The notes beneath the pieces were generated by a model that did not search any database, had not been told where the DNA came from, and worked only from the letters and a program-made list of their open reading frames with translations. From Mycobacteriales bacterium (GTDB taxonomy: Bacteria; Actinomycetota; Actinomycetes; Mycobacteriales; SCTD01), in contig JAUYQP010000052.1 in NCBI GenBank assembly GCA_030697205.1, forward strand, positions 91,867 to 149,337: 57,471 nt of DNA, written 5' to 3'. The translations under genes were made by a program, and so were the position numbers. Positions 1-57,471 of this stretch are shown here, piece by piece. Each line of letters begins with the position of its first letter. Position 1 is the stretch's first letter.

Positions 1-1131
1 GAGCTCGATCGCGACCCGGCGTTCGCGCGGCAGGACGGCCTCGCGCTGCCCGGCACCGGCCGCGACAGCGCCCGGCAGGGCAAGCAGGCGGTCGAGCCGG
101 CGCGCCTCAACCCCAAGTACACCTTCGAGACCTTCGTCATCGGGGCCAGCAACCGCTTCGCGCACGCCGCGTCGGTGGCAGTCGCCGAGGCACCGGCCAA
201 GGCCTACAACCCGCTGTTCGTCTACGGCGAGTCGGGGCTGGGCAAGACGCACCTGCTGCACGCGGTCGGCCACTACGCGCAGAACCTCTTCAGCGGGGCG
301 CGGGTGCGCTACGTGAGCTCGGAGGAGTTCACCAACGACTTCATCAACAGCCTGCGTGACGACAAGGCGCAGGCCTTCCAGCGGCGCTACCGCGACGTCG
401 ACGTCCTGCTCGTCGACGACATCCAGTTCCTCGAGAACAAGGAGCGGACGCAGGAGGAGTTCTTCCACACGTTCAACACGCTCCACAACGCCAACAAGCA
501 GATCGTCATCTCGAGCGACCGGCCGCCCAAGCAGCTCTCCACGCTGGAGGACCGGCTGCGGACCCGCTTCGAGTGGGGCCTCATCACCGACGTGCAGCCG
601 CCCGACCTCGAGACCCGCATCGCCATCCTGCGCAAGAAGGCGGCCTCCGACCGGCTCGCGGCGCCGCCGGACGTGCTGGAGTTCATCGCCAGCAAGATCT
701 CGACCAACATCCGCGAGCTCGAGGGCGCGCTGATCCGGGTCACGGCCTTCGCGTCGCTCAACCGCCAGCCGGTCGACCTGAGCCTGGCCGAGATCGTGCT
801 CAAGGACCTCATCCCTGCCGAGGGCGGGCCGGAGATCACCGGCGCGACCATCATGGCGGCGACGGCGGAGTACTTCGGGCTGACGATGGAGGACCTCTGC
901 GGCTCCTCGCGCTCCCGGGTGCTCGTCACGGCCCGCCAGATCGCGATGTACCTCTGCCGCGAGCTCACCGACCTGTCGCTGCCCAAGATCGGGCAGATGT
1001 TCGGCGGCCGCGACCACACCACGGTCATCCACGCCGACCGCAAGATCCGCGGGCAGATGCCGGAGCGGCGCGCGACCTACAACCAGGTCGCCGAGCTGAC
1101 CAACCGCATCAAGACCCGCTCGCGCCAGTGA
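1..1131 (+). CDS. dnaA: Chromosomal replication initiator DnaA (5' truncated by window edge)
   Basis: DnaA binds DnaA boxes at oriC, melts the duplex with ATP and starts loading of the replicative helicase. The reading frame is open from base 1, so the N-terminal domains I/II and the start codon lie outside the window; 376 codons remain. Visible are the domain III start [11 protein letters not shown], Walker A GESGLGKT, Walker [10 protein letters not shown], the sensor region [10 protein letters not shown], and the domain IV box-binding signature [11 protein letters not shown] near the C-terminus. The gene is followed by a 358-bp gap with DnaA-box-like sites and then dnaN, the classical actinobacterial origin arrangement. 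Identification is secure; only the N-terminus is unknown. Confidence 0.98.
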
Positions 1132-1489
1132 CCCCCTCTCCCTCTGTGACGGGCGCCACGCGATCTCTGCACAGCTTGGGGACAACCGTGTGGACAGATC
1201 CCGAGACCCGGGGACGGCGGTGGGGAACGGCCCGGCCGTCCACAGCCGTCCACCGGCTGTCGGGGGTGCGGTCCACAGTGACCTCACACGCCGCCACGCC
1301 GCGTGACCTGCGACGACGCCCGATGTCCACAGCGGCGCACACCCCGACCACGACGACTCCAGATCTCTCTCCCGGAAAACCTGCTGGGGGTTGCGGGGCC
1401 CCGACCTGTGGACTCCCGCCCATCGGGCACACTGACCCGCCCGCACCTGACCGCTCCAGCGCACGCACTCCCGAGAGGCACACACAGAC
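1132..1489. other. Probable oriC: dnaA-dnaN intergenic region with clustered DnaA boxes
   Basis: This 358-bp gap has no gene. It holds several 9-mers close to the high-GC DnaA box TTGTCCACA: CTGTCCACA (minus strand, 1189-1197), CCGTCCACA (1236-1244), CGGTCCACA (1269-1277), ATGTCCACA (1323-1331), GAGTCCACA (minus, 1407-1415), and a one-mismatch TTGTCCCCA (minus, 1177-1185). Both orientations occur. In Streptomyces and mycobacteria oriC lies in exactly this gap, so position and box clustering agree. No long AT-rich unwinding element is visible; the stretch around 1358-1382 is the least GC-rich. The dnaN promoter must also lie here. Confidence 0.8.
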
Positions 1490-2641
1490 ATGGATCTGAG
1501 GGTCGAGCGCGATGCTCTCGCCGACGCGGTGGTCTGGACGGCCCGCTCCCTGCCGGCCCGCCCGCCGATGCAGGTGCTGCTGGGCCTGCTGCTGGAGACC
1601 GGTGAGTCCGGGCTGTCGGTGAGCGGCTTCGACTACGAGGTGAGCTCCCGCGTCACCGTCGACGTCACCGTCTCCGAGCCGGGCCGGGTGCTCGTGCCCG
1701 GGCGGCTGCTGTCCGACATCGTCCGGGCGCTGCCGGCCCAGCCGGTCGACCTGCGCCTGGAGGGCAACCGGGTGGTGCTCACCTGCGGCGCCGCGCGCTT
1801 CACGCTGCCGACGCTGCCGGTCGAGGACTACCCCTCGCTGCCGGCGATGCCGACGACGGCGGGCACGCTCGACAGCGACCTGTTCGCCGACGCGGTCGCC
1901 CAGGTAGCGCTCGCCGCCGGCCGCGACGACACGCTGCCGGTCCTCACCGGCGTACGCCTGGAGATCGAGGGCGAGGAGCTCACCCTCGCCGCGACCGACC
2001 GCTACCGCCTCGCGGTCCGCACCCTGCCGTGGAAGCCGGAGCAGCCGGGCATGTCCGCGACCGCGCTGGTCCCGGCCCGCACCCTGTCGGAGACCGCGAA
2101 GGCGCTCACCAGCGGTTCCGAGGTGACGATCGCGCTGTCGAGCGCGGGCACCGGTGCGGGTGAGGGGATGATCGGGTTCGAGGGCGGGGCCGGAGCCAAC
2201 CGCAAGCGCACGACGTCGCGGCTGCTCGAGGGCGAGTTCCCGAAGTACCGCTCGCTGCTGCCGTCGGAGAGCTCGGTGCGCGCCGAGATCACCACGCTGC
2301 CCTTCGTCGAGGCCGTCAAGCGCGTCGCCCTCGTCGCGCAGCGCAACGCGCCGGTCCGGCTGTCGTTCGGCGCCGACGGCGTGGTGCTCGAGGCCGGTGG
2401 CGCCGACGACGCGCAGGCCTCGGAGCGCATCGAGTGCGGCTGGGAGGGCGACACGAGCGAGCCCTTCTCGATCGCGTTCAACCCGCAGTACCTCCTCGAC
2501 GGGCTGTCGGCGGTCGGCTCCGACGCGACGACGATGTCGTTCACCGGGCCGACCCGTCCGGCGGTGCTCACCGGCAAGCGCGACGGGGACCGCCCCGCGG
2601 ACTACCGCTACCTGCTCATGCCGGTGCGCCTGTCGGGCTGA
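1490..2641 (+). CDS. dnaN: DNA polymerase III beta subunit (sliding clamp)
   Basis: DnaN forms the dimeric ring that tethers DNA polymerase III to the template and also serves MutS, DNA ligase and regulatory factors. The 383-residue product has the usual length for three clamp folds and starts MDLRVERDALADAVVW, typical of actinobacterial clamps; the C-terminus ends YLLMPVRLSG, matching the family's MPVR(L/I) end. The ATG at 1490 follows the purine-rich ACACACAGAC and begins at the usual family N-terminus. It lies downstream of the putative oriC and 40 bp before gnd. Nothing unusual is seen. Confidence 0.98.
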   Translation: MDLRVERDALADAVVWTARSLPARPPMQVLLGLLLETGESGLSVSGFDYEVSSRVTVDVTVSEPGRVLVPGRLLSDIVRALPAQPVDLRLEGNRVVLTCGAARFTLPTLPVEDYPSLPAMPTTAGTLDSDLFADAVAQVALAAGRDDTLPVLTGVRLEIEGEELTLAATDRYRLAVRTLPWKPEQPGMSATALVPARTLSETAKALTSGSEVTIALSSAGTGAGEGMIGFEGGAGANRKRTTSRLLEGEFPKYRSLLPSESSVRAEITTLPFVEAVKRVALVAQRNAPVRLSFGADGVVLEAGGADDAQASERIECGWEGDTSEPFSIAFNPQYLLDGLSAVGSDATTMSFTGPTRPAVLTGKRDGDRPADYRYLLMPVRLSG

Positions 2642-2681
2642 TCCGCGGGTAGGGGGCAGCCAGCCGAGACGAGGAGTCAGC

Positions 2682-3698
2682 ATGGGCACCATCGGGATGG
2701 TCGGTCTGGGCCGCATGGGCGGCAACATGGCCGAGCGGTTGCGGCTCGGCGGGCACACCGTCGTCGGCTACGACCGGGAGGCGGGGGCGCGCGACGTCGA
2801 CAGCCTCGAGGCCCTGGTCGCGGCGCTGCCAAGCCCGCGGCTGGTGTGGGTGATGGTCCCGGCCGGCGAGCCGACCTACCAGACCGTCGACGCGCTCGGT
2901 GCCCTGCTGGCACCCGGTGACGTCGTCATCGACGGCGGCAACTCGCGCTACACCGACGACCAGCGGCACGCGATCTCCCTGGCAGAGAAGCGGATCGGCT
3001 TCGTCGACTGCGGCGTGAGCGGCGGTGTCTGGGGCCTCACCGAGGGCTATGCGCTGATGTGCGGCGGCGAGCCCGAGCACGTCGCGCTGGTCCAGCCGTT
3101 CTTCGACGTCCTCAAGCCCGAGGGCGACAGCGGCTTCGTCCACGCGGGGAAGGTCGGCGCCGGCCACTTCGCGAAGATGGTCCACAACGGCATCGAGTAC
3201 GGCCTGATGCAGGCCTATGCCGAGGGCTGGGAGCTGATGGAGGCGACCGACGTCATCACCGACGTCCCGGCCGTCGTGCGGAGCTGGCAGAAGGGGACGG
3301 TCATCCGCTCCTGGCTGCTCGACCTCATGGTCAACGCGCTCGGCGAGGACCCGCACCTCGAGGGGCTGCGGGGCTACGCCGCCGACTCCGGCGAGGGCCG
3401 ATGGACCGTGCAGGCCGCCGTCGACCACGCGGTGCCGGCTCCGGTCATCACCGCGGCGCTGTTCGCCCGCTTCGCCTCACGGCAGGACGACAGCCCGGCG
3501 ATGAAGGTCGTCGCCGCGCTGCGCAACCAGTTCGGCGGCCACGCGGTCACCTCCGCCGCGGGCTCCACCGAGGTCGGTGCCGACTCGCCGGGTGCCGACG
3601 CGGGCGCGCCGGCCGGTGGCGACAACGACCCGGCGGACAGCATGGGCCGCGGCACCTCCGGCACGCACCCCGACGTGACGACGCCCGAGAGCGCATGA
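2682..3698 (+). CDS. gnd: 6-phosphogluconate dehydrogenase, decarboxylating (short Gnd type)
   Basis: Oxidises 6-phosphogluconate to ribulose 5-phosphate and CO2 in the pentose phosphate pathway, giving NAD(P)H. The N-terminus [16 protein letters not shown] is the Rossmann dinucleotide fold; [10 protein letters not shown] and [10 protein letters not shown] are 6PGDH substrate-site motifs, and [14 protein letters not shown] carries the catalytic lysine. At 338 residues it belongs to the short GndA/YqeC-like class rather than the 470-residue enteric type. A hydrophilic C-terminal tail of roughly 45 residues follows the conserved domain. The ATG at 2682 is preceded by GACGAGGAG. Its place between dnaN and recF is a known trait of Streptomyces-like actinomycetes. 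Confidence 0.93.
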
Positions 3699-3762
3699 TC
3701 CCAGGGACAGTCAGGCGTACGACGGAAGGGCTCTCGTCGTACCCCCTCCGGGTGGGGCGGGC

Positions 3763-4941
3763 GTGAGGGTCTCCGCGCTGTCGCTCACCGACTTCCGGTC
3801 CTGGGGGTCGCTGGAGCTGGAGCTGGGTCCGGGCGGCACCGCGCTGGTCGGGAGCAACGGGCAGGGCAAGACCAACGTCGCCGAGGCGCTGCTCTACGTC
3901 GCGACGCTCGGCTCGCACCGGGTCTCGACCGACGCGCCTCTCGTGCGGGCGGGCGCCGAGCGGGCCGTGGTGCGCGCGCGGGTCGAGCGCGATGGTCGGT
4001 CGACGCTCATCGAGCTCGAGCTCAACCCCGGCAAGGCCAACCGGGCGCGCATCAACCGGGCGCCGGTGCCGCGGGCCCGTGAGGTGCTGGGGTTGCTGCG
4101 GACCGTGTTGTTCGCGCCCGAGGACCTGGCGCTGGTGCGCGGCGACCCGTCGGAGCGGCGGCGCTTCCTCGACGACCTGCTCGTGCTGCGCGCGCCGCGG
4201 CTCGCGGCCGTGCGGTCGGACTACGAGCGGGTGCTCAAGCAGCGCAACGCCCTGCTGAAGACGGCGTTCCTCGCGCGCCGCTCCGGCGGCGGTGACATGC
4301 GCACGCTCGACGTGTGGGACGCCCACCTCGCGCGGGCCGGCGCGGACCTGCTCGCCGCGCGGCTCGAGCTCGTCGACGGGCTGCGGCCGCACGTCGCGAA
4401 GGCCTACCAGGAGGTCAGTGGCGGGCAGGGCGCGACGGCGCTCGACTACCGCAGCTCGCTGGGTGAGGCGCTGCCGGAGGTGTCCGAGGGCGGCGCGCAG
4501 GACCGCGAGGTGCTGTCGGCCGCACTGCTGTCGGAGCTCGCGCGGGTGCGGCCGCAGGAGGTCGAGCGCGGGGTGTCGCTCGTCGGACCGCACCGCGACG
4601 AGCTGCTGCTGACGCTCGACTCCGGGGGCACGCCGCTGCCGGTCAAGGGCTACGCGTCGCACGGCGAGTCGTGGTCGGTGGCGCTCGCGCTGCGGCTCGC
4701 GTCCTACGAGCTGCTCAAGGGCGATGCCGGCTCGGGGCTCGGTCAGGGCGACGGGGAGCCGGTGCTCGTCCTCGACGACGTCTTCGCCGAGCTCGACACC
4801 GGTCGACGCGAGCGGCTGGCGAGCCTGGTCGCGGGGGCCGAGCAGGTGCTCGTCACCGCCGCGGTCGCGGGCGACGTGCCCGAGCAGCTCGCAGGTGGGC
4901 GCTACGACGTGCACGACGGCACGGTGACCCGTGTCCGCTGA
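3763..4941 (+). CDS. recF: DNA replication and repair protein RecF
   Basis: RecF is an SMC-like ATPase that, with RecO and RecR, loads RecA at single-strand gaps and stalled forks. The 392-residue protein begins [13 protein letters not shown], has Walker [10 protein letters not shown] near residue 30, the signature region [20 protein letters not shown], and Walker B/D-loop [19 protein letters not shown] near the C-terminus. Start is GTG at 3763, where the family's N-terminal beta strand begins. The last 11 nt overlap the next gene, so the two are probably translated together. Confidence 0.96.
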
Positions 4942-5491
4942 CCCGCCCGGCCCGGGTGGGCCGCCCGACGAGCCCGTCAGCGCTCCGGAGCCGAGCGGCA
5001 TCGACCTGGCGCGCTCGGCGCTCGCGCGGGCCAAGGCCGCCGCGCGGGAGAAGGGGCTGCAGCCCGGTCGACCCGCCGTACGCCGGTTGCGCACCGTCGA
5101 GCGCCGGTCCGGCAGCGGCGCCGACGACCGCGACCCGGTGCTGTTCGGCGACGCCATCAAGCGGCTGGTCGCCGACCGCGGCTGGGAGGCGACGACCGCG
5201 AGCGCCCGGGTGATCGGGGAATGGGACCGCCTCGTCGGTCCCGAGATCGCTGACCACTGCCGCCCCACCTCGCTGGTCGACGGCGCGCTCGTCCTGGTGG
5301 CGGAGTCCTCGGCGTGGGCGACCCAGCTGCGGCTGCTCACCCGCACCCTGCAGAAGAGGCTCACCGAGCAGGTCGGCGAGGGAGTGGTGACCTCGGTGGA
5401 GGTCCGCGGCCCGGCTCAGCCGGACTGGCGCAAGGGGCCGCGGCGCGTGACCGGACCCGGCGCGCGCGGGCCACGCGACACCTACGGCTGA
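4931..5491 (+). CDS. dciA: DUF721 protein, DciA-type helicase-loading factor
   Basis: 186 residues. The C-terminal half (about residues 75-165) matches the DUF721/DciA domain, with [14 protein letters not shown] and [19 protein letters not shown], then a strand-rich segment ending in [15 protein letters not shown]. DciA is the ancestral partner that brings the DnaB replicative helicase to the origin in bacteria lacking DnaC/DnaI; the mycobacterial equivalent is Rv0004, in the same place. The N-terminal 70 residues are Pro/Ala/Arg-rich and probably disordered. Start GTG at 4931 lies inside recF (11-nt overlap). Family assignment is good; the helicase-loading role is inferred from homologues. 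Confidence 0.88.
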
Positions 5492-7815
<2,324 letters not shown>

Positions 7816-7821
7816 TCCCGC

Positions 7822-7843
7822 CGGTGTTCCACGTGGAACACCG
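7822..7843. promoter_or_regulatory. parS: parS-like centromere site 1 (perfect 22-bp palindrome)
   Basis: CGGTGTTCCACGTGGAACACCG is a perfect palindrome whose core GTTCCACGTGGAAC differs from the classical ParB site GTTTCACGTGAAAC by one symmetric base per half. Actinobacterial parS sites cluster around oriC and include TTCCACGTGGAA variants. It lies in the gap between gyrB and gyrA, about 6 kb from the putative oriC. ParB binding is inferred from sequence and position. Confidence 0.82.
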
Positions 7844-7863
7844 ATCCTGAACGCCGGGCGCGC

Positions 7864-7877
7864 GTTCCACGTGGAAC
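7864..7877. promoter_or_regulatory. parS: parS-like centromere site 2 (14-bp palindrome)
   Basis: A second copy of the core GTTCCACGTGGAAC, centred 38 bp from the first (centres 7832.5 and 7870.5). The outer flanks are not symmetric, so it may bind more weakly than site 1. Paired parS sites close together favour ParB nucleation. The 89-bp gyrB-gyrA gap consists mostly of these two sites. Confidence 0.8.
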
Positions 7878-7904
7878 ACCGCCCGCCAGCGCGAGAGGAC
7901 CCCC

Positions 7905-10573
<2,669 letters not shown>

Positions 10574-10577
<4 letters not shown>

Positions 10578-11488
10578 CCGAGCGCCCGGGGGAGGGGCCC
10601 GGCGAGTCCGGCCCCGACCGGGACGAGCAGACCGGTCCGGAGCCGAGCCCCGCCCCGCCCGCGCCGGCCGACCCCCCGAGCCAGGGTGCAGCGGGGTGGG
10701 GCGGCAGCCGGGGTCCGGCATCACCGTTGCCGTCCTACGGCCCGCCGTCGCGCCCGCCGCTCAGCCCGTCCGCCTTGCCGGGGTCGTTGACCGCGGGCCG
10801 CCCGCTGCCGGGTGCCGTGCCGGGTGCTGTGCCGGGTGCTGTGCCCTCCGCAGCGCCCCCGGCCCCCACCGCCCAGGGAGCCCCCGCCGGACCGCCCACC
10901 GGTGCGTCACTGCCACCCGAGCGGGCGGCCGCCTCCGGCGTACCCCCTCGTCCTTCGCCGCTGCCTCCCGCGCCGCCGCTGCCTCCCGCGCCGCCCCTGC
11001 GCTCCGGCACCGCCCCTGCCGGTCGTCCGTCGCCGAGCAGCCTGCCGAGCGGCGCGACCGTGGTCCCGGGTGGCCCGGCTGCCCGACAGGTCGGTGCGGC
11101 CCGGCCCATCGCCCGGTCGCGCAAGGCGCGGCTCACCCTCAAGCGCATCGACCCGTGGTCGGTCTTCGTGACGTCGCTCGTGATCTCGCTGTTCCTGGGC
11201 GTGGTCATCGTCGTCGCGGCCGTGGTGCTGCAGGGGGCGCTGTCCACCTTGGGCATCGTCGACAGCGTCAACGACCTCTACGCCGAGCTGACCTCCGACG
11301 CCGGGGCGGAGGGCGGGCCGGCCGCGGCGCCGCTGCTCACGACCGGTCGCATCGTCGGTGGGGCGGCGCTGCTGGCCGCGATCGACGTCGTGCTGCTCAC
11401 CGTCCTCGCGACCCTCGGGGCGTTCCTCTACAACCTGTGCGCCTCGTTCACCGGCGGCGTCGAGGTCACCCTGGGCGAGCGCGACTGA
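10574..11488 (+). CDS. DUF3566 transmembrane protein downstream of gyrA
   Basis: 304 residues. The first 170 or so are Pro/Ala/Gly-rich and probably disordered, including a [12 protein letters not shown] tandem. The conserved DUF3566 domain follows: [19 protein letters not shown], a first membrane helix ([16 protein letters not shown]), a loop, and a second helix reaching [19 protein letters not shown]. The mycobacterial equivalent, Rv0007, is also just after gyrA. Its function is not established; suggestions link it to cell wall or division. The GTG start overlaps the gyrA stop by 4 nt, so it is translationally coupled. Confidence 0.85.
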
Positions 11489-11540
11489 GGCAGGCCCGCT
11501 GGTCGTGTAACCTCCTCGCTCGTGCCCGCGAGGGCGCAGC

Positions 11541-11614
11541 GGGCCTGTAGCTCAGATGGTTAGAGCGCATCCCTGATAAGGATGAGGCCGGAGGTTCAAG
11601 TCCTCCCAGGCCCA
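11541..11614 (+). tRNA. tRNA-Ile (anticodon GAT)
   Basis: A 74-nt cloverleaf: acceptor GGGCCTG pairs with CAGGCCC, D-loop segment AGCTCAGATGGTTAGAGC, anticodon loop CTGATAA (GAT) in a CATCC/GGATG stem, T-arm GGAGG-TTCAAGT-CCTCC, and discriminator A at 11614. The 3' CCA is not encoded. Position after gyrA and DUF3566 is conserved in actinobacteria. Confidence 0.98.
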
Positions 11615-11654
11615 CAACCGTGCTGACCACAGCGCGCGACCCGAGGAGCGACTC

Positions 11655-11780
11655 GTGCGCAAGCCCGCCCTGATCCTCGCCCTGCTCGGTGCCGCGGCAG
11701 CGGTGCTCCGCAAGCGCAAGGCCGCCCGCGCCGAGAAGGATCTCTGGACCGAGGCGACCACCACCCCCGACCTGCGCTGA
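11655..11780 (+). CDS. DLW-39 family small protein
   Basis: A 41-residue protein from GTG 11655 with GAGGAG at 11643-11648 as ribosome-binding site. It has a short hydrophobic N-terminal segment (ALILALLGAAAAVL), a basic stretch RKRKAARAEK, and the signature KDLWTEAT near the C-terminus that names the family. DLW-39 proteins of about 39-41 residues are found between these same tRNA genes in many actinobacteria. No function is known; the N-terminal hydrophobic stretch may associate with the membrane. Confidence 0.88.
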   Translation: MRKPALILALLGAAAAVLRKRKAARAEKDLWTEATTTPDLR

Positions 11781-11799
11781 CGCACCAGCGCCGACAGCC

Positions 11800-11872
11800 G
11801 GGGCCATAGCTCAACTGGCAGAGCACCGCGTTTGCAACGCGGGGGTTCGGGGTTCGAGTCCCCGTGGCTCCA
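11800..11872 (+). tRNA. tRNA-Ala (anticodon TGC)
   Basis: A 73-nt cloverleaf: acceptor GGGGCCA pairs with TGGCTCC (one G-T), D-arm AGCTCAACTGGCAGAGC, anticodon loop TTTGCAA (TGC) in a CGCG/CGCG stem, T-arm CGGGG-TTCGAGT-CCCCG, discriminator A. CCA is not encoded. Confidence 0.98.
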
Positions 11873-12091
11873 CCCACACCGGACCTCCCGGACAGAGTGC
11901 CCTCACCTCGGGTCCCCGCGCACGCTTGCGCCGAACGGGTGAAGGGGTTCGGCTGAAGTCGTGTCGCTCGGAGGCTCATACTCCGGACGACTCCTGCCGA
12001 AGCAGTCACACGGTGACCTGCGCAAGCCGGCGGTCGCCCTGTGCGGAGGGACGCCTGCGCGCAGTCACTCGGGGGCGAGGAAGCACGACAG
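11873..12091 (+). other. Leader region of the giant Ig-like protein gene, with strong hairpins
   Basis: A non-coding gap between tRNA-Ala and the most likely start of the giant gene. It holds a compound hairpin at 11957-11992 (AGTCGT pairs with ACGACT outside; CGGAG with CTCCG inside, loop GCTCATA) and a second at 12002-12021 (GCA-GTCAC, loop ACG, GTGAC-C-TGC). More GC-rich pairing is possible between 12022 and 12060. A GCGAGGAAG stretch at 12076-12084 may be the ribosome-binding site. I could not match it to the GEMM c-di-GMP riboswitch or another known RNA family; part may end tRNA transcription. Confidence 0.4.
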
Positions 12092-15000
12092 ATGCTGCAA
12101 CTGGTGCGAGGGCGTCGTGGTGGACCGCGCGCCGTCGTGCTGCTCCTGCGGCTGCTCACCGTCTGCGGCGTCCTCCTGCTCGGCCTCCCGATGCCCGCCG
12201 CCTACGCGGTCGCCGAGGCTCCGGTCATCACCGGTCCCTTCGCCGACGCGGGGGCCGGCAGCGCGCTGACGTCGCCGGGCAACGACACCGACGTGCTGTG
12301 GCGGGTCGTCGACACCGACGGCCTGGACGCGACCTCCTGCTGGTTCGGTCAGGGCACCGCCCCCGACCCCGCGACCTGGGCCGTCTGCGACCCCGGCCAG
12401 GCCAGCCCGGCCGACCCTGCCGTCGTCACCACGTCGGGCCTCACCGATGGGACGTGGACGCTCCACGCCGTCGAGAACGACGGCAGCGCCTTCGGGCCGG
12501 TCGCCACCGCCTCCTACACGGTGGACGCGACGGCGCCGGTCGTGACCGTCACCGCACCGACGAGCCCAAGCGCCGAGGAGTCGGTCGACTGGACGGTCAC
12601 CCTCGACGAGGCCGGCAGCATCACCTGCACCCTCACCCGCACCGCCCCGACGCCCGGCCCGGCCGAGCCGGTCACCTGCAGCCCCGGCACCGTCACCACG
12701 TCACTGGCCGGCAAGGTCGAGGGCAGCTACGAGCTGTCCGTCGTCGGGCAGGACACCGTCGGCAACACCGGCGTCGCAGCGAGCGCGACCTACCAGCTCG
12801 ACCGCGTCCCCGGCGCCGCGACGGTCACGGCCACGCCGACGGTCGGCACCAGCGACACCGCGGTCTTCACCGTCTCCCCGCCGGCGGCCGGCGCGGACGG
12901 CCCGGCCACCCTCACCTGCGCGCTGCGGCTCGGCGCGACGACGGTCGCGACCCCCGACTGCACCACCTCGCCGGTCTCGGTGGGCGGCCTCACCACCGAC
13001 GGCGACTACGTCCTGACGGTGACCGCCACCGACGGCAGCGGCTCGTCGACCGACAGCTCCGCCACCTACGCCCGCGACAACGCCGCTCCCACCGTGACCT
13101 TCACCGCCGGCCCGAGCGGCTCCGGCCAGGCCGGGTCGCTCGACTGGTCGTGGACCGTCGTCGACGACCACCCGGTCGCGGCCGGCAGCTGCGCGCTCCA
13201 CCTCGACGGCGTCCTCGTCTCGACGACCGCGTGCACCAGCCCCCACACCGAGACCGTCACCGGCCAGGGCACCTACTCGCTGCGGGTCACCGCCTCCGAC
13301 GCCGCCGGCAACGACAGCGCCGAGACGACCAGCCCGGCGACCTACCTGCGCGACACGGTCGTCCCCGTCGTCACGACGACCGTGGACCGCACCTCCCCGA
13401 CCAACCTCGCCGACGTCACGTTCGGCGCCTCCGTCGACGACCCGGCCGCGACGCTCGAGTGCCGCCTCGAGCGGACCGCCCCGACCACCGCGCTCGTCTA
13501 CGACTGGACGACCTGCCCGACCGCGGCCACGACACTGACCGACGACGGCAGCTACCTGTTCTCCGCCCGCGCCACCGACGACGGCCAGACCGGCACCGCC
13601 TCGCGCACCCTGGTCCTCGACCGGGTCGCCCCCGGCGCGCCGACCATCACGCGCGCCTGGTCGACCCCCACCAACGACGCCGCGCTCACCTGGGGCCTGT
13701 CGGCGCCGGCGACCGGTGACACCCGCACCTGCCGCTTCACCCAGGACGCAGGTACGCCGACGGCGTACGCGCCCTGCTCGACGTCGGTGTCCTTCCCCGG
13801 GGGCGCGACCAGCGGTCTGTGGGTGCTCGAGGTCCGTGACGTCGACGAGGCCGGCAACGAGCGCGTGACCGCCGCCCCGACCGTCGAGCTCGACCTCGTC
13901 GCGCCGGCCCAGCCGGTCTTCACGTCGCAGCCGTCCAGCGCGTCGTCGGAGCCGAGCGTCAGCTGGGGCTTCGGCTTCCCGACGGGCACGCCGGCCGACG
14001 CGGGCACGAGCTTCGAGTGCCGCCTCACCGGGCCGGCGCCGGCTGACGGCTTCGACTGGACGGCGTGCGCCACGCCGTTCCCGCAGGTCCTGCCGACCGA
14101 CGGCTCCTACGTCCTCGAGCTGCGGGCCCGCGACGACGCCGGCAACGCCTCGGCGCTGCCGGTGACGACGAGCGCCACCTACGTCCTCGACCGGGTGGCC
14201 CCGCCGACGCCGGTCGTCGTCGGCCCGTCCGGCACGGGGAGCACCACCGCGGTGCAGTGGTCGTTCTCACCGGCGGCTGCCGACTCGACGACCGACGACG
14301 TGACCCGCGCGGTCTGCACCCGCTACTACGAGGGCGCACCCGTCGAGACCGTCGACCCGTGCTCCTCCCCGCTGGCCCGCACCCTCACCGACGACGGCCT
14401 GCACCGCGTCGACGTCGTCCTCTACGACGCGGCCGGCAACGCCGGCACCACGGCCGCGAGCTCGGGCTACCTGCTCGACACCGCCGCCCCGGTCGCCCCG
14501 AGCGTCAGTGCGCTGACCGGTCCGGCACCGTCGAGCACGCCGACGATCCAGTGGACCTGGTCGACGGCCGAGAGCCTGCTCGCGCCGGCCCGCGCCGAGT
14601 GCCGGCTGCTGCGCGACGGCGTGCTGCTGGGTCCGGACTTCACCGCGCCGTGCGCCCTCCCGCGCACCGACAGCGGCCTCACCGACGGCAGCTACGTCCT
14701 CGAGGTCCGCGTCGTCGACGCCGCGGGCAACGTCGGCGCCACCGGCCGCAACGCCGTCGGCTACGTCATCGACACCGGAGCGCCCGCGGTCCCGACCTTC
14801 CCGGGCGCCCCGACGGGTGCGTCGACGAGCACAGCCATCAGCTGGACCATCAGCGCCGAGAGCGGTGCCGTCCTGTCGTGCCGCCTGGTCCGCAACGACG
14901 ACCGCAGCGGGGCCTTCAGCACCTGCACCTCGCCCTACGCCGCGTCTGGCCTGACCGACGGCAGCTACGTCCTCGAGGCGTTCGCGACCGACGCCGCGGG

Positions 15001-18000
15001 CAACGCCGGTGGGGTCGGCACCAGCCCGGCCCGAGTCGTCGACACGACCGGGCCGGTGCTCGCCGCGGTCGCCGGCCCGAGCGGCAACGGCAACACCAAG
15101 CGAGCCGTCTGGAGCTGGACCAGTCCCGAGCCCACGGCGACGGCCGAGTGCCAGCTGCGTCAGGGCACCGACGCCACGGCGGTCGTCGTGAGCGCGTTCG
15201 TCAGCTGCACCTCGCCCTACGTGTACACCCTTCCCAGCGGCGTTGGCACGTACTTCCTGGAGGTGCGGCTCACCGACGCCCTCGGCAACGTCGGTCCTGT
15301 GACGGCATCGGGGCTGTACTCGCTCAAGACGACCCTTCCCGGGGCGCCGACAGTGACCAGCCCGGCCAGCCCCTCCAACGACACCACCCCGGTGTGGACC
15401 TTCAGCACCGAGGCTGCCACGACGGCGGAGTGCCGTCTGGACCGTGACGGCGTGCTGGGCGGTTGGATCCCCTGCGGGACGCCCTACTCGCGTGATCTCG
15501 CCGACCCGCTGGCTGGGGGAGGCGACGCGACCTACGTGCTGTCGGTCCGCCTCACTGACAACCACGGCAACACCGGTCCCGCTACCGCGAGCGCCTCGTA
15601 CGTCCTGGACACGGCGGCCCCGGCGGCCCCGGTGCTGGTGCAGAGCCCGACCGGTCCCTCACAGGACAACACGCCGACGTGGAGCTGGACCGGTGAGGCC
15701 GGCGCCACGGGACGGTGCTCGCTCAACGGCGGTGCCGTCGTCGACTGCGCCTCGCCCTTCACGCCGACGCTGACGACCGACGGCACCTGGGTGCTCGACG
15801 TCGCCCTGCGCGACGCGGCCGGCAACACCAGCGCCGCGACGACCGCGCCCGGCTACGTGCTCGACCGCGTCGCCCCGGCGGCTCCGGTCGCGGTCGCGGT
15901 CGAGACCAGCCCGATCCGGGTGCGCAGCGCCTCGTGGACGCTGCCGGCCCTGGCGAGCGGTGACAGCCGCAGCTGCGTCGTCACCCTCGACGGCGCGACC
16001 TTCGCGACCTACCCGTCCTGCGGGACGACCCTCGGCCCGGTCGCCCTCGGCGGCGACGGCAGCTACCGCGTCGAGGCCATCGACACCGACCAGGCTCTCA
16101 ACGCCAGTGCGACCGGCACCAGCGCCGCGCTCGTCCTCGACACCGTCGCCCCTGGCGTCCCGACCCTGACCGCTGCGCCGTCCGGGTCCGCCCCGCAGAC
16201 CGCGGTCTCCTGGTCGTTCACGGTGCCCGCCGACGCGACCCCGCAGTGTCGCCTCGAGCGCGACGGCGGCGTCGTCGAGGACTGGGCCGCCTGCACGTCG
16301 CCGCTGGCCCGCACCCTCACCACCGACGGCAGCCACGTCCTGGTGCTGCGCAGCGTCGACGCCGCCGGCAACCTCAGCGCCGAGGTCCGCAGCCCGTCGT
16401 ACCTCCTCGACCGCATCGCGCCGGCGGCTCCCGTCGTCGCCGGCCCGTCGGGTGATGCGAGCACCACCTCGGTCCAGTGGACCTGGACCGCCGAGACCGG
16501 GGCTTCCGTCACCTGTGTGCTCCGCCGCGACGGCGCGGTCGTCGAGACCCTCGCGCCGTGCGCGTCGCCGATCGACCGCGTGCTCGCCGTGGACGGCACC
16601 TGGCGGCTCGACGTCGTCGCCGCCGACGCGGCCGGCAACGTCGGCCCGTCGGCGAGCAGTCCCGACTACCGGCTCGACACCGCGCTGCCCGTCGCCCCGA
16701 CCGTCACCGGCGCGACCGGCCCGACCTCGGTGACGACCGCGACCTGGGTCGTCACGGCCGAGGCCGGTCGGCTCGAGTGCCGGCTGCGCCGCGACGGCGT
16801 GGTCGTCGAGGACTGGTCCGGTCCGTGCGCGACCCCCGTCGTGCGGACGCTGGCGGGCGACGGCGGCTACGAGCTCGACGCCCGGGTCGTCGACGCGGCC
16901 GGCAACGTCGGCCTGGTCGGCACCAGCCCGGTGCTCGTCCACGACACGCTCGCCCCGACCGTGCCCGTCGTGACCGGCCTCGCCGGCCCCCAGCCGACGG
17001 CGACGACGACGTGGGACATCGCCGCCGACGCCGGCACGACGCAGGAGTGCCGCCTGCTGCTCGGTGGCGTCGCACAGGAGGCCTTCGCCCCCTGCGGCCT
17101 GTCGGTCACGCGGACGCTGGCGAGCGACGGCGACTGGCAGCTCGAGGTGGTGTCGTACGACGGGGCGCGCAACCCCTCCACCGCCGGGCTGTCGCCGGTC
17201 TACTCCCTCGACACCGTCGCCCCGGACGCGCCGACGGTGACCGGTCCGACCGGGACCGCACCGACCCTCGCGGTCTCCTACGGCTTCACCGTCCCCGCCG
17301 ACCACACCGCCTCGTGCGTGCTGCGCCGGGACGGCGTCGACGTCGTCACCCTCGGCTCCTGCGCCAGCCCGCTGCCGCGCACCCTCGGCGCCGACGGCAG
17401 CTACGTCCTCGCGGTCCGCCTCACCGACGCCGCCGGCAACACCGGCCCCGAGGGGACGTCGCCGGTCTACGCCCTCGACACCGCCGCGCCTGGCACTCCC
17501 GTCGTGACCGGTCCGACCGGGCCGTCGCAGAGCCGCGCCCCGGTCTGGGTCATCACCGGCGAGGCCGTCACGGCGACCTGCCGGGTGCTGCGCGGCGCGG
17601 TCGTCGTCTCCGACGCGCCCTGCCTCGGCAGCCTCACGGGTGACCTCACCGCCGAGCCCGACGGCTCCTACGTCCTGGAGGTCGTGACCACCGACCTCGC
17701 CGGCAACACCAGCGCCACCGGGTCCTCTGCGGCGTACGTCCTGGACACCACCGCCCCGGTCGCGCCCGTGGTCACGGGTCCGACGGGGCCGAGCCCGGAT
17801 GCCGCGCCGGTCTTCGCGTGGACAGGCGAGACAGGTACGACGGCGACGTGCTCCTACGCGCTGTCGGGCCAGCCGTCAGTGCTCGCCCCCGTCATCTGCA
17901 CGAGCCCGACGACCGCGGCGCTGTCGGCCGATGGCGCGTGGGCGCTGCAGGTGCAGCTGACCGACGCCGCCGGCAACACCTCGCTGGTCGGGAGCAGTGG

Positions 18001-21000
18001 CGCCTACGTGCTCGACACCACGGCCCCGCTCGCGCCCGTCGTCACCCCGCCCGCACCGACCGGTCGCGACCGGCTCCCGACGTGGGGCGTCACGGCCGAG
18101 CCGGGTGCTGACCTCGAGTGCCGCGTCACCGGCCCGAGCCTGCTGCGCGACTGGGCTGCGTGCGCCGCTCCGGTCGACGTGGACCTGACCGGTCAGCCCG
18201 AGGGCAGCTACTCCCTGGCGGTGCGCGCCACCGACGCCGCCGGCCTCACCGGCGCGGTCGGGTCGGGGACTTACCTGCTCGACACCGTCGCTCCCGCGGC
18301 CCCGGTCGTCACCGGGCCGGCGACGGGACGCAGCACGACGCCGTCGTTCGCCTTCACCGGAGAGGCCGGGACGGTCGCGACCTGCCGCCTCTTCAGCCCC
18401 GCCTCCACCACGCCCCTCGAGGTCGTGCAGGGCTGCACGTCCCCGGTGCCGGTCGGGCTCTCCGGCCTGCCGGACGGTCCCTACAGCCTCAACGTGCGGC
18501 TCACCGACGCTGCCGGCAACACCGGCTTCGGCGGCCTCGCGACCTACGTCCTCGACACGACCGCCCCTGCTGCGCCGGTGTTCCTGAGCCGGCCGGGCTC
18601 GCCGTCGCCGGACCGCGACCCGACCTGGGCCTTCAGCGTCGAAGGCGGCTCGACGCCGGTCTGCCGCCTGGTCTTTCCGACCGGTGCGGTGCGCGACATC
18701 ACCGGCTGCGCGAGCCCGCTGCCGGTCGACCTCACCGGTCTCCCGGACGGCACGTACACCCTGCAGGTCCGCGCGGTCGACGCGGTCGGCAACACCAGCG
18801 CCGCGGCGGTCGACGCCCACGTGCTCGACTCGACCGCGATCGCCCCCCCGGTGGTCACCGCACCGGCCTCGCCGTCGGCTGACGCCAAGCCGACCTACCT
18901 CATCGTGGCCCCGTCGGGCTCGACGACGGAGTGCCGCCTCGAGCGCCCGGGCACGTTGGTCACCGACGTCTTCGCCCCCTGTCCGTCGAGCACCTACGGC
19001 CTCACCCTGTTCGGCGAGCCCAGCGGTGCCTACCGGCTCTCGGTCCGGGCCCGCACGTCCGCCGGGCTCTCCGCTGTCGCCTCGGCCACCTACCTCTACG
19101 ACGTGGACCCGCCGGCCGCCCCGACCGTCACCGGCCCGCCGTCGCCGTCGACCGTCGTCGCACCCGTCTTCGTGGTGGCGTCGCCCGAGTCGGGGGCAAC
19201 GGCCGAGTGCCAGCTGCGGCTCAACGGCCTGGTGGAGCGCGACTGGGCAGCCTGCCCTGTCAGCCAGGCCGGTGCGCAGACGCGCGTGACCCTGCCGGGC
19301 GACGGGTCCTACGAGTTCCGAGCTCGCGTCACCGACGCGGCAGGCAACACCGGACCCGCGGGTGCGGTGACGTTCGTGCTGTCGACCCAGGCGGCTCCGG
19401 CGGTCAGCGTCGTCGTGCCCAGCAGCCCGTCGGCAGAGACCAACCCGGTGTGGCAGATGAGCACCCCCGCAGGGACCACCCTGGAGTGCCGCCTCACCGA
19501 CCAGGACGGTGTCGACGTCTTCCCGCTCGGCCCCTGCGCCTCGCCCTTCACCGTGCAGCTGCCCGCGGACGGCAGCTACGGCTTCACCGTCCACGCCGTC
19601 ACCGCCGCCGGGGTGGTCGGCCCGGACAACTCCTCGAACTACGTCCTCGACACCGTCGTGCCGCCCGCTCCGGACGGGCTCACCGGCCCGCCGAGTGGCA
19701 AGGACCGCGCGCCCGAGTTCACCTTCTCGCTGCCTCCCGGCACGACCGCCGTCTGCACGACGACGTCGCTGGCCACTGGTGCGACCACCGTCGTCGGCTG
19801 CGACAGCCCCTACGCGCTCCCGCTCGGAGGTGCGTCAGACGGCGTCTACACGCTGTCGGTCGTCGCCGTCAGCGCGACGGGCGTCCCCTCGCTGCCGACC
19901 CCGGCGATGCCCTACGAGCTGGTGACGCTGGTCGCGGTCGCGCCGATCTTCACCCTCGAGCCCGGCTCGCCGAGTTCGACGCCCGACCCGACCTGGCGCT
20001 TCACCTACCCGACCGGCGGCGGGGCCATGGCGGAGTGCCGCCTGGAGTCCGGCAACCGGGTCATCGAGGACTTCACCCCGTGCGCCGACGGCGTGAAGAC
20101 CCTCAATCTCGGTGGCGAGCCCGATGGCACCTACACGCTGCTGGTGCGGGTCTCCAACATCGCCGGCGACGGGCCGGCGCGCAGCAGCTCCTACGTCTTC
20201 GACCGCTCGGCCGTGGCGCTGCCGATCATCGTCGACGTGCCGGCCAGCCCGAGCAACGACCTCCGCCCGGTGTGGCTGCTCGCCGTCCCGGCCGCCGCTC
20301 CTGCGGGCACGGTCCTGCGCTGCGCCCTGACCACGGGAGCCGCTGCAGTGCCGACGGACTACGCCGACTGCTCGACGACCTTCCAGCCGACGCTCACCTC
20401 CCAGGGCGACTACGTCGTGTCGGTGGCGCTCCGGCAGCCCGACGGCCGGACGGGCGCGGCCGTGCGGTCCGCCTACGTCCTCGACCTCACACCCCCGGCG
20501 GCCCCGGTCTTCGTCAACCCGCCGCTCTCGCCTAGCAAGGCCGTCTCGGTGACCTGGTCATGGCAGCCGCCAGAGTCCGGTGGCACCAGTGTCTGCGAGC
20601 TACTGCGGTCCGGTGTGATGCAGCCCGGCTACCCGCGGCCGTGTGCGCTCTCGGAGCAGGTCGACCTGTCCGGGACGGGCGACGGCAGCTACACCTTCCG
20701 GGTCCGCCACGTCGACGTCGCCGGCAACGCGAGCGACTGGACGACGGGCTCCTACGTCCTCGACCGAGTGAAGCCCCGCCTCACCGTCACCGCCCGACCG
20801 GCGGCCACCGAGGGCGTCCTCACCTCCTTGTCGTGGCAGTTCCGCTTCGACGAGGCCGTTACGGCGACGTGCACGACGCTGCGCAGCGCGGTGCCGATTG
20901 CCAGCCAGCCTTGCACGACGAGCTGGACCATGGACCTCAGCAAGCAGCAGCCCGGCGCCTTCACCGCCGTGGTCGAGGGCTCCGACCGGGCGGGCAACCC

Positions 21001-21529
21001 CTTCCGCTACGTCCTGGGCAGCTACGAGCTCGTCGCGGCCCAGTCTCGGCTCGACACCCCGGTCGTGGTCAACCCTCGTCCCGTCCCGCCGGTGAGCGGC
21101 TCGGGTAGTGGCGGTCCCGGCAGCGGATCCGGCGGTGGCACGCCCACCCCTCCGGCCCCGACGGGCGCTCCGTTGGGTGGCCCTAGGGGTCCGCTCACCC
21201 CCGACGGTGACGCCGAGATCCCGCGTCGGGTTCCGCCGGTCGGTGGCTCGGTCGGCAACCCCGGGGCGCCCGACCCCCAAGCCGCACCGCGCGTGCTCGG
21301 ACGCCCCTTCGGTGACAACCTTCAGGTCCCGCAGGCGATTGCCGATGCCGTCACTGGCACCTTCAAGAAGCCGCAACTGCCCCTCGCACTGCTCGTCATC
21401 GTGGTTCTCTTCCTCTTGGTGCAGAACCGCATCGACCGCCGTGACCCCAAGCTCGCCGGCGCGCCTCTCGGCGCGGACGACGACCTGACCTTCGGACCCG
21501 CGTTCCGACCAGGAGGTGCACCCGCATGA
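12092..21529 (+). CDS. Giant exported protein of about 32 Ig-like repeats with a C-terminal membrane anchor
   Basis: About 3,145 residues from ATG 12092; an in-frame GTG at 12041 would add 17 residues. A basic N-terminus and hydrophobic segment ending PMPAAYA give an export signal. Then come roughly 32 tandem modules of about 91 residues, each ending in a linker like YVLDTTAPAAPVVTGPTGPS, followed by WSW/WTF, a cysteine in ECRL/TCRL, a second about 15 residues later (CTSP), a turn DGSYVLEVR and a DAAGN strand. The cysteines suggest one disulfide per module. After the last module come a Gly/Ser/Pro linker, one membrane helix (LALLVIVVLFLLV) and a roughly 35-residue cytoplasmic tail. No LPXTG/LAXTG motif is seen. 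Such bacterial Ig arrays are usually adhesins or surface stalks; the role here is unknown. The stop overlaps the cyclase start by 4 nt. Confidence 0.88.
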   Translation: MLQLVRGRRGGPRAVVLLLRLLTVCGVLLLGLPMPAAYAVAEAPVITGPFADAGAGSALTSPGNDTDVLWRVVDTDGLDATSCWFGQGTAPDPATWAVCDPGQASPADPAVVTTSGLTDGTWTLHAVENDGSAFGPVATASYTVDATAPVVTVTAPTSPSAEESVDWTVTLDEAGSITCTLTRTAPTPGPAEPVTCSPGTVTTSLAGKVEGSYELSVVGQDTVGNTGVAASATYQLDRVPGAATVTATPTVGTSDTAVFTVSPPAAGADGPATLTCALRLGATTVATPDCTTSPVSVGGLTTDGDYVLTVTATDGSGSSTDSSATYARDNAAPTVTFTAGPSGSGQAGSLDWSWTVVDDHPVAAGSCALHLDGVLVSTTACTSPHTETVTGQGTYSLRVTASDAAGNDSAETTSPATYLRDTVVPVVTTTVDRTSPTNLADVTFGASVDDPAATLECRLERTAPTTALVYDWTTCPTAATTLTDDGSYLFSARATDDGQTGTASRTLVLDRVAPGAPTITRAWSTPTNDAALTWGLSAPATGDTRTCRFTQDAGTPTAYAPCSTSVSFPGGATSGLWVLEVRDVDEAGNERVTAAPTVELDLVAPAQPVFTSQPSSASSEPSVSWGFGFPTGTPADAGTSFECRLTGPAPADGFDWTACATPFPQVLPTDGSYVLELRARDDAGNASALPVTTSATYVLDRVAPPTPVVVGPSGTGSTTAVQWSFSPAAADSTTDDVTRAVCTRYYEGAPVETVDPCSSPLARTLTDDGLHRVDVVLYDAAGNAGTTAASSGYLLDTAAPVAPSVSALTGPAPSSTPTIQWTWSTAESLLAPARAECRLLRDGVLLGPDFTAPCALPRTDSGLTDGSYVLEVRVVDAAGNVGATGRNAVGYVIDTGAPAVPTFPGAPTGASTSTAISWTISAESGAVLSCRLVRNDDRSGAFSTCTSPYAASGLTDGSYVLEAFATDAAGNAGGVGTSPARVVDTTGPVLAAVAGPSGNGNTKRAVWSWTSPEPTATAECQLRQGTDATAVVVSAFVSCTSPYVYTLPSGVGTYFLEVRLTDALGNVGPVTASGLYSLKTTLPGAPTVTSPASPSNDTTPVWTFSTEAATTAECRLDRDGVLGGWIPCGTPYSRDLADPLAGGGDATYVLSVRLTDNHGNTGPATASASYVLDTAAPAAPVLVQSPTGPSQDNTPTWSWTGEAGATGRCSLNGGAVVDCASPFTPTLTTDGTWVLDVALRDAAGNTSAATTAPGYVLDRVAPAAPVAVAVETSPIRVRSASWTLPALASGDSRSCVVTLDGATFATYPSCGTTLGPVALGGDGSYRVEAIDTDQALNASATGTSAALVLDTVAPGVPTLTAAPSGSAPQTAVSWSFTVPADATPQCRLERDGGVVEDWAACTSPLARTLTTDGSHVLVLRSVDAAGNLSAEVRSPSYLLDRIAPAAPVVAGPSGDASTTSVQWTWTAETGASVTCVLRRDGAVVETLAPCASPIDRVLAVDGTWRLDVVAADAAGNVGPSASSPDYRLDTALPVAPTVTGATGPTSVTTATWVVTAEAGRLECRLRRDGVVVEDWSGPCATPVVRTLAGDGGYELDARVVDAAGNVGLVGTSPVLVHDTLAPTVPVVTGLAGPQPTATTTWDIAADAGTTQECRLLLGGVAQEAFAPCGLSVTRTLASDGDWQLEVVSYDGARNPSTAGLSPVYSLDTVAPDAPTVTGPTGTAPTLAVSYGFTVPADHTASCVLRRDGVDVVTLGSCASPLPRTLGADGSYVLAVRLTDAAGNTGPEGTSPVYALDTAAPGTPVVTGPTGPSQSRAPVWVITGEAVTATCRVLRGAVVVSDAPCLGSLTGDLTAEPDGSYVLEVVTTDLAGNTSATGSSAAYVLDTTAPVAPVVTGPTGPSPDAAPVFAWTGETGTTATCSYALSGQPSVLAPVICTSPTTAALSADGAWALQVQLTDAAGNTSLVGSSGAYVLDTTAPLAPVVTPPAPTGRDRLPTWGVTAEPGADLECRVTGPSLLRDWAACAAPVDVDLTGQPEGSYSLAVRATDAAGLTGAVGSGTYLLDTVAPAAPVVTGPATGRSTTPSFAFTGEAGTVATCRLFSPASTTPLEVVQGCTSPVPVGLSGLPDGPYSLNVRLTDAAGNTGFGGLATYVLDTTAPAAPVFLSRPGSPSPDRDPTWAFSVEGGSTPVCRLVFPTGAVRDITGCASPLPVDLTGLPDGTYTLQVRAVDAVGNTSAAAVDAHVLDSTAIAPPVVTAPASPSADAKPTYLIVAPSGSTTECRLERPGTLVTDVFAPCPSSTYGLTLFGEPSGAYRLSVRARTSAGLSAVASATYLYDVDPPAAPTVTGPPSPSTVVAPVFVVASPESGATAECQLRLNGLVERDWAACPVSQAGAQTRVTLPGDGSYEFRARVTDAAGNTGPAGAVTFVLSTQAAPAVSVVVPSSPSAETNPVWQMSTPAGTTLECRLTDQDGVDVFPLGPCASPFTVQLPADGSYGFTVHAVTAAGVVGPDNSSNYVLDTVVPPAPDGLTGPPSGKDRAPEFTFSLPPGTTAVCTTTSLATGATTVVGCDSPYALPLGGASDGVYTLSVVAVSATGVPSLPTPAMPYELVTLVAVAPIFTLEPGSPSSTPDPTWRFTYPTGGGAMAECRLESGNRVIEDFTPCADGVKTLNLGGEPDGTYTLLVRVSNIAGDGPARSSSYVFDRSAVALPIIVDVPASPSNDLRPVWLLAVPAAAPAGTVLRCALTTGAAAVPTDYADCSTTFQPTLTSQGDYVVSVALRQPDGRTGAAVRSAYVLDLTPPAAPVFVNPPLSPSKAVSVTWSWQPPESGGTSVCELLRSGVMQPGYPRPCALSEQVDLSGTGDGSYTFRVRHVDVAGNASDWTTGSYVLDRVKPRLTVTARPAATEGVLTSLSWQFRFDEAVTATCTTLRSAVPIASQPCTTSWTMDLSKQQPGAFTAVVEGSDRAGNPFRYVLGSYELVAAQSRLDTPVVVNPRPVPPVSGSGSGGPGSGSGGGTPTPPAPTGAPLGGPRGPLTPDGDAEIPRRVPPVGGSVGNPGAPDPQAAPRVLGRPFGDNLQVPQAIADAVTGTFKKPQLPLALLVIVVLFLLVQNRIDRRDPKLAGAPLGADDDLTFGPAFRPGGAPA
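12240..21030 (+). repeat. Coding tandem repeat array, about 32 units of about 275 bp
   Basis: The DNA for the Ig-like modules repeats with a period near 275 bp: the linker motif recurs at about 12511, 17731, 18001, 18270, 18540 and finally near 20750. Units are diverged at the DNA level but share codon blocks for GSYVL, DAAGN and YVLD. Units in the middle (about 15800-18600) look most alike; the last 5-8 are more divergent and lose parts of the YVLDTTAP linker. Such an array can change copy number by recombination. Confidence 0.8.
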
Positions 21530-23256
21530 GGGCCCTCTTCGGCGGTGGTGCAGGCAGCGGGGTGGGCGAGTCCGTCCCGGTCGCCGAGCGCCTGCGCGTC
21601 ATGCAGTGGCTGCGTGGCGCTGCCGTGCTCATCACGCTCGTCGCGGCCTACGTCGCCCCCGAGGTCGTGCAGCCCGATGCGGTGACGCGCTGGTACGCCG
21701 TGCAGGTCGCCGCGGGCTATGCCGCCGTCGTGGGCCTGGCCGAGCTGGCGAGTCGGGTCCTTCGACACCGGGCCGTCACGCTGTTCTCCGGCATGCTCAT
21801 GCTCGACGGCATCTGGCTCGCCGCGACGTGGTATCTCACCGGGCAGCAGGGCAGCCCGGTGCAGTTCCTCATCCTGCTGCACCTCGGAGCGGTGGCCCTG
21901 CTCGCGTCCTACCGCACCGGGCTGAAGCTCGCGATGTGGCACTCGCTGCTGCTCTACGCGGCCTACAACTTCGCGCAGACGACCGACTTCGCGGCGGCGC
22001 CCGGCAACGGTTCGCCCGGTGAGCGCCTCAGCGTCTTCGTCGTCGTGCTCTGGCTCGTCGCCATCAGCACCGCGTCGCTGTCGGCGGTCAACGAGCGCGA
22101 GCTGCGCCGCCGCCGCCACGACCTCGAGGCCCTCACCGAGCTGGCCGAGTCGCTGGAGCGCACGGCCGACTCCGCGAGCGTCGCCCGCACCCTGCTCGAC
22201 TCGGCGATCGACACCTTCGGCTTCCCGCGCGGCGTCGTGCTCGCCGGGCCCGAGGGGCAGCTGCCGCTGCTCGCGTCCTTCGGCCTCGACGACGAGGTCG
22301 CCCGCCGGCCCGGGCGGCCCGGCGCCAGCGCTGTCGTCGCGCTCGCCCACGAGACCCACGAGGTGCAGCTCGTCGCCGGCCTCGACGTCGAGCACGACCC
22401 GTGGATCGCGCGCCTCATGCCCGACGCGCAGAACCTCGTCGTCGTCCCGCTGTCGGCGGAGGGCCGCCCGATGGGCGCGCTCGTCCTCGAGCACGCCGGC
22501 GACAGCATCGGCAACGGCCGCATCGCCCGACGGGTCGTGTCCGGTCTGGAGCGCTCGGCGTCGTACGCCGCTCTCGCCCTGCGCAACGCCTGGCTGCTCG
22601 AGCAGGTGCAGCGGCTCGCGGCCACCGACGGCCTCACCAAGATCGCCAACCGCCGCACGTTCGAGTCGACGCTGGAGCGCGAGGTCGCCCGCGCAACCCG
22701 CAGCGCCGAGCACGTCAGCCTCGTCATGCTCGACATCGACTTCTTCAAGGTCCTCAACGACACCCACGGCCACCAGGCCGGTGACGAGGTGCTGCGCAAC
22801 GTCGCCGCGGCGCTGTCGTGCGAGTGCCGCGACTTCGACACCCCGGCCCGCTACGGCGGCGAGGAGTTCGCGGTCGTGCTGCCGGGCTGCGGCCCCGAAG
22901 AGGCCGTGATCATCGCCGAGCGGCTGCGGCTCGCGGTCTCGGCGGCGCCCTCGATCGTCCCGATCACGTCGTCCGCCGGCGTCGCGACTTACCCGTCGCA
23001 CGCCGGTGACGCCGACACCCTCGTCCGCGCGGCGGACGACGCGCTCTACCGCTCGAAGGCCGACGGCCGCAACCGCACGACCGTGTCCGAGGGCGTCCCG
23101 CCCGAGGCGCAGGTCGACGCGCTGCTGCGCCGCGCGGTGTCGCAGCGGCTCGGGCGCCCGGTCCAGCCGCCGCCCACCCCACCGGTCACTCCGCCCGTCA
23201 CCCCGTCGGCGGCCGACCAGGTCTCCTCGACCCCGTCACCCCGCCCCTCCGCCTGA
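21526..23256 (+). CDS. Membrane-bound GAF-GGDEF diguanylate cyclase
   Basis: 576 residues. Six hydrophobic segments fill about residues 27-186 as an MASE-like membrane sensor, followed by a basic stretch (NERELRRRRHDLEAL), a GAF-type domain at about 206-350 and a GGDEF domain at about 363-525. The active-site loop is RYGGEEF, an accepted active form, with metal-binding Asp in LDIDFFK and an inhibitory RxxD site (RDFD) exactly five residues before GGEEF. Both imply a product-inhibited enzyme making c-di-GMP from two GTP. The C-terminus is a Pro/Ser/Thr tail. Its ATG overlaps the stop of the giant Ig protein (ATGA), so both come from one transcript. Confidence 0.92.
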   Translation: MRALFGGGAGSGVGESVPVAERLRVMQWLRGAAVLITLVAAYVAPEVVQPDAVTRWYAVQVAAGYAAVVGLAELASRVLRHRAVTLFSGMLMLDGIWLAATWYLTGQQGSPVQFLILLHLGAVALLASYRTGLKLAMWHSLLLYAAYNFAQTTDFAAAPGNGSPGERLSVFVVVLWLVAISTASLSAVNERELRRRRHDLEALTELAESLERTADSASVARTLLDSAIDTFGFPRGVVLAGPEGQLPLLASFGLDDEVARRPGRPGASAVVALAHETHEVQLVAGLDVEHDPWIARLMPDAQNLVVVPLSAEGRPMGALVLEHAGDSIGNGRIARRVVSGLERSASYAALALRNAWLLEQVQRLAATDGLTKIANRRTFESTLEREVARATRSAEHVSLVMLDIDFFKVLNDTHGHQAGDEVLRNVAAALSCECRDFDTPARYGGEEFAVVLPGCGPEEAVIIAERLRLAVSAAPSIVPITSSAGVATYPSHAGDADTLVRAADDALYRSKADGRNRTTVSEGVPPEAQVDALLRRAVSQRLGRPVQPPPTPPVTPPVTPSAADQVSSTPSPRPSA

Positions 23257-23308
23257 CGGGCCGCGGGCTCAGGCGCCGGCACCCCCCGGCTCCGCGCCCG
23301 TGCCCCCC

Positions 23309-23371
23309 GGGATTGGGCGGCTTCTCTCGGTGTGTCGCGTCAGGACACGCCGAGGAACCCCACCCAATCCC
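23309..23371. terminator. Long imperfect hairpin between convergent genes
   Basis: Left arm about 23309-23336 begins GGGATTGGGCGG; the right arm about 23343-23371 ends CCCACCCAATCCC. About 24 of 28 positions pair, around a six-base loop. It sits just after the cyclase gene and before the 3' end of the opposing gene, so a bidirectional terminator is likely, although there is no T tract. Just downstream (about 23388-23440) a CTGGCGGTGCGG motif is repeated in tandem. Confidence 0.6.
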
Positions 23372-23455
23372 CAGGTGGCCGCATGCGCTGGCGGTGCGGC
23401 TGGCGGTGCGGCTGGCGGTGCGCGGTGCGGTGCGGGTGGCAGTCCGGGCCGCGGC

Positions 23456-23698
23456 TCAGGCCCCGGCGCGCAGGTCGATGACGGCCCGCAGCTCCTCGGG
23501 CTCCTGCGCCCCCGGCGCGTCCTCGCCCACGACCCGGCGGGCCAGCAGCACCACGGCCGCGCCGGCCGCTGCGCCGAGCAGCGCGGCGAGCAGGGCCCAC
23601 GGCCAGCGGCGGACCGCCAGCGGGGGCCCGACGGGACCGCCACGCATCGCGTCGTACGCCCCTGTGGTCCGGGTGCGGGTCTCGTCCAGCAGCGTCAT
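23456..23698 (-). CDS. Small single-pass membrane protein
   Basis: 80 residues from ATG at 23698. One membrane helix (WPWALLAALLGAAAGAAVVLLA) divides an N-terminal part of about 27 residues from a short acidic C-terminal tail. No known domain is recognised. It lies divergently upstream of the cyclophilin gene, where mycobacteria carry the division protein CwsA (Rv0008c, also a single-pass membrane protein beside ppiA). Sequence likeness to CwsA is not evident, so only the position suggests a link. Confidence 0.6.
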   Translation of the reverse strand: MTLLDETRTRTTGAYDAMRGGPVGPPLAVRRWPWALLAALLGAAAGAAVVLLARRVVGEDAPGAQEPEELRAVIDLRAGA

Positions 23699-23792
23699 GC
23701 TGAGAAGGGTGCCACGCCGCTGCGTGGCAGACTGCCCGGGTCCACCGGGACCCCCGTCCCCGCCCCGCAGCAGACGAAAGAGGCGACCAGCC

Positions 23793-24323
23793 TTGGCCAC
23801 CGACACCTACGCCGTCCTCGCGACCAACCGCGGCGACATCCGCGTCCAGCTCTTCCCGAACCACGCCCCGGCGACGGTGAAGAACTTCGTCGGCCTCGCC
23901 GACGGCTCCGGTGAGTGGACCGACCCGAAGACCGGCAAGAAGGGCGAGGGCTCGCTCTACGCCGGGACCGTCTTCCACCGCGTCATCAGCGGCTTCATGA
24001 TCCAGGGCGGCGACCCGCTCGGCACCGGCACCGGCGGCCCCGGCTACCGCTTCAAGGACGAGATCCACCCGGAGCTGCAGTTCTCCAAGCCCTACCTGCT
24101 CGCGATGGCCAACGCCGGCCCCGGCACCAACGGCTCGCAGTTCTTCGTCACCGTCACCCCGACGCCGCACCTCAACGGCAAGCACACGATCTTCGGTGAG
24201 GTCGCCGACCAGGCGTCGCGCGACATCGTCGACGCGATCGCGACGACCGCCACCGGCCGCATGGACCGCCCGCTCGAGGACGTCGTCATCACGAGCATCA
24301 CCGTGGAAGAGGTCTCGAGCTGA
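23793..24323 (+). CDS. ppiA: Peptidyl-prolyl cis-trans isomerase, cyclophilin type
   Basis: 176 residues, a single cyclophilin domain that isomerises X-Pro bonds. Visible: VFHRVISGFMIQGGDP (catalytic Arg), GPGTNGSQFFVT and HLNGKHTIFGEV. No signal peptide, so probably cytoplasmic. The start is a TTG at 23793, giving MATDTYAVLATNRGD as in actinobacterial homologues, with GAAAGAGG at 23776-23783 as ribosome-binding site. It matches Rv0009 in position. Its stop overlaps the probable start of the rhomboid gene. Confidence 0.95.
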   Translation: MATDTYAVLATNRGDIRVQLFPNHAPATVKNFVGLADGSGEWTDPKTGKKGEGSLYAGTVFHRVISGFMIQGGDPLGTGTGGPGYRFKDEIHPELQFSKPYLLAMANAGPGTNGSQFFVTVTPTPHLNGKHTIFGEVADQASRDIVDAIATTATGRMDRPLEDVVITSITVEEVSS

Positions 24324-25186
24324 CCGAGGCCTCTGGGTCGAGCGCCTCCCCGGAGGCGCCACCCACCTGCTACCGCCATGCGGACCGTGAGACCTACGTC
24401 CGGTGCACCCGGTGCGAGCGGCCGATCTGCCCGGAGTGCATGGTCGCGGCGTCGGTCGGCTTCCAGTGCCCGGAGTGCGTCAAGGAGGGCGGCAAGGGCG
24501 TGCGCGAGGCGCGCACGACCTACGGCGGTCGGATCACCGGTGACGCCAGCCGGGTCTCGCTGACGCTCATCGTCGTCAACGTCGTGGTCTACCTCGCCGG
24601 TCTCGGCGCGGGATCGACCCTGATCCGCGACTTCGCCGACCAGCCGCTGTTCGTGGCGATCGACGGCGAGTACTACCGGCTGATCACCAGCGCGTTCCTG
24701 CACGCGGGCACCCTGCACCTGTTGGTCAACATGTTCGCCCTGTCGCAGGTCGGGCCGGTCCTCGAGGCCGCGCTGGGTCGGGTGCGCTTCCTCGCGCTCT
24801 ACCTGCTGGCGGCGCTCGGCGGGTCGGCGATGTCGATGGTGCTGTCGGAGCCGACGTCGTTCGGCGTCGGCGCGTCCGGGGCGATCTTCGGGCTGTTCGG
24901 GGCCTTCTACGTCGTGCTGCGCACGCAGGGCCGTGACACGAGCAGCATCACGACCCTGCTGATCATCAACACCGTGATCGGCTTCCTGCCCGGGCTCAAC
25001 ATCGACTGGCGCGCGCACCTCGGCGGCCTCATCACCGGCGCCGTCGTGGCCGCGGCCTACGTCTACGTCCCTCGCGGGCCGCGCCGGGGTCAGCTGCAGG
25101 CGCTGGCCTGCGTCGCGGTGCTGGCCGTCATCGTGGTGACCGTGCTGGCTCGCTCGGCGGCCCTGCGCGCCGCCTTCGGAGCCTAA
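24320..25186 (+). CDS. Rhomboid family intramembrane serine protease with N-terminal zinc-ribbon
   Basis: Cleaves membrane proteins within or near a transmembrane segment. The C-terminal 200 residues hold several membrane helices with HLLVNMFALSQVG, catalytic Ser in GVGASGAIFGLFGAF and catalytic His in DWRAHLGGLITG. The N-terminus has CYRH, CTRC, CPEC and CPEC pairs, the zinc-ribbon/B-box common in actinobacterial rhomboids. To include it, translation must start at CTG 24320 (288 residues): there is no ATG, GTG or TTG in frame between there and the first Cys. ATG 24440 would lose the first six metal ligands. The CTG overlaps the ppiA stop (CTGA), suggesting coupled initiation. Confidence 0.88.
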   Translation: MTEASGSSASPEAPPTCYRHADRETYVRCTRCERPICPECMVAASVGFQCPECVKEGGKGVREARTTYGGRITGDASRVSLTLIVVNVVVYLAGLGAGSTLIRDFADQPLFVAIDGEYYRLITSAFLHAGTLHLLVNMFALSQVGPVLEAALGRVRFLALYLLAALGGSAMSMVLSEPTSFGVGASGAIFGLFGAFYVVLRTQGRDTSSITTLLIINTVIGFLPGLNIDWRAHLGGLITGAVVAAAYVYVPRGPRRGQLQALACVAVLAVIVVTVLARSAALRAAFGA

Positions 25187-25220
25187 CGGCCCCGCAGCGA
25201 CTGTCCCCGAGCGTCGGGGC

Positions 25221-25341
25221 CGCGTCTCGGTCAGTCGGGGTCGCCAGGGCGACCACTCTGACCCGAGACGCCACGCGAGCGCCGCGGCCACCCGCGTCTC
25301 GGTCAGTCGGGGTCGCCAGAGCGACCACTCTGACCCGAGAC
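25221..25341. repeat. Two direct copies of a 49-bp hairpin-forming element
   Basis: Copies at 25221-25269 and 25293-25341 begin CGCGTCTCGGTCAGTCGGGG and end ACTCTGACCCGAGAC, with one internal difference (AGGGCG or AGAGCG). Each is an imperfect inverted repeat: GTCTCGG pairs with CCGAGAC at the ends and GGTCGCC with GGCGACC-like bases at the centre. They lie between convergent genes, so they may act as a double bidirectional terminator. Confidence 0.75.
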
Positions 25342-25358
25342 AGCGGGTGGGGGTGCGG

Positions 25359-25844
25359 TCAGGGGGTCGGGAGCTGGCAGGCGGCGTCGAGGCCGAAGAC
25401 GTGGTTGAGCCGGCCGAACGCGAGCCACGATCCGAGGCACATCGACAGCTCGACCTGCTCGACCTGGGAGTAGTGGGCACCGAACCGCGCCCAGAAGTCC
25501 TCGTCGCCGTCGAGGGACAGGTGGTCGAGGGCGAAGCGCTCGGCGTACTCCGCCGCGAGGCGGGTGCGGTCGTCGAAGGCGTCAGCGGTCCGCCAGTCCG
25601 TCACCGCGTCGAGGAAGCCGTCCTCGACGACCTCTCCGTCGCGTTCGGTGCGCCAGCCGAGGCAGAACTGGCAGCCGTTGACCTGCGCGATCCGCAACCG
25701 GGCCGCCTCGAACTCGCGCAGGCCCAGGGTCGACCGCTCGTAGACCGCCGCGCTGAAGGCCGTCGCGGCCGCGCCGATGCCGGGGACCATCGGGCCCCAG
25801 ACGTGCATGACCGGGTGCTGCCCGGCGGGGACGTCGACCCTCAT
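25359..25844 (-). CDS. Carboxymuconolactone decarboxylase / AhpD-like protein
   Basis: 161 residues from ATG 25844. The all-helical AhpD-like fold is marked by the redox CxxC in QVNGCQFCLGWRTE, followed by the helices RLAAEYAERFALDH and VEQVELSMCLGSWLAFGRLN. Family members are alkylhydroperoxidase-type redox proteins or decarboxylases; the CxxC favours peroxidase-like redox activity, but the substrate cannot be read from sequence. The ATG overlaps the stop of the upstream dehydrogenase-like gene (ATGA), so the two probably work together, perhaps in a catabolic or steroid-like route. Confidence 0.85.
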   Translation of the reverse strand: MRVDVPAGQHPVMHVWGPMVPGIGAAATAFSAAVYERSTLGLREFEAARLRIAQVNGCQFCLGWRTERDGEVVEDGFLDAVTDWRTADAFDDRTRLAAEYAERFALDHLSLDGDEDFWARFGAHYSQVEQVELSMCLGSWLAFGRLNHVFGLDAACQLPTP

Positions 25845-26920
25845 GCGCGGACCCCCAGCCGGCCGACGGCCGGTGACAGCGGCACGTCGAGCGCGTCGTA
25901 GACCCCCGGGCCGGCGGAGCGCAGCCACGGGACGGCGTTGACGAGCCGGTTGGCCGCGGTCGCGTTGCCGCCGGCCGCGCTGTTGCCCACGCCGGACGGG
26001 TCGCGGTCGGCCTCGTCGGTCGCTTCGATGGTGACGACCAGCCGCGGGCTGCCCTCGAGCACCACCCGGTGGGCCCCCTTCGCGCCGCTGTCCGGTGCCG
26101 GCCAGTCCGGCGCGACCGAGCCGTCGATGCGGGTCACGTGCTCGACGACGATGACCGCCTCGCCACCGCTCCAGCCCTGCACCTCGAAGCGCAACCCGCC
26201 CTGCGTGCCCGCCTCGAACAGCCCCATCTCGTTGGTGACGTCAGCCTCCAACGCCCGGCGCTCGACGGTCTCGCGGACCTCGTCGAGCTGCACCCCGAGC
26301 GCCCGGGCGAGCATCCGCACCTGACCGCCCCAGATCATCGTCGGGACGCCCGGCAGCACCATCACCGGCACCTGGTCCATCGGCCCGCCCATGCCGACCG
26401 ACCCGCGCACGGCCTCGGGTGCGTCGTAGGTCGAGTAGTCGAACAGCTCCTGGCAGCGGATCTGGGTGAGCGAGCCGGCGAGGCCGGACAGCAGCAGCGG
26501 CAGGACGTCGTTGCCCCAGCCCGGGTCGATGCCGGAGACGAGCAGCGCCCCACCGCCCTCCTTCGCCGCGCTCTCGACGGCCTCGCGGGTCGCCGGGTCG
26601 GCACCGCGCGGGTCGTAGAGGGCGTAGACGCTCGGCGTCACCACGACGCAGCCGGCGCGCAGCGCGGCGCACAGGTCGGCGAGCGCGTCGTCAGGCCGCA
26701 GGTCACCGGACGCCGCGTAGACGACCGCGTCGACGCCGGTCAGGTCCGGCTCCGGGGCCGCGACGACGCCGAGCGGAGCGGTCCCCGCGATCGTCCCGGC
26801 GTCCTGGCCCGCCCGACTCCGCGACACCACCCCGACGAGCTCGAGCCCGGGGTGCGCGACCACCGCCCGGATCCCCGCGCGCCCCATGTTGCCCGTCCCC
26901 CACACGACCGTGCGGATCAC
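25841..26920 (-). CDS. Dihydrodipicolinate reductase-like NAD(P)-dependent oxidoreductase
   Basis: 359 residues. N-terminal Rossmann fold VVWGTGNMGRAGIRAV, then VDAVVYAASGDLRPDD and VSGIDPGWGNDVLPLLLSG, typical of the DapB-like family that includes 2,4-diaminopentanoate dehydrogenase and many uncharacterised actinobacterial proteins. It is longer than lysine-pathway DapB (about 250) and lacks its signature, so it is not lysine biosynthesis. Start at 26920 lies 1 nt after the stop of the PH-domain gene; its stop overlaps the AhpD-like gene, forming a three-gene minus-strand unit. Substrate unknown. Confidence 0.8.
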   Translation of the reverse strand: MIRTVVWGTGNMGRAGIRAVVAHPGLELVGVVSRSRAGQDAGTIAGTAPLGVVAAPEPDLTGVDAVVYAASGDLRPDDALADLCAALRAGCVVVTPSVYALYDPRGADPATREAVESAAKEGGGALLVSGIDPGWGNDVLPLLLSGLAGSLTQIRCQELFDYSTYDAPEAVRGSVGMGGPMDQVPVMVLPGVPTMIWGGQVRMLARALGVQLDEVRETVERRALEADVTNEMGLFEAGTQGGLRFEVQGWSGGEAVIVVEHVTRIDGSVAPDWPAPDSGAKGAHRVVLEGSPRLVVTIEATDEADRDPSGVGNSAAGGNATAANRLVNAVPWLRSAGPGVYDALDVPLSPAVGRLGVRA

Positions 26921-26921
26921 G

Positions 26922-27374
26922 TCACCCTCCCCAGCGCGCCCGGTGCGCCTCCAGAGCCTCCACGACGTCGGCCGGGTGCTGCCCGAGCCTGGTCCCGCTC
27001 AGTGCGACGACCCTGTGGCCGGTGTCGACCTCGAGCACGGGCGTCCGCCGGTCCTTGACGACCCGCACCCGCTCGACCTCGCCCCACGGGACCCGCACCC
27101 GCCGCGCGCCGTCGAGCACGTCGAGGCCCTCGCCGTCGGCGCGCAGCAGCGGCCCGCAGATCAGGTCGCGTACGACGAAAGCCGCTGCGCCGAGCAGCAC
27201 CGGCACGACGAGCAGGCGTCCGCCGGTGTCGCTCACGACGAGCGCCGCGACGGCGACGAGGCCGGCCAGGCCGGCCAGGGCGGTGATCCGGCGGGGCGGG
27301 TCGACCCGCAGCTCGCCCGGGTGGGCCCCCGGACCCTCGTGGTCGGCGCTCGACACCGGCTCGGGTCCGCTCAT
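26922..27374 (-). CDS. PH-domain (bPH) membrane protein
   Basis: 150 residues. A hydrophilic N-terminus is followed by two hydrophobic helices (ALAGLAGLVAVAALVV and LLVVPVLLGAAAFVV), then a soluble bacterial PH-like domain with LLRADGEGLDVLDGARRVRVPWGEVERVRV, LEVDTGHRVVALSGTRL and a C-terminal helix. Proteins of this build (often annotated PH domain-containing) lie close to crgA in several actinobacteria. The role is unknown; it may scaffold at the membrane. It is first in a tight unit with the two downstream enzymes. Confidence 0.75.
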   Translation of the reverse strand: MSGPEPVSSADHEGPGAHPGELRVDPPRRITALAGLAGLVAVAALVVSDTGGRLLVVPVLLGAAAFVVRDLICGPLLRADGEGLDVLDGARRVRVPWGEVERVRVVKDRRTPVLEVDTGHRVVALSGTRLGQHPADVVEALEAHRARWGG

Positions 27375-27557
27375 GGAACCAGCCTGCCAGCCGATGGATC
27401 ATCCACAGTGTGGACAACCCCTGGGGGTAACCACACCGTTGTAGTTCGCCGGCCGCCGTATGGCCGCCGCATGGCCGCCGCATGGCCAACGCCCGGCCCG
27501 CGCCGCCCCCGCGCCTGCGTCCGCGTCCGCGTCCGCCGCGCCCGCGGCCCCGTCCAG

Positions 27558-27607
27558 GGATGTGGCGATCATGCGCGCTGGGTCAGTGGGCACTGATCGC
27601 CACATCC
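27558..27607. repeat. Palindromic repeat unit, copy 1
   Basis: GGATGTGGCGATCA (27558-27571) pairs perfectly over 14 bp with TGATCGCCACATCC (27594-27607) around a 22-nt loop. A near-copy with the same loop size follows 86 bp later. Downstream of crgA on the minus strand, so it may end that transcript. Confidence 0.75.
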
Positions 27608-27643
27608 GGGTGGCGCTGAGGACCGTGGCGTCCGCCCTCGAGA

Positions 27644-27693
27644 GGAAGTGGCGATCACGCGCGCGGTGACGCCCGTCGTTGATCGCCACATCC
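27644..27693. repeat. Palindromic repeat unit, copy 2
   Basis: GGAAGTGGCGATCA (27644-27657) pairs with TGATCGCCACATCC (27680-27693), 13 of 14 positions, again with a 22-nt loop. The loop sequence differs from copy 1 while the stem is conserved, which suggests selection on the stem or a REP-like mobile element. Confidence 0.75.
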
Positions 27694-27771
27694 ACGCCGT
27701 GGGTGTGGGCTCGACGGTCAGGGCTCGTACGGCGACCGCACGACCGGTGCGCGGTCAGCGTGACCGGACGG

Positions 27772-28041
27772 TCAGCGCCACTGGGTCGACAGGCCGAAGC
27801 CCGCGATGATGAAGCCGAAGCCGGCCAGCAGGTTGCCGTTGCTCCAGTCCTCGATGACCGGGATCCCGATCATGTCGCCCTGGGTGAGGTAGAAGACGAC
27901 CAGCCAGAGGATCCCGATCCCGAACAGCGTGAGCATGAGCGGCGCGAGCCAGACCGGGCTCGGCTTCTTCTTGCGCGCGGAGGAGCCCGGGGTCGGCGGA
28001 GGCGTGTAGACGGCCTTCTTCCGCTTCTTCGACTCGGGCAC
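27772..28041 (-). CDS. crgA: Cell division protein CrgA
   Basis: 89 residues. CrgA is a small two-helix membrane protein of actinobacteria that links the Z-ring to septal wall synthesis (contacts FtsZ, FtsQ, FtsI and CwsA in mycobacteria) and inhibits septation when overproduced in Streptomyces. Seen: lysine-rich N-terminus MPESKKRKK, first helix WLAPLMLTLFGIGILWLVVFYL, a loop with WSNGN, and second helix LLAGFGFIIAGFGLSTQWR. The length and the GFGLSTQWR end match the family. It is divergent from the DUF881 gene, 50 bp away. Confidence 0.95.
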   Translation of the reverse strand: MPESKKRKKAVYTPPPTPGSSARKKKPSPVWLAPLMLTLFGIGILWLVVFYLTQGDMIGIPVIEDWSNGNLLAGFGFIIAGFGLSTQWR

Positions 28042-28091
28042 GGTGTCTCCAGGTGGTGTCGTCGGGTCGCTGTCGCGGTTAGCGTAACGGG

Positions 28092-28892
28092 GTGAGCACT
28101 CCGAGCGCCGAGCCGACCGGGGTCGGTGCTGAGGTCGGCGCCGAGGTCGGTGCCGCCGACGGGTCGCCGTCGGGCCGCCGGGCGGCGTACCGCGTGCTGG
28201 TCCCGGTGACCGCGCTCGGCGCCGGGCTGCTCTTCGCGCTGTCGGCCTCGACGGCGCAGGGCACCGACCTGCGGGCCGAGCGCCAGGAGGTCGCCGGGCT
28301 CATCGGGGAGCAGGAGCGCGACGTCGAGCAGCTCGAGGCGCAGGCGCGGGCGCTGCGCCAGGAGGTGGCCGCCCAGACCGGGTCCGCGGCGGCGGGTGAC
28401 GGCCGGGTGCAGGCCGAGCAGGACCGGGCGGCCGCGCTGGCCGGTGCGGCGGGGCTCACGGAGGTGACCGGCCCGGGGCTGCGGGTCAGCCTCGACGACG
28501 CGCCCCGACCGGAGGGCGGCCAGGCGGCGAGTGACAACCCCGACGACCTCGTCGTGCACCAGCAGGACCTGCAAGCCGTCGTCAACGCGCTGTGGGCCGG
28601 CGGCGCCGACGCGATGACGCTGATGGGCCAGCGGATCGTGTCGACCAGCGCGGTCCGCTGCGTCGGCAACACCGTCGTCCTGCACGGCCAGGTCTACGGC
28701 CCGCCCTTCGTCGTCGAGGCGATCGGCGAGCCGGCCACCCTGCGCGATGCCCTCGACGCCGCGCCGGGCGTCGACTTCTTCCGGACCTTCGTCGACCGCT
28801 TCGGGCTGGGCTACGCCGTGAGCTCGCAGGGCTCGCTGACCCTCCCGGCGTACGACGGGACGCTCGACCTGCCCGCAGTGACCCGCTCGTGA
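28092..28892 (+). CDS. DUF881 family membrane-anchored coiled-coil protein
   Basis: 266 residues from GTG 28092. One N-terminal membrane helix (about residues 32-52), a coiled-coil (about 60-110, rich in Glu/Gln/Arg) and the DUF881 domain with TGPGLRVSLDDA, DDLVVHQQDLQAVVNALWAGGADAM and a C-terminal strand region. Such proteins occur near division genes in Gram-positives and are thought to be extracytoplasmic scaffolds; the exact role is unknown. Its stop overlaps the GTG of the sortase gene (GTGA), giving a coupled operon. Confidence 0.88.
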   Translation: MSTPSAEPTGVGAEVGAEVGAADGSPSGRRAAYRVLVPVTALGAGLLFALSASTAQGTDLRAERQEVAGLIGEQERDVEQLEAQARALRQEVAAQTGSAAAGDGRVQAEQDRAAALAGAAGLTEVTGPGLRVSLDDAPRPEGGQAASDNPDDLVVHQQDLQAVVNALWAGGADAMTLMGQRIVSTSAVRCVGNTVVLHGQVYGPPFVVEAIGEPATLRDALDAAPGVDFFRTFVDRFGLGYAVSSQGSLTLPAYDGTLDLPAVTRS

Positions 28893-29596
28893 GCCCTATG
28901 AACGACGCCCTGCGCACCCTCGCGCGCGGTCTCGGCCAGGTGCTGATCACCCTCGGCCTGGTCGTGCTGCTCTTCGTCGTCTACGAGCTGAAGGTCACCA
29001 ACCTCTACACCGGCCAGCAGCAGTCGGCGCTGGCCGACGACATCGAGGCCGACTGGAGGGCCGGACCGCCGACTCCCCAGCGTCCGAGCTCCGGCGGGAC
29101 CGACGGCTACCCGGACATCCCGCTCGGTCGCGGCTTCGCCAAGATCTACATCCCCGAGCTCGGTCGCGACTACGTCAAGGTCGTCGTCGAGGGCGTCGGC
29201 ACCACCAACCTCAAGAAGGGCCCCGGTCACTACCCGAAGACCGCGCGCCCCGGCGAGAAGGGCAACGTCGTCATCGCCGGCCACCGCACCACCTACGGCG
29301 CGCCGTTCCACCGCGTCGACGAGCTCGAGGCGGGGGACGCGATCGTGCTGGAGACCGCCGACGTGTGGTTCACCTACCGGGTCCGCAGCCAGGAGGTCGT
29401 CCCGCCGACCCGCATCGAGGTGACCTACCCCGTGCCCTACCGCGAGGGCGTCGCGCCGACGGAGCGGCTGCTCACGCTGACGACCTGCAACCCGAAGTTC
29501 TCCGCCCGCACCCGGCTCATCGTCTACGCGGTGCTCGAGAAGCAGCAGGCCAAGTCCCAGGGCCGGCCGGCCGCCCTCGCGGAAGCAGCGACCTGA
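28889..29596 (+). CDS. Class E sortase
   Basis: 235 residues if GTG 28889 is used (4-nt overlap with the DUF881 stop); ATG 28898 is an alternative three codons in. One N-terminal helix (VLITLGLVVLLFVVYEL), then the sortase beta-barrel with IPLGRGFAKIYIPELG, catalytic His in VVIAGHRTTYGAPF, catalytic Cys in LLTLTTCNPKFSARTRL and the downstream Arg. The TLTTC plus NPKFSARTR pattern is typical of class E sortases of high-GC actinobacteria, which prefer LAXTG. No LAXTG substrate was noticed in this window. Confidence 0.93.
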   Translation: MSPMNDALRTLARGLGQVLITLGLVVLLFVVYELKVTNLYTGQQQSALADDIEADWRAGPPTPQRPSSGGTDGYPDIPLGRGFAKIYIPELGRDYVKVVVEGVGTTNLKKGPGHYPKTARPGEKGNVVIAGHRTTYGAPFHRVDELEAGDAIVLETADVWFTYRVRSQEVVPPTRIEVTYPVPYREGVAPTERLLTLTTCNPKFSARTRLIVYAVLEKQQAKSQGRPAALAEAAT

Positions 29597-29754
29597 TGTA
29601 CGTCTGGCTGTGGCGCCACCTGCCAGGTGGCCTGTGGGGCAAGCTCGTGCTGTCCGCGCTGATGATCGCGTCGGTCTGCGCGCTGCTGCTGTTCGTCGTC
29701 TTCCCGGAGGTGGAGCCGCTGCTGCCCTTCTCCGACGTCACCGTCGACGAGTAG
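29596..29754 (+). CDS. Small conserved membrane protein (52 residues)
   Basis: Starts MYVWLWRHLPGGLWGKL, then one helix (LSALMIASVCALLLFVVFP) and a short acidic end EPLLPFSDVTVDE. This build is conserved directly after sortase E in actinobacteria. ATG 29596 overlaps the sortase stop by 1 nt (TGATG). No function is known; being coupled to the sortase, it may help it in the membrane. Confidence 0.85.
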   Translation: MYVWLWRHLPGGLWGKLVLSALMIASVCALLLFVVFPEVEPLLPFSDVTVDE

Positions 29755-29797
29755 CGCCGGGCGATCGGACGTACGGCTGCGTGAGAGGCTCGTCGGC

Positions 29798-31759
29798 GTG
29801 GCGAGCACCCCTGCGAACAAGACCCCTGCCCCGGCCAAGAAGGCCCCGGCCAAGAAGGCTGCCGTGACCGAGAAGGCGCCGGCGAAGAAGGCCCCGGCCA
29901 AGGCCCCAGCCGCGAAGGCGCCCGCGAAGAAAGCCCCGGCGAAGAGGGCGCCCGCTCTGCGCAAAGCGGCTGCCAGGACGACCCCCTCGTCGTACGACGA
30001 GAGGCCCTGGCTCGCGAGCTATCCCGAGGGCGTGCCAGCCGACTACGACTTCCCGGACGTCCCGCTGACCCGGCTGCTCGACGACGCCGCGAGCTCCTTC
30101 CCGACGGTGACCGCGCTCGCGTTCCTCGGCACCAAGATGAGCTACCGCGAGCTGCGCGAGCAGGTCGACCGCTTCGCCTCCGCGCTGCAGGGCCTCGGGG
30201 TGCAGCAGGGCGACCGGGTCGCGCTGGTGCTGCCGAACTGCCCGCAGAACGTCATCGCGTTCTTCGCGGCGCTGCGCCTCGGCGCGGTCGTGGTCGAGCA
30301 CAACCCGCTCTACACCGACGCCGAGCTGCGCCACCAGCTCGCCGACTGCGGCGCGAAGGTGGTGGTCTGCCTCGACCGGGTCTACGACGCGGTCGCGCGG
30401 GTCAAGGCCGACACCGCCGTGCAGCACGTCGTCGTGACGAGCATCGTCGACTACCTGCCGCTCGCGTCGCGGCTCAAGCTGCAGCTGCCGGTGAAGAAGG
30501 CCAAGCGGGCCAAGGCCGAGCTCTCGGCGGCGCTCCCCAAGGGCGCGCAGGTCAAGAGCTTCACCGCGCTCCTCAAGGCCAACTCCCTGCCGGCCCGGCA
30601 GGCGACGCTCGACCCGGCGACCGACCTCGCGCTGCTGCAGTACACCGGCGGCACGACCGGGCTGTCGAAGGGCGCCATGCTCACCCACCGCAACCTGGTG
30701 AGCAACGCCTACATGAACCGGCTGTGGGACACCCAGGCCACCGCCGGCAAGGAGGTCGTGCTCGGCGTCCTGCCGCTGTTCCACGCCTACGGCCTGACGG
30801 TCTGCATGACCTCGACGGTGCTGCTCGGCGGGACCCTGGTGCTGCTGCCGCGCTTCGACCTCGACCTCGTGCTCGCGGCGGTCGACGAGTGGAAGCCGAC
30901 GACGTTCCCGGGCGTCCCGCCCATCTACAAGGTGATCGCGGACAGCCCGAAGTCCAAGGACCACGACCTGCGCTCGATCCGGATCTGCGTGTCCGGCGCG
31001 ATGAAGCTGCCGGTCGAGGTGCAGGAAGAGTTCGAGGCGATGAGCGGCGCGCGGCTCGTCGAGGGCTACGGCATGACCGAGACCTCGCCGTCGACGCACT
31101 GCGGGCCGGTCACCGGCGAGCGACGCCCCGGCACGATCGGCCTGCCATTGCCGGGCACGCTGTGCCGCATCGTCGACCGCGACGACCCGACCCGCGAGGT
31201 GCCGGTCGGCGAGCCCGGCGAGCTCGCGATCGGCGGCCCGCAGGTGTTCTCTGGCTACTGGCAGCGCGACGACCTCGAGGGCGTCTTCACCGCTGACGGC
31301 TACGTCCTCACCGGTGACATCGCGGTCATGGACGCCGAGGGGTGGTTCTCGATCGTCGACCGCAAGAAGGAGCTCATCATCGCGGGCGGGTTCAACATCT
31401 ACCCGTCGGAGGTGGAGGAGGTCCTCTACGCGCTGCCCGGCGTCGCGGACTGCTGCGTCGTCGGCGTCCCCGACCGCTACCGCGGCGAGACGGTCAAGGC
31501 CTTCGTCGTGACGGCGCCCGGTGCCAGCCTCACCGAGGACGACGTGATCGCCCACTGCGCGGGGTCCTTGACGGCGTACAAGGTCCCGAAGCTCGTGGAG
31601 TTCCGCGACGCGCTGCCGCGCACGGTGGTCGGCAAGGTGCTGCGCCGGGTGCTCGTCGAGGAGGAGCGGGTGGCCGCTGATCAGAGGGCGGCCGCGGATC
31701 CCAAGCCCGCGTCGGTGCCGAGCGGTGCCCCGCAGGCTCGGCCCCCGGCGAAGCCGTGA
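29798..31759 (+). CDS. AMP-dependent acyl-CoA synthetase/ligase with histone-like N-terminal tail
   Basis: 653 residues from GTG 29798. Activates a carboxylic acid, probably a fatty acid, with ATP to an acyl-adenylate and then a CoA thioester. Motifs: YTGGTTGLSKGAMLTHRN (P-loop), GYGMTETSPSTHCGP, TGDIAVMDAEGWF, DRKKELIIAGGFNIYPSEVEE and the C-terminal catalytic Lys in RTVVGKVLRR, so both subdomains are complete. Residues 1-62 are a repetitive Lys/Ala/Pro tail with KKAPAKK and PAKAPA units, like histone H1 or mycobacterial HU tails, not normally found in FadD proteins. The stop overlaps the start of the amidotransferase gene (GTGA). Confidence 0.9.
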   Translation: MASTPANKTPAPAKKAPAKKAAVTEKAPAKKAPAKAPAAKAPAKKAPAKRAPALRKAAARTTPSSYDERPWLASYPEGVPADYDFPDVPLTRLLDDAASSFPTVTALAFLGTKMSYRELREQVDRFASALQGLGVQQGDRVALVLPNCPQNVIAFFAALRLGAVVVEHNPLYTDAELRHQLADCGAKVVVCLDRVYDAVARVKADTAVQHVVVTSIVDYLPLASRLKLQLPVKKAKRAKAELSAALPKGAQVKSFTALLKANSLPARQATLDPATDLALLQYTGGTTGLSKGAMLTHRNLVSNAYMNRLWDTQATAGKEVVLGVLPLFHAYGLTVCMTSTVLLGGTLVLLPRFDLDLVLAAVDEWKPTTFPGVPPIYKVIADSPKSKDHDLRSIRICVSGAMKLPVEVQEEFEAMSGARLVEGYGMTETSPSTHCGPVTGERRPGTIGLPLPGTLCRIVDRDDPTREVPVGEPGELAIGGPQVFSGYWQRDDLEGVFTADGYVLTGDIAVMDAEGWFSIVDRKKELIIAGGFNIYPSEVEEVLYALPGVADCCVVGVPDRYRGETVKAFVVTAPGASLTEDDVIAHCAGSLTAYKVPKLVEFRDALPRTVVGKVLRRVLVEEERVAADQRAAADPKPASVPSGAPQARPPAKP

Positions 31760-32400
31760 CGCGTGTCCTCGTGGTCGACAACTACGACAGCTTCGTCTTC
31801 AACCTCGTGCAGTACCTCGGCCAGCTCGGGGCCGAGGTCGTCGTGAAGCGCAACGACGAGACGGGGCCCGAGGACCTCGATGGGTACGACGGGGTGCTGC
31901 TCTCCCCGGGACCTGGCACCCCTGAGGACGCCGGCTGCTCGGTGGCGATGGTCGGCGCGGCCGAGGAGCGGATGCTCCCGTTGCTCGGCGTGTGCCTCGG
32001 CCACCAGGCGATCGCGGTCGCGCACGGTGCTGTCGTCAGCCGGGCACCGGAGCTGCTGCACGGCAAGACCTCCGAGGTCGAGCACTCCGGTGTCGGTGTC
32101 CTCGCCGACCTGCCGTCGCCGTTCACCGCGACCCGCTACCACTCGCTCGCCGTGGAGGAGGCGACCCTTCCGGGCGAGCTGCAGGTCACCGGTCGCACGT
32201 CGTCGGGCGTCGTCATGGCGCTGCGGCACCGCGACGCCCCCGTCGAGGGCGTGCAGTTCCACCCCGAGTCGGTGCTCACCCAGGGCGGTCACCTGCTGCT
32301 CGCCGCCTGGCTGCGCCAGTGTGGCGACACCGCGGCGACGGCCCTCGCGCCGGCGCTGTCGGAGCACGTCGAGGCCAAGCGGCTGGCCGCCTTCGGCTGA
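31756..32400 (+). CDS. Anthranilate/aminodeoxychorismate synthase glutamine amidotransferase subunit
   Basis: 214 residues. Releases ammonia from glutamine for anthranilate or 4-amino-4-deoxychorismate synthesis (tryptophan or folate). Class I amidotransferase features: VVDNYDSFVFNLVQYL, LLSPGPGTPEDAG, the nucleophile Cys in GVCLGHQAIA, and His-Glu in VQFHPESVLT. The partner (TrpE/PabB) is not in this window, as for Rv0013, which also sits alone near pknB in mycobacteria; hence pabA and trpG cannot be separated. GTG 31756 overlaps the ligase stop by 4 nt. Confidence 0.93.
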   Translation: MTRVLVVDNYDSFVFNLVQYLGQLGAEVVVKRNDETGPEDLDGYDGVLLSPGPGTPEDAGCSVAMVGAAEERMLPLLGVCLGHQAIAVAHGAVVSRAPELLHGKTSEVEHSGVGVLADLPSPFTATRYHSLAVEEATLPGELQVTGRTSSGVVMALRHRDAPVEGVQFHPESVLTQGGHLLLAAWLRQCGDTAATALAPALSEHVEAKRLAAFG

Positions 32401-32480
32401 CCGACCGATGAGTCGCTGGGCCTGGTGACGTCGTAGGTGCAGGATCGGCGCACCGGCCGGCCAGGACGAGAGGACCCACC

Positions 32481-32954
32481 ATGGGAGTCCGCATCACGCC
32501 CAACCTGTGGTTCGACGGCAACGCCGAGGAGGCGGTCGCGTTCTACGGGACCGTGTTCGCCGCGACCACGGTGCTGAGCATCGCGCGCTACCCCGCCAAC
32601 GCGCCGGGCCCCGAGGGCGAGGTGATGACCATCGAGTTCGAGCTCGACGGCAACCGCTTCGTGGGCATCAACGGCGGGCCGCAGTTCAGCTTCGACGAGG
32701 CCGTGTCGTTCCAGGTCGACTGCGCCGACCAGGCGGAGGTCGACCACTACTGGGAGCGCCTCGGTGACGGTGGCGAGCGGGGTCCGTGCGGCTGGCTCAA
32801 GGACCGCTTCGGACTGTCGTGGCAGGTCGTGCCGGTCGGCATGCAGGAGCTCTTCGAGGACCCGGACCCGAGCCGGGTCGAGCGCGCCATGCAGGCCATG
32901 ATGGGCATGACGAAACTCGACGTGGCGGCCCTGCGCGCCGCCGCCGCCCCCTGA
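32481..32954 (+). CDS. VOC superfamily protein, PhnB/3-demethylubiquinone-methyltransferase-like
   Basis: 157 residues from ATG 32481 with GAGAGGA at 32468-32474. Pattern ITPNLWFDGNAEEAVAFYGTVF, then TIEFELDGNRFVGINGGPQF, FDEAVSFQVDCADQAEVDHYW and a Trp/Gln-rich strand LSWQVVPVGMQEL is the PF06983 type of the glyoxalase/dioxygenase fold. Despite the name these are not shown to be methyltransferases; ligand unknown. It seems to be monocistronic and is followed by the IS element, which did not break it. Confidence 0.85.
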   Translation: MGVRITPNLWFDGNAEEAVAFYGTVFAATTVLSIARYPANAPGPEGEVMTIEFELDGNRFVGINGGPQFSFDEAVSFQVDCADQAEVDHYWERLGDGGERGPCGWLKDRFGLSWQVVPVGMQELFEDPDPSRVERAMQAMMGMTKLDVAALRAAAAP

Positions 32955-32976
32955 CCGTCTGACGGAGCCCGGGCCT

Positions 32977-32998
32977 TGATCGAGCCTGTCGCGTAACT
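32977..32998 (+). repeat. IS terminal inverted repeat, left end
   Basis: 22 bp starting TGATCGAGCCTGTCGC; pairs with the right end at 34489-34510 with one mismatch. Confidence 0.88.
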
Positions 32999-33054
32999 GG
33001 CGCGGCGAGGGGGGTGGGCGGTGGCGGAGTCCGAGGCCGGCCGCCCCTCGGGGG

Positions 33055-34440
33055 CTACTCGCGCTTGTTGTGGGCGTGGAGCTTGAGGAGGTTGTGGGCG
33101 GCGCAGGCGAGGTGCCATTCGCTGGTGACTGCGGTGTGGCCTCGGCGGCTGAAGCGGGTCATGTTCTGTCGGGTCTTGAGCTGTCCGAAGACCGGTTCGA
33201 CGGTCCGGCCTCTTTGGCGGTAGTCCGCTCGGCCTCGGTGGTGGCGGAGGCGCCGCTGCCCTCGGGCGGTCTCGGGGCGGCGTTGCAGGTCTTGACCACC
33301 GGCGGGGTCACCGCCGTCGCGCATCTTGCGGGTGTCTTTGGCCAGCGGCGCGAGGAGCCTGATCTTGTGCTCGTGGGCAAGCGCGAAGGCTTCCTCGGTG
33401 ACGTAGCCGGAGTCGGCGACGACCGTGTTGAGCTTGGCGCGGACACCGGCCGCGGTGAGCTGCTCGCGGGTGACGTCCAGGACGGGGTGGAGCAGGTTGC
33501 GGTCGACTTCCTTTTGCATCACCGTCGCCCCGACGATCACCTGATCGGCTGTGACGACGGCCTGCGCGTTGTAGCCGACGAGCAGCGTGTGCTTGGTCTT
33601 GACCGTGCGTGCCTGCGGGTCGGTGCTGTTGGCGCGAGGCGCCTTGCCCGCTGACGTCAGGACCTGCGGCGGGATCGGTCCGGGTCGGGCGCCCGGTCGT
33701 GGCTTGCCCGAGTCCTTGCGGGCCTGCCACGCGTCGATCTTGGCCTGCTGAGCGTCGACGACGCCTTGGCGCTCAGTGGCGAGCCGGTCGCGGGCTTCGG
33801 TCAGCCGCGCGATGCGCCCCGCGCGTGACTGCAACTGCGGCGGGAGCTCATCGCCACGGTCCCGCCCGTGCTCGGCGTCCTCAGCAGCGTCGACCGCGCC
33901 AGCCTCAGCAAGCATCGCCTCAGACACCGCGGCGAGCTCCGCGGCAAGCTCAGTCGTCAGCTGCTCCTCGGTCCGGTTCGCTGACCATGACGCGTTCGCC
34001 GCGACCTTCGTCCCATCGATCGCGAGCAGCGCGAGGCGCAGCATCCCGGCCTCAGCGCACAACCTCAGGACCTCGGTGAAGACCGTCGCGAGCGCCGCCT
34101 CGTGCCGCTCACGGAACCGCGCGATCGTGGCGTGGTCGGGCCGATGCCCACCACCGATCACCCGGAACGCCACATCGCGCTGGCAACGCCGCTCGATCTC
34201 GCGGGACGAACGCACGCCGTGGCAGTAGGCGAACAGCAGCAGCGCCACCATCAACGCCGGGTCATAAGCCGGGCGGCCCTGACCGTCCGAACGGTAAGCG
34301 GCGGTGAACGCGCTCAGGTCGCACTGCTCGACTGCGTCCAACACCAGCCAGACAAGATCATCAGCTGGGAGCCAGTCACGCATGTCAGGAGGCAACAAGA
34401 ACGGCTGATCCCGCTCCGGCCGCAAGAAGTTCTGCCCCAT
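33055..34440 (-). CDS. IS1182 family transposase
   Basis: 461 residues from ATG 34440 (start MGQNFLRPERDQPFLLPPDM, the family's usual N-terminus). N-terminal DUF772-like domain with DPALMVALLLFAYCHGVRSSREIER, then the first catalytic Asp in ALLAIDGTKVAANAS, a coiled middle part, a DDE core with LLVGYNAQAVVTADQVIVG, the second Asp in NTVVADSGYVTEEAF, and C-terminal GRTVEPVFGQLKTRQNMTRFSRRG containing the catalytic Glu. The frame is intact without stops, so the element could still move. It is divergent in GC and codon use only slightly from its surroundings. Confidence 0.93.
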   Translation of the reverse strand: MGQNFLRPERDQPFLLPPDMRDWLPADDLVWLVLDAVEQCDLSAFTAAYRSDGQGRPAYDPALMVALLLFAYCHGVRSSREIERRCQRDVAFRVIGGGHRPDHATIARFRERHEAALATVFTEVLRLCAEAGMLRLALLAIDGTKVAANASWSANRTEEQLTTELAAELAAVSEAMLAEAGAVDAAEDAEHGRDRGDELPPQLQSRAGRIARLTEARDRLATERQGVVDAQQAKIDAWQARKDSGKPRPGARPGPIPPQVLTSAGKAPRANSTDPQARTVKTKHTLLVGYNAQAVVTADQVIVGATVMQKEVDRNLLHPVLDVTREQLTAAGVRAKLNTVVADSGYVTEEAFALAHEHKIRLLAPLAKDTRKMRDGGDPAGGQDLQRRPETARGQRRLRHHRGRADYRQRGRTVEPVFGQLKTRQNMTRFSRRGHTAVTSEWHLACAAHNLLKLHAHNKRE

Positions 34441-34488
34441 AAGGGATTCTCCCGCGACCCAGCCGCCGCGCGCCGGCACGACACCCCG

Positions 34489-34510
34489 AGTTATGCGACA
34501 GGCTCGATCA
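34489..34510 (-). repeat. IS terminal inverted repeat, right end
   Basis: 22 bp ending GCGACAGGCTCGATCA; the reverse complement of the left end except for one base. Confidence 0.88.
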
Positions 34511-34518
34511 TCAGGTGA

Positions 34519-34552
34519 TCTGCACGCGACACCCCGGCGAGTCCCGTGCAGA
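34519..34552. terminator. Hairpin downstream of pknB
   Basis: TCTGCACG (34519-34526) pairs perfectly with CGTGCAGA (34545-34552) around an 18-nt loop, in the 101-bp gap between the IS and the pknB stop. Lacking a T tract, it is a candidate terminator for the minus-strand division operon. Confidence 0.5.
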
Positions 34553-34611
34553 CCCCCTGGTGATCATGCGGGTCGGGTCGAGTCGGGTCGAGGCGGTGCG
34601 GGGCTGACGGG

Positions 34612-36288
34612 TCAGGTGGGGGTCGGGTCCGGGGTCGGGGTGGTCGACGGGTCGGTGGTCGGTGAGCTCGACGGGGACGGTGTCGGCGAGGCCGGGGTCT
34701 GCGACACGGTGAGGATGACGTCGGAGCCGCGGGGCGCGGTGGTGCCGACCGGTGACTGCTCGAGCACGACGTCGGGCGGGCCCGCGCTGTCCTGGCCCTG
34801 GATGCCGACCCGGAAGCCGGCCTGCTGCAGCAGCGTGATGGCCTCGTCGCGGTTCTTGCCGCGCACGTCGGGCACCTCGACCTGACCGGAGGCGACGACC
34901 AGCGTGACCTTGGAGCGCGCGGGCAGCGGGGAGCCGGGGCCGGGGATCACGTCGAGGACGGTGCCGGCAGCGACGTTGCCGTCACGGGGGATGACCTGCT
35001 CGACGGTGAGCTTCGCGTCCTGCAGCACCGCCTCCGCCTCGGCCTGCGACTGGCCGCGGACGTCGGGGACGACGGTCTGCTCGAGGCCCTTGCTCACCTC
35101 GATGTCGACCGCCCCACCGGCGGTGAGCACGATGCCCTGCTCGGGGGTCTGCCGGATGACGCTGCCGACGGGCTTGTCGGAGAAGACGATGGCGATCTGC
35201 CCGACCTGCAGGCCGGCCTCGGCGAGCGCCCGGATCGCGTCGTCGCGGGAGAGCCCGACCAGGGCGGGCGCGGGGACCCGCTCGGTGGTGGTGTCGAAGA
35301 GCCCCTTCACGAGCAGGGCCGTGACGAGCACGATCCCGACGAGCACGACCGCGAACACCGCGGTCAGCGTCTTGCGCACCGTGGAGGGACCGGTCCGCGC
35401 GGGGGCCACGGTCACGACCTCGGCCACCTGAAGCGTCGTCGTGGGCGGCGGGGCGGCGACCGGCTCGCCGGCCGCGGCGCGCAGCAGGTCGTCGCGCATC
35501 TCCACCGCGGACTGGTAGCGCTGACCGGGGCTCTTGGCCATGGCCTTGAGGACGACCGCGTCGACGTCGGCGGAGAGCGTCTCGTCGTACTCCGAGGGGA
35601 GTGCGGGGTCCTCGCGGACGTGCTGGTAGGCGACCGCGACCGGGCTGTCGCCGGTGAACGGCGGGGTGCCGGCGAGCAGCTCGTAGAGCAGGCAGCCGGT
35701 GGAGTAGAGGTCAGAGCGCTGGTCGACGTGCTCGCCGCGGGCCTGCTCGGGGGAGAGGTAGGCGGCGGTCCCGATGACAGAGGCGGTCTGGGTCATCGTC
35801 GACGCACCGTCGGCCGCGGCCCGGGCGATGCCGAAGTCCATGACCTTGACCTCGCCGGTCGAGGTGAGCATGACGTTGCCGGGCTTGATGTCGCGGTGCA
35901 CGATCCCGGCGGCGTGGGCGACGTCGAGCGCGGACAGCACGTCGGCCGCGACCTCGAGCGCGCGCTGCGGGAGCAGCCGGCCCTCGGTCTGCAGGACGTC
36001 GCGCAGGGTCCTGCCCTCGACCCGCTCCATGACGATGAAGGGGACCCCGCGCTCGTCCTCGCCGGTGTCGAAGACTGACACGATGCACGGGGCGTTGAGG
36101 CGGGCGGCGGACTGCGCCTCGCGGCGGAAGCGCTGGCGGAACGACGTCTCCTGCGCGAGGTCGGCGCGCAGGACCTTGACGGCGACGTCGCGGCCGAGCC
36201 GGACGTCGCGGGCGGCCCGGACCTCGGCCATGCCACCGGTGCCGAGCAGGTCACCGAGCTGGTAGCGGCCGGCGAGCAGCTCGCTCAC
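34612..36288 (-). CDS. pknB: Serine/threonine protein kinase PknB with three PASTA domains
   Basis: 558 residues. Membrane receptor kinase that senses wall fragments/lipid II and phosphorylates division and wall proteins. Kinase domain about residues 9-265: LLGTGGMAEVRAARD, AVKVL lysine, HRDIKPGNVML, DFGIARA and SPEQARGEHVDQRSDLYS. One membrane helix follows (about 302-325), then three PASTA repeats starting at VPAPALVGLSRDDAI, VPDVRGQSQAEAEAV and VPDVRGKNRDEAITL; M. tuberculosis PknB has four. The last 28 residues are Thr/Ser/Pro only, possibly O-mannosylated. GTG start overlaps the pbpA stop by 4 nt. No adjacent pknA is present. Confidence 0.96.
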   Translation of the reverse strand: MSELLAGRYQLGDLLGTGGMAEVRAARDVRLGRDVAVKVLRADLAQETSFRQRFRREAQSAARLNAPCIVSVFDTGEDERGVPFIVMERVEGRTLRDVLQTEGRLLPQRALEVAADVLSALDVAHAAGIVHRDIKPGNVMLTSTGEVKVMDFGIARAAADGASTMTQTASVIGTAAYLSPEQARGEHVDQRSDLYSTGCLLYELLAGTPPFTGDSPVAVAYQHVREDPALPSEYDETLSADVDAVVLKAMAKSPGQRYQSAVEMRDDLLRAAAGEPVAAPPPTTTLQVAEVVTVAPARTGPSTVRKTLTAVFAVVLVGIVLVTALLVKGLFDTTTERVPAPALVGLSRDDAIRALAEAGLQVGQIAIVFSDKPVGSVIRQTPEQGIVLTAGGAVDIEVSKGLEQTVVPDVRGQSQAEAEAVLQDAKLTVEQVIPRDGNVAAGTVLDVIPGPGSPLPARSKVTLVVASGQVEVPDVRGKNRDEAITLLQQAGFRVGIQGQDSAGPPDVVLEQSPVGTTAPRGSDVILTVSQTPASPTPSPSSSPTTDPSTTPTPDPTPT

Positions 36289-37745
36289 CGCAGCACCGCC
36301 TGCATGACGGCGCGCGCGATCGGCGCCGACACCCGGCCGCCGGTGGCCTCGGAGCCGGCGTCGCCGCCCTCCTCGACGATGACGGCGACCGCGACCTGCG
36401 GGTCGTTGGCGGGTGCGAAGCCGATGAACCAGGTGTGCGGGTCCTTGCCGACGGCGTGCTGCGCGGTGCCGGTCTTGCCGGCGACCCGCACCCCGCTGAT
36501 CTGCGCAGCCCGCGCGCTGCCGTCGCTCACCACGCGCTCCATCATCGCGGTGAGCTGGGCCGCGATGCTGCTCGACACGGCCTCGCGGTAGACCTCCGCG
36601 TCGGCGACGTCGAGGACACGAAGGTCGGGCGCCTGGACCTCCTTGACGAGGTAGGGCCGCATGACCCGCCCGGCGTTGGCGACGCCGGCGGCGACCATCG
36701 CCATCTGCAGGGGAGTGACGCGTACGTCGAACTGCCCGATCGCGGACTGGCCGCGCTGCGGGGCGTTCAGCTCGTCGGGGTAGACGCTGTCGACGACGTT
36801 GTCGGGGACCTCGAGGTCGTTGTCGCCGAAGCCGAAGGACTCGGCGACGTCACGGACCTCGTCACCGTCGAGGTCGAGCCCGATCTGCGCGAAGGCGGTG
36901 TTGCAGGAGATCCGCAGCGCGTCCGACAGCGTCGTCGTCCGGCCGTCGCCGCAGGTGCCGCCGCCGAAGTTGCGCAGCGGCCGGGTGGTCTGCGGCAGCG
37001 TGAGCTGGGTCGGCGACGGGATGCGGCTCTCGGGGGTCAGCCCGCTCTCCAGCGCCGCTGCGGCCGTGATGACCTTGAAGGTCGAGCCGGGCGGGTAGGT
37101 CTGGCGGATCGCGCGGTTGAGCAGCGGCTGCGCCGGGTCGTCGCTGAGCTGGCCGTAGGTCTTGCGGATCGCCTCGCCGTCGTGCGACGACAGCGCCGCC
37201 GGGTCGAAGCTCGGGGCGCTCACCATGGCGAGCACCGCGCCGGTGCGGGGGTCGAGCGCGACGACGGCGCCGCGCTTGCCGCGCAGCCCGGCGACCGCCG
37301 CGGCCTGCGCGGCGGGGTCGAGGGTGAGCACGACCGACCCGCCCTTGGGCTCGTTGCCGGTGATCTGGTCCGACAACCGCTCCACGAAGAGCCGGTCGTC
37401 CTCGCCGGACAGCACCCGGTCCTGCGCGCGCTCGATGCCGGTGGAGCCGTAGATGAACGACGAGAAGCCGGTGACGTGGGCGTACTGCGGACCGGCGGCG
37501 TAGCGGCGGAGGTACTTCAGCGCGTCGTCGGTCTCGACCGAGTCCGCGATCGACGTCGCCTTGCCGCCCGACTCGACGGCGATCGCGCCGCGGTCGACGG
37601 CGTAGGTGCGCAGCAGGACCCGGCCGTTGCCGGGGTTGTCGCGCAGGTCGCCGGCCTGCACGACCTGGCGGTAGTTGACCATCGCGAGCAGCGACGCGAA
37701 CAGCGCGAGGACCGCCACGGACACGCGGCGGATGGGGGAGTTCAC
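36285..37745 (-). CDS. pbpA: Class B penicillin-binding protein PbpA
   Basis: 486 residues from GTG 37745. D,D-transpeptidase that cross-links peptidoglycan during elongation/septation together with RodA. One N-terminal helix (VSVAVLALFASLLAMVNY), a dimerisation domain, and a transpeptidase domain with the active Ser in YPPGSTFKVITAAAALESG, SxN in LRISCNTAFAQIG and KTG in VRVAGKTGTAQ. The length matches M. tuberculosis PbpA (491). Stop and start overlap neighbours by 4 nt on both sides. Confidence 0.96.
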   Translation of the reverse strand: MNSPIRRVSVAVLALFASLLAMVNYRQVVQAGDLRDNPGNGRVLLRTYAVDRGAIAVESGGKATSIADSVETDDALKYLRRYAAGPQYAHVTGFSSFIYGSTGIERAQDRVLSGEDDRLFVERLSDQITGNEPKGGSVVLTLDPAAQAAAVAGLRGKRGAVVALDPRTGAVLAMVSAPSFDPAALSSHDGEAIRKTYGQLSDDPAQPLLNRAIRQTYPPGSTFKVITAAAALESGLTPESRIPSPTQLTLPQTTRPLRNFGGGTCGDGRTTTLSDALRISCNTAFAQIGLDLDGDEVRDVAESFGFGDNDLEVPDNVVDSVYPDELNAPQRGQSAIGQFDVRVTPLQMAMVAAGVANAGRVMRPYLVKEVQAPDLRVLDVADAEVYREAVSSSIAAQLTAMMERVVSDGSARAAQISGVRVAGKTGTAQHAVGKDPHTWFIGFAPANDPQVAVAVIVEEGGDAGSEATGGRVSAPIARAVMQAVLR

Positions 37746-39157
37746 CGGCGCACCACCGTGGTGGGGGCGTCCTCGAGGGCGACCCGCGCGGCCCCCGGGG
37801 AGACCGGGGAGGGGGCCGGTCGGCGGGCGGCGTCGGAGATGCGCAGCAGCATCGCGACGAGCGCCCAGTTGGCGACGACCGACGACCCGCCGTAGGACAG
37901 CCAGGGCAGCGTGACGCCGGTGAGCGGGATGAGGCCGGTGACCCCACCGACGATGACGAAGACCTGCAGCCCCAGGGCGAACGACAGCCCGGCGGCCAGC
38001 ATCTTGCCGAAGGAGTCGCGGCACGACAGCGCCGCGCGCATCCCGCGCTCCACGACGAGGAAGAACAGCATCAGCACGGCCATCACGCCGACCAGCCCGA
38101 GCTCCTCGCCGATCGTGGCCATGATGAAGTCGGTGCTGGCGTAGGGCACCGTCCCCGGCGCGCCCTGGCCGAGCCCGGTGCCGGTGAGCCCGCCGGTGCC
38201 GAAGCCGAACAGCCCCTGGACCAGCTGGTAGCCCGAGCCGCTCGCGTCGCCGAAGGGGTCGAGCCAGGTGTCGACGCGGCGCTGCACGTGGGAGAAGGCG
38301 GCGTAGGCGACGACCGCGCCGCCGGCGAACAGCCCCAGCCCGATGAGCAGCCACGACGTCCGCTCGGTCGCGATGTAGAGCATCACGACGAAGATGCCGA
38401 AGAACAGCAGCGACGAGCCGAGGTCCTTCTCCCGCACCAGCACCGCCAGCGACGCGGCCCACGCGAGCAGCACCGGCCCGAGGTCGCGCGCCCGCGGCAG
38501 GTCGAGCCCGGCGACGCGGCGCGACGCGAGCGACAGCACGTCGCGCTTGGCCACGAGGTAGCCGGCGAAGAAGACGATGAGCAGCAGCTTCGCGGCCTCG
38601 CTCGGCTGGATCGTCATCGGCCCGACCCGCACCCACAGCCGCGCGCCGTTGATGGTCCGGCCGATGCCCGGGAGCGCGGGCAGCAGCAGCAGCACGAGCC
38701 CGGCGGCAGCGCAGGTGTAGGTGTAGCGGGTGAGCTTGGTGTGGTCGCGCACCACGACGAGCACGGCGATGAAGGCGAGGACACCGACCGCGGTCCACAC
38801 CAGCTGCAGCGGCGCGTCGGCGCTCGGCACCTCACGGCCGGCCTGCGTCGCGCGCTCCGCGGCGGCGAGGTCGAGCCGCCGGATGAGCACGACGCCGAGG
38901 CCGTTGAGCAGCGCCACGACGGGGAGGATCAGCGGGTCGGCGTGGGGCGCGACCAGCCGCACGACGAGGTGCGCGCCACCGAAGAGCGCGGCCAGGCCGA
39001 GGCCGTAGCCGAGAGTGCCGCTCGGCACCGAGCCGTCGACCCCGATGCCGACCGCGATGTAGGCGAGCACGGCGAGCAGCACCGCCGCCGTGGTGAGGAC
39101 GAGCTCGGTGCCTCGACGCGGAGGGGCGTACGACGGGAGCAGGCTCGGCGCCGTCAC
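37742..39157 (-). CDS. rodA: FtsW/RodA/SpoVE family peptidoglycan glycosyltransferase
   Basis: 471 residues, about ten or more membrane helices. SEDS polymerase that extends glycan strands from lipid II and works with its class B PBP, here pbpA encoded next. Motifs: IGRTINGARLWVRVGPMTIQPSEAAKL (conserved loop, in parts), LVREKDLGSSLLFFGIF, YQLVQGLFGFGTGGLTGTGLG and IPLTGVTLPWLSYGGSSVVAN. GTG start at 39157 overlaps the pstP stop. Confidence 0.96.
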   Translation of the reverse strand: MTAPSLLPSYAPPRRGTELVLTTAAVLLAVLAYIAVGIGVDGSVPSGTLGYGLGLAALFGGAHLVVRLVAPHADPLILPVVALLNGLGVVLIRRLDLAAAERATQAGREVPSADAPLQLVWTAVGVLAFIAVLVVVRDHTKLTRYTYTCAAAGLVLLLLPALPGIGRTINGARLWVRVGPMTIQPSEAAKLLLIVFFAGYLVAKRDVLSLASRRVAGLDLPRARDLGPVLLAWAASLAVLVREKDLGSSLLFFGIFVVMLYIATERTSWLLIGLGLFAGGAVVAYAAFSHVQRRVDTWLDPFGDASGSGYQLVQGLFGFGTGGLTGTGLGQGAPGTVPYASTDFIMATIGEELGLVGVMAVLMLFFLVVERGMRAALSCRDSFGKMLAAGLSFALGLQVFVIVGGVTGLIPLTGVTLPWLSYGGSSVVANWALVAMLLRISDAARRPAPSPVSPGAARVALEDAPTTVVRR

Positions 39158-40524
39158 GGACAGCCCGGCCGAGGGGTCGGTGACGCGCTAGGGGTGGGGG
39201 TGACCGAGGCGGCAGGCGTCGCGGTCGACGTGGCGGCGGGGGTGGTCGGTGGGGTGGTCGGTGGGGTGGTCGCCGGGGTCGTGGCGACCGGCTGCGGCGA
39301 CACCCCGGGCAGCGGCGGGAAGGTCGCGCTGCAGTAGCCCTCGCGGACCCGGCTGAGGATGTCGAGCGCGTCGGCCCGGTCGGAGGCGGTGATGCCGTCC
39401 TCCACCCGGGTGCGGGTCAGCTCGTCGAGCCCGTCGAGCGGCAGCGCCGACTCCGACTCGACGGTCGCGAGCCGGACCCCGGCGACCGACCCGCTGACGC
39501 CGCGGAAGACCGCGACGGTCCCGTCGTCGGCGCCGACGTAGTACTGGCTGCGGACGTAGGCCCAGCCCGCCCCGGCCCCGGCGAGCAGCAGCACCAGCAC
39601 GCCGACGAGCACCCCTGCGGTACGCCGGTGCCGGCGACGCGCGACCGGGCGGACGGTCTGCGGCACCGACCGCGCGGCGACCGGTTCGTCGTGGGCGGTG
39701 CGGTTGGCGTGGGCGCGCGCGGCAGGGCTGTCACCCACGCCCGGGGGCGGTGCCTGCGGCTGGTCCGCGGCGGCGCCGGCGACGACCGGGTTGGTGGTCG
39801 CGTCGGCCGCGACGACGTCGGCGACGACGACCGTGATGTTGTCGGGGCCGCCGCCCTTCAGCGCGAGCTGCACCAGTCGGTCGACGCTCTCCTGCGGATC
39901 GGCGATGCCGAGCGCCTCCTGAAGCGTCTCGATACGCCCGACCGGGCCGGTGAGGCCGTCGCTGCACAGCAGGTAGCGGTCGCCGAGGCGAGCCTCGCGC
40001 ACCGACAGGTCGAACTCCACGTCGGGCCGGCCGTCGAGGATGCGCGTGACGACCGAGCGCTGCGGGTGGGTGCTCGCGTCCTCCTCGCTGATGCGGCCCT
40101 CGTCGACGAGGGCCTGCACGAAGGTGTGGTCGTGGGTGATCTGGGTGAGCTCGCCGTCGCGCAGGAGGTAGGCGCGCGAGTCGCCCACGTGGAGCAGGCC
40201 GAGCCGGCTGCCGGCGAAGAGCACCGCGACCAGCGTCGTGCCCATGCCGTGCAGGTCGCTGTCGGCGGCGACCATGTCGCGCAGGTGCTGGTTGGCCGAC
40301 ATCGCGGACCCGTGCAGGGCGGCGAGCAGGTCGGAGCCGGGGGCGTCGTGGTCGAGCGGGGCGATCGCGGCGATCGCGACGGCGCTCGCGACCTCACCGG
40401 CAGCGTGGCCACCCATGCCGTCGGCGACCGCGAGCAGCCGCGGCCCGGCGTAGACCGAGTCCTCGTTGCCGGCGCGGATGAGCCCCGTGTGGGACCGCGC
40501 GGCGTAGCGCAGCGCCAGCGTCAC
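39154..40524 (-). CDS. pstP: PP2C-type serine/threonine phosphatase PstP
   Basis: 456 residues from GTG 40524. Mn2+/Mg2+-dependent phosphatase that reverses PknB signalling. N-terminal PP2C domain (residues 1-240): AGNEDSVYAG, VADGMGGHAAGEVAS, LLHVGDSRAYLLRDGELTQ, LLCSDGLTGPV and GGGPDNITVVVADV, giving all metal-binding Asp. A basic linker leads to one membrane helix (AGVLVGVLVLLLAGAGAGWAYV), an extracellular domain and a Thr/Pro tail with tandem TPPTTPPTTP. Coupled with neighbours by 4-nt overlaps. Confidence 0.95.
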   Translation of the reverse strand: MTLALRYAARSHTGLIRAGNEDSVYAGPRLLAVADGMGGHAAGEVASAVAIAAIAPLDHDAPGSDLLAALHGSAMSANQHLRDMVAADSDLHGMGTTLVAVLFAGSRLGLLHVGDSRAYLLRDGELTQITHDHTFVQALVDEGRISEEDASTHPQRSVVTRILDGRPDVEFDLSVREARLGDRYLLCSDGLTGPVGRIETLQEALGIADPQESVDRLVQLALKGGGPDNITVVVADVVAADATTNPVVAGAAADQPQAPPPGVGDSPAARAHANRTAHDEPVAARSVPQTVRPVARRRHRRTAGVLVGVLVLLLAGAGAGWAYVRSQYYVGADDGTVAVFRGVSGSVAGVRLATVESESALPLDGLDELTRTRVEDGITASDRADALDILSRVREGYCSATFPPLPGVSPQPVATTPATTPPTTPPTTPAATSTATPAASVTPTPSASPTPRPGCP

Positions 40525-40988
40525 CGGCGCAGCTCCAGCACGGTCTTGCCGATCCGGATCTGCTGCCCGAGCGGGACGGGCGTCGGGCGCGAGACCTTCG
40601 ACGCACCGAGGTAGGTGCCGTTGGTCGACCCGAGGTCCTCGAGCACCCAGGCCCCGTCGTCCGGGTAGAGCCGCGCGTGCCGGCTGCTCGCGTAGTCGTC
40701 GGTGATGACCAGCGTCGAGTCGTCGGCGCGGCCGAGGGTGATGGGTGCGTCGGCGAGCGTGATCGACGTACCTGCCAGTGCGCCCTCCGTGACCACGAGC
40801 CGCCGGGCCTGCGAGCGCCTGGTGGGCTTGCTCGTCGGGCTCGCGGCGGGCGCGGGCTGCGGGACCTTGGGCGCCCGGCCGCTGCCGAGCAGGTCGGTCT
40901 TGACGGTCCGGAAGGCGACCAGCACGAAGACCCACAGCAGCGCGAGCAGGCCGTACTTCACGAGCGAGACGACGAGGGCGCTGGCCAT
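40521..40988 (-). CDS. fhaB: FHA-domain protein FhaB (FipA)
   Basis: 155 residues, the same length as mycobacterial FhaB. One N-terminal helix (VKYGLLALLWVFVLVAF), a basic Pro/Ser linker and a phosphothreonine-binding FHA domain: ITLGRADDSTLVITDDYASSRHARL and LEDLGSTNGTYLG. In mycobacteria it binds phosphorylated FtsZ/PbpA and helps division under oxidative stress. ATG 40988 overlaps the fhaA stop by 1 nt. Confidence 0.95.
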   Translation of the reverse strand: MASALVVSLVKYGLLALLWVFVLVAFRTVKTDLLGSGRAPKVPQPAPAASPTSKPTRRSQARRLVVTEGALAGTSITLADAPITLGRADDSTLVITDDYASSRHARLYPDDGAWVLEDLGSTNGTYLGASKVSRPTPVPLGQQIRIGKTVLELRR

Positions 40989-41674
40989 CAGCCGCCTGCC
41001 CGGAAGACGAGGACGGTCGCCCCTACGCCGATCGCGTCGCCGTCGGCGAGCGTCGCCCTCAGCGCCTTCGCACCGTTGACGCTGGTGCCGTTGGTGCTCT
41101 GCAGGTCGAGCAGCTCCGCGCTGCCGTCGGGATGCAGCGTGATCTCGGCGTGCCGACGGCTGACCCCGGTGTCGGAGACCTTGAGGTCGGCCTCCGCGCC
41201 GCGGCCGATGACGGTGACCGGGCCGAGCGGGTGCCGCTCGCCCTTCACCTCGAGCGCGGGCGAGCCCTGCACCGGCACGGCAGCGGGCGCGGCGGGCTGC
41301 TGCTCGGCGTGGACCCGGCTGCGGACCCGGAACACCCCGGTGTCGAGGTCGTCGATGCGCACGAGGTGGACCCGCACGGTCCCGACGAAGGACCAGCCCT
41401 GCTCGTCGGCGTGCTCGCGCACCATGTCCGCCAGCTCGGCGGTGAGCGCCTCGTCGTACTCCGCCAGGCGCTCGTGGTCGTGGGTCGAGAGCTCCACGTC
41501 GTAGTCGTTGGGGACGAGGACGCGGCCGGCGCCGACGATGGTCTTGTGGTCCGCGGCTTCGCGCTGCAGGCGGGCGGCCACCTCGACCGGCTGGACGACC
41601 CCTCCGAAGGTGCGCGCGAAGGCACCCTCGACGAGGCCTTCGAGCCGTCGCTCGAAGCGCTGCAGCACTCCCAC
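40988..41674 (-). CDS. fhaA: FHA-domain protein FhaA with N-terminal DUF3662
   Basis: 228 residues from GTG 41674. DUF3662 domain at residues 1-120 (GVLQRFERRLEGLVEGAFARTF, GRVLVPNDYDVELST), a linker and a C-terminal FHA domain (VIGRGAEADLKVSDTGVSRRHAEI, LLDLQSTNGTSVNG). Mycobacterial FhaA is a PknB substrate that binds the MviN pseudokinase and restrains wall synthesis; its linker is much longer there (527 residues in total). It is first gene in the division operon; its promoter lies between 41675 and the tRNA-Leu. Confidence 0.95.
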   Translation of the reverse strand: MGVLQRFERRLEGLVEGAFARTFGGVVQPVEVAARLQREAADHKTIVGAGRVLVPNDYDVELSTHDHERLAEYDEALTAELADMVREHADEQGWSFVGTVRVHLVRIDDLDTGVFRVRSRVHAEQQPAAPAAVPVQGSPALEVKGERHPLGPVTVIGRGAEADLKVSDTGVSRRHAEITLHPDGSAELLDLQSTNGTSVNGAKALRATLADGDAIGVGATVLVFRAGG

Positions 41675-41789
41675 GTCGACTCCCTTCCCATCCGGGGCGT
41701 GATCGTATCCACGCGGAGGTGGTGATCCCGTTCGCCTGTCGACCGGACCGGGTCCGCGCCCGCTCGGTGCTAGCCTCTCCTCCTGCTAC

Positions 41790-41872
41790 GCGCGAGTGGC
41801 GGAATGGCAGACGCGCACGGTTCAGGTCCGTGTACTCGAAAGGGTGTGGGGGTTCAACTCCCCCCTCGCGCA
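41790..41872 (+). tRNA. tRNA-Leu (anticodon CAG)
   Basis: An 83-nt class II tRNA: acceptor GCGCGAG pairs with CTCGCGC, D-arm GGCGGAATGGCAGACGC, anticodon loop TTCAGGT (CAG) in a CACGG/CCGTG stem, variable arm around TGTACTCGAAAGGGTGTG, T-arm GGGGG-TTCAACT-CCCCC, discriminator A. CCA is not encoded. TAGCCT at 41771-41776 is a plausible -10 element. Confidence 0.97.
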
Positions 41873-42016
41873 CAACGCAAGGCATGCTCGCCAGCTACCC
41901 GGACGCGGTCGTCCAGGTGAGCTGCGCGGGCTACTGCTGAAGTAGGGGAGCAGGCGGATCTACCCGCAGACCCGGGCTCGACGGTAGGGCGGCGCGGCTG
42001 CTGGTCGTGGTCGCGC

Positions 42017-42676
42017 TCAGCCGTGCTCCGACACGAAGCGCTCCTGACACGCCGAGGAGCAGAACAGCCACTCCCTCCCGCCGACCAGGGTGGACAGCGC
42101 TCCTGGTCTCACCGACATGTGGCAGACCGGGTCGATCAGCCCGTCCGGCGTGCCGAGCGGCAGCGACCACACGGCGATCGGCTCCGACAGGTGGCGCAGC
42201 GTCCGGGGCCCGAGCGGACGCGCATCAGTGCTGGCCGGAGCCGCGGCTGACCTGACCGCACCGCTGAGCAGCAGCTCGCCCGGCGCGGCGAGCCCGCACA
42301 GGCGGGCCGCGACGTTGACCGTGTGTCCGAGGAAGTCCTCGCCGTGCACACCATCGACCCGCAGGGCTGGACCGGTGTGGACACCCGCGCGGACCCGCAG
42401 GCACAGGTCGGCGGCACCCTGCTCCGACACTCCCGCGCGTAGCGCCTCGAGCATGTGTGCCGCGGAGCGGGCGACGAGGAGCGCGCCGTCCCCCAGGTGC
42501 TTCACGCAGACCACGTCCGCGAACTCCTCGCACGCCCGGGCCAGGGCGCCGACGAACGCGTCGTGGACGTCGGCGGCGTAGTCGTCGCCGTGAGCCTCGG
42601 TCAGCGCGGTGAACCCCGCGAGATCCACGAACGCCACACAACGGTCTACTCGCTCGCGGCCCCAGCGGACGTCCAT
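42017..42676 (-). CDS. Class III adenylate/guanylate cyclase fused to a YHS metal-binding domain
   Basis: 219 residues. Cyclase domain at about residues 10-172 with a complete set of catalytic residues: metal Asp18 (AFVDLAGFTALTE) and Asp63, base-binding Lys59 (VKHLGDGALLV) and Asp114, transition-state Asn121 and Arg125 (DFLGHTVNVAARL). A C-terminal YHS domain follows at about 180-217: DPVCHMSVRPG with Cys185 and LFCSSACQERF with Cys206/Cys210. YHS domains bind copper or other soft metals in P-type ATPases and similar proteins. No membrane helix. The product is probably cAMP, but cGMP is not excluded. It is next to a copper-type gene cluster, suggesting metal-sensitive cyclase activity (inference). 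Confidence 0.88.
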   Translation of the reverse strand: MDVRWGRERVDRCVAFVDLAGFTALTEAHGDDYAADVHDAFVGALARACEEFADVVCVKHLGDGALLVARSAAHMLEALRAGVSEQGAADLCLRVRAGVHTGPALRVDGVHGEDFLGHTVNVAARLCGLAAPGELLLSGAVRSAAAPASTDARPLGPRTLRHLSEPIAVWSLPLGTPDGLIDPVCHMSVRPGALSTLVGGREWLFCSSACQERFVSEHG

Positions 42677-42792
42677 GAAGCCAGTCTGCCGCCAGCGCGC
42701 CCGGGGTCGTCGTCGCGGCGCGTGCCGTGCGACAGGACTTTGGAGCCCGGCGGCGAAGTAGGGGGTGACCCCAGCGCCACCAGGAGACCGCC

Positions 42793-43218
42793 ATGCGCCG
42801 CACCGTGCTCACCGCCCTCGCCCTCGCTGTCGCGGCCGGAGCCCTCGCGCCCGCGCACGCCGCGCCGCCGAAGCCGTTCAGCAAGAAGGTCACCTTCGTC
42901 GACCAGACGCCCGACCCCTCGGCGTACTTCCTGGGCCCGGAGCACTGCCTCGGGCAGCTGCCGAGGGAGAAGCCGGTGTCGGTGGCGATCCCGGCGGCGG
43001 GCACGGTCGACATCGCGATCTCGGGCTTCACCGGCGAGTGGAGCCTGCTCGTCATGAACCCCGCCGGCGACGTCATCGGCGTGGCCGACGCCGACGCGCC
43101 GGCGACGGAGAAGCTCACGATGAAGCTGCGCAAGGCCGGCCGGATCGACATCCTGCCGTGCAACCTGTTCGGGACCTTCGAGGCGTCGCTGACCTACAGC
43201 TGGGCGCCGAAGAAGTAG
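42793..43218 (+). CDS. Small secreted protein of unknown function
   Basis: 141 residues from ATG 42793 with AGGAG at 42782-42786. A clear signal peptide (RRTVLTALALAVAAGALAPAHA) is followed by a roughly 118-residue beta-rich mature domain with two Cys (EHCLGQL and ILPCNLFG), perhaps one disulfide, and motifs VAIPAAGTVDIAISGFTGEW and LLVMNPAGDVIG. It resembles pre-peptidase C-terminal-like or other small extracellular beta-sandwich domains, but I do not recognise a family. It stands alone, upstream of the CsoR-like operator. Confidence 0.75.
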   Translation: MRRTVLTALALAVAAGALAPAHAAPPKPFSKKVTFVDQTPDPSAYFLGPEHCLGQLPREKPVSVAIPAAGTVDIAISGFTGEWSLLVMNPAGDVIGVADADAPATEKLTMKLRKAGRIDILPCNLFGTFEASLTYSWAPKK

Positions 43219-43232
43219 CGGCTGGGCAGAAG

Positions 43233-43247
43233 TACCCCCTGGGGGTA
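43233..43247. promoter_or_regulatory. CsoR-type copper operator
   Basis: TACCCCCTGGGGGTA is a perfect inverted repeat around one central base. It matches operators of CsoR-family Cu(I) repressors, which bind TACCC-type half-sites with G/C tracts in Streptomyces and mycobacteria. The next bases TATGCT (43246-43251) resemble a -10 element, so binding would block the promoter. The DUF4396 gene starts 31 bp downstream. No csoR gene is in the window. Confidence 0.65.
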
Positions 43248-43277
43248 TGCTTCGGGTCCCGGACCCTGGAGGGCTCC

Positions 43278-43781
43278 ATGGACCACGGCCAGCACGCCCC
43301 CGCGCCTGACGGTGCCTCGCTCACCCGGCTCGCCGTCAGCGCGACCGTCCACTGCCTGACCGGCTGCGCCATCGGCGAGGTGCTCGGCATGGTGATCGGC
43401 ACGGCCCTGGGCTGGAGCGACCTCCAGACCATCGCGCTCGCCGTCGTGCTCGCGTTCTTCTTCGGCTACGCCCTCACCATCGGCCCGGTGTTGCGGTCCG
43501 GGCTGACCCTGGGCGCAGCGATCCCGGTCGCGCTCGCCGCCGACACCGTCTCGATCACGGTCATGGAGGTCATCGACAACGCCGTGATGCTGCTCGTCCC
43601 GGGAGCGATGGAGGCGGGCCTCGCAGACCCGCTGTTCTGGGGCGCGCTGGCCTTCGCGCTCGTCGTCGCCTTCGTCGTCACGCTGCCGGTCAACCGGTGG
43701 CTCATCGGTCGGGGCAAGGGCCACGCGGTTGTCCACGGCATGCACGAGGCGGCCGGCTCGACCGGCTCCGACCACCACTGA
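43278..43781 (+). CDS. DUF4396 membrane protein, probably copper-associated
   Basis: 167 residues from ATG 43278. About four or five membrane helices: VHCLTGCAIGEVLGMVIGTAL, TIALAVVLAFFFGYALTIGPVL, LTLGAAIPVALAADTVSITVM and FWGALAFALVVAFVVTLPVNRWLIG. DUF4396 proteins have conserved HCxxGC, seen here, and are often encoded with copper-resistance genes. Both tails are His-rich (MDHGQHAP and GSDHH), which fits metal binding. It is directly downstream of the CsoR-like operator. A transport role is likely but unproved. Confidence 0.85.
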   Translation: MDHGQHAPAPDGASLTRLAVSATVHCLTGCAIGEVLGMVIGTALGWSDLQTIALAVVLAFFFGYALTIGPVLRSGLTLGAAIPVALAADTVSITVMEVIDNAVMLLVPGAMEAGLADPLFWGALAFALVVAFVVTLPVNRWLIGRGKGHAVVHGMHEAAGSTGSDHH

Positions 43782-43829
43782 CCGGGGCCCGGCGTGCGGC
43801 GACCCCTGACGCCTCCTAACGTGGGTGCC

Positions 43830-44267
43830 ATGGACCGACCGCTGCGTGCCGACCGGCTCGGCCGCGCCGTCGCGCTGCTGGCGCTGGTCGTCGGGCTGCT
43901 CGCCATGCACGGGGTCGCCGGCGCCCACCACGCCGCCGCTGAGGCTCCGTCGCACACCAGCACCGTGCACGCGGCAGTCCCGACCGAGCACGGCGCGGCC
44001 CACGTCGACCCCGTCCCGGCCGGAGCGCCGGTGGCCTTCCCGACCCCGAGTTCCCCCGACTGCGGCGACGACTGCGAGCCCGGCGTGGCGACGCTCTGCG
44101 TCGCGGTGCTGGCGGTCACCGCGATCGCGGTCGCGGCCGGGCTCGTCGCCCGGTCCCGCACCGGCACCTCGCTGGCGTCGGAGCGACCGCGGGCGCGTGC
44201 TCCCGTCGTACTCCGGCTGCCCCCTCGACTCGACCCCGTGGCGGAGCTCTGCGTCAGTCGGACGTGA
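43830..44267 (+). CDS. DUF6153-like small membrane/exported protein
   Basis: 145 residues from ATG 43830; an in-frame upstream ATG-less extension was not chosen. An N-terminal helix (AVALLALVVGLLAMHGVAG) is followed by a His-rich loop AHHAAAEAPSHTSTVHAA, CGDDC, a second helix (VATLCVAVLAVTAIAVAAGLVA) and a basic cytoplasmic tail. This pattern is the DUF6153 type seen beside DUF305 genes in Streptomyces. The His and CGDDC suggest metal binding. The gene ends 79 bp before the DUF305 lipoprotein gene and is probably cotranscribed with it. Confidence 0.7.
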   Translation: MDRPLRADRLGRAVALLALVVGLLAMHGVAGAHHAAAEAPSHTSTVHAAVPTEHGAAHVDPVPAGAPVAFPTPSSPDCGDDCEPGVATLCVAVLAVTAIAVAAGLVARSRTGTSLASERPRARAPVVLRLPPRLDPVAELCVSRT

Positions 44268-44346
44268 GCCGTCGGTCCGCGACCGTCGCCCCACCCGCTC
44301 GACGCACCACCTCCCCACGACCCGAGACACCGAACGGAGCTTCACC

Positions 44347-44961
44347 TTGCGCACCTCCCTGCTCGCCACCTCCCTGCTCAGCGCCGCCCTGGTGCTCACC
44401 GCCTGCGGCAGCAACACCGACACCGCCTCGAGTGACGACCGCTCGAGCGACAGCTCGTCGTCGAGCGCGAAGGGCAACGACGCCGACGTCGCCTTCCTGC
44501 AGGGCATGACGCCGCACCACGAGCAGGCCGTCCTCATGAGCGACCTCGTGCTCGCCGCCGGCCCGCCCGCGGGCGTCGCCGACCTCGCCCGGCGCATCAA
44601 GGCCGCGCAGTCCCCCGAGATTGACCAGATGACGAGCATGCTCAAGGACCTCGGCGCCACGGCGGACAGCGGTGGTCAGGGGGGCGGCCACAGCTCGGGC
44701 GGCATGGACGGGATGGGCGCCGAGGCGCACGAGGGGATGATGAGCGACGCCGACCTCGCGACCCTGAAGGACGCCCGGGGCGTCGACGCCGCGCGGCTCT
44801 ACCTCGAGGCGATGATCGTCCACCACCAGGGCGCGATCAAGGCGTCCGATGCTCAGCTCGCCGACGGTGTCTACGGACCCGCCCGGATGCTGGCCGAGAG
44901 CATCGCGAAGGCCCAGGCCGCCGAGATCGCCGAGATGCGGCAGCTGCTCGCGTCGCTGTAG
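44347..44961 (+). CDS. DUF305 family lipoprotein
   Basis: 204 residues; TTG start at 44347 with CGGAGC at 44335-44340. Signal peptide with lipobox LVLTAC, then a Ser-rich linker and a DUF305 ferritin-like four-helix domain with the family's two HH motifs, FLQGMTPHHEQAVLMSDL and YLEAMIVHHQGAIKASD, and a Met/His/Gly-rich loop between (GGHSSGGMDGMG). DUF305 proteins are linked to copper or other metal handling and often lie near CopC/CopD and DUF4396 genes. Anchored to the outer face of the membrane. Confidence 0.9.
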   Translation: MRTSLLATSLLSAALVLTACGSNTDTASSDDRSSDSSSSSAKGNDADVAFLQGMTPHHEQAVLMSDLVLAAGPPAGVADLARRIKAAQSPEIDQMTSMLKDLGATADSGGQGGGHSSGGMDGMGAEAHEGMMSDADLATLKDARGVDAARLYLEAMIVHHQGAIKASDAQLADGVYGPARMLAESIAKAQAAEIAEMRQLLASL

Positions 44962-45008
44962 CGGCTGACCCCGGTCCCGGGGGGCATGCTGGTGTCGGAG
45001 GCGACACC

Positions 45009-45728
45009 GTGAGGACCTGGCCGAGGAGGCACCCGCTGATCGCTGGTGCCGTCGTGGTCGTGCTGCTCCTCGGGGCCGTGTGGGTGGTCAAGTTCGTCGG
45101 CCTGGTCCGCGACGTCGGCCGCCACGCCGACTACTGGGCAGAGCCGCGCGGCCAGACCGGCGGCCTGCTCTACGTCGCTCTCGGTGACAGCGCCGCCCAG
45201 GGCATCGGGGCCAGCGCTCCCGAGCGGGGCTACGTCGGGCTGCTCGCCGAGCGGCTGCGGGAGCGCACCGGTCGGCCCGTCGAGGTCGTCAACCTCTCCT
45301 CCTCGGGCGCCCGCATCGGCGACGTGCTTGACACCCAGCTCCCGGCGCTGGCCGCTCTCGGCCGGGTGCCCGACGTCCTCACCGTCGGGATCGGCGGCAA
45401 CGACGTGCGGGCCTACGACCGCGAGGACTTCGCTGCGGAGACAGCCCGCCTCACCGCGGCGCTGCCCGAGGGCGCCTACGTCGCTGACGCGCCGTACTTC
45501 ATGCACGGCCGCTGGGAGGACGACGCCGCGCAGGCCGCCGGCGTCCTCACCACCGCCGCCCGCGCCGACGGCCTGCGCCCGGTCGCGCTGCACGCCGCGC
45601 AGCGGGCGCAGGGCTGGACGGCGATGTTCACGCAGTTCGCCGCCGACTGGTTCCACCCCAACGACCGGGGTCATCGGGTCTGGGCCGACGCCTTTTGGGC
45701 GGTCATCGAGCCGGACCTCCCCGACTGA
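45009..45728 (+). CDS. SGNH/GDSL hydrolase with N-terminal membrane anchor
   Basis: 239 residues from GTG 45009. A helix (AGAVVVVLLLGAVWVVKFVGL) anchors an extracytoplasmic SGNH esterase domain: block I nucleophile in YVALGDSAAQGIG, oxyanion Gly in NLSSSGARIGD, block III GIGGNDVRAYD and block V DWFHPNDRGH. It should cleave ester bonds of lipids or acylated wall polymers; substrate unknown. The next gene follows within 30 bp. Confidence 0.92.
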   Translation: MRTWPRRHPLIAGAVVVVLLLGAVWVVKFVGLVRDVGRHADYWAEPRGQTGGLLYVALGDSAAQGIGASAPERGYVGLLAERLRERTGRPVEVVNLSSSGARIGDVLDTQLPALAALGRVPDVLTVGIGGNDVRAYDREDFAAETARLTAALPEGAYVADAPYFMHGRWEDDAAQAAGVLTTAARADGLRPVALHAAQRAQGWTAMFTQFAADWFHPNDRGHRVWADAFWAVIEPDLPD

Positions 45729-45756
45729 CGACGCCCCGGGCCACGGGTGCGCCAGG

Positions 45757-46470
45757 ATGGCGCGCGTGACGCCCCCGTTGACGACACTCGTCCTCCTGCA
45801 CGGCCTCGGCGCGACCGGCAGCGCGTGGACCCCGCTGCGCGCGATCGCTGACTGGCCCGGTGAGGTGCTCGCCCCCGACCTGCCCGGCCACGGGAGCGCC
45901 GACCGGCTCGGCGACTACTCCGTGCCGTCGGTCGCGAAGGCCCTCGCGGCGATCCTGCCCGACGGGCCGCTCGCCGTACTCGGCCACAGCTTCGGCGGGG
46001 CGGTCGGTGCCGCGCTGGCCGGTCTGCGTGACGACGTCACCGCGGTCCTCGCGGTAGGGGTCAAGGTGTCGTGGTCCGAGGACGACGTCGCGCGCTTCGC
46101 GGCGCTGGCCGCTCGCCCGCCGCGGGTCCTCCCGACCCGCGAGCAGGCCCTCGATCGCCACCTCGCGATGGCCGGCCTGGTCGGCCGACCGCCCGAGGAG
46201 CAGGCCGACGGCGTCGCCGAGGTCGACGGCGGCTGGGGCCTCGCGATGGACCCCGCGGTCCTCGCGCAGCGCTCACCCGACCTGCCCGGCCTCATCGCGG
46301 CGACGCGCGCGCGGGTCTCACTGCTGCGCGGCGAGCACGACCCGATGGTCACCCTCGCCGACCTCGAGGCCTGCGGCGCCCCGGCCGCCGACCTGCCCGG
46401 TCTCGGCCACAACGCCCACGCCGAGGACCCGACCCTGCTCTGGCAGACAGCCCGCCCGCTCCTGACCTGA
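45757..46470 (+). CDS. Alpha/beta hydrolase
   Basis: 237 residues from ATG 45757, though GTG 45766 may be the real start because AGGA at 45754-45757 sits at proper distance from it. Single alpha/beta fold: LVLLHGLGATGSAW (oxyanion), nucleophile Ser in VLGHSFGGAVG, acid Asp in RGEHDPMVTLADL and catalytic His in GLGHNAHAEDP. The substrate is not predictable. Probably cotranscribed with the SGNH hydrolase, 28 bp upstream. Confidence 0.9.
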   Translation: MARVTPPLTTLVLLHGLGATGSAWTPLRAIADWPGEVLAPDLPGHGSADRLGDYSVPSVAKALAAILPDGPLAVLGHSFGGAVGAALAGLRDDVTAVLAVGVKVSWSEDDVARFAALAARPPRVLPTREQALDRHLAMAGLVGRPPEEQADGVAEVDGGWGLAMDPAVLAQRSPDLPGLIAATRARVSLLRGEHDPMVTLADLEACGAPAADLPGLGHNAHAEDPTLLWQTARPLLT

Positions 46471-46496
46471 GCACGGCGTACGCCGAGGGCGCACCG

Positions 46497-46889
46497 TCAG
46501 TCGTCGTCCTTGTCGCGGCCCTTGCCCTTGCCCTTGCCCTCGTCGTCGTCCGATGACGTGACGGTGGCCTTGGTGGGCGTCGGCGTGGGGGTCCGCACGA
46601 CCGGCATCGCCGGCAGCGGCAGGGCGTCGGCCGCGGCCCGGATCTCGTCGGCCCGCGGCTGGGTGATCTCACCGGCGGCGAGCTGGCGCTCCACCTCGGC
46701 GCGGAGCTCCTTCAGCGCGTTGCGGGCACGGGCGCCGTCCTTGGCCTCCACACCGGAGACGACAGCGGCGACATCGGCCTCGAGCGCCTCGGCGGCGCCG
46801 ACGGTCAGGCCGCGGTCGGACAGCCCGTCACCGGAACCGCAGCCGGTGAGCACGAGGGTGGCCGCAGTCGCGGCGAGCAGGAGCCTCAT
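46497..46889 (-). CDS. Small lipoprotein coupled to a Ser/Thr kinase gene
   Basis: 130 residues. Lipobox LVLTGC after a short signal peptide, then a helical region (about residues 25-90: EALEADVAAVVSGVEAKDG, ALKELRAEVERQLAAGEIT) and a low-complexity charged tail (DDDEGKGKGKGRDKDDD). No family is recognised. Its ATG overlaps the kinase stop by 4 nt, so both are made together; it may be an extracytoplasmic partner of the kinase (inference). Confidence 0.8.
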   Translation of the reverse strand: MRLLLAATAATLVLTGCGSGDGLSDRGLTVGAAEALEADVAAVVSGVEAKDGARARNALKELRAEVERQLAAGEITQPRADEIRAAADALPLPAMPVVRTPTPTPTKATVTSSDDDEGKGKGKGRDKDDD

Positions 46890-48088
46890 CGCCGCACCGA
46901 CTCCTCGAGGCGCTCCACCGGGGAGAGGTCGGCCGCGGGGGCGTCGGCGGGGGTGTCGGCGCTGCCCGACCCGCCCCCGACGGCGCTGAAGGCCGCGACC
47001 GCGAGCAGGACGACGACGAGCACGAGCATCGCGGCGGCGAGGACCTGCCCGGCCGGGTCGCCCACGAGGTGACCACGCGCCGAGACGAGCCAGGCAGGCA
47101 GCGAGCGCGCGGAGCGCTCCGGCGCGGGGCTCGCAGGGACCGCCGTGGTCACGGCCTCGCGAGGGTCGCCGGGCGCATGCGGCGCGGCGACCACAGCGGC
47201 GGCGGCGTCATGGCCGGGTGCGGGGGTCGGCTGGGCGACGGTGAGCAGCCGGGTGGCGTCGACCGGAGGCTCCACGGGGACGGCCACGACATCGGTGGCC
47301 GCGACGGGAGCCCGGCCGCGCAGGACGCCCGCGACGTCGGCTGCCGTCGGCCGGTCGGCGGGGTCGGCCGCGGTCATGCGGGACAGCACCGACGGCCACG
47401 GCGCGGGCAGCGAGGCGGGGACGATCGGGTCACGGTGGAGCCGCTCGACGGCGCACGCCACCGGGTCGCTGTCGGCGTACTCGCGTCGTCCGGTGAGGGC
47501 CTCCAGCAGCACCAGACCGAGGGCGTAGACGTCGGTCGGCGGCCCGACGGCGCCACCGCGGACCTGCTCCGGGGAGAAGTAGGGCGCGGTGCCGACCGTG
47601 AGGCCGGTGGCGGTGTGGCGCGCGGCATCGACGAGCCGGGCGATGCCGAAGTCGGTGAGCTTGGCCCGGTCGTCAGCGGTGATCAGGACGTTGGCGGGCT
47701 TGACGTCGCGGTGGATGACGCCGCGCTCGTGGCAGTGGGCGAGGGCCTCGGCGAGGTCGGCCCCGATGCCCGCGACCCGGGTCGGCGTGAGGGTCCCGTC
47801 GAGGCAGCACGCCGCCAGCGTCGGGCCGTCGACGAGCTCCATGACGAGGAACGGCGCGCCGTCCTCGGTGGTGCCGGCGTCATAGAGCGACACCAGACCG
47901 GGGTGGTTGAGCGAGGCCAGCAGCGCGATCTCCGAGGAGGTGCGGTCGACGTCCTCCACATGCGGGTGGAAGAGCTTCACCGCGACCTCGCGGCCGAGCA
48001 CGGTGTCGGTCGCGCGCAGCACCTGGGCCATGCCGCCCCGACCCATGACGGGGCCGAGCGCGTAGCGCCCGCCGAGCAGCTGGGTCAT
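46886..48088 (-). CDS. Membrane Ser/Thr protein kinase without PASTA repeats
   Basis: 400 residues from ATG 48088 (GTG 48103 would add five). Kinase domain at about residues 8-260: PVMGRGGMAQVLRATD, AVKLF lysine, HRDVKPANVLI, DFGIARL and SPEQVRGGAVGPPTDVYALG, all catalytic residues present. A Pro/Ala-rich juxtamembrane linker with many Thr leads to one helix (VLAAAMLVLVVVLLAVAAFSAV) and a short extracellular end of about 36 residues, too small for a sensor domain. The coupled lipoprotein may fill that role. It does not replace pknA in position. Confidence 0.92.
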   Translation of the reverse strand: MTQLLGGRYALGPVMGRGGMAQVLRATDTVLGREVAVKLFHPHVEDVDRTSSEIALLASLNHPGLVSLYDAGTTEDGAPFLVMELVDGPTLAACCLDGTLTPTRVAGIGADLAEALAHCHERGVIHRDVKPANVLITADDRAKLTDFGIARLVDAARHTATGLTVGTAPYFSPEQVRGGAVGPPTDVYALGLVLLEALTGRREYADSDPVACAVERLHRDPIVPASLPAPWPSVLSRMTAADPADRPTAADVAGVLRGRAPVAATDVVAVPVEPPVDATRLLTVAQPTPAPGHDAAAAVVAAPHAPGDPREAVTTAVPASPAPERSARSLPAWLVSARGHLVGDPAGQVLAAAMLVLVVVLLAVAAFSAVGGGSGSADTPADAPAADLSPVERLEESVRR

Positions 48089-48141
48089 CGGGGCGGCGGT
48101 CACGGCTCCGGCGTACCCCGTCACCGTGACCGGCAAGCGCG

Positions 48142-48603
48142 TCAGGAGACCCGGCCGACCTGGTACTTGCGGCCGTGGAAGGACTGCTTGCGCACGACGT
48201 CGCCGGACTGGACGGCGGCGTAGAAGTAGGCGCCGCCGGCGTAGATGCCGACGTGGCGGATCGCGCCGTCGCGGTAGGCGAAGATCAGGTCGCCGGGCTT
48301 CTTGGTCATGTTGGGGATGAGCTTCACGCCGCGAGCCGTCGACTGGGCCCTGCTGTTGTGGGGCAGCGAGCGGCCGAGGCGGCTGTAGACGTACATCGTC
48401 AGGCCGCTGCAGTCGAAGCGGGTCGGGCCGGACGCGCCCCACAGGTAGCGCTTGCCGGCGTGCTTCTGCACCTCGGCGAGCGCCTGCTGCTGCAGGGTCG
48501 CCGCGGCCGCCGCGGGGGCGGGCGGCGCGAGCACCGGGAGGGCCAGCCCGGCGAGCAGGGCGGGGGTCATCAGGGCAGCGTTGAGCGACGGGCGGATGCG
48601 CAC
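48142..48603 (-). CDS. Secreted NlpC/P60 peptidoglycan endopeptidase
   Basis: 153 residues from GTG 48603. Signal peptide (MTPALLAGLALPVLAPPAPAAA region), then a single NlpC/P60 domain: ALAEVQKHAGKRYLWGASGP, catalytic Cys in RFDCSGLTMYVYSRLG, LPHNSRAQ, KKPGDLIFAYRDG and catalytic His in IRHVGIYAGG. It cleaves the D-Glu to diamino-acid bond of stem peptides during wall remodelling. The small size means no other wall-binding domain. The long leader upstream carries a probable c-di-AMP riboswitch, as in rpfA and other actinobacterial wall hydrolase genes. Confidence 0.93.
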   Translation of the reverse strand: MRIRPSLNAALMTPALLAGLALPVLAPPAPAAAAATLQQQALAEVQKHAGKRYLWGASGPTRFDCSGLTMYVYSRLGRSLPHNSRAQSTARGVKLIPNMTKKPGDLIFAYRDGAIRHVGIYAGGAYFYAAVQSGDVVRKQSFHGRKYQVGRVS

Positions 48604-48968
48604 GGGGGTCCTACCGCACGCCTGCGAGGTGAGCTGTCGGGTTCGGGCGCGGTGGACCTCACGGTCTGTTGCCCGGCCGGCGCGTGGCGCTGGCTTCACC
48701 CCGAGGGATCGTGACGATCCCGTGGAACCGGTGGGTCCCCCGCTCCTGCCCGGGATGCGGGTGTCGGCCGGACGGGAGGTCCGGTCGGCGTCGGCACCTC
48801 CGCGCGGGCAGGACTCGGCGGTCGCGGCGGTGCCACCCGCTCGGGGGAGTGGGTCCGTCGACGGTAACCCGGGGCAGGGCCCTGCGTCCGGTGTTCGGCT
48901 CAGGGGTGACAAGCCTCACCTGTAGGCCAGGACCAAGGCAGGACACATCGGGCCGGTCCGCGCTGTCA
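48604..48968 (-). other. Leader and intergenic region upstream of the NlpC/P60 gene
   Basis: A 365-bp gap with no gene between the M23 peptidase stop and the NlpC/P60 start. Most of the 3' two thirds on the minus strand is the riboswitch candidate (48619-48820). The upstream part (48821-48968) should hold the promoter; no clear -10/-35 pair stands out. Confidence 0.6.
48619..48820 (-). ncRNA. Probable c-di-AMP riboswitch (ydaO-yuaA type)
   Basis: Read on the minus strand, the 202-nt segment contains GGGGGACCCACCGG, CTCGGGGTGAAGCC, GGGCAACAGACCGTGAGGTCC-like bases and the end CCGAACCCGACAGCTCACCT then CGCAGGCG. These blocks, in this order, are what I know from actinobacterial ydaO leaders (for example before Streptomyces rpfA). 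It lies 16 nt before an NlpC/P60 wall hydrolase gene, a typical target; c-di-AMP binding normally turns such genes off. Assigned from memory of the consensus; a covariance-model search would settle it. Confidence 0.75.
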
Positions 48969-50090
48969 CTACCCGGCGCAGATGGCCGCCAGCCAGGAGA
49001 ACGGGTTCGCGGCCGCGCCGCCACCGGGGTGCGCCTCGAAGTGGATGTGCGGGGGCGTGGTCTCCGCGTTGCCGGTGTTGCCGACGGTCGCGACGATCTG
49101 ACCGGCCTTCACCTGCTGGCCCACGGTCACGTAGTTCAGGTCGTTGTGGGCGTAGTAGTAGCGGTCGCCGTTGGCACCGCGGATCCACAGCGACAGCCCA
49201 CCGAGCCCGCCGTTGCCGACCTTGTCGACGACGCCGTCCACGACGGCGTAGGCATCGCTGCCCTTCGGGGCGAAGACGTCGGTGCCCTGGTGCTGGCGCC
49301 CGCCGGAGCGGGGCGCGTGCCAGGTGTCGACGAAGGAGTGGATCGGGCCGACGGGGCAGGCACCGGGCGGGCCGGCGTAGGGGTCCTTGTGGTCGCCGCT
49401 CGGGTCGACCGCGCCGTAGGACTGCTGCTGCGCCGCGAGCCGGCGGGCGGCCTCGGCGCGAGCCCGGGCCTGCTCCTCCTCCACCAGCCGCTTCACGGTC
49501 GCGTCGGCGTTGGCGAGCGCCGCGGCCTGCTCGGCGAACAGCGCGTTGACGACGGCGGTCTCCTCGTCGAGGACGGTCGCGAGCCGGATCTTCTCCGAGG
49601 CGTTGGCGCGGGCCTTCTCCTCCAGCGCCACGAGCCGGTTCGCGGCGCTGCCGGCGATCTCGGCGTTGGCGGTGTCGACCCGCACGATGGCGCTGACGTT
49701 GGCGGCGCGGGCGAAGAGGTCCTGCGGGTCCTTGCTCGACAGCACGCTCGCGAGCAGTGCCGTCCCTCCGCCCGACTTGTAGATCGCCGAGATCCGGTCG
49801 TGCAGCGTGGCGGCGCTCGCGTCCTGGTTGGCGCGGGCCGCCTCGAGCTCACGGGTGATCGCGACCGACTGGTTGACCGCCACCCCGAGGGCGTCCTCAG
49901 CCTGCTCGTAGCGGGCCACTGACTCGCCGACCTTGCTGCGGGTCTCCGCCAGCTGCGCGCGCAGGGCAGCGGCCCGCTCGCGCGCGGTGCCGACGGTCTC
50001 GGCCGCGCTCGGGGCGGCCGGGACGGTGCTGATCGCCGCGGACGTGGCGAGGACAGCCACCACCGCCACCACCGAGCGCACCGTCTTCAC
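48969..50090 (-). CDS. Secreted M23 family metallopeptidase with coiled-coil
   Basis: 373 residues. Signal peptide (about residues 1-30), two long coiled-coil stretches (about 33-110 and 145-225, rich in Ala/Glu/Arg) as in EnvC/RipC-like hydrolases, then a C-terminal LytM/M23 domain with zinc ligands in RQHQGTDVFAPKG (HxxxD) and PPHIHFEAHPGG (HxH), plus YYYAHNDLNY. All ligands are present, so it should be an active lysostaphin-type endopeptidase. The coiled-coil suggests control by a membrane partner such as FtsEX, not in this window. Confidence 0.93.
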   Translation of the reverse strand: MKTVRSVVAVVAVLATSAAISTVPAAPSAAETVGTARERAAALRAQLAETRSKVGESVARYEQAEDALGVAVNQSVAITRELEAARANQDASAATLHDRISAIYKSGGGTALLASVLSSKDPQDLFARAANVSAIVRVDTANAEIAGSAANRLVALEEKARANASEKIRLATVLDEETAVVNALFAEQAAALANADATVKRLVEEEQARARAEAARRLAAQQQSYGAVDPSGDHKDPYAGPPGACPVGPIHSFVDTWHAPRSGGRQHQGTDVFAPKGSDAYAVVDGVVDKVGNGGLGGLSLWIRGANGDRYYYAHNDLNYVTVGQQVKAGQIVATVGNTGNAETTPPHIHFEAHPGGGAAANPFSWLAAICAG

Positions 50091-50144
50091 GTCGTAGGCC
50101 TCGACCCCTCCGGGCCGCTGCTTGAGCCGTTCGGAGCAGCGGAA

Positions 50145-51821
50145 CTACCGGAAGGGGACGGTCTGCACCGTGGTGGTGCTGTCGATCTCCGAGGTGCGCA
50201 CGACGACCTCGAAGCGCCAGTCCCCACCCCCGTCGAGCAGCGCGCGCGGCTGCTCGTAGTGGCCGAGCGACTTCCTCGGCAGAGCGACCGGGACGACCTG
50301 GTCCCCCTGCACGAAGCGGCCGGTGACCTCGGCGACGTCCACGGCCTTGCCCCCGGCGTCCTGGAGGTAGACGTGCACGACGTTGGCAACGCCTGCCCGC
50401 GCCGGCTCGACGTCGACCTGCACGCGCAGGTCACCGGCGGTCGAGGTGCCGGAGTACGTCGGGGCGTAGGCCGTGCGCGCGGGTGTCGTCTGCACCAGCA
50501 CGGCGGTCACGACGACGACCACCGCGGCGATGCCTGCCTCGAGCAGCACGCTGCGGCGCAGCCGCCGCCGGTCGGCCTGCTCGACGGCGACGACGCGCTC
50601 CGGCTCGAGCAGCGTCGTGGAGGCGTGCACGACCGCGCGGGCGTAGCGCCGGCGCACGACGTTGCGGGCGCCCCAGGCCAGCGCCAGCATGGTCACGACG
50701 AGCAGGAGCTTCGCGACGAGCAGCCGGCCGTAGTCGGTGGAGAGGACGGCGTCGAGGCTGCGGACCTCGCGCCAACTCGCGAAGGACCCCGTCGTGACCA
50801 TGACCACGACGGCCCCGGTGGCGACCCGTGACCAGCGGGGGAGGACGGTGCGCAGGTCGAGCCGGTGCTGCAGCAGCGCGAGGGCGACGAGGCCGCCGAT
50901 CCAGACGGACACCGCGACGAGGTGCAGGGCATCGACGGCCGTCGCCACCGAGCGCAGGTCACCGGCGTTGGCGTGACCGGCCAGCGCGAAGGTCCCCGCG
51001 AGCGGCCCGGCGAGGAAGGCCAGCGCGAGCAGCGAGGGCGAGCGGCGCGGCGCGTGGGTGCCCCAGGCGCCCACGGAGACCAGCGCCACGGCGGCGAGCA
51101 CGAGCAGCCCGAGGCGCGCGGCGATCGCCCGCCCGCCGTCGGTCTCGAGGACCTCGCGCAGCAGGGAGCCGTCGGTGAGCGCGGACAGCCCGAGCCCGAC
51201 CGCGTAGGGGCCCTGCGCGAGCAGCCCGCCGGTCGCACCTGCGGTGAGGGCGGCCCAGGCGGTCCAGAGCACCCGGCGCACCCGGGGCTCACGAGCACCG
51301 GCCGGCCAGAGGAAGGCGAGGAAGACCGACAGCCCGGCGAGGACGAGCAGCCCGGCGAAGCCGAGCAGCCGGGCGCCGGCGAGGACGGCCCGCGGGCCGG
51401 GCGGCGCCTCGGGGCCGGTGATGCCCGCGCCGACCTCGGACTCGACGCCGACCGAGAAGGTGAAGACGCCGGTGATGGGGTGCGCGTCCTCCGACAGCAC
51501 GCGCCACTGCACGACGAAGGTGCCCTGCGCGATCGACGCCTTGAGCGGCAGCACCACCTCGCGGCCGTCCTTGCGGGTGCTGACCCGGCCGTCGTCGACG
51601 CGCGCGCCCGCGGGGTCGAAGACCTTCGACGCACCGAGCTTGGCCCCGACCCGCTCGCTGAACAGCAGCGTCACCTCGGTGGGGTTGGCGTCGACGAGCT
51701 GCTCGTTGGCGGGGGTCGTCTCGAGCAGGGCGGCGTGGGCTGCCGCCGGTGACGCGCTGCCGAGCAGCACGCCGGACAGCACGGCCAGCACGACGAGCAG
51801 TCGCCGCACGACGACGGTCAC
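50145..51821 (-). CDS. Copper resistance protein CopC-CopD fusion
   Basis: 558 residues from GTG 51821. Signal peptide, then a CopC domain (about 28-125) with mature N-terminal His in AHAALLETTPANEQLV and DAHPITGVFTFSVGVE, then about eight membrane helices of the CopD domain with LHLVAVSVWIGGLVALALL, and a C-terminal extracytoplasmic domain of about 100 residues with no known name. CopC binds Cu(II) with His/Asp at the mature N-terminus; CopD is a membrane permease. The pair takes up or relays copper. The coupled upstream gene is a YcnI-like copper protein. Confidence 0.92.
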   Translation of the reverse strand: MTVVVRRLLVVLAVLSGVLLGSASPAAAHAALLETTPANEQLVDANPTEVTLLFSERVGAKLGASKVFDPAGARVDDGRVSTRKDGREVVLPLKASIAQGTFVVQWRVLSEDAHPITGVFTFSVGVESEVGAGITGPEAPPGPRAVLAGARLLGFAGLLVLAGLSVFLAFLWPAGAREPRVRRVLWTAWAALTAGATGGLLAQGPYAVGLGLSALTDGSLLREVLETDGGRAIAARLGLLVLAAVALVSVGAWGTHAPRRSPSLLALAFLAGPLAGTFALAGHANAGDLRSVATAVDALHLVAVSVWIGGLVALALLQHRLDLRTVLPRWSRVATGAVVVMVTTGSFASWREVRSLDAVLSTDYGRLLVAKLLLVVTMLALAWGARNVVRRRYARAVVHASTTLLEPERVVAVEQADRRRLRRSVLLEAGIAAVVVVVTAVLVQTTPARTAYAPTYSGTSTAGDLRVQVDVEPARAGVANVVHVYLQDAGGKAVDVAEVTGRFVQGDQVVPVALPRKSLGHYEQPRALLDGGGDWRFEVVVRTSEIDSTTTVQTVPFR

Positions 51822-51834
51822 GCGCGCGCCCGCT

Positions 51835-52512
51835 TCACGGTCGCCGGCGCAGGACGACGGTCCCCGCACCGACGGCCCCGAGCAGGCCCAGGCCGACGAG
51901 ACCGAGGAGCAGCACCGGGGCACCGCTGTCGCCGTCCCCGGCAGGGGAGGTCCCGGTCGAGGTCGCGGCCGGGCTGCTGGTCGACGCTGCAGTCGGCGAG
52001 GTGCTCGCCGGCCCACCGGCAGCGGCGACGACGATGAGGCGCGGGGCCGGGGACGGGTCGCCGTCGTCGATCCAGCGCGCGACCGTGCCCTCGGCGTAGG
52101 TCTGGACGACGGGGAGCTTGAGCTCCGTCGCGGGCGCGGTGGCGGGCACCTCGACGGTCAGCGCGAAGGCCACGTCTGCCGCCGCGCCGGCGGTCGGGGT
52201 CTCCCACGTGACGAAGGTCGACCCCGGCCGGGTGGTGGTGTCGGGCGTGCAGGTCCAGGACGGGCTCGGGACGGCGCAGTCGCGTACGACGAGCGGGCCC
52301 GGCACGAGCGCGTAGACCTTGCGGTTGGTCGTGCCCTGCGTCTCGACCGGTGCCCGCAGGCTCAGCTCCACGACCGTCCCGGCCGTGACCCGCGCCGGGG
52401 TGACGTCGACGTGAGCCTGCGCCACGGCGGGCGCCAGCACGAGGGCTGCCGTGGTCGTGGTCAGGGTCAGCGCGAGGGTCGTCGCGACGCTGCGGGCCCG
52501 CACGGTGGTCAT
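51835..52512 (-). CDS. YcnI family (DUF1775) copper-binding membrane protein
   Basis: 225 residues from ATG 52512, preferred because MTTVRARSVATTL gives a proper signal peptide; an ATG at 52578 would add 22 residues. The mature protein begins AHVDVTPARVTAG, with the N-terminal His that binds copper in YcnI, then a beta-sandwich with VYALVPGPLVVRDC, TWETPTAG and VQTYAEGTVARWID. A Ser/Thr/Ala spacer and one helix with RRRP stop-transfer end the protein. Lies 13 bp upstream of copC-copD on the same strand, hence one operon. Confidence 0.9.
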   Translation of the reverse strand: MTTVRARSVATTLALTLTTTTAALVLAPAVAQAHVDVTPARVTAGTVVELSLRAPVETQGTTNRKVYALVPGPLVVRDCAVPSPSWTCTPDTTTRPGSTFVTWETPTAGAAADVAFALTVEVPATAPATELKLPVVQTYAEGTVARWIDDGDPSPAPRLIVVAAAGGPASTSPTAASTSSPAATSTGTSPAGDGDSGAPVLLLGLVGLGLLGAVGAGTVVLRRRP

Positions 52513-52593
52513 GGAGGGCGTTCGCGCGCGACCCCGGGCACGGATGGTGGGCCCGGCTGTGCGCACGGTCACGACCATGCGGTCAGCGGGCGC

Positions 52594-53355
52594 TCATCGG
52601 GAGCGCAGCATCGGCGGGTGCAGCGAGGTCGCGGGTCCGCGGCGGAACAGCGCGGCCGGCCGCCCGCCCTCCGGGCCGACCGGGGCGGAGCGGCCGACCG
52701 GCACGAGGAAGCCCTCGGTGCCGGTGGTCTTGCGGTGGAAGTTGCGCGGGTCCAGCGGTGTCCCCCACACGGCCTCGTAGACCCGGCGCAGGTCCGCGAC
52801 GGTGAAGACGGCGTCGCAGAAGGCGGTCGCGAGCGAGGTGTACTCGAGCTTCGCGCGGGCCCGCTCGACGCCGGCGGCGAGGACGGTCGCGTGGTCGAAC
52901 GCCATCCGCCCGCCCTGCACCTCCGCGACCGGCACCCAGTCGACGCGAGTCGCCCCGGACCCCGGGACGGGCGCCGGCAGGTCGGGCGCGAAGACCAGGT
53001 AGGCCACCGACAGGACGCGCATCCGGGGGTCGCGGGCCGGGTCGCCGAAGGCGCCGAGCTGCTCGACGTGCGCTGCATCGCGGCGTACTCCTGTCTCCTG
53101 CTCCAGGCGGCGGACCGCCGCAGCCTCGAGGTCCTCGTCGGGCTGCACGAAGCCGCCGGGCAGGGCGAGGTCACCGCGGAAGGGGTGGGTGTCGCGCTCG
53201 ACGAGCAGCACGCACAGGCGGTGCTCCCGCACCGTGAGCACGACCATGTCGACGGTCACGCCGAAGGGCGGGAAGGCCCGCGGGTCGTAGGCGGCGAGGA
53301 ACGCGGCCTCGTCGCTGACTCCGTCACCCACCCCGTCGCCCGACCTGTCGCTCAC
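52594..53355 (-). CDS. Nudix protein with NrtR-like winged-helix C-terminus
   Basis: 253 residues from GTG 53355. Nudix domain at about 30-165: VTVDMVVLTVREHRLCVLLV, GDLALPGGFVQPDEDLEAAA and RRLEQETGV. The Nudix box lacks two of the usual charged residues (RR for RE, QE for EE), as in regulators that bind but do not cleave. The C-terminal 80 residues (VFTVADLRRVYEAVWGTPLDPRNFHRKTTG) match the winged helix of NrtR, an ADP-ribose-sensing repressor of NAD genes. No NAD gene is in the window, so its target is unknown. A catalytic Nudix hydrolase is the alternative. Confidence 0.8.
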   Translation of the reverse strand: MSDRSGDGVGDGVSDEAAFLAAYDPRAFPPFGVTVDMVVLTVREHRLCVLLVERDTHPFRGDLALPGGFVQPDEDLEAAAVRRLEQETGVRRDAAHVEQLGAFGDPARDPRMRVLSVAYLVFAPDLPAPVPGSGATRVDWVPVAEVQGGRMAFDHATVLAAGVERARAKLEYTSLATAFCDAVFTVADLRRVYEAVWGTPLDPRNFHRKTTGTEGFLVPVGRSAPVGPEGGRPAALFRRGPATSLHPPMLRSR

Positions 53356-53424
53356 GCTCCGGACGCTAGCGCCGATGGGTCGTGCAGGTGGCCCCACGGA
53401 CGGAGCTGCTGGAGGAGAAGCGCC

Positions 53425-54120
53425 ATGCTTGAGCTGCTGCTCGCCGTCGTCGTGACCGCTGTCGTCGCGGTGGGGCTCACCCACCGGTCGCTCACCGGAC
53501 GGCACCGGACCGCCCTGGCCGACGCGCTGGCGCAGGCCGACGCCCGCCACTCGGCCGACCTGCAGGCCGTGTCGGCGCTCGCGCTGCACGACCCGCTCAC
53601 CGGTCTGCCCAACCGGGTGCTGCTGCTCGACCGGCTGCGCCACGCGCTGTCGTCACAGTCTCGTCGCGGCGGCCAGGTCGGCGTGCTCTTCCTCGACCTC
53701 GACGGCTTCAAGGCGGTCAACGACGGCTACGGCCACGCCGCCGGTGACGAGGTGCTGCGGGTGGTGGCCGCGCGGCTGCGTCAGGCGGTGCGCTCCGGTG
53801 ACACCGCGGCCCGGCTGGCCGGTGACGAGTTCGTCGTGGTCTGCGAGGGCGTCGACGGGCCGGCGGCGCTCGCCGTCGCGGCGTCGCGCATCGAGTCGGC
53901 GCTCGCGGCGCCCATGGACCTCGAGGGGCGCACGGTCTGCCTCGGCGTCTCCGTCGGGATCTCGCTCGCCGTCGGTGGTCAGACCGCCGAGGACGTCCTG
54001 CGGGCGGCCGACACCCGGATGTACGACGTGAAGCGCGCCCGTCAGCTCCGCCTTGCCGAGCTGGGAGTGCACAACCGGCTCGCCTCCGCCGCCGCGCCCG
54101 CCCTGCGGCTGCAGCTCTGA
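53425..54120 (+). CDS. Membrane-anchored GGDEF-domain protein (AGDEF variant)
   Basis: 231 residues from ATG 53425 with GGAGGAGAAG at 53411-53420. One N-terminal helix (ELLLAVVVTAVVAVGLTH) and a GGDEF domain from about residue 50: ALHDPLTGLPNRVLLLDRL, metal Asp in LFLDLDGFKAVNDGYGH, active-site loop ARLAGDEFVVV and an RxxD inhibitory site (RSGD) five residues before it. The loop is AGDEF instead of GGDEF; some AGDEF proteins are active, so activity is possible. It may act by regional signalling, as it lacks a sensory domain. Divergent from the Nudix gene, 69 bp away. Confidence 0.9.
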   Translation: MLELLLAVVVTAVVAVGLTHRSLTGRHRTALADALAQADARHSADLQAVSALALHDPLTGLPNRVLLLDRLRHALSSQSRRGGQVGVLFLDLDGFKAVNDGYGHAAGDEVLRVVAARLRQAVRSGDTAARLAGDEFVVVCEGVDGPAALAVAASRIESALAAPMDLEGRTVCLGVSVGISLAVGGQTAEDVLRAADTRMYDVKRARQLRLAELGVHNRLASAAAPALRLQL

Positions 54121-54163
54121 GCGGTGCTTGCGCCGACCCCTCCCGTCGAGCAGGGTCGGGGGC

Positions 54164-55024
54164 GTGCCGGAGCTGCCCGAGGTCGAAGCGCTCGTGTCGT
54201 TCCTGCGCGAGCACGCCGTCGGGCGGGTGGTCGCGCGGGTCGACGTGCCGGGCATCCACGTCCTGAAGACCTACGACCCGCCGCCGACCGCGCTGGCCGG
54301 CCTCGAGGTGACGGGCGCGGCGCGGCACGGCAAGTTCCTCGACCTCGACGTGAGCGGGCTGCACCTCGTCGTGCACCTCGCGCGGGCCGGCTGGCTGCAC
54401 TGGCGCGACGCGCTGCCGCCCGCACCACCGCGGATGGGCAAGGGCCCGATCGGGCTGCGGGTCCACCTCGACGACGGCTCCGGCTTCGACCTCACCGAGG
54501 CCGGCACCAAGAAGGGCTTGTCGGTCTACCTCGTGACCGACCCGGCGCTCGTGCCTGGCGTCTCGCGGCTCGGCATCGACGTGCTCTCCGACGGCTTCAC
54601 CGCCGAGGTGCTCGGCGGTCTGCTCGCCGGGGTGCGCTCGCAGGTGAAGGGCGTGCTCACCGACCAGTCGGTGCTCGCCGGGGTCGGCAACGCCTACAGC
54701 GACGAGGTGCTGTGGGAGGTCGGGATGTCACCGTTCAAGCCGGCCGGCTCGCTCGGGGCCGACGACGTCGAGCGGCTGCACGGCGCACTGGTGCGGACCC
54801 TGCGCGAGGCCGTGGTCCGGGCCGAGGGCCTCGCGACCAGGGAGCTGAAGGCGGAGAAGAAGCTCGGGCTGTCGGTGCACGGCCGCACCGGGCTGCCGTG
54901 CCCGCGCTGCGGTGACACGGTGCGCGAGGTGTCCTTCGCGACGAAGTCCCTGCAGTACTGCCCCACCTGCCAGACCGACGGCAAGCCCCTCGCCGACCGC
55001 CGCCTGTCCCGCCTCCTGAAGTAG
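54164..55024 (+). CDS. Fpg/Nei family DNA glycosylase (AP lyase)
   Basis: 286 residues. GTG 54164 gives (M)PELPEVEAL, so after Met removal Pro is the catalytic N-terminus and Glu follows. Seen: HGKFLDLDVSGLHLVVHLARAGWL, QSVLAGVGNAYSDEVLWEVGMSP (helix-two-turn-helix) and a C-terminal zinc finger with CPRCGD and CPTCQTDGKPL. All catalytic features are present. Removes oxidised bases such as 8-oxoguanine or oxidised pyrimidines. Fpg and Nei subtypes cannot be separated with certainty; the finger and 286-residue length fit both. Stands alone after the GGDEF gene. Confidence 0.93.
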   Translation: MPELPEVEALVSFLREHAVGRVVARVDVPGIHVLKTYDPPPTALAGLEVTGAARHGKFLDLDVSGLHLVVHLARAGWLHWRDALPPAPPRMGKGPIGLRVHLDDGSGFDLTEAGTKKGLSVYLVTDPALVPGVSRLGIDVLSDGFTAEVLGGLLAGVRSQVKGVLTDQSVLAGVGNAYSDEVLWEVGMSPFKPAGSLGADDVERLHGALVRTLREAVVRAEGLATRELKAEKKLGLSVHGRTGLPCPRCGDTVREVSFATKSLQYCPTCQTDGKPLADRRLSRLLK

Positions 55025-55069
55025 CCCCCCGCCCCGCCCCGCCCTCTGTCCTCCCGCCCGCTCCCCCCG

Positions 55070-55126
55070 CTTGTGCGCTCGGGTCGGCGCTACGGGGCGG
55101 CTGTAGCGCCGACACCGGCGCACAAG
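55070..55126. terminator. 24-bp-stem hairpin between convergent genes
   Basis: Left arm 55070-55093 starts CTTGTGCGCTCGGGTCGGCG; right arm 55103-55126 ends CGGCGCACAAG. 21 or more of 24 positions pair around a 9-nt loop. It lies between the glycosylase and the convergent flavoprotein gene, so a shared bidirectional terminator is likely. Confidence 0.7.
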
Positions 55127-55153
55127 GCGTGGGGGGGCGGGGGGTGAGGGGGG

Positions 55154-56587
55154 TCAGTCGGACTTCGGGGGGCGGGCCGGGCGGGCGCCCATGCCGCCGT
55201 AGGTGCCGAAGAACCGCGCGGCCGCGACGCGCGTCGACAGCGACCACGTCGGGTAGGCGTGGATCGTCTGCGCGATCCGGCCGACCCGCGCGCCGCTGCG
55301 CATCGCGAGCGCCCCCTCGGCGATGACCTCGCCCGCCATCGGCGACACCACCGTCATGCCGACCAGCCGGCCGAAGACCATCCCGCCGATGCGGCCGGGT
55401 ACGGCGATGAGCGTCGTGAAGCCGTCGGTCTCGCCGGCGGTGCGCGCCCGGTCGCCGCGGCTGTCGCGCGAGGTCGAGACGAGCGCGCGCTCGCCGTACT
55501 TCTCGTAGGCCTGGGCCTCGGTCAGCCCGACGTGGGCCACCTCGGGCTCGGTGAAGGTCACCCACGGCACGACCCGGTCGTCCCAGCGCGCACCCCGGCG
55601 GCTGAAGGCGTTGCGGGCGGCGAGGCGGCCCTGCTCGTCACCGACGTGGGTGAACTGCAGCCGCGACGTGCAGTCGCCGGCGGCCCAGACGGTCTTCGCC
55701 GCGCGCAGCCGGGCATCGGTCACGACCCGGGCCTTGTCGAGCGAGACTCCCGCCTTGTCGAGGTCGAGCCCGTCGGTGCCGGGGACCCGCCCGACCGCGA
55801 CGAGCAGGTGCGTCCCGGTGACCGTCGTGCCGTCGGACAGGTGCAGCACGACCGCCTTCGGGCCACGGCGACCCTTGCTGACCCGCTCGACCGTCGCACC
55901 GGTCCGGACCGTGACGCCCTCGCGCTCGAGCACGGTGGTGAGGACCTTCGCCACCATCGGCTCCTCGCGGCCGAGCACGGTCGGCATGCCCTCGACCACC
56001 GTGACCTTCGACCCGAGCCGCTGGAACGCCTGCGCCAGCTCGACCCCGATCGGCCCGCCGCCGAGCACGAGCAGCTGCGGCGGCAGCTCGCGCAGCGCGA
56101 AGACCGTCTTGTTGTCGAGGTAGGGCACCTCGCCGAGCCCCTCGATGGGCGGGACGAAGGCGCGCGAGCCCGACGCCACGACGAAGCGCGTGGCCGTCAG
56201 GGTGCGCTCCCCGACCTGCACGGTGGTCGGTGAGGTGAAGCGCGCGAACCCGGTGACCAGGTCGATGCCCTCGCGGGCCAGCAGCGCCGGCGACTCGTCC
56301 TTCTCGATCTCGGCGATGACCGCGGTGACGCGGTCCATCACGGCCGGGAAGTCCACGGTGACAGGGGCCGAGAAGCCGTACGCCGGACCCGTGCGCGCGC
56401 CCTGCACCCGACGCGCCGTCTCGAGCAGGGCCTTGCTCGGCACGCACCCGTAGTGGGTGCAGTCCCCGCCCGGCCGCTCCTCCGCCTCCACCAGGGCGAC
56501 CCGCCGCCCGGCCTTGCGCGCCTCGCGGGCCGCGCCGAGACCGGTCGCCCCCGCTCCGATGACCACCAGGTCGTAGCTGTCGCTCAC
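55154..56587 (-). CDS. FAD-dependent pyridine nucleotide-disulfide oxidoreductase
   Basis: 477 residues. FAD-binding VVIGAGATGLGAAREARKAG, redox disulfide in GGDCTHYGCVPSKALLETA (Cys-x4-Cys), NAD(P)-binding LLVLGGGPIGVELAQAFQRLG, FAD-binding VWAAGDCTSRLQFTHVG and a dimerisation domain with FTEPEVAHVGLTEAQAYEKYG. The C-terminal active-site region reads IHAYPTWSLST rather than the His-Pro-Thr-x-x-Glu of lipoamide dehydrogenase, so the proton relay differs; it is nearer to mercuric-reductase-like/RclA-type proteins, without a MerA metal domain. Substrate unknown. Confidence 0.88.
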   Translation of the reverse strand: MSDSYDLVVIGAGATGLGAAREARKAGRRVALVEAEERPGGDCTHYGCVPSKALLETARRVQGARTGPAYGFSAPVTVDFPAVMDRVTAVIAEIEKDESPALLAREGIDLVTGFARFTSPTTVQVGERTLTATRFVVASGSRAFVPPIEGLGEVPYLDNKTVFALRELPPQLLVLGGGPIGVELAQAFQRLGSKVTVVEGMPTVLGREEPMVAKVLTTVLEREGVTVRTGATVERVSKGRRGPKAVVLHLSDGTTVTGTHLLVAVGRVPGTDGLDLDKAGVSLDKARVVTDARLRAAKTVWAAGDCTSRLQFTHVGDEQGRLAARNAFSRRGARWDDRVVPWVTFTEPEVAHVGLTEAQAYEKYGERALVSTSRDSRGDRARTAGETDGFTTLIAVPGRIGGMVFGRLVGMTVVSPMAGEVIAEGALAMRSGARVGRIAQTIHAYPTWSLSTRVAAARFFGTYGGMGARPARPPKSD

Positions 56588-56600
56588 GACCGGGAGTCTG

Positions 56601-56903
56601 TCAGTCGTCGAAGAGCTCGCTGAGGAAGGACTTCTTCTTCTTGTAGTACGGCCGGCCGCCGTAGTTGTACTGCTGCGGGTGGCCGTACTGCTGCGGCGGC
56701 GGCTGGTAGGCCGGGGCGGCCGGGGGCGGCGGGGCGGCGGGGGTCGCGCTCGCCGCGCTCCAGGCGCCCTCGGCGTCGATCAGCTTCTCCAGCTCGCCGC
56801 GGTCGAGGAACAGGCCGCGGCAGTCCGCGCACTGGTCGACCGTGACGCCGTTGCGCTCGTAGCCGCGCATCTCTCCCTGGCACTTCGGGCACGTGAGGCT
56901 CAT
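56601..56903 (-). CDS. TFIIB-type zinc-ribbon protein
   Basis: 100 residues from ATG 56903. N-terminal zf-TFIIB domain: LTCPKCQGEMRGYERNGV and VDQCADCRGLFLDRGELEKL, giving four zinc ligands. A Pro/Tyr/Gln-rich middle (PPPQQYGHPQQYNYGG) and a basic-acid end KKKKSFLSELFDD follow, a build seen in many bacterial homologues. Function unknown. The ATG region is divergent from the rhodanese gene (79 bp), so a shared promoter region is likely. Confidence 0.88.
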   Translation of the reverse strand: MSLTCPKCQGEMRGYERNGVTVDQCADCRGLFLDRGELEKLIDAEGAWSAASATPAAPPPPAAPAYQPPPQQYGHPQQYNYGGRPYYKKKKSFLSELFDD

Positions 56904-56982
56904 GCCGCTCCTGACGCTCGAGGGGCGGCGGGCGTTCCCACCCACCCCGGAGGTCCGAGCGTAGGCCGGGGAGACTGGAGGC

Positions 56983-57285
56983 ATGCAGCCAGACGCCATC
57001 GCGCCCACCGAGGTCGGCGAGACCTTCCTGCTCGACGTCCGGGAGGCCGACGAGTGGGCGGCCGGCCACGCGCCGGATGCGGTGCACCTGCCGATGAGCG
57101 AGATCCAGCAGCGGCTCGCAGAGGTGCCGACCGACGTCCCGGTCGCCGTGGTCTGCCGGGTCGGGGGACGCTCGGGCCAGGTGGTCGCGTGGCTGCGCCA
57201 GCAGGGCTACGACGCGACCAACGTCGACGGCGGGATGCTCACCTGGCAGCGGCTCGGACTGCCGGTCGAGGGCGTCATCGTCTGA
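56983..57285 (+). CDS. Rhodanese-like single-domain protein
   Basis: 100 residues from ATG 56983. One rhodanese domain: FLLDVREADEWAAGHAPDAVHLPM and the active-site loop VVCRVGGRSGQVVAWL with the persulfide-forming Cys. It is probably a sulfurtransferase in the cytoplasm; the sulfur acceptor is unknown. An inverted repeat downstream (57295-57314) may end its transcript. Confidence 0.92.
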   Translation: MQPDAIAPTEVGETFLLDVREADEWAAGHAPDAVHLPMSEIQQRLAEVPTDVPVAVVCRVGGRSGQVVAWLRQQGYDATNVDGGMLTWQRLGLPVEGVIV

Positions 57286-57294
57286 CGGCAAAAC

Positions 57295-57314
57295 GGGCCA
57301 TGACTGCATGGCCC
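57295..57314 (+). terminator. Short hairpin after the rhodanese gene
   Basis: GGGCCAT (57295-57301) pairs with ATGGCCC (57308-57314) around GACTGC, followed by TT. It starts 10 bp after the rhodanese stop and resembles a rho-independent terminator with a weak T tract. Confidence 0.55.
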
Positions 57315-57335
57315 TTCCGGGCCGGATCACCACGC

Positions 57336-57471
57336 GTGACCGCCGCCCGGGCTGCCCTGCAGGCCGCGATCGAGCCTTCTGCTGACGGGCTCACGGCTGC
57401 GGCGGATGTGCACGAGCTGCTCGCGATGCAGGCCGAGATCGCCGCCGCTCTCGCTGGCCGGTTGCAGGTCG
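57336..57471 (+). CDS. Unfinished gene at the window edge (perhaps DUF222/HNH type)
   Basis: The frame is open to the end of the window from GTG 57336; ATG 57300 is in the same frame but lies inside the hairpin. The 45 visible residues include VTAARAALQAAIEP and ADVHELLAMQAEIAAALAGRL, an Ala/Leu-rich helix pattern that reminds me of the N-terminus of actinobacterial DUF222 HNH endonucleases (13E12 type). There is too little sequence for a firm call. Confidence 0.4.
   Translation, partial: MTAARAALQAAIEPSADGLTAAADVHELLAMQAEIAAALAGRLQV

What the first reader, a model, noticed from the sequence alone, without database searches (positions are those of the whole stretch)
42017..42676. Complete class III cyclase fused to a YHS metal domain beside copper genes
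All six catalytic positions (D18, K59, D63, D114, N121, R125) are present, followed by a C-terminal YHS domain with CxxxC-type ligands (C206, C210) and C185. A CsoR-like operator and DUF4396/DUF6153-like/DUF305 genes follow within 2.5 kb, CopC-CopD and YcnI within 10 kb. This suggests a soluble enzyme whose cyclic nucleotide output responds to copper or another soft metal, a signalling layout I do not know to be described.
Basis: partly seen in the sequence, partly recalled or inferred. Interest (0 to 1): 0.63.

Follow-up and report, generated by a model that had tools for sequence, protein, structure and literature searches.

The report
Metal-sensing adenylyl cyclase (AC-YHS family)
The gene encodes a cyclic-AMP-making enzyme joined to a small metal-binding domain, a kind of protein already known to be switched on by copper in one bacterium; the useful addition is that its mycobacterial relatives tend to sit beside metal-export pumps, mostly of the cadmium/zinc/cobalt type rather than the copper type.

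Summary
Copper-type genes lie nearby, and a perfect CsoR-family palindrome (43233-43247) precedes the DUF4396 gene.

The claim that the layout is undescribed is wrong. Linder 2015 (PMC4626032) purified such an enzyme from Mycobacterium phlei and showed Cu2+ activation that depends on the YHS domain. This is a new, divergent member of that kind; its genome carries a second copy (68% identical) in another metal island.

New here is a neighbourhood test. In 148 genomes of one mycobacterial genus, 26 of 32 AC-YHS loci have a P1B metal ATPase within 8 kb, against 4 of 40 other cyclase loci, two of which hold AC-YHS sequence themselves. The pump motif is mostly SPC (24 SPC, 1 CPC, 1 unresolved), the Zn/Cd/Co class. 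Enzymes with exactly the M. phlei numbering sit beside SPC pumps and CmtR-like regulators, so the natural metal may not always be copper. Linder's text names no test of Cd, Pb, Hg or Ag.

The parts
42017..42676 (-). AC-YHS: class III adenylyl cyclase with C-terminal YHS domain, 219 aa
42242..42640 (-). cyclase homology domain, residues 13-145 (D18, K59, D63, D114, N121, R125)
   Evidence: Pfam PF00211 E 3.5e-7; coordinates computed from residue numbers
42032..42136 (-). YHS domain, residues 181-215 (D182, C185, C206, C210)
   Evidence: Pfam PF04945 E 5.3e-6, below cut-off; ligands invariant in 86 of 86 rows called YHS
42793..43218 (+). 141-aa protein, divergent from AC-YHS, with a weak TAT-signal-like start; family unknown
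   Evidence: no Pfam match; TAT signal E 0.029, below cut-off
43233..43247 (.). CsoR-family operator-like palindrome TACCCCC-T-GGGGGTA, 30 bp upstream of the DUF4396 start
43278..43781 (+). DUF4396 membrane protein
   Evidence: Pfam PF14342 E 1.3e-44
43794..44267 (+). DUF6153-like / CopL-like His-rich protein
   Evidence: Pfam DUF6153 E 1.4e-4 and NCBIfam CopL_fam E 0.006, both below cut-off
44344..44961 (+). DUF305 protein with lipoprotein-like start (start codon uncertain)
   Evidence: Pfam PF03713 E 2.9e-41
45009..45728 (+). GDSL/SGNH hydrolase; 71% identical copy beside the second AC-YHS
50145..52016 (-). CopC-CopD fusion (start probably inside the ORF)
   Evidence: Pfam CopC and CopD above cut-off
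51835..52578 (-). YcnI/DUF1775 protein
   Evidence: Pfam PF07987 E 1.4e-9

Best explanation
A cytosolic class III adenylyl cyclase that works as a metal switch. Two subunits form the catalytic sites at their interface; a soft metal ion, most likely copper in this organism, binds D182/C185/C206/C210 of the YHS domain and turns the cyclase on, so that excess metal is signalled as cAMP to CRP-type receptors. Shown here: intact domains, conserved catalytic and ligand residues, copper-type neighbours, a duplicated gene module. Shown elsewhere for one relative: Cu2+ activation that needs the YHS domain. Inferred: that this protein binds copper, that it makes cAMP, and the downstream target.
For: Domain match and all six catalytic residues; D plus three C conserved. 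The same architecture was purified from M. phlei: no activity with Mg2+ until Cu2+ is added, and the catalytic domain alone is not activated. DUF4396/DUF6153-like/DUF305/SGNH genes beside it, CopC-CopD and YcnI 7.5-10 kb away. The second copy (L023) has DUF305, DUF6153-like, SGNH and a CPC-type HMA-cupredoxin ATPase in its island. In Paraconexibacter (L043) a DUF4396 relative lies just upstream of the AC-YHS, with a CPC pump 2 kb away. K59 and D114 are the residues that set ATP as substrate (recalled rule). Five cNMP-binding-domain matches in the genome.
Against: No activity or metal data for this protein. No P1B ATPase was clustered in window 33501-54500. DUF305 is not enriched near mycobacterial AC-YHS (1 of 32 against 2 of 40 controls). 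The operator-like site matches sites near CstR-like genes, not at the copper-type CsoR locus. The AC gene is divergent and not in the row behind the site; its own 116-bp intergenic region has no match to the pattern. The pair forms a separate branch with no close orthologue in the genomes sampled, and its dimerisation-arm region is 4 residues longer than in most AC-YHS (11 against 7).
Confidence: 0.6

Rival explanations
1. The metal is not copper but another soft metal (Cd, Zn, Pb, Co), as the neighbours of the large mycobacterial branches suggest; Cu2+ activation in vitro would be a surrogate.
For: 26 of 32 AC-YHS loci in 148 genomes have a P1B ATPase within 8 kb: 24 SPC, 1 CPC, 1 motif not seen; 16 of 32 have a CmtR-like ArsR (CmtR model E 1.1e-15 for the query, below its cut-off). 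In Tsukamurella the AC-YHS gene and a gene annotated as cadmium resistance transporter overlap by 4 bp. The numbering reported for the M. phlei enzyme (233 aa, D178, C181, W201, W202, C204, C208) is matched exactly by SPC-pump-linked mycobacterial members such as L044, L059 and L076.
Against: The window's gene and its second copy have copper-type neighbours; Rhizobium johnstonii AC-YHS is divergent from a CPC-type ATPase next to cueR. Linder found no activation by Zn, Fe, Cr, Co or Ni. PIB-4 pumps can be broad in metal, Cu+ included.
Confidence: 0.25
2. The YHS cysteines sense redox state or reactive sulfur rather than a metal, in line with the CstR-like operator sites.
For: Four of the five TACCC..GGGTA sites of the genome lie near CsoR-family genes without the copper His ligand, one of them with a rhodanese-like gene beside it (labels recalled).
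Against: The site is not in the AC promoter; the ligand set D + 3C fits a metal site; Linder reports that EDTA abolishes the Cu effect, against oxidation.
Confidence: 0.08
3. The YHS domain is a structural tail without a switching role in this branch.
For: Divergent pair; longer arm region; YHS score below Pfam cut-off.
Against: All four ligand positions kept in both copies, which share 68% identity; metal-gene context of both.
Confidence: 0.07

Closest known systems
Mycobacterium phlei AC-YHS (MpAC, EID14989.1; Linder 2015, PMC4626032)
   Same: Single class III cyclase domain, six catalytic residues, one C-terminal YHS with D + 3C, small soluble protein
   Different: The window pair is a separate deep branch, 4 residues longer in the arm region, in a copper-type setting; relatives with MpAC's exact numbering sit beside SPC pumps. 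MpAC's own sequence and locus were not available to me.
Rhizobium AC-YHS (R. johnstonii 3841 pRL11)
   Same: Same fusion; beside cueR, a CPC-type ATPase and DUF305
   Different: About 32% identical; proteobacterial; directly divergent from the pump
M. tuberculosis Rv1900c/LipJ and Rv1264 cyclases
   Same: Closest solved cyclases by sequence and in the top 11 by fold
   Different: Other domain make-up (lipase fusion; regulatory N-terminal domain: recalled); no YHS match reported

Membership tests
AC-YHS (Linder 2015) | One class III cyclase domain with all six canonical catalytic residues | tested here: met
AC-YHS (Linder 2015) | One C-terminal YHS domain with D + 3 Cys | tested here: met
   D182, C185, C206, C210; Pfam YHS 26.8 bits, below the 30.3 cut-off
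AC-YHS (Linder 2015) | Class IIIc: short dimerisation arm (7 residues in MpAC) | tested here: inconclusive
   The same interval is 11 residues in the window protein and its second copy, 7 in 78 of 86 and 8 in 6 of 86 rows; I have no class boundary to hand
AC-YHS (Linder 2015) | Cu2+ switches the enzyme on with Mg2+, via YHS | not testable with these tools
PIB-4 ATPase (neighbours of mycobacterial AC-YHS, not in this window) | SPC in M4 and HEGxT in M6 | tested here: inconclusive
   Co-directional 'b' type: SPC + HEGST, met. Divergent 'a' type: SPC but HE[L/V]AE in place of HEGxT, so only partly
Copper CsoR regulon | Operator read by a CsoR with Cys-His-Cys ligands | tested here: inconclusive
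   Palindrome present; the copper-type CsoR is at C37:30206, but the exact pattern occurs near the two CstR-like genes instead (ligand rule recalled)

The most novel reading that the evidence does not exclude
AC-YHS enzymes are a cAMP branch built into metal-efflux operons, and their metal follows the pump they travel with: Cd/Zn/Co-type in most mycobacterial and Tsukamurella loci seen here (SPC pumps, CmtR-like regulators, CadD), copper-type in Rhizobium and in this actinomycete. The only enzyme tested with copper would then belong to a branch whose natural signal is probably cadmium-like.
Probability: 0.35. Interest if true: 0.6.

Novelty: new member of a known kind. Interest (0 to 1): 0.36.

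Why it matters
It shows that a copper-sensing cyclase described in 2015 belongs to a wider family that is, in mycobacteria at least, tied to metal-export genes, and it turns the open question of its physiological metal into a direct test: assay the enzyme with the metal of its neighbouring pump. If the match holds, metal stress and cAMP signalling are coupled in accessory resistance islands.

Tried and rejected
Considered and rejected: chance ORF or false fusion (second copy, 69 of 80 relatives with the fusion, high-confidence model); pseudogene (open frame, all catalytic residues); a plus-strand gene (the plus-strand frame has stops). Rfam search of 41500-46000 gave nothing above threshold. 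The sigma-70/terminator scan gave nothing useful. Foldseek matched the cyclase fold; no separate YHS match was seen in the 50 rows shown, and no coordinates were available to measure ligand distances. Window DUF4396, SGNH, CopCD and YcnI queries found nothing in the 72 mycobacterial-genus loci, and DUF305 only 1 of 32 against 2 of 40, so the window's exact neighbours are not the family's general neighbours. I could not obtain M. phlei's sequence or locus; its branch is inferred from residue numbering alone (one further row, L138, has the same length and D178 but no start codon there and no WW pair).

Limits of the neighbourhood test: the 40 controls were picked by hand down the ranked list (20 from genomes that also hold AC-YHS, 20 from the top of the list), not at random. 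The reference proteins came from AC-YHS loci, which favours CopD, ArsR and methyltransferase hits there; 'CopD' is my label for a query that was not run against Pfam, and PGAP calls the M. gallinarum one a cytochrome c oxidase assembly protein. Several loci are near-copies, and the AC-YHS pairs in G055 and G139 share one island. Counted by genome, 20 of 25 AC-YHS genomes have a P1B ATPase beside one of their AC-YHS genes. The named set overlaps the genus set: 13 of 32 genus loci have the same C-terminal 180 residues as a named locus.

Full report
What is there. The finding's coordinates hold one intact gene on the minus strand, 42017-42676, 219 aa. Pfam recognises a class III cyclase domain (residues 13-145, E 3.5e-7) and a YHS domain (181-215, E 5.3e-6, 26.8 bits against a cut-off of 30.3). 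AlphaFold2 on an alignment of 28 sequences gave mean pLDDT 93.5, pTM 0.87; the best solved folds are class III cyclases. The genome has 4.0 Mb in 59 contigs. A genome of its family (G004) has a contig of the same length and number as one from a MAG titled Frankiaceae bacterium, both with an AC-YHS.

A second copy. The same genome carries a 68%-identical AC-YHS on contig C46. Beside it are DUF305 (56% identical to the window's), SGNH hydrolase (71%) and a DUF6153-like gene (39%), an F510_1955-family protein and a CDF-like piece below cut-off, a CPC-type HMA-cupredoxin ATPase, an ArsR gene that clusters with the CmtR-like one NCBIfam was run on, and a large ORF that I take for a relaxase (recalled). 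Both copies thus keep a four-gene set in changed order.

Already known. One paper came up in five searches for this fusion, and was one of two papers in a sixth: Linder 2015, PMC4626032. I read its outline, the first two of four parts of the text and section 15, that is abstract, introduction, methods and results, not its supplements. It reports 26 AC-YHS proteins, mainly mycobacterial and some rhizobial, all class IIIc, and shows that the M. phlei enzyme has no detectable activity with Mg2+ until Cu2+ is added, that the catalytic domain alone is not activated, that EDTA removes the effect, and that Zn, Fe, Cr, Co and Ni do nothing. Cd, Pb, Hg and Ag are not among the metals listed. What I read says nothing about gene neighbours.

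Extent and conservation. In an alignment of 86 distinct AC-YHS rows, D and three C are invariant and 83 have all six catalytic residues; the motif search that admitted rows requires the cysteines, so their invariance is partly built in. Of 148 genomes of one mycobacterial genus, 25 hold 32 such loci, 29 nearly complete over the query and 3 partial (at most 20 first-look candidates per genome were scored and the match list was cut, so a lower bound). In the window's own family 2 of 24 genomes have one, the window's included; in a class-wide draw 4 of 394 pass a strict threshold, the window's included (7 candidates scored per genome). The gene is sporadic, as accessory genes are.

Neighbourhood test. 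I compared the 32 AC-YHS loci with 40 loci of other class III cyclases from the same genus (35 genomes), 8 kb on each side where the contig allows. A P1B ATPase was found in 26 of 32 against 4 of 40 (Fisher p 1e-9). Two of the four control regions hold AC-YHS sequence themselves: in L155 the chosen cyclase runs into a YHS segment in another frame, and L153 has a cyclase fragment plus a YHS segment at its edge; without them 2 of 38 (p 4e-11). The two left, L156 and L158, have CPC pumps and DUF305 beside ordinary cyclases. CopD-like: 14 of 32 against 0 of 40. CmtR-like ArsR: 16 against 2 (the same two controls). An isoprenylcysteine-methyltransferase-like gene: 16 against 1. CsoR family: 9 against 1. 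CadD: 7 against 1. CadI, ArsC and ACR3: 5 against 0 each. Not enriched: DUF305, 1 against 2; LspA, 3 against 1. Counted by genome, 20 of 25. In the overlapping named set, 32 of 69 YHS loci and 0 of 11 others have a P1B ATPase; 37 of 69 have none, mostly outside mycobacteria, so the link is not universal.

Which pump. Of the 26, 24 show SPC, 1 CPC, 1 none seen; of the 32 named, 29 show SPC (three of them also CPC and one CPH), 2 CPC only, 1 none seen. Two layouts recur. In one, the AC gene lies directly behind an SPC + HEGST pump; in L033, L045, L126, L132, L135 and L137 a possible start codon overlaps the upstream stop by 4 bp. In the other, an SPC pump with HE[L/V]AE and a CmtR-like ArsR run divergently. 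Annotated examples: Iamia ArsR-ATPase-AC, each overlapping by 4 bp, pump motif APC; Tsukamurella AC overlapping a cadmium transporter gene by 4 bp; M. gallinarum ATPase-AC with a 2-bp gap; R. johnstonii AC divergent from a CPC ATPase with cueR; in Rhodococcus sp. WAY2 no P-type ATPase within 6 kb but a multicopper oxidase. PIB-4 pumps carry SPC and HEGxT and have a broad range; sCoaT uses Zn and Cd (PMC8880997, passages). M. tuberculosis CtpG, in a cmtR operon, gives cadmium tolerance; its motif is APC (PMC13043812, passages).

Tree. On a tree of 83 AC-YHS rows (L140, L141, L142, L028, identical rows and rows without the YHS motif left out) the two SPC layouts are clustered: 4 and 3 changes against shuffled means of 20.5 and 12.4; CPC is scattered, 5 rows, 5 changes. 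The window and its second copy form their own starred branch; the program warns of long branches next to it. Near-copies help such clustering. Several mycobacterial members match the M. phlei enzyme's numbering exactly and sit in the SPC + CmtR-like layout; that M. phlei's enzyme belongs there is inference.

The operator. TACCCCCTGGGGGTA at 43233-43247 is the only such site in the window (0.10 expected). The genome has five (control pattern: three). The other four lie within 4 kb of two CsoR-family genes whose ligand motif lacks the copper histidine, one with a rhodanese-like neighbour; the copper-type CsoR, beside an ORF with an HMA motif, has none of the exact pattern (ligand rule and labels recalled). 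The DUF4396-DUF305 row may thus answer to a CstR-like regulator, and the AC gene is not behind the site.

Mechanism. Best reading: metal binds the YHS domain and activates the cyclase dimer; cAMP reaches one or more of the five cNMP-binding proteins in the genome. Copper is favoured by the neighbours of both copies and by Linder's assay; for this protein nothing has been measured.

Verdict. A real and well-read observation, but a new member of a known kind. The pump association, and the mismatch between the tested metal and the commonest pump type, are what deserve follow-up.

Noticed in passing
L059, L075, L123, L127 and others, directly upstream of AC-YHS: A small isoprenylcysteine-methyltransferase-like membrane gene (NCBIfam below cut-off) precedes AC-YHS in many SPC-linked loci (present in 16 of 32 loci); in Tsukamurella a SAM-dependent methyltransferase takes that place. 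Its role in metal signalling is unexplained.
   Followed up: partly
L153 and L155 (mycobacterial-genus genomes): Broken AC-YHS sequence still in islands with SPC pumps: in L155 cyclase and YHS parts lie in different frames, in L153 a cyclase fragment and a separate YHS segment.
   Followed up: partly
L191 13159-16329 and L192 5861-9227 (own genome C37, C10): CsoR-family regulators without the copper histidine, with TACCC..GGGTA palindromes nearby and MMPL-like, rhodanese-like and DUF302-like neighbours (names recalled from sequence).
   Followed up: partly
L156 and L158 (mycobacterial-genus genomes): Two ordinary class III cyclases without YHS that lie near a CPC-type ATPase and DUF305.
   Followed up: no
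window 33055-34479, minus strand: ORF that reads like a transposase (recalled), third-position GC 0.84 against about 0.96 for many neighbours.
   Followed up: no
window 12041-21529, plus strand: A 3162-aa open reading frame with high second-position GC (0.63), possibly a giant repetitive surface protein.
   Followed up: no
window 51244-54120, plus-strand ORF, 3' part: A GGDEF-like sequence (recalled motif) near the CopCD/YcnI genes.
   Followed up: no
window 41790-41873: tRNA-Leu(CAG) right behind the AC-YHS stop; ARAGORN finds it while the Rfam scan at gathering threshold lists nothing there. It separates the fhaA cluster from the metal genes and could be an island edge.
   Followed up: no
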